Positions 1 to 29,661 of a stretch of DNA of 29,661 nucleotides are shown here, in pieces; the first letter of the stretch is position 1, and each line of letters opens with the position of its first letter. Below the pieces are notes generated by a model. That model worked only from the letters and a program-made list of their open reading frames with translations. It was not told the origin of the DNA and made no database searches. Source of the DNA: a virus. The stretch spans positions 1-29,661 of the IMG/VR virus record IMGVR_UViG_3300035698_005342. One strand, written 5' to 3'. Made by a program: the position numbers and the translations under genes.

Positions 1-10
1 AGGTGAAGAT

Positions 11-541
11 ATGGACGAGAAAAAAATAGATGAACTGGCTGAATTAAAGGCTACACAGCTTTTGAAAGAAGCTAACGAAAAAGAGGAAAAGCTCAACAGT
101 GACATCGAAGCTAAAAATAAAGAGCTAGAAGACGAAAGAGCTGAATCTACGAAACTTAAAGAAGAAAAGGCTGAGCTTGAAAAAACGCTTGATGCTTCTG
201 AAGTTAGAGCAACCGTAGCATCTTTTAAGGAAGAAGGAAAAGTTCTTCCCGCAGAAGAGGAAAAGGTTGTTAGTTTCATGCTTGGACTGTCCAAAGAACA
301 AAGAGAAAAATACGCAGAAATGCTCAAATCTGCTGATAAAAAGGTTGACCTTACTGAAAAAGGCAATCAGAAAACAGAAAAAGTTGACGAGGAAGAAGCT
401 AAGTATAAAATTGACTTAGATGAAGCCACGTCAGAGGAACTCGAAGCTCTTGTTGATAAGTACGCTGAGGATAAGGGAGTTCCCGTAGATGATGCACGTG
501 ATATCATATACGATAAAAACCAAAAGAAAGAAAAAGAATAG
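11..541 (+). CDS. Scaffold-like coiled-coil protein
   Basis: The protein has 176 residues and is very rich in Glu, Lys and Asp. Residues 1-65 read as one continuous charged coiled coil, followed by a short helical region and an acidic tail. It lies directly before a decoration-like protein and the major capsid protein, which is where phages of this type keep the internal scaffold that guides procapsid assembly and is later removed. An AGGTG sequence lies 5 bases before the ATG, which supports this start, but the frame is open to the window edge. This could therefore be the 3' part of a longer gene, such as a protease-scaffold fusion. The role is inferred from composition and position; no family motif was recognised. 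Confidence 0.6.
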   Translation: MDEKKIDELAELKATQLLKEANEKEEKLNSDIEAKNKELEDERAESTKLKEEKAELEKTLDASEVRATVASFKEEGKVLPAEEEKVVSFMLGLSKEQREKYAEMLKSADKKVDLTEKGNQKTEKVDEEEAKYKIDLDEATSEELEALVDKYAEDKGVPVDDARDIIYDKNQKKEKE

Positions 542-583
542 ACGAATTGTCTATTTAAAATAACATATAATGGAAGGTGAACA

Positions 584-1006
584 ATGGCAATCTCAGAAAC
601 ATATGCTGGTAATATAATCGTTGTTCAAGGCCCGTTTGAATATTCCGCTAAAGCATCTGGCGCTCTCGCTGAAGGTAGAGTCGTCGAACCAAACACTACA
701 GTAACAGCAGACGAGTCGTGCGTTACACTCGGAACTGCAAATAGTGATAATATTGTAGGGTATGTAAGTGCCGACTGGGAAGCAAACGATATTTGCGTTG
801 TTTATACAGAAGGTATTGCAAGACTCGAAGATAGTGGTTCTGGCGTCACCGTAGGTGAAAGAGTTATGAGTGGTGGCAGCGGTAAGATAAAAACGTACGC
901 GTCCGGAACAACTGGCGCAATAGTAGGTGTAGCTCTCGAAACTATAACTGCCTCGACATTTGGCAAAGTTTACGTGAATATATCCTACAACAGTGACGTA
1001 GCTTAG
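584..1006 (+). CDS. Head decoration-like protein
   Basis: This 140-residue protein is rich in Gly, Ser, Thr and Val with little charge, and reads as an all-beta protein. The pattern of a small beta protein immediately before the capsid gene, with repeated 'GxxVGxA' type turns in the second half, resembles capsid decoration or stabilising proteins (DUF2190-like) that bind the outside of the mature shell. The start is well supported by a GGAAGG sequence 6 bases upstream. The family assignment is by overall look and position, so a different small head protein is possible. Confidence 0.6.
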   Translation: MAISETYAGNIIVVQGPFEYSAKASGALAEGRVVEPNTTVTADESCVTLGTANSDNIVGYVSADWEANDICVVYTEGIARLEDSGSGVTVGERVMSGGSGKIKTYASGTTGAIVGVALETITASTFGKVYVNISYNSDVA

Positions 1007-1024
1007 GGAAGGTGGTGAGTACTG

Positions 1025-1975
1025 ATGATTAGTTATGAAATTCAAGCGGATTTACATCCGAAAAAGCTAACCGGTATTGCCATCAAGAAGACACAGGGCG
1101 TTTTATTCGCTACTGATTTTCTTCCTGAGCGGTCGTTTCCGGAATGGTCTGGCTACTACAAGTCTTATGGGGACATTGCCTTCGGGCAAATGGCTCCTGA
1201 GGTGAGTGAAGGTGGCAGAGACCGGCTTTTGAACACAAATTATGTTGAGTCATCCTTTACCATGAAGGAATATCGGATTGGTGGAAGGTTTTCAGAAAGA
1301 GCTATAAAGTTCTTGATGAATAAAAACTCCAAAATAGCTGTTTCAGCTGGTCGTCAGCTAATAACTGACGAAATCGAATTCTTGGCAGATACTCTCGCAC
1401 TTAGAGAGGAAAAGACGATTCTCGACATTATAGTCGCAGGGTCTCCTACTGCTAATGATGTAACTGCCGCTGCAGGTTGGGGAACGTCTTCATCGACGCC
1501 CTTGACTGACTTAAGGACTGTTTGCAAAAACATACTTACGACGCAGCACACACAGGCAGATACGCTCATCATAAGCCCGCAAGCCGAGCTTGATTTGATG
1601 AACCACGCTGACATTAAGGATATCTATAAATATTCAGGCAATACTACGAACTATACCGCGAAAGTGGCATCAGGTCGCAGTAAAGCTATACCGAATATTG
1701 CTGGATTGGATGTCTATGTCAGTGATGCTGTTTCAACTGCAAATACACCCGCTGGCATCTTATCAGGTGCTACAGAAACTGGTCTCGTTACAGACGACTT
1801 TGGTCTTATCTGTAAGAGAGGTCCGTCTCTTGGGCTAACGTATGTCGCTGAGCCTTTAACGGTTCGCAGGTGGGACGAAGAGGAAACTCGCTCGATGAGA
1901 GTGCAGTTATTCAAGACGTTTATACCTGTTATTTTTAGAGTAAACCAAATTGGTTTAGTCAAGAACATAGCGTAA
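1025..1975 (+). CDS. Major capsid protein
   Basis: The protein has 316 residues, a normal length for a HK97-fold shell protein without a long N-terminal delta domain. Features that fit are a strand-rich middle with 'FSERAIKFL' and 'ITDEIEFLADTLALREE' (the long spine-helix type segment, about residues 97-137), an A-domain segment with 'ADTLIISPQAELDLM' (about residues 178-192), and a C-terminal 'RVQLFKTFIPVIFRVNQIG'. It follows the scaffold and decoration genes. A GGAAGGTGG tract precedes the ATG. A strong stem-loop follows the gene, as expected for the most highly expressed virion gene. The call rests on gene order and general resemblance; no processing site is obvious at the N-terminus. Confidence 0.8.
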   Translation: MISYEIQADLHPKKLTGIAIKKTQGVLFATDFLPERSFPEWSGYYKSYGDIAFGQMAPEVSEGGRDRLLNTNYVESSFTMKEYRIGGRFSERAIKFLMNKNSKIAVSAGRQLITDEIEFLADTLALREEKTILDIIVAGSPTANDVTAAAGWGTSSSTPLTDLRTVCKNILTTQHTQADTLIISPQAELDLMNHADIKDIYKYSGNTTNYTAKVASGRSKAIPNIAGLDVYVSDAVSTANTPAGILSGATETGLVTDDFGLICKRGPSLGLTYVAEPLTVRRWDEEETRSMRVQLFKTFIPVIFRVNQIGLVKNIA

Positions 1976-1987
1976 ATGCAATCTGTC

Positions 1988-2013
1988 GTGGGGTAGTTTA
2001 ATTACTGCCCCAC
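1988..2013 (+). terminator. Stem-loop after capsid gene
   Basis: GTGGGGTAGT (1988-1997) pairs with ACTGCCCCAC (2004-2013) around a 6-base loop, giving a 10-bp stem with one G-T pair. No run of T follows, so it may be a partial terminator, an RNA 3'-end stabiliser or a processing site rather than a full intrinsic terminator. Confidence 0.5.
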
Positions 2014-2031
2014 ACAGCTTAGGAGTATACC

Positions 2032-2670
2032 ATGAAATGTCCTAGATGTGGAAGCAAATTAATGAAACTTGGAATATCTTTAGTTTGCCCGCATGACGAC
2101 TATAAGCGTATACAGCCTAGTAAAAATTGGGTACCTGAACTGCGCAGAACATCTATATTTCCAGATGATAGCGCATGGGCAAATTGGACGCGAGAAACAA
2201 CAGTTTATAAGGGTGCAACTTATTACCATATTACAATAACTGGAAACACTCTCACGCTTCAGGCTGGAGTGGTTGACACCAATACTGGTGGTTGGGCGGT
2301 TGCTTCCCAAACTGATTCAAGCATAATTAGTCCTCAATTTACAAATCTGACATCAGCTACAGATATGATGCGTGAATTCACAAAAATAAAGATAGATAGC
2401 GTAACTGCAGACAAAAAAGGTGGTCGCATCTATTTTTATGCATCTAACGATGGTGGAACGTCGTGGAACGAAATAAAAGACAATGGACACACATTTAGTC
2501 TAAATTATGGTAATGAGGGTGTTTATGGAACAAAACAAACAGAATATAATGATTTACGATTAAAACTACAATTCTGGAGACCATCAACTGCAGCAACTAC
2601 TCCTGAATTATCTGAAATAAAAATAAAGTATAATCAAATTCCAAATATTTATCCACGGAGGGCAGTATGA
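2032..2670 (+). CDS. Zinc-ribbon-headed virion-like protein
   Basis: The product has 212 residues and is not recognised. Residues 1-21 form a half zinc ribbon (C3-P-R-C6, then C19-P-H21). The rest is a beta-rich domain with aromatic and Thr/Ser-rich strands, including 'GRIYFYASNDGGTSWNEI' near the middle, the kind of sequence seen in carbohydrate-binding or sialidase-like beta folds. An AGGAG sequence precedes the ATG. It is the first gene of a block of small beta-type proteins behind the capsid gene, so a head-decoration or neck/fibre role is the simplest guess. The stop overlaps the next start (ATGA). Confidence 0.6.
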   Translation: MKCPRCGSKLMKLGISLVCPHDDYKRIQPSKNWVPELRRTSIFPDDSAWANWTRETTVYKGATYYHITITGNTLTLQAGVVDTNTGGWAVASQTDSSIISPQFTNLTSATDMMREFTKIKIDSVTADKKGGRIYFYASNDGGTSWNEIKDNGHTFSLNYGNEGVYGTKQTEYNDLRLKLQFWRPSTAATTPELSEIKIKYNQIPNIYPRRAV

Positions 2671-2981
2671 CACAGGGCGTTGATAAAGATTTTTTTACAG
2701 AGTTCGAGGGAAGAGCAGCACAAACAAAAGAGCAGGAAGTAATTGAAAGCTCATACTTTTTTGGGCAATTTATGGCGTATCATCTTGTGCTTAAATTGAT
2801 TGAAAAACTTGGTGTAGAACAAACTATTAAATTTATGGAAAAGAAACGCTCTGACATAGCGATGGGTGACCCAAGTTTCATGATACAAGCTGATAAAATT
2901 ACTGAAAATGCAGTACAATATTTCAGAGATAGCATGAACGAGGAACATGCGTTTCTGAAAGGAAAGAATGGCGTGGCATAA
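2667..2981 (+). CDS. Hypothetical helical protein
   Basis: A 104-residue protein of unknown function. It is predominantly helical by composition, with an acidic N-terminal half and a middle segment 'FMAYHLVLKLIEKLGVEQTI'. No cysteine cluster, signal peptide or membrane helix is visible. It is translationally coupled to both neighbours: its ATG overlaps the previous stop and its stop overlaps the following ATG, so it belongs to a three-gene unit with the zinc-ribbon protein and the small membrane protein. Confidence 0.55.
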   Translation: MTQGVDKDFFTEFEGRAAQTKEQEVIESSYFFGQFMAYHLVLKLIEKLGVEQTIKFMEKKRSDIAMGDPSFMIQADKITENAVQYFRDSMNEEHAFLKGKNGVA

Positions 2982-3211
2982 TGAAACTTGTAGACAAGAT
3001 TAATGGATATGGCGTTGTAGCACTAAGATTTGTAACAACGATAATTGCTGGGCTAATATTGTGGCTTGTGACAACTTTTAGTGGCAATTTAGAAACAATT
3101 TCAGATAACATGGTTTATAAGTGCGATTACAGTGAAGACAAGGAAGTGTTAGTTAGACTGCTTGAAAAATTTGATAGTAGGGTAACGTATTTAGAGAGAG
3201 CAAGAAAATAG
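2981..3211 (+). CDS. Small single-pass membrane protein
   Basis: The protein has 76 residues. A hydrophobic segment at about residues 17-33 (FVTTIIAGLILWLVTTF) predicts one membrane helix, preceded by a short basic N-terminus (K2, K6, R16) and followed by a charged helical tail of about 40 residues. Size and layout would fit a holin-like or Rz-like accessory protein, but it could equally be a small virion membrane-interacting protein. No lysis enzyme is visible beside it, so lysis is only one option. It starts on the stop codon of the previous gene. Confidence 0.55.
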   Translation: MKLVDKINGYGVVALRFVTTIIAGLILWLVTTFSGNLETISDNMVYKCDYSEDKEVLVRLLEKFDSRVTYLERARK

Positions 3212-3278
3212 TCCCCAGCCTCGTGCCGTGCCCACACGTGAACGAATATTCTTAGACTCTGTTCGTTTTAGCTGGGGA
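3212..3278 (+). ncRNA. Putative three-way-junction RNA element
   Basis: TCCCCAGC (3212-3219) pairs with GCTGGGGA (3271-3278), closing an 8-bp GC-rich stem. Inside are two further hairpins: CGTG 3222-3225 with CACG 3235-3238, and AACGAA 3241-3246 with TTCGTT 3262-3267. This makes a compact three-way junction. It starts on the base after a stop codon and lies in a 180-base gap of an otherwise packed operon. It could be a transcript stabiliser, a processing site or a regulatory leader. No hammerhead core is present. Confidence 0.35.
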
Positions 3279-3295
3279 AAAATTCAACAAGATGA

Positions 3296-3311
3296 TGTGG
3301 TTCGCCCCACA
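3296..3311 (+). other. Small hairpin in 3212-3391 gap
   Basis: TGTGG (3296-3300) and CCACA (3307-3311) pair around TTCGCC. A second weak hairpin follows (TTGTT 3367-3371 with AACAA 3377-3381), just before and overlapping the SD sequence of the next gene, so it may modulate access to that SD. The remaining bases of the gap show nothing else apart from a 17-codon ORF (3346-3399). Confidence 0.3.
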
Positions 3312-3391
3312 CATGATATACAAGATAGACATACAATCTCTTAGCATGGCGACAGCGGCTCGAAGGTTGTTCACGCAACAAGGAGGATACG

Positions 3392-4033
3392 ATAAGTAGT
3401 GTTGTTATACGCAGTGCTTGTGGAAATAGATATCCCGCACTCGTAACATCTGATGGAAAGCTAAAGGTAGATACAGAGCTTACAGTAAGCGGTATAACTA
3501 TAGATAATGTTGCATCATTTAAGCATGCAAATGGAAATATAGATTATGGACTCGTAGATACACAGAGACACGTTCAGGTAGATGTTCTTACGGCTCCAGC
3601 GATAAGCGTTGATGGTTCTACTATTAATGTAGGTCATCCAGTAGCAATATCTGGTGTTATGGGCGGGTATGAGCTGATGAATGATATTACGCTAGATGCA
3701 AGTCCAACTGCAGATACATCAAGCTCGTTCTTTGTAGGTGATAAGGACAAGGTGACGTTTATGAATAAAATCAACGTTACCAACGCAGGTGCTGGCCCAT
3801 ATGCAGATTTCAGCGTAGAGGTATCTCCAGATGATACTAATTGGGTTGGATTCAGAGATATTATGGTGAGTGGAACCTCTGTATCTGGAATTGCATATGG
3901 TGCAGATTATTCTGATACCTGTACTATGCCAATTGACTATACTGCGCAATATCTAAGAACTACGTTTGCCGGTGTTAATACCGATGTAAGCAATACGGTC
4001 GAGATTGATTCTTGGCTAACTTGGAAAAATTAG
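3392..4033 (+). CDS. Virion beta-type protein with apparent ATA start
   Basis: From the first in-frame ATG (3659) this would be 124 residues, but the same frame is open back to 3329 and reads like a real N-terminus. It includes 'CGNRYPALVTSDGKLKVDTE', a pattern typical of phage structural proteins and echoed in the gene at 4869 (K-I-P-V-D-T-E-I-S-V-S-G). No ATG, GTG or TTG occurs in frame before 3659. A perfect AAGGAGG (3380-3386) stands 5 bases before an ATA codon at 3392, so I place the start there and predict 213 residues. Alternatives are a +1 frameshift out of the 17-codon ORF 3346-3399, or a base error in the contig. The second half is a beta domain rich in Asp, Thr and Ser. Its function is probably head, neck or fibre decoration. 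Confidence 0.6.
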   Translation: MSSVVIRSACGNRYPALVTSDGKLKVDTELTVSGITIDNVASFKHANGNIDYGLVDTQRHVQVDVLTAPAISVDGSTINVGHPVAISGVMGGYELMNDITLDASPTADTSSSFFVGDKDKVTFMNKINVTNAGAGPYADFSVEVSPDDTNWVGFRDIMVSGTSVSGIAYGADYSDTCTMPIDYTAQYLRTTFAGVNTDVSNTVEIDSWLTWKN

Positions 4034-4043
4034 TACACAACTT

Positions 4044-4069
4044 AGGGGGTGGGAATTATCCCGCCCCCT
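4044..4069 (+). terminator. Intrinsic-terminator-like stem-loop
   Basis: AGGGGGTGGGA (4044-4054) pairs with TCCCGCCCCCT (4059-4069) around the loop ATTA, giving an 11-bp stem. It is followed by the T-rich tract TTAATTTTATA. This is the most convincing terminator in the window and probably ends or attenuates transcripts of the capsid/decoration genes. The SD of the next gene (AGGAGG at 4080) follows immediately. Confidence 0.65.
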
Positions 4070-4091
4070 TTAATTTTATAGGAGGCATGAG

Positions 4092-4547
4092 ATGGGCAAA
4101 TTGGAATCACTGGAATCTGAATTAAAAAAAGAACAAGCAAATGAACTGTCTATTATGGGAGATATTTCAGAATGTGAAACTTTGATAAAAGAGAGATTTC
4201 GTGCAACAAGTGACATACAAAAGTTGCAAGATAGAATTGCGGCAGTACAGTTAAACAATGAACGTCTATCTCTTTCTCTGGACAAACTTAATAGTAGGCT
4301 AAGCGATGCAATCGAAAGTATTGGAAACAATACTGTAGAAGATTTAGAAAAAAAACTTAATGATGAATTCGCTGAAAGTGACAAATTAAAGAAGCAAGTT
4401 GATAATATCGAGAGAAAGTCTGCTGAGAGAGTACGTGAAGATGCTATGATTGGAAGTGTAAGAGAAAAAATTCTTAAGCAGAAAAAGCTGAACGAAACGT
4501 TATTAAAGCGTAAGGAGCTTGCAGCTAAAAGGTTAGCAGGAGAATAA
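4092..4547 (+). CDS. Coiled-coil protein
   Basis: The product has 151 residues and is almost wholly charged and helical (Glu, Lys, Leu, Asn, Ser), with heptad-like spacing of Leu/Ile from about residue 5 to 140. It therefore probably forms one long coiled coil. There are no cysteines, no membrane segment and no recognisable catalytic motif. AGGAGG (4080-4085) gives a good start. Such rods in late operons act as scaffolds, fibre stalks or assembly chaperones; which one applies here cannot be told from the sequence. Confidence 0.55.
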   Translation: MGKLESLESELKKEQANELSIMGDISECETLIKERFRATSDIQKLQDRIAAVQLNNERLSLSLDKLNSRLSDAIESIGNNTVEDLEKKLNDEFAESDKLKKQVDNIERKSAERVREDAMIGSVREKILKQKKLNETLLKRKELAAKRLAGE

Positions 4548-4548
4548 A

Positions 4549-4869
4549 ATGTCAACAATAACACCAGATATTACTCGTAAAATATACACTGTAGTTGTTG
4601 CGAGTGGAAGTGGAAGTCAGGCATTGCCTACTGGAATGGCAAATGAAATAGTGCAGATTTTAGTCATTCCACCAGTCCAAACAACAACTTATCATGTCTA
4701 TATAAGAGATGGGCTAGATGGAGTCGAAGTGTTTAGACGTGAGGATGATTTACTTGGAACGTATAATGAAATTTTAACTCCTTGTCTACCAGTATTTGGA
4801 AACAATACATTTCACATCTCAAACGCCTCTGCAGATGGCAATTTTAAATTAAGGGTGGTATATAAATAA
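4549..4869 (+). CDS. Hypothetical beta-type virion protein
   Basis: A 106-residue protein, rich in Thr, Val, Ile and Gly and probably a small beta sandwich. The segment 'LPTGMANEIVQILVIPPVQT' followed by aromatic strands and a C-terminal 'FKLRVVYK' suggests a complete compact domain. No family was recognised. It begins one base after the previous stop and its own stop overlaps the next ATG (TAATG), so it is translated together with its neighbours in the decoration/fibre block. Confidence 0.5.
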   Translation: MSTITPDITRKIYTVVVASGSGSQALPTGMANEIVQILVIPPVQTTTYHVYIRDGLDGVEVFRREDDLLGTYNEILTPCLPVFGNNTFHISNASADGNFKLRVVYK

Positions 4870-5171
4870 TGTCTGAACGTGGAGTGAACAGAGTAGGAAA
4901 CTATATATGGGACTTAATAGGCCAAACATGGGTCAAGCAAGAAACACCAGCTCAAGTAAGTATTAGTGGTGTTACTCCCGTAGGTGGCAAAATACCCGTA
5001 GATACTGAGATTAGTGTTAGTGGAGATGTGATAGTAGAGAGAGTTCGTGTAGCCACTGCTCCTCTTACCGAAGTTTATGCTAGTGGAACATTTCCAGTAA
5101 CAGACAATTCTGGTTCTCTCACAATTGACGATGGTGGGGGTAGCCCTCTCTGCTACTACTATATATTTTAA
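4869..5171 (+). CDS. Gly/Ser/Thr-rich virion protein, possibly frameshifted
   Basis: A 100-residue open frame. The region 'VGNYIWDLIGQTWVKQETPA' is followed by short beta repeats of the 'VSISG..IPVDTEISVSG' kind, then 'VTDNSGSLTIDDGG', a motif common in phage structural proteins. The frame ends 31 bases before the next gene, just after a run of five G (5136-5140). Shifting +1 at that run would continue for about 20 sensible codons to a TAA at 5200-5202 that overlaps the next ATG, the same stop/start coupling used by neighbouring genes. The visible end may therefore be the result of a frameshift. Function is unknown; a neck or fibre decoration is likely. Confidence 0.5.
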   Translation: MSERGVNRVGNYIWDLIGQTWVKQETPAQVSISGVTPVGGKIPVDTEISVSGDVIVERVRVATAPLTEVYASGTFPVTDNSGSLTIDDGGGSPLCYYYIF

Positions 5172-5201
5172 CCCAGACAAAACAATGGTGGAGCATGTAT
5201 A

Positions 5202-5855
5202 ATGTTTATATTGTCAAGAAAAGTTGGAGATAAAGTCTTTGTTAAAAACAAGGAAGGCATAGAGTACGAACTTCTTCCATTTGAATTATCCAAGCCAAAT
5301 ATTGAGTCTACGAAGTTGCTTGATAAGGCAGAACAAGCCTTGGTAAGGAAGGCGCTGAGGGCAGATGAATTTGAAATAGACGATGACAAGAAAACTGTTA
5401 AAGAAAAACGCAATCTCATTCATGCAAAACTTATGCCCACAAAGAACGACTATGAGAATGACTATGATAGGGGAACGATGGAATATACGTCTGAATGTAA
5501 AAACTACTCTAATCATAAAGTCGTTATTCCAGACGGCACTACGATAGGGGGCGTAAATTTCACACAGGCCGTTCCACATTCACATTCTATTACTGGCAAG
5601 AATTTACATTTTATAGAATGTAATTTAAACAATATTGAGATAGACCCAACTTGGACTACAGAGTGTTGTTTAACTATACACTCAAAAAAGGTTATTGTTT
5701 CTGAAGATAGTGACAAAAAAGAGATAACCTATGAACACCATGTCATAAAGAAGGGTAGCGTTGATTGGGAACGTGTATTTACTAAGACTGAAAAAATGTC
5801 GGATAAGGACTACCAGGGTTTTTTGTTAAAGCAGGAGGTGCAAGATGGCACTTAA
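5202..5855 (+). CDS. Hypothetical protein
   Basis: A 217-residue product of unknown function. The N-terminal 'MFILSRKVGDKVFV' looks superficially like the start of the RNA-binding regulator CsrA, but the rest does not follow that family. Residues about 25-75 are charged and helical. The middle (about residues 107-145, around 'GTTIGGVNFTQAVPHSHSIT' and then 'FIECNLNN') reads like a few strands of a pentapeptide-type or beta-helix fold. The C-terminal third is charged. The last 11 bases overlap the next gene. It is probably a structural or assembly protein of the fibre block. Confidence 0.5.
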   Translation: MFILSRKVGDKVFVKNKEGIEYELLPFELSKPNIESTKLLDKAEQALVRKALRADEFEIDDDKKTVKEKRNLIHAKLMPTKNDYENDYDRGTMEYTSECKNYSNHKVVIPDGTTIGGVNFTQAVPHSHSITGKNLHFIECNLNNIEIDPTWTTECCLTIHSKKVIVSEDSDKKEITYEHHVIKKGSVDWERVFTKTEKMSDKDYQGFLLKQEVQDGT

Positions 5856-7167
5856 TGCTGCAACTGTTTGGGAGGTCAGAACTGCTGGAGGCGCAGATAG
5901 TGGTGGTGGCTGGTATGACGAAGGTGGTACAAGTGAGGATTTGTCACAGCAAGACGCAGCGGCTATTCAATTCACCGACCTTGCTACGGCAGGAATTGGT
6001 AACACTACGCTTACATCTGCCAATGGTGGGTTTGACGAGAACGGACAAGATGACGGTAACATCGTTGGAAATATTATACAGATTCGCTCTGGAACGAATG
6101 TAACGGCTGGATTTTATGAAATAACTGCCTACACAGATGACAATACTGCTACTCTTGACAGAGCACCTGATGATGGCGTTGGTGGAATAGCATCTGGAAA
6201 TGGTGACGTTGGTGGGGCCGTTAATCATCCGCATCTTTTGGTTGGAGCCGTTGCAGATGGAAATTCCATTCATATAAAAACTGGAACATATGTCAAGATT
6301 GGAGCAAATGCGTATGTGCTTTCTCCCACAAACGCAGGTGGAAACGGAACTCCAATAAAGTGGATAGGCTATAAAACTTCAAGAAATGATGAACCGACAG
6401 GAACAGACAAACCTTTGTTTGACGGAAACAGCGACACTACAAATTGCTTAACAGGTACTATTACTGGAAACTGGTTTTATTTTTTAAGATTCGGAAATGC
6501 CACAGGAGACAATGTTACTTCAAGTAACGATTGTCCGCAGTTTATAGGATGTCAATCTTTTTTAGCAGGTTCAAGGGGATTTGATTTTAATAATTCCGAT
6601 AGGTTTTCCATGATTGGCACTGAGATGAATAACTGCTCAGAAAGAGGTTTTCTGAATACACGCTCAGGAGGGCATGTTATCCATTTTTACGGATGTTATG
6701 CCCACGACAATTCTTCGTCAGGCATACAAAGTCAGGATAGCGGAACGTACCAATCTGTTGCCATAAACTGTATAGTAGATTCAAATCAGAGTGATGGACT
6801 TGTTTTAAATATGAGTTATGTTGTAAATTGTGTAGCATATAATAACACGGGAGCAACGTCTGATGGATTTCAATGTGGTAGGTCGAGCAGTCCATATCCG
6901 ACTGTTATAATAAACTGTTCTTCTGTGTCTAATGGACGTTATGGCTACACAAGAGATTCAATCGCCAATCATAGTCCTTATTTCAATTATAATAATTACT
7001 TTGGTCACACACAGGAACTTAATAATTTTGTAGCTGGGGCAAGTGATACTGGTGACGCAGACCCTACTTTTACAGACCCAGGAAATGGAGATTTTACATT
7101 ACAAACGGGAAGCCCTTGCCTGGATGTTGGGCTTGATGCAGCAGAATATACTTCGGCGGTGGTATAA
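5845..7167 (+). CDS. Parallel beta-helix (tailspike-like) protein
   Basis: The protein has 440 residues. From about residue 135 onward it consists of short repeating turns rich in Asn, Gly, Ser and Cys ('FIGCQSFLAGSRGFDF', 'FYGCYAHDNSSSGI', 'VINCSSVSNGRYG' type), the signature of a right-handed parallel beta helix as in pectate lyases and phage tailspikes. Near the C-terminus it has 'DPTFTDPGNGDFTLQTGSPC', the usual end-cap motif of bacterial beta-helix proteins. Such proteins bind or cut polysaccharide on the host surface, or stud the virion. Catalytic residues cannot be assigned by eye. An AGGAGG-like SD precedes the ATG. The N-terminal 130 residues may be the virion anchor. Confidence 0.7.
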   Translation: MALNAATVWEVRTAGGADSGGGWYDEGGTSEDLSQQDAAAIQFTDLATAGIGNTTLTSANGGFDENGQDDGNIVGNIIQIRSGTNVTAGFYEITAYTDDNTATLDRAPDDGVGGIASGNGDVGGAVNHPHLLVGAVADGNSIHIKTGTYVKIGANAYVLSPTNAGGNGTPIKWIGYKTSRNDEPTGTDKPLFDGNSDTTNCLTGTITGNWFYFLRFGNATGDNVTSSNDCPQFIGCQSFLAGSRGFDFNNSDRFSMIGTEMNNCSERGFLNTRSGGHVIHFYGCYAHDNSSSGIQSQDSGTYQSVAINCIVDSNQSDGLVLNMSYVVNCVAYNNTGATSDGFQCGRSSSPYPTVIINCSSVSNGRYGYTRDSIANHSPYFNYNNYFGHTQELNNFVAGASDTGDADPTFTDPGNGDFTLQTGSPCLDVGLDAAEYTSAVV

Positions 7168-7340
7168 TGGGACAAAATATAAGTGCTTCACAGGATGGTG
7201 GTATTAATATTGGTGTTTCGCAGACAGACCCAGTAGTGGTGGGAGGCTGGACGCATATAATAAATACCATATCTGCAGCCAATCTGTCTAAAGTCAATAC
7301 TATCGCAAAAGCTAATATAGCAAAAATAAATACAATTTAA
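7167..7340 (+). CDS. Small virion-associated protein with KINTI-type repeats
   Basis: A 57-residue protein beginning on the stop codon of the beta-helix gene (TAATG). The N-terminal half is Gly/Ser-rich. The C-terminal half is a degenerate repeat, 'LSKVNTIAKANIAKINTI', in which units of about eight residues (x-I/V-N-T-I-A-K-A-N) recur. Similar short repeats are seen in tail or fibre proteins of many phages. It closes the decoration/fibre block just before the promoter of the sugar cassette. Its function is probably structural, perhaps as a small companion of the beta-helix protein. Confidence 0.6.
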   Translation: MGQNISASQDGGINIGVSQTDPVVVGGWTHIINTISAANLSKVNTIAKANIAKINTI

Positions 7341-7341
7341 C

Positions 7342-7370
7342 TTGACAAGCGGGCATTTTTAGTGTATACT
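7342..7370 (+). promoter_or_regulatory. Sigma70-type promoter of glycan cassette
   Basis: A perfect -35 box TTGACA (7342-7347), a 17-base spacer and a -10 box TATACT (7365-7370, one mismatch to TATAAT). It sits in one of the few real intergenic gaps, 40 bases before the first glycosyltransferase gene. Transcription would begin near 7377. Confidence 0.75.
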
Positions 7371-7383
7371 TAAGGGGAATTTG

Positions 7384-7413
7384 ATGAAACGTAAAACACG
7401 GAGGGCACAGTGA
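7384..7413 (+). CDS. Nine-codon leader ORF
   Basis: ATG at 7384 opens a nine-residue basic peptide (MKRKTRRAQ) ending in a TGA that overlaps the GTG start of the big glycosyltransferase (GTGA). The SD of that gene (GGAGGG, 7400-7405) lies inside this mini-ORF. It could couple or tune translation of the first cassette gene; because the predicted transcript start is only about 7 bases upstream, it may be poorly translated or a chance ORF. Confidence 0.3.
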   Translation: MKRKTRRAQ

Positions 7414-10400
7414 AACCACGAATACTCATAGTCAGCGATTCCCCATTATTGCATACTGGAATGGGCGTTGCACATTACCAGATTGCAGGACGTCTTTACA
7501 ACATGGGTAAGTATGAAATTGCATCATTTGGTTGGTTCTCGCATACGGCAGAATCACGTGGCATGAAATGGGAGTTGCCATGGAAGCAATACACAACAAG
7601 CAATCATAGCAAACCATATGGACACCCTGAAAATTACCCTAAAGACCCTGCTTGGGGAACAAGCCCTGCAACAAAGATTATAAACGAATTTCAGCCAAAT
7701 GTAGTTATACTTATAGCAGACCATTGGATGGGCGACTACTGGTATGATATGCCAGAAAGAGATAAGTTCAAGCTTATACATGAATTCCCAATAGATGGAG
7801 CGCCAGTTCCTTCTGACTGGGTAAAAAACATCAAGCGAGCAGACCTTCCTATTGTGATGACTAGATTTGCAGAAAAAGCCATACACGATAGAGACCCATA
7901 TTGTACGCTCGAAGTTAATCCTAGGGGTCTTGATGTTGGCGTGTTTACTCCTCAGCATTTTAGTAGACCAAAGGACTTAATTCGCAAACAGTTTATGCCA
8001 GAGGCTGTGGGACGTTTTGTAGTAGGAGTTTTTGATAGATACCAAGATAGAAAGCAGATTGGAAGGGCAGTAGAGGGATTTGCTAAGTTCATGAAGAGTG
8101 GTCGACATGACAATTGCGACCTTTATCTGCATATGGACTTCAATGACTCTGCTAGTATTCAACAAGGAAAGACTCTCGTTGGAAGAGATGGAATCCTGAA
8201 GCGTTATAACATAGATGGAAAAGTTCTTTTTAAGAAAGGAATGACAGTAGAGCGTGGTGTTGATGTGAGTGAGCTAGCTGCGCTATATAACTGTTGTGAT
8301 GTTAAGCTCTCGGCATCACAAGGTGAAGGATTTGGACTGACAACTACCGAGGCAATGGCATGTGGAGTTCCTTGCGTAGCAACCAACTATACATCATTTC
8401 CTGAGTTCTTTGCTGATGGAAGAGGACTTCTTGCTGACGTAAAGACAACTATTACTGGAATGTATAATGTAGAGCGTGCGCTTGTCGATACTGAACATAT
8501 ATCTGAACTGTTGGAGAAGTTGTATCGTTCGCCCCAATTACGTCTACAAATTGGGAGAAAAGCTGCAGAGTGGGCGCAAACTCTTGATTGGAATTCAAAC
8601 ATTCAAAACTGGGACAATTACATACAACGTGTTTTAAAGGGTACACAATATAGAATAATAGAGAAAAGAAGAGATAAGAAGCCTGAACAGATAGAGAAAA
8701 ACGTCAACATTCAAGGTGCCGTATACGAAAATACAGGTTTTTCTATAGTTACAAGAAATTTAGCACTTGCTCTAGATAGACAGGGTGTAGATGTTAGCGT
8801 AGAGCCAAGAGTTCCAGAGCTTGGTAAGACGTTTAATGTTGAGCCCAAACTGTCAGAGCTTGTAAATAAGGGCAAAAATAAAGTTTTTGAGATTATCAAT
8901 CACATGGGAGATGAACAGGTTAAGCGTCTTGCTGAAAGCGATGCTCTATACAGAATAGCGTATTTTCCATGGGAACTGTCAAACATAAAAAACTCATGGG
9001 TTGATGCTCTCAACAGAGATGCGGATGCAGTATGGTGTAACTCTAAGTTCACTGCAGATATATACAAGAACGCTGGAGTGCAAGAAGATAAGATAGCTGT
9101 AATACCTAATGGCGTGTGCTTACCACGACTAACAGAAGAAGAAATAAAGGAAGTTAAGCGTGACGAAAGATATACCTTCTTGATGGTTGGCAATCTTGGA
9201 GACATACGAAAGAACACTAAGACTCTTATTCAGGCATACATGAACACGTTTACGTCTGATGATGACGTGAAACTCGTGCTAAAGTCTCAACCAGGTCACT
9301 TAAATAGCGACCCAACGTCTAATATAGAGTTTTTATCGCGTGGCTTAAAGAATCCACCTGCAGTAGACGTTATACACGCAAATTTAAGCGACAGAGAGCT
9401 TGCAGAGCTGTTCTACAAGTCTGACTGCTATGTAACAACGTCTCACGCAGAGGGGTTTTGTCAACCAATACTCGAAGCTTGTTCTAGGGGGATTCCAGTC
9501 ATAGCTCCTGCATATGGTGGGTATTTAGATTTTGCAACACAGGGAATGTTCTTTGGGGTAATGTCAAAGCTTGAAGATGCGTCAGAATCTCCTGTATACA
9601 ATACCAATGCACAATGGGTGTACGTTGATTATGGTGAGCTGTGCAAGACGATGAAAGAAGTCTTTAATGAGAAAATAAGACCCGATGGTGTAAGCTGTGT
9701 TGAATCTTTTACATGGAAAAACTCAGCAACAAAGGCTTTGTCTGAAATGGGCAAAATTGTAGAACGTTGCTCAAGTCCAAGACTTAAGGTGTTTTATAGA
9801 AACTTTGCTACTAATTTATGGAATAACGACAATAGAAGCAATCTTATAAGATATGCGCCATCTGATGTTATTTTCGTTAATGATATTAATGACGCTGATT
9901 TGCAAATTGTAGACATAACGCGCTTGAGTGACAGAAACAACATAAAGCACAAGAACTATATAGCGTTGTTCCATTGTTTTGGAGAATGGTCAGAGGAAAA
10001 ACATGAAGACTATCTTGACATCTTCAAGAACGCAGTAATGGTATACTCTCATCTCGACTTAAGCGAGTTTGGAGATAAGATAAATTATACAAGAGGGCCA
10101 TGGGGCGTAGATGAAGATATTTTCTATCGCTCTTCTGGATATGGTAAACAGTTTATGATAGTTACGACTGGTACAATAGCTGAAACTGAAGGAATATCAG
10201 AATGTGTCGCAGCGTGCGATGCTCTAGGCGGAAGATTAATGCATATAGGCAGAAATCTTGGATACAAAAATAAAAGCTACGAAAATGCAGTCAATCTAAC
10301 GCAAACACAGATGCAGACAATGTACAATTCTAGCTTTTTCGTTAATGGCATGCGTCGTGTCGAAGGGTTTGAAAAGCCAGTCATTGAAGGTGCGCTGTGT

Positions 10401-10637
10401 GGTGCAAGACCAATATGCTTCGATACTCCACTGTTTAGACATTGGTATAAAGACATACCAGTGTATGTAGAAGAAGCTGAGTTTAATGTTACTGCAAGCA
10501 ATATCGTAGATAGATTAAGAGAGAAATACAGACCCATAACAGATGATGAGATTAGTTATCTCAAGAAAAAGTTTTCTTGGGTAAGAGTTGCGAAGAATTT
10601 CTGGGAACATGCAATGAAATGTGAGGAGAGTAAATAA
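7410..10637 (+). CDS. Triple-domain GT-B glycosyltransferase
   Basis: The protein has 1075 residues and contains three glycosyltransferase-like modules. Module 1 (about 1-415) is GT4-like, starting 'ILIVSDSPLLHTGMGV', with an E-x7-E motif at E306/E314 inside 'GEGFGLTTTEAMACG'. Module 2 (about 430-790) is also GT4-like, with 'HAEGFCQPILEACSRG' and E681/E689. Module 3 (about 795-1075) is more divergent but keeps E985/E993 in 'VEGFEKPVIEGALCGARP'. The E-x7-E pair binds the sugar-nucleotide donor in GT4 enzymes, so all three could be active and add successive sugars. The GTG start is supported by GGAGGG 4 bases upstream. It is the first gene behind the cassette promoter. There is no membrane segment, so it is probably cytoplasmic. 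Confidence 0.8.
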   Translation: MKPRILIVSDSPLLHTGMGVAHYQIAGRLYNMGKYEIASFGWFSHTAESRGMKWELPWKQYTTSNHSKPYGHPENYPKDPAWGTSPATKIINEFQPNVVILIADHWMGDYWYDMPERDKFKLIHEFPIDGAPVPSDWVKNIKRADLPIVMTRFAEKAIHDRDPYCTLEVNPRGLDVGVFTPQHFSRPKDLIRKQFMPEAVGRFVVGVFDRYQDRKQIGRAVEGFAKFMKSGRHDNCDLYLHMDFNDSASIQQGKTLVGRDGILKRYNIDGKVLFKKGMTVERGVDVSELAALYNCCDVKLSASQGEGFGLTTTEAMACGVPCVATNYTSFPEFFADGRGLLADVKTTITGMYNVERALVDTEHISELLEKLYRSPQLRLQIGRKAAEWAQTLDWNSNIQNWDNYIQRVLKGTQYRIIEKRRDKKPEQIEKNVNIQGAVYENTGFSIVTRNLALALDRQGVDVSVEPRVPELGKTFNVEPKLSELVNKGKNKVFEIINHMGDEQVKRLAESDALYRIAYFPWELSNIKNSWVDALNRDADAVWCNSKFTADIYKNAGVQEDKIAVIPNGVCLPRLTEEEIKEVKRDERYTFLMVGNLGDIRKNTKTLIQAYMNTFTSDDDVKLVLKSQPGHLNSDPTSNIEFLSRGLKNPPAVDVIHANLSDRELAELFYKSDCYVTTSHAEGFCQPILEACSRGIPVIAPAYGGYLDFATQGMFFGVMSKLEDASESPVYNTNAQWVYVDYGELCKTMKEVFNEKIRPDGVSCVESFTWKNSATKALSEMGKIVERCSSPRLKVFYRNFATNLWNNDNRSNLIRYAPSDVIFVNDINDADLQIVDITRLSDRNNIKHKNYIALFHCFGEWSEEKHEDYLDIFKNAVMVYSHLDLSEFGDKINYTRGPWGVDEDIFYRSSGYGKQFMIVTTGTIAETEGISECVAACDALGGRLMHIGRNLGYKNKSYENAVNLTQTQMQTMYNSSFFVNGMRRVEGFEKPVIEGALCGARPICFDTPLFRHWYKDIPVYVEEAEFNVTASNIVDRLREKYRPITDDEISYLKKKFSWVRVAKNFWEHAMKCEESK

Positions 10638-11698
10638 TGGGCAATTTAACTACATGGGCGTCAGACAAAAGCTTTGCGTTTCTTTCTCCATATAATACGC
10701 CTAGAGGAGGAAAAAACTTTGAGATAATTAATGGAATAACTGGAGTTCCATATACGTTCAAAGAAGAAGGCGCTGATTATTACTGGTATCATGATATTAA
10801 AAATCTCCCTCATGGAGAGCTTGTTGAGATATTCAATAAATATGACTATTGGATATATCCTGTTTTTCCAGAATACTTTGACATGCTGATTAGCATAAGA
10901 GATGAGTATAAAGGTAAGGTCATAGGTGTGACTGACATACAGACTCATGTACTAAGTTATTGGCCATTAAAAGATGTAGCTCTATTCGTTCAGGCGATAA
11001 ACTGTTACGACGCTGTGATGTCAACCAACGCAGATGAGGTTGAAACGTTTCGAGGGTGTCTAAAGGACAAGAATAAAATAGCATACACTGGTTGGTCGAT
11101 GTATCCAGAGAAGATACACAGCGACTATTATAAGACCAAGAACGAGAGAGACAAAAATCTAATAAGTGTTGGGATATCAAATCCTGGTGACTTCAATAGA
11201 GACCTAATGACGAACTTAACAGCGTATAACAGGTTGAAAGAGAAGAATCCAGACATTAAAGGCTTTATGTATTATGTCACTCCTAATAAAATTGTTGGGT
11301 TGAAGAAGGTAATTAACTCGATGGGTGTACGTGACTTTTCGCTCATAACAGAGCTTCCATATAAACGTGCGCTTGAGTATCTGGCAAAGTCATATATCGC
11401 CATACATCTTTATACATTTAAAGTTGTTGGTAGGTTGGCTCAAGATTGTGCTGCGCTTGGGATACCAATGGTTGGAACTATAGCAAATCTGCCAAATAGA
11501 GTATGCTTTACTAAGTGTAGCGTTATGGATTATGACATAAATACATCTGTTGAGATTGCAGACAGGCTTCTCAACGACGATAGTTTCTGGATGGATGTAT
11601 CTGAGAATGCAAAAGATAGAGCGTATAAGTTTTATGGGCTAGATGCTACAAGAGAGAGAATTTTTAAGCTGCTTACAGATTGTGGAATCATATCATGA
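10637..11698 (+). CDS. GT-B-like glycosyltransferase, motif-poor
   Basis: The protein has 353 residues. The N-terminal half carries unusual aromatic-rich strands ('YDYWIYPVFPEYFDMLISI'). The C-terminal half resembles the donor-binding domain of GT4 enzymes, with 'LITELPYKRALEYLAKSYIA' followed by 'DCAALGIPMVGT', the place where an E-x7-E motif normally sits. The first glutamate is not recognisable (the segment reads K-V-V-G-R-L-A-Q-D), so it may use a different mechanism or act as a partner of the other transferases. It begins on the stop codon of the triple-domain enzyme and ends overlapping the next gene by ATGA, so it is part of one operon. Confidence 0.65.
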   Translation: MGNLTTWASDKSFAFLSPYNTPRGGKNFEIINGITGVPYTFKEEGADYYWYHDIKNLPHGELVEIFNKYDYWIYPVFPEYFDMLISIRDEYKGKVIGVTDIQTHVLSYWPLKDVALFVQAINCYDAVMSTNADEVETFRGCLKDKNKIAYTGWSMYPEKIHSDYYKTKNERDKNLISVGISNPGDFNRDLMTNLTAYNRLKEKNPDIKGFMYYVTPNKIVGLKKVINSMGVRDFSLITELPYKRALEYLAKSYIAIHLYTFKVVGRLAQDCAALGIPMVGTIANLPNRVCFTKCSVMDYDINTSVEIADRLLNDDSFWMDVSENAKDRAYKFYGLDATRERIFKLLTDCGIIS

Positions 11699-12729
11699 AT
11701 AGTGTGCTATTGCGTGGCGAGGTTGGAGATAATCAGTCTTGTGGTATTGTAAATATTGGATTAACTGTAGGATTTGAAGCAAACTTTGTTGAAGTATCTG
11801 TTGACCCTAAGTCAATGTATGCGTCAGCGCCTAAATTTGTGCTTGAAAGAGTGCATCGAAAGCTAGACATAGATACGTTGATAGACCATGGACTTCCACA
11901 TCAGATGAATGGTTTAGGAAAGAATAGACCATGGAGAAGAGTTGCTCTTAACTTTTGGGATTCAGACTTATTCACAAAAGAGGCAGCAGACTGCTTGAAT
12001 GAGTTTGCTGACCACGTGATAGTACATAGCGAATTTACTAAAAAAGCCGCACTTGACGCTGGTGTAGAAAAGCATATAGCAGTTGGTGCTGCAGGTATAT
12101 TCAAGGAAAACTATAAGTTTCCAGACAGAAGAAATAGAGACAAGTTTAGATTCGTATTTACTGGCGTAGCGCAGGGGCGCAAGGGTACGCAAGAGGCAAT
12201 TTCAGCATTTGAGGAAGTATTGGCAGATAAGGACGATGTTGAGCTAATAGTAAAAAGCAACTCTTGGGGTAAGGTGGATGAGTACACAGTTAAAGCAAAG
12301 AACGTTATACGCATATATGAAGAATTTCCTCGTCAGACCTTTATTGATTTCATGGCTAGTTGTGACTGTTTCGTGTGTCCAACTAAAGGCGACTCGTTTA
12401 TGTTTCCAGGTCTTGAGGCTATGGCTTGTGGTCTGCCACTTATCATTACCAACTTTGGTGGACCAACCCAATACTGTAATGATGACACTGGGTATCCTAT
12501 TAAGTACTCATTGGTTGATTGTGGTTACCTGGCTGGTCACCAAGCTGAACCAGATTTTGCTCATTTAGCAGAAACAATACTGCACGTATATAATAACAGG
12601 GAAGAAGCTTACGCTAAAGGCGACTATGGCTGGCAGTGGGGTCAAATGCATTGGGATTGGAGAGACGATACGAAACGTTTAATTAACCAGTTGGAGGTCA
12701 CCGATGAGCAGATTATTAGCAGGAGATGA
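11695..12729 (+). CDS. GT4-like glycosyltransferase
   Basis: I place the start at 11695, where ATG overlaps the previous TGA (ATGA), rather than at an earlier in-frame ATG at 11680; this gives 344 residues. It shows typical GT4 features: 'HVIVHSEFTKKAAL' in the N-terminal domain, 'FRFVFTGVAQGRKGTQEAI' at the start of the C-terminal domain, and 'GDSFMFPGLEAMACGLPLII', where the first glutamate of E-x7-E is replaced by Asp. It probably transfers a sugar from a nucleotide donor in the cytoplasm. The last 26 bases overlap the following methyltransferase gene. Confidence 0.75.
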   Translation: MNSVLLRGEVGDNQSCGIVNIGLTVGFEANFVEVSVDPKSMYASAPKFVLERVHRKLDIDTLIDHGLPHQMNGLGKNRPWRRVALNFWDSDLFTKEAADCLNEFADHVIVHSEFTKKAALDAGVEKHIAVGAAGIFKENYKFPDRRNRDKFRFVFTGVAQGRKGTQEAISAFEEVLADKDDVELIVKSNSWGKVDEYTVKAKNVIRIYEEFPRQTFIDFMASCDCFVCPTKGDSFMFPGLEAMACGLPLIITNFGGPTQYCNDDTGYPIKYSLVDCGYLAGHQAEPDFAHLAETILHVYNNREEAYAKGDYGWQWGQMHWDWRDDTKRLINQLEVTDEQIISRR

Positions 12730-13291
12730 TGGAACGGAATTCAATTACGACGCTAGTGGAAGAATTAAACTTGCATTTGGAACGGGTCATATCGACATGC
12801 ATAAACAAGGATACATCAATGTTGATATACGCTCCTTTCCTCATATTGACGTACAGTGTGATTTAAGCAAGAAACTGCCATTAAAAGATGACTATGCTGA
12901 CGAGATATTGGCACATTCGTTGCTTGAACACTTTCCAATGGGCGACTATGACAATATAGCAAGACCATATGCAAATACAATAAGAATTCTCAAAGAATGG
13001 ATTAGAGTTCTCAAGCCAGAAGGGGTATTGATATTAAAGGTTCCAAACATAAAAGGTCTGGCGAGTTGTTACTTAAACAACAAAATTGAGATATTTGAGT
13101 TTTTTAATTATCTATATGGTGGTCAAGATTATCCTGAAAATACACACTTGGCTGGGTTTGACACAAAAACTATGCAATTCTGTCTGCACATAGCCGGGTT
13201 TTCACATATAGACTTCAAGCATGCGCATAATGATGATGGAAATTTTGATGAACTTTCAGATTGGGAAATGAGGGTGGTGGCTGAAAAATGA
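12704..13291 (+). CDS. SAM-dependent methyltransferase (type 11-like)
   Basis: A 195-residue class I methyltransferase. It has 'KLAFGTGHIDM' (motif I, a little altered from the usual GxGxG), 'YINVDIRSFPHIDVQCDLSK' (motif II region with the acidic SAM-ribose contact), 'ADEILAHSLLEHF' and 'EWIRVLKPEGVLILKVPN' (post-motif strand), followed by a C-terminal beta strand. This is the layout of small Methyltransf_11-type enzymes that modify sugars or lipids in surface-glycan clusters. GGAGG lies just upstream of the ATG. It differs from the other three methyltransferases of the cassette and could act on a different position of the glycan. Confidence 0.75.
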   Translation: MSRLLAGDDGTEFNYDASGRIKLAFGTGHIDMHKQGYINVDIRSFPHIDVQCDLSKKLPLKDDYADEILAHSLLEHFPMGDYDNIARPYANTIRILKEWIRVLKPEGVLILKVPNIKGLASCYLNNKIEIFEFFNYLYGGQDYPENTHLAGFDTKTMQFCLHIAGFSHIDFKHAHNDDGNFDELSDWEMRVVAEK

Positions 13292-13812
13292 GACCTGCAT
13301 TAAATAGGGCAAGAGACATACTCAGAGATAAGGTTACAAATGAATTTAGTGACAACGTTATTGGAGCTGAAATAGGAGTTTTAAGAGGTGAAAATGCTAG
13401 AGAGATTCTTAGAGAATGGAGTCAAGTATCGCATCTCTATTTAATGGAAATCAAACCTATGGATAGCAAAAGCTCTATGATTGCTGTTGAAAATTTACGT
13501 GAATGGCAAAAGAGAACTGCATGGATAATTGGAGATTCTTCTGTGACAGGACTGAATTTTAATAACAATTATTTTGATTTCGTATACATAGATGGTGGTC
13601 ATACACACGACCCTGTGTCTGCTGACATAAAAACATATTGGGGAAAAGTAAAGTCTGGTGGAGTGTTGTGTGGACATGATTACAATGTTGAGTGGGAGGA
13701 CCCACGAGAAGGAGTTGTTAAGGCTGTCGATGAATTTGTTGCAAGATACAATTTGTATCTATGGACAAAAACTGATGGAAGTTCAAGCGATTGGGTGGTA
13801 GTGAAACCATGA
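13288..13812 (+). CDS. SAM-dependent methyltransferase (Mtf_24-like), copy 1
   Basis: A 174-residue protein, the first of three paralogues that all begin M-R-P. It shows 'IGAEIGVLRGENAREIL' (SAM-binding loop), 'LYLMEI' (motif II) and 'FDFVYIDGGHTHDPVSADI' with D102, then 'GGVLCGHDY'. This is the compact Methyltransf_24/CmcI-like pattern, whose members methylate hydroxyl groups of sugars and antibiotics and often need a metal ion held by Asp/His residues such as those in 'DGGH' and 'GHD'. It starts on the previous stop (ATGA) and ends overlapping the next copy. Confidence 0.75.
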   Translation: MRPALNRARDILRDKVTNEFSDNVIGAEIGVLRGENAREILREWSQVSHLYLMEIKPMDSKSSMIAVENLREWQKRTAWIIGDSSVTGLNFNNNYFDFVYIDGGHTHDPVSADIKTYWGKVKSGGVLCGHDYNVEWEDPREGVVKAVDEFVARYNLYLWTKTDGSSSDWVVVKP

Positions 13813-14354
13813 GACCCTGCTTTGTAGAATTTCAAAGAAGCAAATATGCAAATATTGTTGGAGCTGAAATTGGCGTGCATAGAGGTATTCACGCAATGGA
13901 TATAGTACAAAATTTGCCAAATCTTAAGAAGCTGTACTTGGTTGACCCTTACGTTATTGGTGGAGCATTTGATGGCGATAGAAAGAAAGAAAAAGAAGAA
14001 GCGCGTACTAAGCTCAATGAATTTGCAGATAAAAGACAATGGTTGTATGAAACATCTGAAGATGCCTCTAGAACTTTTGATGATAACTACTTTGATTTTG
14101 TTTATATAGATGGAGACCATTCATATGATGCTGTTTTACTTGACTTACGCTTGTGGTGGAGTAAAATTAAACATAATGGCATGATAGCTGGTCACGATTT
14201 TGACATTAAACACCACCCAGGAGTTCATAGAGCTGTATTGGATTTTGTTAATGGAACGAACTGTACTTTAAATATTCATTGTTATTTTCCACGTCCACAC
14301 AAGAAGCAGTCTACGAGTAGCGATTGGTGGATTTTTAAAGATAGCGAGGCGTGA
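13809..14354 (+). CDS. SAM-dependent methyltransferase (Mtf_24-like), copy 2
   Basis: I choose ATG 13809, overlapping the previous TGA, because it gives the same M-R-P beginning as the two paralogues; an ATG at 13791 would add six unrelated residues. The protein has 181 residues. It carries 'VGAEIGVHRGIHAMDIV', 'LYLVDPY' and 'FDFVYIDGDHSYDAVLLDL' with D101, then 'GMIAGHDFD'. A Lys/Glu-rich insertion lies around residues 57-70. It is probably a sugar O-methyltransferase. It arose by duplication of copy 1 or a common ancestor, and the adjacency suggests two methyl groups on the same glycan or on different sugars. Confidence 0.75.
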   Translation: MRPCFVEFQRSKYANIVGAEIGVHRGIHAMDIVQNLPNLKKLYLVDPYVIGGAFDGDRKKEKEEARTKLNEFADKRQWLYETSEDASRTFDDNYFDFVYIDGDHSYDAVLLDLRLWWSKIKHNGMIAGHDFDIKHHPGVHRAVLDFVNGTNCTLNIHCYFPRPHKKQSTSSDWWIFKDSEA

Positions 14355-14986
14355 TGTTGCGTGCCATATTATTCGACATAGATGGCGTTCTTGTTGACGC
14401 AGATAGGTTGCATTTTGATTGTTTTGCACGAGCATTATCAACTAAAGGCATACATCAATCGTGGGAAGAACATAATAAGTTCTACAAGGGAATGTCAACG
14501 CGCACAAGGCTTTCTCTAATTGGTGGCATGTGTGGATTGACGCAGAAAGAACAAGACAAGTTGTGGGAGTTAAAGCAAGAGTATTCAAATACTACTTTTG
14601 ATAAAATTACACCTAATAAAGAAAAAATAGACATGCTTTCAACTCTACGCAAGAAATATAAGCTTGTTGCGTGTTCAAATGCGAACAGAGACAACGCTAA
14701 ACACATGCTTGTTGCATCTGGGTGTATATCATTTCTTGAATTCTTTTTGAGCAGTAGCGATGTAGAGCATGACAAGCCCGACCCTGAGATATACACAACG
14801 GCACTAAACAGACTTGGTTTTTCACCAAATGAATGTTTGGTTGTAGAGGATTCTGCATTAGGTATGGAAGCTGCAAATAATGCTGGATGTCATTTGTGCG
14901 CAGTAGAAGAATATTCTGATGTAACATTGAAACGCTTAAACGATACAATACGCTCCATAGAGAGAAACAATGATAATGAGAAATGA
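14354..14986 (+). CDS. HAD-family phosphatase/phosphomutase-like hydrolase
   Basis: The protein has 210 residues from ATG 14354 (GTG at 14351 is an alternative; GAGG upstream suits either). It has all HAD motifs: 'FDIDGVLVD' with nucleophile D8 and D10, the motif II segment 'ACSNAN', K141 in 'HDKPDPEIY', and E165-D166 in 'VVEDSALGMEAANNAGC'. With the cap helices after motif I this is the beta-phosphoglucomutase-like subclass. In this cassette it could remove a phosphate from a sugar phosphate (the step GmhB performs in heptose pathways) or isomerise one. GmhB itself belongs to a different HAD subclass, so that equivalence is only a guess. Confidence 0.8.
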   Translation: MLRAILFDIDGVLVDADRLHFDCFARALSTKGIHQSWEEHNKFYKGMSTRTRLSLIGGMCGLTQKEQDKLWELKQEYSNTTFDKITPNKEKIDMLSTLRKKYKLVACSNANRDNAKHMLVASGCISFLEFFLSSSDVEHDKPDPEIYTTALNRLGFSPNECLVVEDSALGMEAANNAGCHLCAVEEYSDVTLKRLNDTIRSIERNNDNEK

Positions 14987-14992
14987 TAGATT

Positions 14993-15796
14993 ATGATAGG
15001 AGTAGTATTTGTTAATTACACTGATGAGCAATATATTGCAGGTCGCCAGGCAATGTCACTGCGCTGTCTTAAATCGTTAATCAAAAGTACTGAAAATAAT
15101 GATTGCAGAATTGTAGTAGTAGACAATGGTGGAAAAGGTGAAACTGGTCTTCTTAGAGAAGAATTTTGCAACCTACTTAATGACAAGAAAATTCATGCGT
15201 ATATTTCATTTGATGGCAATAGGGGTCTTGGGTATGCAAGAAATCTTGGCAAGACAATCCTAGACGAAGAATGTGCTTATGTCAAGATATACCCTCCTGA
15301 TTATTATGTCTTTACAGATAATGACTTTTTCTATAGACAAGACTGGCTTGATGTTGCCGTTAAGGTGTATGAAAGATTTAAGTGTCTATGCCCAGTTCTT
15401 TCATTCTATAATAATTCGTCAGGAAGTCATATTCCAAGAGGAATATTTACACATTCAACATCCAATGCTTATCAGATTGGATTGAGTGGTTCAGCTCCTG
15501 GTGGATGTTGGATGATGGATGACAATGCAACGAAGATATTTGAAAAACTTCCAACAAATAAACGTTGTGGCAACGAAGATTGGCACGTAATATACGCGAT
15601 GCAAGAGAAAAAGAAAAAGTTCTTAGTTATGGAAGGGCTTGTGAGGCATGTTGGTCTAGGGTATTCTATGTGGCTTGGTGAACTCCCAACATACAAAGCA
15701 CACAAACGACACATAGACGAAGTTAGCGACAAGTACGGTCTGATTTTAGATGCTGATGGTAATGATGTTGAAGAAACTACAAAAAATATAAAGTAA
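14993..15796 (+). CDS. GT2-like glycosyltransferase, copy 1
   Basis: A 267-residue GT-A fold enzyme. It starts 'MIGVVFVNYTDEQYIAGRQA', with 'RIVVVDNGG' (nucleotide-binding strand) and 'GNRGLGYARN' (GT2 donor loop), a metal-binding D-x-D equivalent 'FTDNDFFYRQDW' (D109-N-D111), and 'GGCWMMDD' later, with a final 'NEDWHVIYAMQEKKKKFLVM' containing the acidic E-D pair that usually acts as catalytic base. No membrane segment is present. It is the first of three paralogues (16354, 17687). It probably transfers a sugar to a growing glycan in the cytoplasm. Confidence 0.75.
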   Translation: MIGVVFVNYTDEQYIAGRQAMSLRCLKSLIKSTENNDCRIVVVDNGGKGETGLLREEFCNLLNDKKIHAYISFDGNRGLGYARNLGKTILDEECAYVKIYPPDYYVFTDNDFFYRQDWLDVAVKVYERFKCLCPVLSFYNNSSGSHIPRGIFTHSTSNAYQIGLSGSAPGGCWMMDDNATKIFEKLPTNKRCGNEDWHVIYAMQEKKKKFLVMEGLVRHVGLGYSMWLGELPTYKAHKRHIDEVSDKYGLILDADGNDVEETTKNIK

Positions 15797-15811
15797 CTAC
15801 CAGGAGACGCA

Positions 15812-16357
15812 ATGCCACTAATTCTGAGAAATGATGATGTTACGATGTCGTCAAATTTGGATGATATTCTAAAAATGTATGCAATTATTAGAGAAAAACT
15901 TCCAAATGCTGAGATACGGTCGTCAGTTACTGTATTTTCAAAAGGAAATCAGGGACATGTTTACCCCATAGAGCCAATGAAGCATATGCCATTATCGTAT
16001 CTTTATGATGTTGATAGAGCGTGGGTGAATTATCCTAATTTAGGTGATAAAATAGTGTCGCATGGGTTATTTCACATAGACCACACAAAGCTTAGTTATT
16101 CCGCAATGGAGATGTCTATTGTTTGTAGTTGTCGCTATCTACATACAAGCGCATTTACTCCTCCTTATGGATACGAAAATGATATGATGAATACAATTTG
16201 CAAGTTGCACAATATTAAACTTGAACATTCTTACCCTTTAGATGGATGGAAGAGTATAGAATTTAATAAATTTGATGAAAAGCACGAGAACTGGTATTTT
16301 CATTCTTGGAGATTTACTCCTAAGACGTTTGAAAAAGCATTGGAGGGTAACATATGA
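15812..16357 (+). CDS. Polysaccharide-deacetylase-like (NodB/DUF2334-type) protein
   Basis: A 181-residue protein with the short motifs of the CE4/NodB fold: 'LRNDDV' near the N-terminus (D8-D9, catalytic and metal Asp), 'SHGLFHIDH' (H84 and H88 as the metal-binding His pair, H91) and 'FTPPYG' (115-120, equivalent of the RxPY motif). Members hydrolyse N- or O-acetyl groups from sugars or act on related substrates. It is smaller than usual (often 200-260), so it could be a minimal or inactive version. An AGGAG sequence precedes the ATG. Placed between two GT2 genes, it most likely trims acetyl groups of the cassette's product or of the host polysaccharide. Confidence 0.6.
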   Translation: MPLILRNDDVTMSSNLDDILKMYAIIREKLPNAEIRSSVTVFSKGNQGHVYPIEPMKHMPLSYLYDVDRAWVNYPNLGDKIVSHGLFHIDHTKLSYSAMEMSIVCSCRYLHTSAFTPPYGYENDMMNTICKLHNIKLEHSYPLDGWKSIEFNKFDEKHENWYFHSWRFTPKTFEKALEGNI

Positions 16358-17139
16358 TAGGGGCTGTAATTACAGATTACGCAAGACCAGACCTTGCGAT
16401 AAGAAGCATAAACTCTTTCCTAAAAACAACTAAAGATGTTAATGTTAGATTAGTTGTTGTTGATTTGGGTAAAATAAAAGATATCCCAAGAAACAGACCA
16501 TTGAATGACTTTAATATTGAGGCAAACATGGAGCGCAATACAAAACGTTATGCAGATTTAGTCGCTAAAGGAGATATTCATTGCGTTATTTCGATTGATA
16601 GAAATATGGGAAAAAGTTATTGTTGCAATATTGGCGCGACGATGTTGAGAGAAGAGTGCAAATGTGAAGGTATGTCAGCGCCTGATTATTATTTATTCGC
16701 AGATAATGATATGCTCTATAGAGATGGCTGGTTAAAGCTTGGACTTGAAATGTATAATAAATATAGAGATACTTTTCCAATAATGTCGTTTCACAATAAT
16801 GGAGCACCAGACCACCAGCCAATTAGATACATTAATGATAAAGCTGTAGCGCCATTTAGACTATCCGCCAACCCATCAACTCCTGGGTTTGTGTATCTTA
16901 TGGACGAGGAGTTTTTTAAACAAATTGGTAAGTTTCCAACAAAAAAACAGATGGGCGATGATGACTACCACGTAATACACGTAGTTCAAGGTTTGAAAAA
17001 AGAGTTTTTGTTATTAGAAGGAGTTGCTGAACATATTGGATTTGGTCGCTCTGCGTGGCGGCTTGAAAAATCAAGTTGGGATTGTCACGATAGATACAAT
17101 AAAGAACTAAAAAAACAGTATGGACCAATAGAAGAATGA
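16354..17139 (+). CDS. GT2-like glycosyltransferase, copy 2
   Basis: A 261-residue paralogue of the GT2 enzyme at 14993, with the same order of features: 'MIGAVITDYARPDLAIRSI', 'VRLVVVDLG', a donor loop 'DRNMGKSYCCNIGATML', D117-N-D119 in 'FADNDMLYRDGW', and a C-terminal 'GDDDYHVIHVVQGLKKEFLL' acidic region. Its start overlaps the stop of the deacetylase-like gene (ATGA) and its stop overlaps the next methyltransferase, so translation is coupled. It probably adds one sugar; acceptor and donor cannot be read from the sequence. Confidence 0.75.
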   Translation: MIGAVITDYARPDLAIRSINSFLKTTKDVNVRLVVVDLGKIKDIPRNRPLNDFNIEANMERNTKRYADLVAKGDIHCVISIDRNMGKSYCCNIGATMLREECKCEGMSAPDYYLFADNDMLYRDGWLKLGLEMYNKYRDTFPIMSFHNNGAPDHQPIRYINDKAVAPFRLSANPSTPGFVYLMDEEFFKQIGKFPTKKQMGDDDYHVIHVVQGLKKEFLLLEGVAEHIGFGRSAWRLEKSSWDCHDRYNKELKKQYGPIEE

Positions 17140-17699
17140 GACCATCTTTAGAGATAGCTAAAAAGTATTTTAATGGTAAAAATGTTAAGTGTGCGGAAAT
17201 TGGTGTTGAAAAGGGAAACAATGCTGTTGATATTCTCAAAAACTTTCCAAACATTGAGACAATCTTATTGGTGGATAACTACAAAGGTAGAATGGACAAA
17301 TACAAGAAGACAAGTCTTGAAAAAATAAATGCGCTCAATCCTGGAGACACGATTAAGTGGTATTATCTCGATTCAAGCGAAGCAAGCAAGCTCGTAGAAG
17401 ATAGCTCATTAGACTTTGTATACATAGATGACGACCACTCTGAAGTAGGGGCGTACAGAAGCATGACTTCATGGTGGAAAAAGTTGAAAAATGGTGGAAT
17501 GTTATGTGGGCACGACTACATGATAGGTGGTAGAGCTCAAGGTGTTATAGCTGCAGTTGAAAAATTTAGAGTTGCGTTTGATGTACCAGTTAGTATACAT
17601 TCAGAGTACCACAGCAAGGATGATGGTCGTACAAGTTGGAGTGAAAGAATGGTAACACCGTTTTTGAGCGATTGGTGGATATATAAATGGACAAAATAG
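17136..17699 (+). CDS. SAM-dependent methyltransferase (Mtf_24-like), copy 3
   Basis: A 187-residue protein, the third M-R-P-beginning paralogue. It has 'CAEIGVEKGNNAVDIL' (SAM loop), 'ILLVDNYKG' (motif II), 'LDFVYIDDDHSEVGAYRSM' with D98 and 'GGMLCGHDYM'. Conserved Asp and His residues of the family are kept, so it should be active. It sits between two GT2 genes, repeating the methyltransferase-GT2 order found upstream, and ends inside the next gene (13-base overlap). Confidence 0.75.
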   Translation: MRPSLEIAKKYFNGKNVKCAEIGVEKGNNAVDILKNFPNIETILLVDNYKGRMDKYKKTSLEKINALNPGDTIKWYYLDSSEASKLVEDSSLDFVYIDDDHSEVGAYRSMTSWWKKLKNGGMLCGHDYMIGGRAQGVIAAVEKFRVAFDVPVSIHSEYHSKDDGRTSWSERMVTPFLSDWWIYKWTK

Positions 17700-18454
17700 G
17701 TGCAATACTCGTAAATTATGCTCGCCCTGATATGGGAATGAGAAGCATTAAATCGTTCTTAAGCACAACAAAGAATGACGATGTTAAGCTTGTTGTCGTA
17801 GATACAGGTACTCAGCCTAGTGATGAGTCTGAGCGTAGAACAAAAGAACTTATAGACCTTGTAGATAGTGGCGATATATTCTCTGTCGTATCGTTTGGAG
17901 ACAACCTTGGTAAGGGATATGCACTGAACATTGGAACTCAAATATTGAAAGAAAAATGTAAGTACCACAACATTGAAGAGCCAGACTATTACGTGCATCT
18001 CGACAATGATGTCATATTTAGAGACAATTGGCTGACTATAGCTATCAATCTTTTCAGAAAGTATAGCTCTGTGTACCCAATATTGTCTTTATACAGGGGT
18101 GGCTCTAACGCTCACAAGATACAGAAAGAGCTTTCAGATTCTGATGCTAAAGGATATCGTTTTAGCATAGTAGATTCATGTGAAGGTATGTGCTGGATAA
18201 TGCCACGATGGGCAGACGAATTAGTTGAAAAATCGCCTACTGAGATACCTATAAGTGGAATAGACTGGTTCGTTATCAATAAGCTCAAGAAGGATGGATA
18301 TACATTCTTAACGCTTGAAGGGCTAATCAAGCATATAGGTTTTAAACATTCCACACATAGAGGCGAGCTACAGAGCTGGTATAGACAATTGGAGTACGAT
18401 ACTGAAATAGAAAAATTATATGGGAAAATTGAGGAGGCACGCGATGAATGTTAG
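17687..18454 (+). CDS. GT2-like glycosyltransferase, copy 3
   Basis: A 255-residue GT-A enzyme, closest in layout to the copy at 16354. It has 'IGAILVNYARPDMGMRSI', 'VKLVVVDTG', 'GDNLGKGYALNIGTQIL', the D-x-D equivalent 'HLDNDVIFRDNW' (D106-N-D108) and a C-terminal 'IPISGIDWFVINKLKKDGY' with Asp as likely base. It overlaps both neighbours, as do most genes of the cassette. Confidence 0.75.
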   Translation: MDKIGAILVNYARPDMGMRSIKSFLSTTKNDDVKLVVVDTGTQPSDESERRTKELIDLVDSGDIFSVVSFGDNLGKGYALNIGTQILKEKCKYHNIEEPDYYVHLDNDVIFRDNWLTIAINLFRKYSSVYPILSLYRGGSNAHKIQKELSDSDAKGYRFSIVDSCEGMCWIMPRWADELVEKSPTEIPISGIDWFVINKLKKDGYTFLTLEGLIKHIGFKHSTHRGELQSWYRQLEYDTEIEKLYGKIEEARDEC

Positions 18455-18728
18455 GGCAGTTTTTATAGCAATTAGACCCGATGCGAAAGAGATAATGGCT
18501 CCATTCTATAGAGAACTAGCAATGAAACATGGAGATGTTATGGTGTTCAACAGTGGTCCAGTTTGTCAGGAAATAAAAGACAGAAACGTTGCCATAACAA
18601 ATGATACAGAAAAGGATGCTGATTTAATTAAAAGTTTTGGCTGTGGTTCTGTGTGTCTAACAAAGTCAACAGATTTAAGTATGGGTATTTCTGCAATAGA
18701 ACGTGAAGCTCAGAAGGGTGGTGCGTAA
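18444..18728 (+). CDS. Hypothetical 94-residue protein
   Basis: I place the start at ATG 18444 because GAGGAGG stands 6 bases upstream; an ATG at 18420 would read out of frame through the end of the GT2 gene. The product has 94 residues with an alternating beta/alpha pattern ('VRAVFIAIRPDAKEIMAPFY', 'GDVMVFNSG', 'GCGSVCLTKS'). It looks like a small Rossmann-type or truncated domain. It is not recognised. Being inside the cassette, it may be an accessory of the sugar-activation step. The stop overlaps the next ATG (TAATG). Confidence 0.5.
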   Translation: MNVRAVFIAIRPDAKEIMAPFYRELAMKHGDVMVFNSGPVCQEIKDRNVAITNDTEKDADLIKSFGCGSVCLTKSTDLSMGISAIEREAQKGGA

Positions 18729-19060
18729 TGCCAAGAGATTTTGAATGTCCACTATGTAAGGCTGAAAAGATAACAGAATGGTTCTATGACAGTTCATTGT
18801 TTTGGATTGCAAATTGTGCAACGTGTCAGGTTCCAATGGTTGTGTTGAAAGAACACAGAGCTGATGTAGAACGTTGGATTATAGATGAGATGATTCAAGT
18901 ATCTAAATCAATATTTGATATTGATAAATTTGATATAGATTTTGAGATGCGACAGATTAAAGGTCATTTTCATTTTCATCTACGCCCTAAGAAGATTGAG
19001 AAGGTGAATGATGAAGAAGAACGAGAAGAAGAAGAAAACGCTAAAAAGGTTGATGACTAA
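18728..19060 (+). CDS. HIT-like protein with zinc ribbon
   Basis: A 110-residue protein. It has a zinc-ribbon type pair C7-x2-C10 and C30-x2-C33, then 'VPMVVLKEH' (35-43), and a histidine triad H80-F-H82-F-H84-L at the site where HIT enzymes keep their catalytic H-phi-H-phi-H motif. HIT proteins hydrolyse or transfer nucleotide-phosphate bonds, including nucleotidyl groups on sugar phosphates. The protein is shorter than usual HIT proteins and ends in a highly acidic tail. Next to a nucleotidyltransferase gene it could act on a nucleotide sugar. Its family was judged from motifs only. Confidence 0.55.
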   Translation: MPRDFECPLCKAEKITEWFYDSSLFWIANCATCQVPMVVLKEHRADVERWIIDEMIQVSKSIFDIDKFDIDFEMRQIKGHFHFHLRPKKIEKVNDEEEREEEENAKKVDD

Positions 19061-19662
19061 TGCGCATCTTAGTTCTTGCAGGAGGAATAGGAACCCGATT
19101 AAAACCGCTAACTACATTTGTTCCCAAAGTAATGATGAGTGTTCACGGTCATCCATTTTTATACTATCTGGTAAAGGCATATCAAGGGCACGACCTTGTA
19201 TTGTCCGTGAATTACATGAAGGAGAGCGTAAAAAATTGGTGCCGACTTACCAAGACTTATTTAGAATTTGTTGAAGAGCCTGAGTTTATGGGGACTGGTG
19301 GAGCTATACGCATAGCAGAACCATTCATGTATGGTAGAAAGAAGTTCGCAGTTGTTAATGGCGATACATATATTGAGGAAGATATGAATAAAATCTTTAA
19401 GTCGCATAATTCTAATAAAGATATTGCGACAGTGGTGTACGCAAAAGATATGCTAGATAATAAAATGCGCAATTCAGGCGTTTATGTGTTTAGTCAAAAA
19501 ATATTTGATTATTTGCGAAAACCCAAAGTTTTTACTTTAGAGGATAAACTTGACTCGATTCCACACAAAATATATGAGAGCAAGAAGAAATATCTTGACA
19601 TTGGCACGTACAAAGGGCTCACATACGCAAAAACACATCTATTCAATGAACGAAAACGTTAG
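19060..19662 (+). CDS. Sugar-phosphate nucleotidyltransferase (HddC-like)
   Basis: The protein has 200 residues. The N-terminal 'LVLAGGIGTRLKPLT' is the nucleotide-binding loop of sugar nucleotidyltransferases, followed by 'VPKVMMSVHGHPFLYYLV', 'FMGTGGAIRIAEP' and 'FAVVNGDTYIEED' (about residues 92-105, the Asp for metal). This is the order in GDP-mannose pyrophosphorylase-like enzymes, including HddC, which makes GDP-D-glycero-D-manno-heptose. It is a little shorter than typical members (about 230). The next gene encodes an HddA-like kinase, which strengthens a heptose-activation reading. Substrate specificity (hexose or heptose, GTP, CTP or UTP) cannot be proven by eye. Confidence 0.75.
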   Translation: MRILVLAGGIGTRLKPLTTFVPKVMMSVHGHPFLYYLVKAYQGHDLVLSVNYMKESVKNWCRLTKTYLEFVEEPEFMGTGGAIRIAEPFMYGRKKFAVVNGDTYIEEDMNKIFKSHNSNKDIATVVYAKDMLDNKMRNSGVYVFSQKIFDYLRKPKVFTLEDKLDSIPHKIYESKKKYLDIGTYKGLTYAKTHLFNERKR

Positions 19663-19670
19663 GAAACGCA

Positions 19671-20702
19671 ATGAAAAGACTAATACGAAGCATGGCTCCA
19701 CTGAGATTAGGCCTTGGCGGTGGTTCGTCTGATTTAGCTCCCTTTGTAAGGCGTTATGGCGGAGAAGTATTAAATGCGACTATAAATAAATGCGTACACG
19801 CAACCTTGGTTCCAAACGATAGCGACCAAATATTGTTACGCTCAGAAGATTATGGAATAACGAGAGAATACGATAGCAGTAAAGCTCTCCCATACGACGA
19901 TGAGTTGGACTTGGTATGTGCTGTAATAAACAGAGTGAGAGGAACGAAAGAGTATAATGTTCCAAAAAGTGGATTTGATATCTACTTGCGTAGCGATGCC
20001 CCACCTGGTGCAGGACTTGGAACGTCATCTACTGTAGTTGTGGCAATACTTGGACTATTCAATGAGTGGTGCAACATACACATGGGGAACTACCAACTTG
20101 CGCATCTTGCTTGGGAGATTGAACGCGTTGATATGAAGATGGCTGGTGGCAAGCAAGACCAGTATAGCGCAGTATTTGGTGGGTTTAACTTGATGTATTT
20201 TCGACAAAACGATGAAGTATTAATCGTTCCACTTAAGGTTCCACGTTCAACGCTGCTTGAGTTGCAGAATAATTTGCTCTTAGTGTACTCTGGTAAGACT
20301 CATAAATCTGGGGAGATAATAATGTCTCAGACACCTAACTCACTTGAGAAATTCAACTGGATACTACACATAAAGAACATAGCTCAAGCAATGGTTGAAG
20401 ATTTACTAGCTAAAGACTTAGAGAACTTTGGAGAGCTATTGTCTATGGAGTGGCTGTATAAGAAACGTTTATCAAGCAAGACGAGTAATGAATATCTTGA
20501 AAAGCTTGCAAATGCAGCAATGGAGGCAGGTTCTATAGGTCTAAAGATTACGGGTGCTGGCGGTGGTGGTATGTTTCTCATTTACTGCCCTTGGAGGAAG
20601 AGAACACATATAGCAAATACGATGAAGAAACAAGGATGTAAGGTAATAGATTATTCATTTCGTGTTAAAGGACTGCAAACATGGAGCGTGAAATATGGGT
20701 GA
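19671..20702 (+). CDS. GHMP sugar kinase (HddA-like)
   Basis: The protein has 343 residues, normal for the family. It has the three GHMP motifs: 'APLRLGLGGGSSDLAPFV' near the N-terminus, the ATP loop 'APPGAGLGTSS' (110-120) and 'ITGAGGGGMF' (293 onward). The opening 'RSMAPLRLGLGGGSSDLAPF' with a following 'GGEVLNATI' is the arrangement of D-glycero-D-manno-heptose 7-phosphate kinase (HddA), which makes heptose 1,7-bisphosphate. Fucose or other sugar kinases of the same family are possible. It lies 8 bases after the nucleotidyltransferase gene. A GAAA/AGGA sequence precedes the ATG. It is the last enzyme gene of the cassette. Confidence 0.8.
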   Translation: MKRLIRSMAPLRLGLGGGSSDLAPFVRRYGGEVLNATINKCVHATLVPNDSDQILLRSEDYGITREYDSSKALPYDDELDLVCAVINRVRGTKEYNVPKSGFDIYLRSDAPPGAGLGTSSTVVVAILGLFNEWCNIHMGNYQLAHLAWEIERVDMKMAGGKQDQYSAVFGGFNLMYFRQNDEVLIVPLKVPRSTLLELQNNLLLVYSGKTHKSGEIIMSQTPNSLEKFNWILHIKNIAQAMVEDLLAKDLENFGELLSMEWLYKKRLSSKTSNEYLEKLANAAMEAGSIGLKITGAGGGGMFLIYCPWRKRTHIANTMKKQGCKVIDYSFRVKGLQTWSVKYG

Positions 20703-20877
20703 TAAAACACAGTATATAAAAGTTAGGCGTTGCTCAAAAAAAGATGCATGCCATTTTAAAAATGTTTGGTGGGACCCCAAACAATGTCTTGGCAAGTTTC
20801 ATATCTGGCACACTTGTCTCTATAAGGGCGTAGAAGAAAGAATAAAAAAGGTGAAAAAAGATGGCGCTGGGGATTAA
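20695..20877 (+). CDS. Cys-rich mini-protein
   Basis: A 60-residue basic protein with cysteines at 13, 19, 31 and 41 and histidines at 20, 36 and 39, likely a small zinc-binding fold. It is not recognised. The start lies inside the end of the sugar kinase gene, and the end overlaps the start of the HNH gene by 17 bases. It may belong to the cassette or travel with the endonuclease. Confidence 0.5.
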   Translation: MGDKTQYIKVRRCSKKDACHFKNVWWDPKQCLGKFHIWHTCLYKGVEERIKKVKKDGAGD

Positions 20878-21391
20878 AGGCTTCCAATTAGGTGAAAAAC
20901 ATTGTAACTGGAAGGGTGGAGTATCTCTTCCTCATCCATGCTTAGATTGTGGTAAGCCAATTCAAGCTAGGGCTACAAGATGTCGTGCTTGCAGAAAAAA
21001 ATACTATAGAGGTTCTAAGTGTTCTGCGTGGAGAGGTCGTCGCAATTCAATAGAAAGCCAAATTAGGTCACTGCCAGAGCATCGCTCGTGGAGAACGCTT
21101 GTCTTTGAAAGAGATAATTATACGTGCATGGATTGTGGTGTGCGTAGTGGTGTTGGTGTTAATGTCCACCTTGAGGCACATCATCGCACACCGTTGACGA
21201 AACTCTTGTCCAATTTTTTGCAAGAGTATAATCAATTTAGCATAATTGATGATATTAAAACATTGACGAGACTTGCAATGAATTATGCACCGTTTTGGGA
21301 TATCAATAATGGTAAGACATTATGTGGGAAATGTCATAGGGAAAAAGGTCTACATATGAAAATAAAACACAGAAACACTAAGGGGGCTTAA
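20861..21391 (+). CDS. HNH endonuclease
   Basis: A 176-residue protein. The N-terminal half has two Cys pairs ('CLDCG' and 'CRACR') that form a zinc ribbon. The nuclease core has 'RDNYTCMDCG', the central 'HLEAHHRTP' (H107-H108, catalytic His with its neighbour) and 'NNGKTLCGKCHREKGLH', i.e. paired CxxC plus HNH motif residues. This is the small free-standing phage HNH type, usually a homing nuclease that inserts between genes. It lies exactly at the border between the sugar cassette and the tail genes, where a mobile nuclease could have taken part in its insertion. Confidence 0.8.
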   Translation: MALGIKGFQLGEKHCNWKGGVSLPHPCLDCGKPIQARATRCRACRKKYYRGSKCSAWRGRRNSIESQIRSLPEHRSWRTLVFERDNYTCMDCGVRSGVGVNVHLEAHHRTPLTKLLSNFLQEYNQFSIIDDIKTLTRLAMNYAPFWDINNGKTLCGKCHREKGLHMKIKHRNTKGA

Positions 21392-21392
21392 G

Positions 21393-21878
21393 ATGGCAGC
21401 GAGAACATATAAATATTGCACCGCAGATGATGATGTACGCGTCTTAATCGAAAAAGTAACTGATGCTGTAGTGTCTGATACAAGCGTCAACTATATGATA
21501 GACATAGCTTGCGACCTAATAGATGGTAAGTTGCATTATATGTACACTGTTCCATTTACGACGACACCACCAGTAGTGAAAACAATAGCAACACATCTAG
21601 CATCGTACTTTGTTTTAAGGAGAATATACTCCAAGACTAGAGGAGCTAAAGGCAATGATTGGATAGTAACATTTCGAGATTTTGCCGATGAGCTTGTACG
21701 TGGTCTTGTCGATGGCTCTATAACGCTATTAGATTCAGATGGAACGTCATTGTCGCCTAAGAGCGACTATGGAATGAAAACATCAACAAAAGACTATACC
21801 CCAATCTTTAACGATGGAGATGAGCTTAGTTGGGAAGTCGATGAAGATAAAGTAAAAGACAGCACGTCGGGAAGGTAG
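21393..21878 (+). CDS. Head-tail connector (DUF1320/gp36-like)
   Basis: A 161-residue protein, mostly helical at first ('YCTADDDVRVLIEKVTDAVV', then 'NYMIDIACDLIDGKLHYMY') with the pattern of head-tail adaptor proteins: an N-terminal 'Y-C-T-x-x-D-V' and a repeated helix pair 'VVKTIATHLASYFVLRRIYS' plus 'FADELVRGLVDGSI'. These proteins form a ring joining the portal vertex to the tail. It is followed by a tail terminator-like gene and the tail tube, the usual order. A GGGGG-like SD and ATG are good. Confidence 0.7.
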   Translation: MAARTYKYCTADDDVRVLIEKVTDAVVSDTSVNYMIDIACDLIDGKLHYMYTVPFTTTPPVVKTIATHLASYFVLRRIYSKTRGAKGNDWIVTFRDFADELVRGLVDGSITLLDSDGTSLSPKSDYGMKTSTKDYTPIFNDGDELSWEVDEDKVKDSTSGR

Positions 21879-21903
21879 GCGCAAAATCGCACACCCATCT
21901 TAT

Positions 21904-22326
21904 GTGACATTAATATCTGGTATTGTAGATGGACTTAAAGATGATTCGAGACTAAGCGACATTGCCGACGAGTTTATTTACTATGGACCAGAACCTAATA
22001 TACCCCATTTTCCCGCAATCACGGTAGAATTACGTGATGCTGAAGAGGAATGGAAGACATTCCCACAAGGAAAAGATGTTGTTGCTACGTTTGTTGTTCG
22101 TATCTTTGACGAGGCGTATGACTATGTGACTGGATTGCAAAGCGTAGAAGCAATAGCGCAAAATGTAAGTGATGTACTGCAGGCTGAAATAGGATTTAGT
22201 GGACTCGTTTATATGTCCACATTGACTAATAAAAGCTTTGCTGTATATCAATTTGATAACGTGCCTGTATTTGGCTGCGAAATGGAGCTGGAAACAAAGA
22301 AACGTTTTGCCCCAGCTTCATCTTAA
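21904..22326 (+). CDS. Tail terminator-like protein (start uncertain)
   Basis: A 140-residue product when started at GTG 21904. The frame is open upstream to 21856. The GTG has no clear SD, while GGAAGG/GGTAGG (21870-21879) precedes an ATC codon at 21886 that would give the N-terminus M-A-H-P-S-Y-V. So either GTG or a rare ATC start is used. The sequence has 'SGIVDGLKDDSRLSDIADE', 'FPAITVELRDAEEEW' and 'VVATFVVRIFDEAYD', a layout like the DUF1834/gp37 or tail-terminator family that caps the tail tube at the neck. It sits between the connector and the tube protein. Confidence 0.6.
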   Translation: MTLISGIVDGLKDDSRLSDIADEFIYYGPEPNIPHFPAITVELRDAEEEWKTFPQGKDVVATFVVRIFDEAYDYVTGLQSVEAIAQNVSDVLQAEIGFSGLVYMSTLTNKSFAVYQFDNVPVFGCEMELETKKRFAPASS

Positions 22327-22345
22327 ATAATAGATAGAGGAGAAT

Positions 22346-22399
22346 ATGATGAAATATTCAAAATTAACATACAGAATATATAATGGAGGTGACTGCTAA
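22346..22399 (+). CDS. 17-residue upstream ORF before tail tube
   Basis: A mini-ORF from ATG 22346 with GAGGAGA before it. It ends in a TAA that overlaps the tail-tube ATG (TAATG). Its codons contain the tube gene's SD (GGAGGTGA). It could couple and raise translation of the abundant tube protein, or be a chance ORF. Confidence 0.35.
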   Translation: MMKYSKLTYRIYNGGDC

Positions 22400-23376
22400 T
22401 GTCCCCTACAGTAGGTTCAAACTCAACCGTAGGTTTCGGAGAAGAAACCGTATGGGCCAGTGGAACTACATCTATTAGCAAGTTCATTCCTTTTATTTCT
22501 GAAAGTCTTAAACTTGAGCGTAATATTGTTGCAACTGATGCTATACGAGGCAGTGCAGCGCGTAGTATTTGGCGTGAAGGTTCTGAGAGGACTGCAGGAG
22601 AGTTAAATGTTGAGGTTCAGCCCACGGATGAAATGGGCACTCTTCTTAAACATTCTCTTGGCAGAGTTGTAACTGTTGGTCCTAGTGGAACTGATAATTA
22701 TTACGTTCATCACATCTATCCATCAGGCTCATTGCCTGCTGGCTTGAAGTTTGAGGTAGACAGAGATAGTAAGTATTTCAGATATAAAGGCTGTAAAGTC
22801 AATGAATTGACGCTAGAATGTAGCGTTAATGAGCCTTTGACTGCTACGTTTAGTTTCTTGGGTTACGATGAAATTCAGTCGTCTCAAGGAACAACTGCTA
22901 CTAGCATTTCAACGTTGAATCCATTAACTTTTGATGAAGGTGCGCTTACGATTGATGGCACTTCAACTGAAGTTCAAGGTTTTACGTTGAGCGTTGCTAA
23001 TAATCTGAAAGACGATAAAGGTGAACTTGGGAGTAGATATCGTGCTGCTATACCTAGAAGTGGCTTTAGAGAAGTTACTGGAACTCTTAATATGGAGTTC
23101 GATGACTTCACCAACTACAATAAATATGTAGATGGAACTGAAGCGGCTCTAGCGTTGAAGTTCACAGCAGACGATAAAATCAGCACTTCGGACAATTATT
23201 CATTGTGGATAGAGTGTCCGAGAATCGTGTTTACTGGTGAAACACCTGTTGTAGATGGTCCAGATGTTGTCTATCATGATATGCCATTTGTTGCATTTGC
23301 TTCGGACTCTGTTACAGAGGACTGGCATCGCTATGAAGTGCGTATTAGATTAGTCAACGGTGATTCGTCTATATAA
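22399..23376 (+). CDS. Tail tube (major tail) protein
   Basis: A 325-residue protein. The N-terminal pattern 'VGSNSTVGFGEETVWASGTT' followed by 'SESLKLERNIVATDAIRG' and 'AGELNVEVQPTDEMGTLLKH' is characteristic of the long-tail tube proteins that polymerise around the tape measure. 'DTE/DGTEAALALKFTADDKI' near the end fits the C-terminal domain of this family (Phage_tail_tube type). It is followed by the chaperone with frameshift and the tape measure, which is diagnostic gene order. GGAGGTGA lies 7 bases before the ATG. Confidence 0.85.
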   Translation: MSPTVGSNSTVGFGEETVWASGTTSISKFIPFISESLKLERNIVATDAIRGSAARSIWREGSERTAGELNVEVQPTDEMGTLLKHSLGRVVTVGPSGTDNYYVHHIYPSGSLPAGLKFEVDRDSKYFRYKGCKVNELTLECSVNEPLTATFSFLGYDEIQSSQGTTATSISTLNPLTFDEGALTIDGTSTEVQGFTLSVANNLKDDKGELGSRYRAAIPRSGFREVTGTLNMEFDDFTNYNKYVDGTEAALALKFTADDKISTSDNYSLWIECPRIVFTGETPVVDGPDVVYHDMPFVAFASDSVTEDWHRYEVRIRLVNGDSSI

Positions 23377-23392
23377 ACTAAAAACATAAATT

Positions 23393-23424
23393 GAGTAGAG
23401 GGGGGAGCAATCCTCCCTCCACTC
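23393..23424 (+). terminator. Stem-loop after tail tube gene
   Basis: GAGT (23393-23396) pairs with ACTC (23421-23424), and GGGGGGAG (23400-23407) with CTCCCTCC (23413-23420), around a 5-base loop and a 3-base bulge. No T run follows. Its position behind the most abundant tail gene suggests lowering of downstream expression or protection of the RNA end. It ends 5 bases before the next SD. Confidence 0.45.
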
Positions 23425-23438
23425 TAACTGGAGGAACA

Positions 23439-23765
23439 ATGTCTGTTTTAGCAAGTGGCACAACAAAAACTATATCAGTTAGTGATGTAGATGTAACTCT
23501 CAAAAAGCTTAGCTATGGTGAACAAAAAGAGGCTATGAAGCTCGCCAAGACTGATGAGATGGAGATGATGGATATATGCATCTTGAAGTCTGTCACAAAG
23601 TGGGAGATTAAAGACTCGGATAGTAAAATACTTCCTGTCGATAAAAAGTCTTTAGACCTACTCGAAGCTAGTTTTGTTAATGAGCTGGCGCAAGAGATTT
23701 TGAAGTTCAACAATATGGGTCCAGAGCTAGAAAAAAACTTAGACGCGCCGTCAAAGCAAGCCTAA
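23439..23765 (+). CDS. Tail assembly chaperone, short form (gpG-like)
   Basis: A 108-residue protein starting at ATG 23439 (GGAGGA 3 bases upstream; an upstream TTG at 23391 is unlikely as it reads through the stem-loop). It is acidic and helical, with 'TISVSDVDVTLKKLSYGEQK' at the beginning, typical of tail chaperones lying between the tube and tape-measure genes. A slippery A AAA AAC sequence (23732-23738) near its 3' end makes a longer form by -1 frameshifting. Confidence 0.8.
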   Translation: MSVLASGTTKTISVSDVDVTLKKLSYGEQKEAMKLAKTDEMEMMDICILKSVTKWEIKDSDSKILPVDKKSLDLLEASFVNELAQEILKFNNMGPELEKNLDAPSKQA

Positions 23766-23986
23766 ACAACGCACACCTAAAAGACTTTGATGGCAGCGAG
23801 TATCTGATGATGTACCAGTTCTGCAAAGAATTTGGTTGGACCGTACTTGAGTTTTACGAACAACCCGCAATAGATATTCAGTGTCTAAGAGTTGTGATGG
23901 GAGAAGTATCACAACAGCAGGCACGTGAGTCTAACAAGCACCAGTCAAAAACGAGAAGTCTTTCTCAAACTTCACGCAGGAGGTAG
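23439..23986 (+). CDS. Tail assembly chaperone, -1 frameshift form (gpGT-like)
   Basis: The canonical heptamer A AAA AAC occupies 23732-23738 in frame with the gpG-like gene. Slipping -1 there leads into an 82-codon open frame (CTT AGA CGC ...) that ends at TAG 23984-23986, just before the next ATG at 23989. The fused protein has about 182 residues. The extension reads as a helical domain ('FDGSEYLMMYQFCKEFGWTV', then 'QPAIDIQCLRVVMGEV') resembling the T-extension of tail chaperones that bind the tape measure. There is no separate start with an SD for it, so frameshifting is the simplest reading. A downstream stimulatory structure was not identified. Confidence 0.8.
23732..23738 (+). promoter_or_regulatory. 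Programmed -1 frameshift slippery site
   Basis: A AAA AAC in the correct register (codons GAA AAA AAC of the gpG-like gene). Both tRNAs can re-pair one base back on AAA AAA. It is located 28 bases before the zero-frame stop, as is usual for the tail chaperone G/GT system. Confidence 0.8.
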
Positions 23987-23988
23987 TC

Positions 23989-24510
23989 ATGGCGCTTCCA
24001 CATAATTTACGCATCTCTAGGTCTGCAGCAGAAACTGGTGCAATGCGCATCAATGTGACTGGTGACTTTCGTGGTGGTGCTCGTGCCCTCAATACATTTA
24101 AACGTAAATTAATGAACGCAAAGAAACCTTTAAGACAAAGCATTGATAGATTTATGAAAGTATCTGTTATGAAGCGTTTTAATGTTGGAGGTATGCCTAA
24201 GTGGAAAAGTAGGGTTAAAGATGTTCCATGGCCTATATTAGATAAAACTGGAGCAATGAAAGCATCTGTTACTACGGGTACAGCAGATACAAACATATCA
24301 TATCCAAAAAATAACACAATAGAACTGTCTACTAATGTAGAATATGCCGGTTATCATGATAAGGAAAGAGGATATGGTGCTCCAAATACAAGAATACCAG
24401 GAAGACCTTTTCTTTATTTGACTGATGAAAATATAAAAGAATTTACAGAGATACTCGAAAAATGGTCCATGCAACAAGCTAAAAATAGTGGCCTTGAGGC
24501 TACGAAATAA
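23989..24510 (+). CDS. Tail completion/virion morphogenesis protein
   Basis: A 173-residue basic protein. It has 'GARALNTFKRKLMNAKKPLR' and a later 'MPKWKSRVKDVPWPILDKTG' with 'RPFLYLTDENIKEFTEIL' at the end. This order (an N-terminal helix pair, 'W...L..TG.....' and 'R.F..L') is that of the gpG/phage virion morphogenesis and HK97-gp10-like proteins that finish the neck or tail. It is unusual that it lies after, not before, the tail tube; most phages keep it beside the connector. GGAGG lies just before the ATG. Confidence 0.65.
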   Translation: MALPHNLRISRSAAETGAMRINVTGDFRGGARALNTFKRKLMNAKKPLRQSIDRFMKVSVMKRFNVGGMPKWKSRVKDVPWPILDKTGAMKASVTTGTADTNISYPKNNTIELSTNVEYAGYHDKERGYGAPNTRIPGRPFLYLTDENIKEFTEILEKWSMQQAKNSGLEATK

Positions 24511-24528
24511 TTTAACAAAGAGGTTATT

Positions 24529-27183
24529 ATGCCAAGAAACGAAGCAAAAATCTACATAGGTTTTCACCCTGACATGAGAGGTCTTGATAAAACTAGACGA
24601 ATTATGGAGGGGCAGTTTAAAAACATGAAGAGTAGGACACAGTATTACATGGGCATGATTCAGTCTAGGATGGGCTATGCGTTTCTTGGAGCTGCAGCCG
24701 TTATGACTGCTGGAATAACTTCATCTGTTAAGAGTTTTTCCACATTCGACCAGGCAATATATAATTCTGTATCAGTAATGGGCGATGGAATCGAAAACAT
24801 GGAAATGTTGCGCAAAACTGCATTAGAGCTTGGCCAAACAATGCCTATAACTGCAACTGAAGTAGCAAACGCATATTATTTTATGGGCTCAGCTGGCTGG
24901 AGTGCAGTAGAAGCAATGACAGCGATTAAATCAACAGGAACCCTTGCAGTTGCTACACAAACAAACTTGGTTGAAACAACTAAATTTGTAATGTTCTCGT
25001 TGAAAGAATTTGGTAAAACAGCAGCAGACGCAGCTCACTTTACAAATGTAATGGCTGCAGGTATTGCAAATTCACAGCTTCAAATGCAGTCTCTTGGTCA
25101 GGGAATGTCATATGTTGGACCTGTAGCACTAAAAATGAATATGTCCTTTGAAGAGGCTACTGCAGGATTGATGATGCTTGCAGATGCTGGTGTTACGGGT
25201 GGTAGAGCAGGTAGACATTTACGTAATATAATGATACGCCTTGCTAAGGTATCTCCAATTGCAGAAAAGGCATTAAGTAAATACGGGCTTCAGCTCAAAG
25301 ATGTGAATATCTCAACGCTTGGACTTGCAAAAGTAATGCAAAATCTCAACGAAGCAGGAATTGGCGTTAAGGAGATGTTTACAATCTTTCGACAAAGAGC
25401 TGGAGCGTCAGCACTTGTTATTAAAGATGGGGCGCAAGCTTTCGATGTGTACATGAAAAAGCTTGAAGATGCTGCTGCTCTTCAGAAGATGTATACGATA
25501 CAGATGGAAGGTCTGCAGATGACATTCAAAATGTTTACAGTGCAGCTTTCTAATATGGGCATACAATTGGGTCGCTCTTTTGCTGGACCAATCAAGCTAA
25601 TAACTCAGTCGCTTACTGGGCTTGCAAAGTTTATGAGTAAACGTGGAAAACTTTTCTTTAATATACTCGCTATAATAAATACATTAATTATTTTCAAATT
25701 AGCAGTTTTAGGCGTTAAGCTTGTCATGATGGGATTATTTACTCAGGGCATGATAAGCACTAAAATGTTTAAAGCGTTAATGGCAACAACTGTTGCATTG
25801 GCAAGTGGGAGAGGTATTCCTGGATTAACGAGAATGTTTCTTAGATTTCGTATAGCATTAAGACATGTTGGTGGTTCATTGCTGGTGCTTGGTCAGCGCA
25901 CTAAATTGGGAGCAAAAAATGCACATCTACTGAGAATCAGTATGTTAAATATGCACAAGCCTTCAACCATATTGTCTACTCAACTTATTGGCGTTGCAAA
26001 GTCGCTTGAAATGGTTGCTTTTGGATTTCTAAAAGTACTAGCTGTTATTGCAATAATCGCAGCAGTTGTCGCAGCGTTAATGCTGTGGAAGGCTGCAATC
26101 AAAGGACTAATTGGATATCTCAAAGATTTACATTCAGAGCTACTCGAAACATCATCAGCATATGCTATTGCGGTTGCGCTTCATCATGCGTTAAAAGAAA
26201 GCGTAAAAGGTGTTGTTGAGGTAGTAAAAAATGCAGTACCTGAATGGAAGTCTTTAACTGATAGCGTTCTTTCGTCAATACCAATATGGGGAACGCTCTA
26301 TGCTATTTTAACGAAAATTTTAGACGCTCAGGAAAGTCTACGCAAAAAAGCCAAGGGATTACAAGACGCCATTAATAAAACAGTTAAGTTTGAGCTTGGT
26401 GAAATGTTTGACGAAGAATCGTTGCAAGCTTTTATTGATAAAATAAAAAGCATGGCAGCTTCTTTTGGAGAAGCATTTAGAGGTATGAGTAGAGACGGAA
26501 CTGGCGCAATAGATGAGCTTGTCGACGCAATGAGTGAACTAAAATTGAAGATGGTTGGAGACCTCAAGAGCTGGAAGGAACAATTCGCACAGACTTGGTC
26601 TGAAAACATACGTGGTCTCATAGATGGTAGCATGACTTGGCTTAATATATGGAACAACATACTCGACAATGCACTGGATAGTTTCATACAGGGTTTCATT
26701 ACTGGAATGATGAACTCGTGGGGCGATGCCATGGGGACAATGTTGTGGGACATGACAAATCTACAGTCTGGTCTTGGTGGTCAAGCAGCCAGTGGGAAAG
26801 ATGGCATTATAGGAATGATTAGTTCATTTGTTTCTGCTCTCACTCCAGCTGGTCCTATTTCTAGAGCTACTGTTGGATTTAACCCAACTGGCGGAAATGC
26901 TATAATGGGTGGAGTTTTTACGCCTGGAGGGTGGGCGCTGGGAGATGGTGGAATTGTAACACAACCAACTCGTGCGCTTATAGGTGAATCTGGACCAGAA
27001 GCAGTTATACCGCTTGATAGATTAGGTGGCTCTAGAGACCAAGAAATAACTATCGTGAACGTAGTAGACCCATCTTTTGTAAATGCTTCTATAGCTAAAG
27101 ACCCACGTATGATTATCAATGTAATCAATCAAGACATTATAGAAGCTGGAACTACAAGAAGAACAATCAAGAGGAGAATGTAA
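24529..27183 (+). CDS. Tape measure protein
   Basis: An 884-residue protein, which by the usual rule would set a tail of ordinary to long siphovirus length. The N-terminal 'FDQAIYNSVSVMGDG' and 'ELGQTMPITATEVANAYYFM' with 'GSAGWSA' are typical of TP901-type tape measures. Hydrophobic helices follow at about residues 375-415 and 500-525. The C-terminal 'GGIVTQPTRALIGESGPEAV' followed by 'IPLDRLGG' is the family's end motif. It is the longest gene of the tail block, follows the chaperone and ends with a TAATG overlap into the tail-tip genes. Confidence 0.9.
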   Translation: MPRNEAKIYIGFHPDMRGLDKTRRIMEGQFKNMKSRTQYYMGMIQSRMGYAFLGAAAVMTAGITSSVKSFSTFDQAIYNSVSVMGDGIENMEMLRKTALELGQTMPITATEVANAYYFMGSAGWSAVEAMTAIKSTGTLAVATQTNLVETTKFVMFSLKEFGKTAADAAHFTNVMAAGIANSQLQMQSLGQGMSYVGPVALKMNMSFEEATAGLMMLADAGVTGGRAGRHLRNIMIRLAKVSPIAEKALSKYGLQLKDVNISTLGLAKVMQNLNEAGIGVKEMFTIFRQRAGASALVIKDGAQAFDVYMKKLEDAAALQKMYTIQMEGLQMTFKMFTVQLSNMGIQLGRSFAGPIKLITQSLTGLAKFMSKRGKLFFNILAIINTLIIFKLAVLGVKLVMMGLFTQGMISTKMFKALMATTVALASGRGIPGLTRMFLRFRIALRHVGGSLLVLGQRTKLGAKNAHLLRISMLNMHKPSTILSTQLIGVAKSLEMVAFGFLKVLAVIAIIAAVVAALMLWKAAIKGLIGYLKDLHSELLETSSAYAIAVALHHALKESVKGVVEVVKNAVPEWKSLTDSVLSSIPIWGTLYAILTKILDAQESLRKKAKGLQDAINKTVKFELGEMFDEESLQAFIDKIKSMAASFGEAFRGMSRDGTGAIDELVDAMSELKLKMVGDLKSWKEQFAQTWSENIRGLIDGSMTWLNIWNNILDNALDSFIQGFITGMMNSWGDAMGTMLWDMTNLQSGLGGQAASGKDGIIGMISSFVSALTPAGPISRATVGFNPTGGNAIMGGVFTPGGWALGDGGIVTQPTRALIGESGPEAVIPLDRLGGSRDQEITIVNVVDPSFVNASIAKDPRMIINVINQDIIEAGTTRRTIKRRM

Positions 27184-28241
27184 TGGCAACGTTTCCAACT
27201 CTAACAGAAGATGGTGGCTATCCTTTTACGGAAGAGATACAGTTTGGAAACATACAAACTTCAATGTGGGGAAAAGAGCGTCGCAGAAACAAGTGGGGAC
27301 CTAAACGGGCGTTTAAGGTACTATATGACCATATGTCTCACTCTGATATGGACCAATTGTGGACGTTCTTTACTGACAGAAAAGGTACATATGAAAAGTT
27401 CTCATGGACGCATCCTATTTCATCTGTAACATATCAAGTACGTTTTGCAGAAGATGGTTTGCGTCGTTCTGAAGTAGCGCCAGATGTGTATAGCGTTGAA
27501 ATGACGCTTGTATGTGTATATACTGCATGGGACGTATCTGCTAATTGCGTCGCACAGTGGATGATGAACGACAATGCGGCTAGTACAACAGTTGTTGACT
27601 CACAAGGTTCGCACAATGGTACTGCACAGCAAAACACATCTAGTCTAGCGACATCTGGCAAGATAAATGGAGCATTGACATTCGATGGTTCGACTGATTA
27701 TATTCAAATATCAGACAGTGATGATTTTAATATACCTGTAGGTACAGATTTTTCAGTTTCTGCATGGATAAATATAGCGTCCTTGCCTACTGGTGGTGAT
27801 ATGTACGGAATTGTAAGTGATGGCGGTGGTTGTGGAGACAAGGGATGGACCTTGTTTCTTCTTCCTGACTCTGGCAGTTTTAATAGAGAATTACGATGGG
27901 AATTCATTGACAATGATAGCACTAATAATTCTTGTGACAGCACAACAATACCTGTTACAAATACATGGTATCACGTTACAGGAGTTTATGATGGTGCGTC
28001 AAGTAAAATGTATATATATATTAATGGAGTAAAAGAAAACACTACCGAACAAGCCTATGTTGCAGTAGAACCACTTACAGATTTGGCAATAGGAAGAAAT
28101 TTAGGAGCAAATTCTGCTTCGCGTATAGAGTTTATGAACGGTGAAATAGATGATGTTTGTATTTTTAATAAAGCTTTATCTGCAGACGAAGTATATGGTC
28201 TATATAATCAAGGTTATGGAACGGAGAAATTAAGTGGGTAA
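27183..28241 (+). CDS. Minor tail protein fused to LamG-type lectin domain
   Basis: A 352-residue protein with two parts. Residues 1-115 match the small DUF2460-like distal tail protein encoded again at 28837 (shared pattern 'F..W..PI.S.TY.VRF..D.L'). Residues about 125-350 form a concanavalin/laminin-G like domain: 'ANCVAQWMMNDN', 'GKINGALTFDGSTDYIQI', 'FSVSAWINIASLPTG', 'NTWYHVTGVYDG' and 'GEIDDVCIFNKALSADEVYG'. This domain binds carbohydrate in many proteins, so the fused product could give the tail tip a sugar-binding appendage. It begins on the tape measure stop. Confidence 0.75.
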   Translation: MATFPTLTEDGGYPFTEEIQFGNIQTSMWGKERRRNKWGPKRAFKVLYDHMSHSDMDQLWTFFTDRKGTYEKFSWTHPISSVTYQVRFAEDGLRRSEVAPDVYSVEMTLVCVYTAWDVSANCVAQWMMNDNAASTTVVDSQGSHNGTAQQNTSSLATSGKINGALTFDGSTDYIQISDSDDFNIPVGTDFSVSAWINIASLPTGGDMYGIVSDGGGCGDKGWTLFLLPDSGSFNRELRWEFIDNDSTNNSCDSTTIPVTNTWYHVTGVYDGASSKMYIYINGVKENTTEQAYVAVEPLTDLAIGRNLGANSASRIEFMNGEIDDVCIFNKALSADEVYGLYNQGYGTEKLSG

Positions 28242-28443
28242 ATGTAAAGTGGAAGTATTTTCAAGAGTTACAGGATTCTATCGCCCAGTTCAGGCGTGGA
28301 ATAAAGGCAAGCAAGAAGAATTCAAAGATAGGGAACTCTACGATTTGGAGAAAAATAATGTGCTTTTGGAAGAAAAAGAAAGTTACGATAAAATGGTTGA
28401 CAGAGAACTGTACGTCTCCGGAACGACTCAGCGCATGGCTTAG
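28234..28443 (+). CDS. Stand-alone NrdD C-terminal (glycyl radical) domain-like protein
   Basis: A 69-residue protein read from GTG 28234 (GGAG 7 bases before). Residues 4-34 read 'CKVEVFSRVTGFYRPVQAW' and 'NKGKQEEFKDRE', a close match in pattern to the C-terminal end of class III anaerobic ribonucleotide reductase (R-V-x-G-Y/F, then R-P-V, W-N-x-G-K-x-E-F), where the Gly (here G14) carries the radical. The rest, after about residue 38, is charged and overlaps the next gene out of frame by 86 bases. A stand-alone piece of this kind recalls GrcA/YfiD, which replaces the damaged glycyl radical end of pyruvate formate-lyase. Repair of host NrdD is therefore possible, or a structural tail protein that only borrowed the fold. 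Confidence 0.65.
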   Translation: MGKCKVEVFSRVTGFYRPVQAWNKGKQEEFKDRELYDLEKNNVLLEEKESYDKMVDRELYVSGTTQRMA

Positions 28444-28837
28444 ACGCAATATATATTACAAGACAGACGTTGAGACGCATGGTGTGCGAGATTACTGGCA
28501 GCATCCTGAGTGGACTTTAAGAAATAGAGAAGGAGACTGCGAGGATTTTGCATGGCTTGCATACGAAGTCTTAAAGAAACAAGGTTATTCTCCAGAGCTT
28601 ATATCTGTTACACATAGCAATGGCAATACTCACGCAGTATGTGCATTTTTTGCAAATCTATCATGGTATCATATGAGTAATTGGAGAATGAAGAAATGCG
28701 ACAATGCGTTATGTCTAAAAGATGTAGCGCAATATGTTTATCGTAACTGGATAGTGTGCGAAGTATACTCTCCTGTTCAGATTAAACTTGGCAAGGCAAA
28801 ACCCATACTCAGATATTACAAAGGAGTAAATTTATAA
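28358..28837 (+). CDS. Transglutaminase-like cysteine protease/amidase
   Basis: A 159-residue protein. 'REGDCEDFAWLAYEVLKKQG' with C61 and 'GNTHAVCAFF' with H92 are the Cys-His pair of the transglutaminase-like (bacterial BTLCP) papain fold. The third residue, usually Asp in a 'LDN'-like strand, seems to be Ser107 followed by N108 in 'WYHMSNW', so activity may be altered. In related tails a papain-type (NlpC/P60) enzyme lies in the tip and opens peptidoglycan; this gene may be its counterpart. The start ATG has GGAG upstream, inside the previous gene. The stop overlaps the next ATG (TAATG). Confidence 0.65.
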   Translation: MCFWKKKKVTIKWLTENCTSPERLSAWLRRNIYYKTDVETHGVRDYWQHPEWTLRNREGDCEDFAWLAYEVLKKQGYSPELISVTHSNGNTHAVCAFFANLSWYHMSNWRMKKCDNALCLKDVAQYVYRNWIVCEVYSPVQIKLGKAKPILRYYKGVNL

Positions 28838-29172
28838 TGGCAACTTTTTCAGAAGAGCCAACATATGTGTATACTGAAATGAAGCAACACAAAACAAATG
28901 TTATCAGTTTCGAGAATGGCAAAGAAGCACGCTATTCAAAAGGTTCATTTGTCAGAGAATTTACTCTTGAGTTTAGAAGCCTAAATGGCACAGACAAAGA
29001 TACTATTGTTGATTTTTATATTGCGCGCGAAGGTAGAAGCGAGACATTCGATTGGGAAAATCCAATAGACAGCACAACATATACAGTTCGATTCTCAGAT
29101 GATGCTCTTTCTATTGAGAATGTAGACTATGACATATTTGATATTTTGGTAAATTTTGTGGAGGTATTGTGA
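28837..29172 (+). CDS. Distal/minor tail protein (DUF2460-like)
   Basis: A 111-residue protein. Its C-terminal half ('FYIAREGRSETFDWENPIDS', then 'TYTVRFSDDAL') matches the N-terminal part of the LamG-fusion protein at 27183 ('FFTDRKGTYEKFSWTHPI'), so the two are paralogues. The family (DUF2460-like) precedes DUF2163-type proteins in many tails and in gene transfer agents, forming the distal tail ring. AAAGGAG stands before the ATG. Confidence 0.7.
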   Translation: MATFSEEPTYVYTEMKQHKTNVISFENGKEARYSKGSFVREFTLEFRSLNGTDKDTIVDFYIAREGRSETFDWENPIDSTTYTVRFSDDALSIENVDYDIFDILVNFVEVL

Positions 29173-29661
29173 GTAGAACTTTATCGTCAAATCTAACTAC
29201 TGCGTCAGAGGCTGCAGAAGCCAGACCAATAGAGATGTTCATAATACATCTTGATTCTGGAACAATATATCTAGCTCAAAACCAAACAGATGTATCGTTC
29301 TATACTCTTGCTGGTGCTGCTCAGACGTATACGGCTGCAGCAATATCTCGTAGTGAAATACAACAGCACGTAGATATACAGGTAGATTCTTGCACTGTTA
29401 GACTTGATAATGTTAATCGTGCAATGTCTACATACATTGCAGCTACCGACTTTAGAGGTAGACGTATAGTTGTTATCAAAGTTTTTGCCGATTATCTTGC
29501 AAGCTCTAGCGATTATATTACTGTATTTGATGGCATTATGGACAAGCCCGTGCTTACTGAGACACAGCTCCAGGTAACATGTCGCTCTCGTCTTGGAACG
29601 CTTGACTTACAGTGTCCTAGACGCATGTATCAAGTCGCATGTAACTGGGAGTTTGGTTCAA
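29169..29661 (+). CDS. Tail tip protein (DUF2163/BR0599-like), partial
   Basis: This frame begins at GTG 29169 (GGAGG 4 bases upstream, GTGA overlap with the previous stop) and is open to the window end, so 164 residues are seen and the rest is cut off. It reads 'ARPIEMFIIHLDSGTIYLA', 'IQQHVDIQVDSCTVRLDN' and 'VTCRSRLGTLDLQCPRRMY' followed by 'QVACNWEFG'. The C-terminal 'CPRRMY...C...FG' is the signature of the phage BR0599/DUF2163 family, which forms part of the tail tip (gp13-like in gene transfer agents), usually followed by a peptidase and the central fibre protein. Confidence 0.75.
   Translation, partial: MSRTLSSNLTTASEAAEARPIEMFIIHLDSGTIYLAQNQTDVSFYTLAGAAQTYTAAAISRSEIQQHVDIQVDSCTVRLDNVNRAMSTYIAATDFRGRRIVVIKVFADYLASSSDYITVFDGIMDKPVLTETQLQVTCRSRLGTLDLQCPRRMYQVACNWEFGS

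Follow-up and report, generated by a model that had tools for sequence, protein, structure and literature searches.

An ATA codon behind a strong Shine-Dalgarno sequence in a gene among phage virion genes: rare weak start or single wrong base, with a candidate junction RNA upstream

Results

Locus and Reading Frame

The analysed stretch of DNA (hereafter, the window) comprised the complete virus record IMGVR_UViG_3300035698_005342 (29,661 bases), whose sequence suggests a fragment of a tailed phage. A major head protein (capsid) gene was assigned at 1025-1975 on the basis of PHROGs. At 1.4 kb downstream of this gene, among virion genes, lies a plus-strand gene of 213 codons plus stop (3392..4033), which opens with an ATA codon (3392..3394) and is referred to below as the ATA gene. 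In agreement with the initial annotation, its reading frame was found to be open from 3329 to 4033, between an upstream in-frame stop (TAG, 3326) and the stop codon at 4031-4033, and to contain no ATG, GTG, or TTG before the ATG at 3659. Given the base composition of the locality, with a stop probability of 0.074 for each codon, 213 open codons would occur by chance with P ∼7e-8, and the open frame was therefore not attributed to chance.

The Shine-Dalgarno (SD) sequence AAGGAGG, which had been reported 5 bases before the ATA codon, was confirmed on the plus strand at 3380..3386. Its predicted anti-SD pairing energy of -11.4 kcal/mol ranked 6th among 39 analyst-chosen start sites in the window, and 0.25% of 4000 random positions showed pairing of at least this strength. 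The SD forms the end of a conserved untranslated element (3353..3386, plus strand), in which a small hairpin (GUUG..CAAC) adjoins it. A 17-codon open reading frame (ORF; 3346..3399, plus strand), reading MATAARRLFTQQGGYDK followed by TAG, was likewise confirmed to lie one frame off the ATA gene. Further upstream, a candidate three-way-junction RNA was found at 3211..3278 on the same strand.

Elsewhere in the window, about 13 kb of genes of sugar and nucleotide-sugar type (7410-20702) separate head and tail genes. The 1075-residue product of the gene at 7410 was identified as a glycosyltransferase (Pfam E = 1.3e-31, two stretches), and the remaining genes are presumably of sugar or nucleotide-sugar type, to judge from their sequences. 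At 21904, an ORF with a GTG start showed no SD-like pairing in the preceding 18 bases, and its true start may lie elsewhere.

Relatives Place the Translation Start at the ATA Codon

A search with the capsid protein yielded 11 related contigs. Two of these (L003 and L004) carried genes with the same N-terminal module as the ATA gene (SSVVIR..GNRYPALV; residues 2-36 in the window). When a profile of this module was run against 13 records, including the window, a more distant third homologue was detected in the L009 record (E = 3.4e-8). Three further profile matches (in G006, and second ones in the window and in G002) covered only the later VDTE..SG stretch and are uninformative about the start codon. 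All three profile-detected relatives have ATG at the codon corresponding to 3392 (L003 15360, L004 7040, L009 8466). The start region of the window (ATA AGT AGT GTT GTT ATA) aligned with ATG AGT AGT GTT GTT ATA in L004, ATG AGT ACA AGT ATA ATT in L003, and ATG AGT ACA GTA GTC ATT in L009. A gene start in L012 (ATG AGT AGT GTT ACA ATA), missed by the profile and matched by eye, provided a fourth relative with ATG. At the start codon, the window thus differs from its relatives by a single base.

Over the 35 codons from 3392, window and L004 differed at 5, 5, and 19 sites in codon positions 1, 2, and 3, respectively, corresponding to 13 synonymous and 8 non-synonymous codons. This pattern indicated selection on the protein from the first codons onward. 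For L003, the pattern over the same 35 codons was less clear (11, 10, and 18 differences). Taken together, these sequence comparisons support the ATA codon as the start site, and translation almost certainly begins at codon 3392.

Two other proposals for translation of this frame fared poorly against the same comparisons. Initiation at 3659 alone would use the first canonical in-frame start codon and yield a 124-residue protein, but the conserved part of the protein (3395-3502) lies wholly upstream of this position and the relatives begin at the upstream ATG, which renders this reading scarcely credible. The initial annotation had also proposed a +1 slip at the AAG-TAG that ends the 17-codon ORF. 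In prfB, a +1 frameshift site, an SD-like sequence precedes the stop codon and translation continues in the +1 frame; the arrangement here shares this geometry, with the same frame relation, a stop codon, and an SD-like sequence upstream, and it is this geometry alone that speaks for a programmed shift. The upstream ORF is, however, unconserved: its counterparts in L003 and L004 lack an ATG and are closed by TAA before the SD. Moreover, unlike a gene that depends on frameshifting, every homologue found has its own ATG at the aligned codon and needs no shift. Programmed frameshifting was consequently rejected as extremely improbable. The 17-codon ORF is probably not a gene, and its likeness across the window, L003, and L004 is due to conservation of untranslated DNA rather than of a peptide.

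Homologues were scarce outside this set. The full-length protein retrieved none from viral contigs, where the N-terminal profile returned only the contigs of L003 and L004, and the profile had no match in genome contigs. Queries with the capsid, the glycosyltransferase, and the 4549 protein added no N-terminal homologue except L009, which was brought in via the capsid; in genome contigs, the capsid query found nothing. Phage records contained one distant capsid match, no protein match for the ATA gene, and no DNA match for the region. PHROGs gave no match for the ATA gene protein.

A Shared 5′ Segment Precedes a Variable Protein

The untranslated element (3353-3386) was 88% identical to L003 and 79% to L004, as compared with 63 and 72%, respectively, for the first 35 codons. 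When viral contigs were scanned for the pattern of the element, only the contigs of L003 and L004 were recovered, and by eye it was absent from L009 and L012. Its SD-adjoining hairpin showed one compensatory change across three sequences; in these three sequences, the element with its surroundings was no more stable than shuffled controls (z = -0.57, -0.49, and 0.39).

The N-terminal 36 residues of the protein are common to relatives, and the remainder differs between phages. For the C-terminal half, a weak discoidin-like similarity was obtained (Pfam F5_F8_type_C, E = 0.0029, below the cut-off of that family), and a structure predicted from a three-row alignment had a mean pLDDT of 34.9. By inference, these properties fit a fibre-type or virion surface protein whose C-terminal part can be exchanged. 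A 5′ segment consisting of the untranslated element and 36 codons is common to the phages (genes at 3392-4033 in the window, 15360-15797 in L003, and 7040-8077 in L004). The position of the gene differs: in the window it precedes the gene at 4092, and in L003 and L004 it directly precedes a glycosyltransferase gene. Judged from sequence, the shared 5′ segment, differing remainder, and differing gene positions look like those of an exchangeable cassette.

The AUA Codon as a Weak Start or a Wrong Base

Features to be expected of a genuine AUA start were present at 3392. The SD is stronger than usual and properly spaced, and homologues have their start codon at the aligned position. Among five sites compared, predicted SD pairing was strongest in the window (-11.4 kcal/mol), relative to -9.3 in L003, -8.5 in L004, -9.1 in L012, and about -7.2 kcal/mol in L009, the last value having been measured one base off the true start. 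Against a genuine ATA stands the observation that no relative found has ATA at the aligned codon.

The window and the 11 whole related records (265 kb, in pieces overlapping by 100 bases) were scanned for an SD followed by ATA, ATT, ATC, or CTG without a nearby usual start. No second convincing gene with an SD and ATA was detected in these 265 kb. With a single convincing site in 12 records, group-wide use of ATA starts was rejected. The sole other SD-ATA match, in L070, was discarded as the antisense of a low-complexity protein. This 1649-residue protein (L070 4071-9020, minus strand) consists in its second half of a long SPSAS-type repeat; the antisense frame of the protein is open for 499 codons and gave rise to the false match.

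A simple base error, ATA for ATG, had been put forward in the initial annotation. A wrong consensus base at 3394, with the gene starting at an ordinary ATG, would account for the one-base difference from the ATG that every detected relative carries, as well as for the uniqueness of the SD-ATA arrangement in 265 kb. In addition, a possible indel at about 5135-5145, 1.7 kb downstream and near a G run at about 5139-5143, hints at possible errors in the record. Nothing speaks directly against such an error, but assembled consensus sequences seldom contain single-base errors, and we regard a wrong base as somewhat unlikely, if the most serious competitor of a genuine AUA start.

The possible indel concerns a gene at 4869-5171, common to L003 and L007, in which an early stop follows a G-rich stretch (GATGGTGGGGGTAGCC) near 5135-5145. 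Beyond this stop, the next frame continues uninterrupted until its own stop codon, which shares bases with the start codon (ATG) of the gene at 5202 (TAATG); junctions of this type are common in the window. The early stop may reflect an indel near the G run, either real or in the consensus.

Alternatively, the A may be real but recent, and the gene now effectively silent through loss of its start codon. Retention of ATG by the relatives is consistent with such a loss. An intact frame over 213 codons and the retained strong SD argue against it, as do published AUA starts behind strong SDs that, according to the available part of PMC13009471, still yield product. We consider a silent gene improbable. 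The reading that we prefer, with a probability of roughly 0.6 and from sequence considerations, is that the AUA at 3392 is real and used as a weak start, helped by the strong SD.

A Candidate Three-Way-Junction RNA Upstream

The RNA candidate at 3211-3278 consists of a closing stem P1 (3212-3219/3271-3278), a stem P2 (3222-3225/3235-3238) with the loop GTGCCC at 3228-3233, and a variable stem P3 within about 3240-3266. The same anatomy, with P2 capped by NGUGCCC, was observed in L002, L007, L003, L004, L009, and L012. All seven sequences folded better than shuffles (z -3.5 to -5.2). The 7-base NGUGCCC loop was present in the minimum-energy fold of six of them; in the window, the best fold paired part of the motif in a shifted hairpin.

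When the window and 11 complete related records were scanned with a descriptor, 6 sites were obtained, versus 0-1 in each of 10 shuffled sets, although the descriptor was drawn from the same examples and the scan is no independent test. The seventh site, in L003, has a 5-pair P1 and fell below the descriptor threshold. MAFFT misaligned P3. In a hand alignment, which leans to the structure and contains related, non-independent sequences, P1 was paired in 35/35 cells and P2 in 34/35; for each stem, 2 of 5040 rearrangements of the 3′ arms did equally well.

One copy occurred in each of the seven records, out of 12, that extend into the region; the other five end between 2 and about 930 bases past the capsid match. 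The RNA is positioned after the stop of one gene and upstream of the start of the next. This downstream gene is the ATA gene in the window and its homologue in L009, of the 4092 type in L002 and L007, a glycosyltransferase gene in L003 and L004, and a small membrane-protein-like gene in L012. Also in L012, inspection by eye revealed a hairpin after the capsid gene (about 8985-9030), with AGTGCC in its loop and a run of T behind it, which is perhaps a terminator.

Covariance models were built from two subgroups, R1 (window, L002, L007) and R2 (L009, L012, L004, L003). With default filters, R1 recovered only its own three members at E ≤ 10, and R2 found only its own four. With filters off, the window site ranked first in the window for R2 (E = 3.4), and R1 gave partial matches at the sites of the L009 record, L003, and L004 (E 1.9-3.4), which scored below other chance matches. 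Because the subgroups, weakly tied by these models, miss each other at useful E-values, membership of all seven in one RNA family is likely rather than proven.

Viral contigs were also searched by pattern for the CCCCAG subtype, which gave 20 stretches, two of them already known (L002, and L043, which is the contig of L007); the other 18, with at most 1 pair in P2, were dismissed as chance matches or repeats. Searches against Rfam 15 gave no match at gathering score for the window, no match up to E = 5 for 3150-3480, and, for five stretches from the window and relatives, eight weak matches (E 3.6-8.2), all below gathering score. The candidate resembles Rfam 15 structured RNAs in being a compact stem-junction with a constant loop, and differs from them in that no family reaches gathering score. 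A literature search, in sources available in part, returned nothing describing a three-way-junction RNA of this kind, and 3211-3278 may represent an undescribed phage RNA. Pairing of its loop with the downstream SD, assessed by eye, was inconsistent across members. We suggest a cis-acting intercistronic element on which a phage or host factor might act by binding or processing.

Discussion

The initial observation of an ATA codon behind a strong SD was true, and its explanation is ordinary to mildly unusual: the codon is a rare weak start, or else a single base is wrong. If it is a weak start, the virus would carry ATA through one presumed G-to-A change from the ATG of its relatives. The initiator tRNA would read AUA weakly, the 7-base SD AAGGAGG at good spacing would offset this weakness in part, and the protein would be made at a reduced level owing to a presumably lower translation rate.

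Gene finders limited to ATG, GTG, and TTG would miss such a gene or cut it at 3659, with loss of the conserved module. A real ATA would also exemplify, in a phage, a weakened start codon offset by a strong SD. The upstream RNA is the more interesting by-product of this analysis. If confirmed, it would be an element with covariation, retained in one copy per genome in a phage group that is otherwise little studied. Tentatively, and with a good deal of doubt, an undescribed GUGCCC-loop junction RNA, present once per genome downstream of the capsid gene in this group, might set expression of neighbouring genes through binding or processing by a factor, and might act here together with a deliberately weak AUA.

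The published AUA starts considered here are cellular genes in the available parts of the sources (PMC13009471, PMC13068326, PMC12864459). According to the accessible text of PMC13009471, infC, ccpN, and citZ of S. aureus start at AUA, and for infC and ccpN, among other sites, an extended SD is described. In reporters, the same text gives about 10% of AUG expression for non-canonical S. aureus sites in poor medium, and up to 30% for ccpN in rich medium. The ATA gene resembles infC and ccpN in having AUA behind an extended SD, with low expression to be expected. It differs in that these two, as far as that text describes them, are cellular genes whose AUA starts serve as regulatory choices and are supported by ribosome profiling, that of ccpN being conserved, whereas the phage case is unshared by relatives and known here from sequence alone.

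A second comparison is offered by natural start-codon changes. In Listeria rsbW, a natural ATG-to-ATA change reduces expression without abolishing it (PMC13068326, available part), and in rpoS of E. coli O104:H4 the same change lowers protein up to five-fold, again without abolishing expression (PMC12864459, available part). The latter text also quotes Hecht et al. (2017) for ATA activity of at most 1% of that of ATG in E. coli. As proposed for the ATA gene, one G-to-A change in the start codon lowers but does not abolish expression in both cases (available parts of PMC13068326 and PMC12864459); by difference, rsbW and rpoS are, in these same sources, bacterial regulators with measured effects.

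Follow-up and report, generated by a model that had tools for sequence, protein, structure and literature searches.

Virion glycosylation by phage-encoded glycosyltransferases (GTs) is already known, mainly from a few mycobacteriophages, among them Corndog, Che8 and Myrna (Freeman et al. 2023, as cited in PMC12363180 and PMC12619734). In Corndog, an O-methyltransferase gene and three GT genes are described between the portal and protease genes, inside the virion module (PMC4351075). The locus considered here, a cassette on a 29,661-nucleotide stretch of viral DNA (IMG/VR record IMGVR_UViG_3300035698_005342; hereafter the window), was originally put forward as the best candidate for an undescribed system, a claim that these precedents do not support. 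Like Corndog, the window carries sugar genes together with methyltransferase genes in its virion module, and, like all three phages, it encodes GTs of its own. However, Corndog has four such genes and the window cassette sixteen, and the Corndog genes lie between portal and protease, whereas those of the window lie between capsid and gp6. Moreover, a glycan is reported as shown in the mycobacteriophages, whereas that of the window cassette is predicted from its genes.

Gene content and organization

Sixteen consecutive plus-strand open reading frames (ORFs), spaced by -35 to +15 bp, occupy positions 7410-20702 and form a 13-kb block of mostly sugar-building genes (Table 1). Gene identities are backed by Pfam, NCBIfam, profile or fold searches, confirming that the cassette is real and sugar-related. 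Most of the predicted sugar set was recovered with Pfam, NCBIfam or fold matches, namely a triple-domain GT, two GT-B proteins, three GT2 enzymes, four methyltransferases, a HAD phosphatase, a nucleotidyltransferase and a GHMP kinase; the HIT-like protein came out weakly, and the proposed deacetylase matched no library. Domain searches and a fold match together give six GT genes.

Table 1. Features of the cassette and the flanking virion genes in the window
Feature	Position	Strand	Evidence or remark
Major capsid protein (MCP)	1025..1975	+	PHROG 1650 major head protein, 3.7e-14
Variable head-accessory genes	2032..7340	+	ORFs; possible virion proteins, glycan acceptors
Sigma-70-like promoter, TTGACA-17-TATACT	7342..7370	+	5' of GT3x
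GT3x, glycosyltransferase with three GT-B domains (GT4)	7410..10637	+	Left end of conserved frame
GTB2, divergent GT-B glycosyltransferase without EX7E motif	10637..11698	+	Fold match
GT4b, GT4 glycosyltransferase, TTG start	11680..12729	+	Glycos_transf_1, 5.6e-14
MT11, SAM methyltransferase	12704..13291	+	Methyltransf_11, 3.6e-6
MT24a, SAM methyltransferase	13288..13812	+	Methyltransf_24, 1.6e-12
MT24b, SAM methyltransferase, paralogue	13791..14354	+	Methyltransf_24, 3.6e-16
HAD sugar-phosphate phosphatase, beta-phosphoglucomutase-like	14351..14986	+	HAD_2, 1.3e-31
GT2a, GT2 glycosyltransferase, DND motif	14993..15796	+	Glycos_transf_2, 1.4e-11
Putative NodB-like deacetylase	15812..16357	+	By-eye motifs NDD, HGLFH, PPYG only
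GT2b, GT2 glycosyltransferase	16354..17139	+	Pfam alone, 0.0098
MT24c, SAM methyltransferase	17136..17699	+	Methyltransf_24, 1.3e-10
GT2c, GT2 glycosyltransferase	17687..18454	+	Glycos_transf_2, 5.5e-8
102-aa protein without known domain	18420..18728	+	
HIT-like protein, CxxC..CxxC + HFHFH	18728..19060	+	
HddC-like nucleotidyltransferase (NTase), GDP-heptose synthesis	19060..19662	+	NTP_transferase, 2.7e-17
HddA-like D-glycero-D-manno-heptose kinase (GHMP)	19671..20702	+	Right end of conserved frame
60-aa Cys-containing protein between HddA and gp6	20695..20877	+	
HNH endonuclease at cassette/connector junction	20861..21391	+	PHROG 144 HNH, 1.9e-11
gp6-like head-tail connector, first virion gene 3' of cassette	21393..21878	+	PHROG 195, 2.2e-11
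Tail tube protein, downstream virion operon marker	22399..23376	+	PHROG 290, 3e-50

At the left end, GT3x (Pfam Glycos_transf_1, 1.3e-31; PHROG 2170, 6.5e-66) bears EX7E motifs at residues 306, 681 and 985. GTB2 has no match in Pfam or NCBIfam; its AlphaFold (AF2) model (pLDDT 76.7, pTM 0.78) resembles the GT-B enzyme BshA in a Foldseek search (3mbo, E 3.7e-12, TM 0.68). Each left-end protein has homologues in five related phages: GT3x at 45-58% identity and in the same place, GTB2 at 48-70% and GT4b at 43-71%.

In the interior, the three GT2 proteins are 33-38% identical to each other and all display the DND motif; a GT2c homologue (47%) occurs in contig L041. MT24b is 33-36% identical to MT24a and MT24c, and MT11 homologues were found in all five relatives (5/5). 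The HAD protein scored 3.2e-29 against TIGR02009, under the cut-off, and no homologue of it was found in the relatives' cassettes. The deacetylase-like protein had no match in Pfam, NCBIfam, PHROGs, PDB or a directed Pfam search. The HIT assignment is weakly supported: the AF2 model (pLDDT 79.7) has a HIT protein as its top fold match (2oik, E 0.038, prob 1.00), and the search against Pfam HIT was negative. Across six phages, its residues C7, C10, C30, C33, H43, H80 and H84 are invariant, and homologues of the 102-aa protein (32-46%) adjoin the HIT-like gene in G006, L039 and L041.

The MT24 proteins carry PHROG 'DNA methyltransferase' labels, and DNA is a common substrate of phage GTs (Pyle et al. 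2024, cited in PMC12619734), which together raise the idea that the GTs here add sugars to modified bases in the phage DNA. We consider such DNA hypermodification highly improbable: eight (incomplete) records hold no thymidylate-synthase-like base-modifying enzyme, DNA glycosylation is not known to require a D,D-heptose kinase, four methyltransferases and six GTs, and the cassette sits in the virion module. A Tet/JBP search gave no match, but its controls were likewise silent, so that it carries no weight.

The single promoter predicted ahead of the cassette does exist in the window, where it matches at 11/12 positions and is the top-scoring candidate in 2000-21999; however, four relatives have no comparable match, making it a feature of the window rather than a general one. 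Codon use in the cassette is near that of the virion genes (RSCU r 0.956), and Rfam and tRNA scans were empty.

Virion setting and conservation in related phages

The predicted virion-operon setting holds in the window and in its relatives, with capsid-accessory genes on the 5' side and the gp6 connector on the 3' side. Upstream, the operon is marked by the MCP, which is 57-79% identical in 11 other viral contigs; downstream, the tail tube protein is 59-77% identical in most viral contigs found. The head-accessory region encodes a beta-rich 440-aa protein (5845-7167) and a small transmembrane (TM) protein (2981-3211), and its g4, g5, g9 and g10 have homologues in relatives. Homologues of the 60-aa Cys-containing protein (45-62%) occupy the same place in G002, G003, L039 and L041. 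The HNH gene, missing from most relatives, is probably a homing intruder.

Six phage records span the whole block (the window, G002, G003, G006, G011 and L035), so that the gene order was found in five phages besides the window, which rules out chance. All six carry the cassette at the same place, between capsid-accessory genes and gp6, with L035 showing the stretch from GT3x to gp6. GT3x, GTB2, GT4b, NTase and HddA recur in the same order in 6/6 records at 43-71% identity, and HddA adjoins the gp6 region in 11/11 records long enough to tell. Between these constant ends, the interior differs from phage to phage (11-25 kb). The G002, G003 and G011 cassettes each contain one 3-TM protein; the G006 cassette has no TM segment. 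In G011, a 1649-aa mucin-like Ser/Pro-repeat protein (34% S+T) is encoded two genes upstream of NTase. As side observations, the G011 block carries a ClpP-like gene, an intruder, and G006 has an HNH-like gene.

In phage phiT1 the genes for capsid, gp6, tail tube and tape measure are homologous to those of the window and follow one another in the order seen there, yet the cassette is lacking, leaving an MCP-gp6 gap of only 297 bp that is an empty site. The gp6-like connector of the window is 28% identical to phiT1 gp55, which adjoins the phiT1 capsid gene.

Such a site might merely be permissive, gathering unrelated, HNH-guided sugar genes with no shared product, in keeping with the HNH genes at the window junction and in G006 and with intruders such as the ClpP-like gene. 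The conserved order of the five frame genes and the codon use shared with the virion genes speak against this account, which we regard as the least probable of those considered.

Single-protein queries with GT3x and HddA gave no matches in the viral-contig scans, while alignment-based queries did; the phage records included no close DNA-level relatives. Since MCP and GT3x profiles were silent in 84,980 bacterial and archaeal genomes, these phages are not seen as prophages in that set.

A predicted heptose pathway

The GDP-D-glycero-D-manno-heptose pathway of capsule and S-layer loci runs through GmhA, HddA, GmhB and HddC. At the right end of the cassette, the kinase matches the NCBIfam HddA model over its full length (1.1e-81, 275 bits, cut-off 600), and the top PDB matches of its profile are the D,D-heptose kinases 3k85 and 4n3o (~1e-98); both matches point to the HddA-type C1 kinase of this pathway. 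For NTase, the top PDB matches (8e-27) are 6jq8 and 5xhw, HddC-type enzymes of the 6-deoxy-D-mannoheptose pathway, and the HddC model matches its N-terminal half only (1.8e-20, 73.5 bits, cut-off 300). GmhA is absent from the window and from 4/5 relatives with whole cassettes; the G006 cassette encodes it (PDB 1tk9, 3.6e-54), and this addition of GmhA to one relative's block supports the heptose pathway. The window has no GmhB-type phosphatase, its HAD being beta-phosphoglucomutase-like, and the HAD is a possible stand-in. The methylated, possibly heptose-type glycan of the original prediction gains support from HddA, the HddC-like NTase and the GmhA of a relative, as a product predicted from sequence; because HddA, HddC and HAD all score under the NCBI equivalog cut-offs, the sugar can be named only as a probable heptose.

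Virion glycosylation as the proposed role

The best reading, which we hold with moderate confidence, is that the cassette enzymes assemble, in the cytoplasm, a glycan that contains heptose and is O-methylated, and do so on proteins of the virion. The sequences show the gene identities, their position, the conserved frame, the variable interior and the empty site; the acceptor, the order of reactions and the role are inferred. HddA would phosphorylate the heptose at C1, host GmhB or the cassette HAD would remove the C7 phosphate, and the HddC-like NTase would yield GDP-heptose. Freshly synthesized capsid, tail or accessory proteins could next receive an oligosaccharide, assembled directly on them in the cytoplasm by the soluble GT4/GT-B and GT2 enzymes; as many as four SAM methyltransferases may cap or decorate this chain, either ahead of particle assembly or in its course. 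A shared core would come from the conserved ends (GT3x-GTB2-GT4b on the left, NTase-HddA on the right), and the outer, variable portion from the exchangeable interior, as in O-antigen loci. The glycan might shield the particle or alter adsorption. The virion-operon position may, however, only reflect late expression.

As acceptors, the original prediction singled out the Ser/Thr-rich beta proteins upstream. Ser+Thr makes up 10-22% of the proteins in 2032-7167, compared with 17% of the MCP and 20% of both the tail tube and the decoration protein; being no richer than capsid or tail tube, they were rejected on this count as acceptor evidence.

Consistent with the original prediction, domain searches and TM prediction on the 16 window cassette proteins revealed no flippase, polymerase, ABC export, initiating phosphoglycosyltransferase or membrane GT, and no TM segment. 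This bears on the idea that the phage remodels the host surface late in infection, making or modifying a surface polysaccharide via the host lipid carrier, flippase and polymerase for superinfection exclusion or progeny release. The gene content does resemble heptose O-antigen/capsule loci, HddA, NTase and GmhA find their closest structural counterparts among capsule/LPS-pathway enzymes, and three relatives hold a 3-TM protein inside the block. Furthermore, cyanophage SynMITS9220M01 has a cluster that combines a kinase, a nucleotidyltransferase and a phosphoheptose isomerase with epimerases and a 'capsular polysaccharide biosynthesis' gene. Yet the window lacks the membrane and initiating functions, every record keeps the cassette between head and connector genes, late timing would presumably leave little time for surface change, and the HddA clusters of other phages (L060/L061, the cyanophage) lie outside the virion genes. 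On balance, we deem host-surface remodelling unlikely.

The solubility of all cassette enzymes would also suit a soluble small molecule or storage glycan that, for example, diverts host sugar phosphates or blocks defence, and the HIT-like and 102-aa proteins do not fit readily into a glycan pathway. A soluble product nevertheless seems very unlikely, since so many GTs and methyltransferases, together with an exchangeable interior, better fit an exposed, selected structure and the cassette always lies within the virion operon.

Returning to virion glycosylation, a more specific version is possible, although we put it forward tentatively: an O-antigen-like virion 'serotype locus', whose conserved core frame and exchangeable interior would give each phage of the lineage a different methylated D-manno-heptose glycan on its virion, with one member carrying a mucin-like Ser/Pro-repeat carrier in the block. 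If virion glycosylation is correct, the phages of this lineage clothe their particles in a complex, variable sugar coat made by self-encoded enzymes with a dedicated heptose pathway, which would widen the phenomenon from mycobacteriophage cases with few genes to a nearly complete locus for glycan assembly. It would also suggest that selection favours antigenic or receptor diversity in phage particles, as with bacterial O-antigens, and provide soluble GTs and methyltransferases whose direct substrate may be protein.

Comparison with known systems

At the BLAST level, no mycobacteriophages appeared among the tblastn matches of GT3x, GTB2, GT2c, MT11 and MT24b. Pontimonas phage phiPsal1, Microcystis phage Mae-JY09 and Synechococcus phage S-CBS4 are like the window in having a GT4 gene in the head module. 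GT3x domain 1 is 26% identical to the GT4 of phiPsal1 and Mae-JY09 and 24% to that of S-CBS4, and in phiPsal1 a methyltransferase and a GT2 follow, in the interval between MCP and neck gene. However, these phages have only one to three sugar genes and a single-domain GT4, without kinase or nucleotidyltransferase.

Compared with the capsule/S-layer heptose pathway, the window has HddA and an HddC-like enzyme, and G006 has GmhA, but the window scores fall under the equivalog cut-offs and GmhA, GmhB and export genes are missing; a lipid-linked O-antigen or capsule locus would be expected to include the export and membrane initiating genes that the window cassette lacks. SynMITS9220M01 and contigs L060/L061 likewise bear a phage-borne HddA-like kinase, isomerase and nucleotidyltransferase, yet their clusters lie outside the virion operon, include epimerases/dehydratases and have an HddA only 30-38% identical. 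The passages on mycobacteriophage systems drawn on here mention no heptose genes, in contrast to the HddA and HddC-like genes of the window. What this locus would add to known virion glycosylation is its scale, its O-antigen-like layout and its heptose route.

Enzymes of the cassette

The window, a 29.7-kb virus record, is part of a tailed phage, and sixteen tightly packed genes are embedded among its virion genes (see table). Profile searches against Pfam, NCBIfam and PDB bore out most of the sugar-enzyme domains of the original prediction. At the left end, GT3x carries three GT-B domains, and the EX7E motif recurs in every one of them. Next comes GTB2, which had no family match and whose AlphaFold model (pTM 0.78) matches GT4 enzymes such as BshA (E 3.7e-12). 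The window's three GT2 proteins are paralogues (33-38% identity), as are its three Methyltransf_24 proteins. The HIT-like call for a 110-aa protein stands on motifs (HFHFH and CxxC twice, with four Cys and three His invariant across six phages) and on a fold comparison in which 2oik matches weakly (E 0.038), whereas the Pfam HIT model was silent; the deacetylase call, made from motifs, was not confirmed.

Features of the window and of related or compared viral records
Feature	Record	Position	Strand	Remark
Scaffold/protease C-terminus, decoration protein, major capsid protein	window	11-1975		PHROG matches
Accessory genes	window	2032-7340		between capsid and gp6-side virion genes, before cassette
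Accessory gene, revised	window	3392-4033		listed at 3659-4033; stop-to-stop frame 3329-4033
Sixteen tightly packed genes	window	7410-20702	+	spacing -35 to +15 bp
60-aa Cys-containing protein	window	20695-20877		between HddA and gp6
HNH endonuclease	window	20861-21391		precisely at cassette/gp6 junction
gp6 connector, tail tube, tail completion, tape measure	window	21393-27183		PHROG matches
Protein with transglutaminase-like GDCEDFAWLAYEVLKKQGY motif	window	28358-28837		among tail genes; PHROG search without match
Different HNH-like gene	L025 (G006)	17475-18149		same junction
PHROG 540 'nucleotide-sugar epimerase' match	L024 (G006)	6801-7823		upstream of terminase
Methyltransf_24 relative	L024 (G006)	13271-13924		just before scaffold/protease gene; 41% to MT24c
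1649-aa mucin-like protein	L027 (G011)	4071-9020	-	in cassette, two genes upstream of NTase
HddA-GmhA-HddC, consecutive	L060	10001-14621		GmhB-like and dehydratase-like genes follow
HddA-GmhA-HddC, consecutive	L061	10001-12261
O-methyltransferase	WyrdV1 (MZ666939.1)	12683-13162		39% to MT24b

A probable heptose route

At the right end, the closest solved structures to HddA are D,D-heptose kinases (about 1e-98) and those to the nucleotidyltransferase (NTase) are HddC-type proteins (8e-27). Both score under the NCBI equivalog cut-offs, so the exact sugar is only putative. Support for a heptose pathway is strongest in the relative G006, where a phosphoheptose isomerase, GmhA (1tk9, 3.6e-54), is added to the cassette and separates GTB2 from GT4b. 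Neither GmhA nor a GmhB-type phosphatase is present in the window; its beta-PGM-like HAD may substitute for GmhB, or the host may supply both. Two other large viral contigs, L060 and L061, each have HddA, GmhA and HddC in succession; with the two further genes of L060, this is a predicted near-complete GDP-(6-deoxy)-heptose pathway lying outside a virion operon.

A conserved frame with a variable interior

A capsid-protein scan gave 11 related viral contigs, and all lineage phages compared are uncultured fragments. In the four that are long enough (G002, G003, G006 and G011), the cassette lies between head-accessory genes and gp6, and a fifth record found via GTB2 (L035) begins at GT3x and keeps the same order through gp6 and tail tube. 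Every compared cassette has GT3x, GTB2, GT4b, NTase and HddA, together with a methyltransferase of MT11 type. The interior varies, with additional Methyltransf_23/11/31 methyltransferases, a TylF-type methyltransferase, GT2s, a GT2-methyltransferase fusion, a second fusion that joins a GXM-like methyltransferase to a GT8-like domain, and a ClpP-like gene, and the GT3x-to-HddA span ranges from 11.2 to 25.4 kb. HddA lies upstream of gp6 in every record whose sequence reaches that far (11/11).

The 60-aa protein is kept (45-62%) in G002, G003, L039 and L041. In G006, the two L024 genes are predicted sugar genes outside the cassette. The revised accessory gene's frame aligns from residue 2 with a G003 protein beginning MSSVVIRGGDGNRYPALV...; at the start of the alignment the window reads ATA (3392) as its initiation codon, with AGGAGG ahead at 3381-3386, making an AUA start or a lost ATG possible.

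Rossellomorea phage phiT1, the nearest isolated relative by capsid (31%), shares the window's order of scaffold, capsid, gp6, tail tube and tape measure, but only 297 bp separate its capsid gene from gp6: the empty site of the cassette. Codon use in cassette and virion genes is close (RSCU r 0.956), and thus the cassette has probably been long resident.

Acceptor and membrane step

None of the window's 16 cassette proteins has a membrane segment, and the cassette lacks a lipid-carrier transferase, a flippase and a polymerase, which fits putative glycan assembly on a cytoplasmic acceptor. Three of the five relatives spanning the cassette have a 3-TM protein inside the block, so a membrane step is possible there. 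The accessory proteins, proposed as Ser/Thr-rich acceptors, proved no richer in these residues than capsid, tail tube or decoration proteins. A better candidate is the mucin-like G011 protein (34% S+T), in which SASPSASPSVS repeats stretch over hundreds of residues and which has no Pfam match. A virion role is favoured by where the cassette lies and how well it is conserved, though this falls short of proof.

Relation to known systems

The best match of the methyltransferase MT24b in the phage collection belongs to WyrdV1, a Lokiarchaeota (Asgard archaeal) virus. In Corndog, an O-methyltransferase and three GTs lie between portal and protease; these proteins are described as absent from virions, and capsid modification is proposed for them (PMC4351075). 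Later work, as cited in PMC12363180 and PMC12619734, reported that mycobacteriophage capsid and tail tube carry glycans. The same habit appears on a smaller scale in phiPsal1 (GT4-MT-GT2 between MCP and neck), Mae-JY09 (GT4 between MCP and head-tail adaptor) and S-CBS4 (GT4 and MT flanked by portal and head genes). SynMITS9220M01 and L060/L061 carry heptose clusters outside virion operons. Given these precedents, the virion-operon sugar cassette is of a kind already known; as far as records and literature show, what appears new is its size, its O-antigen-like layout and a putative heptose route within the virion operon.
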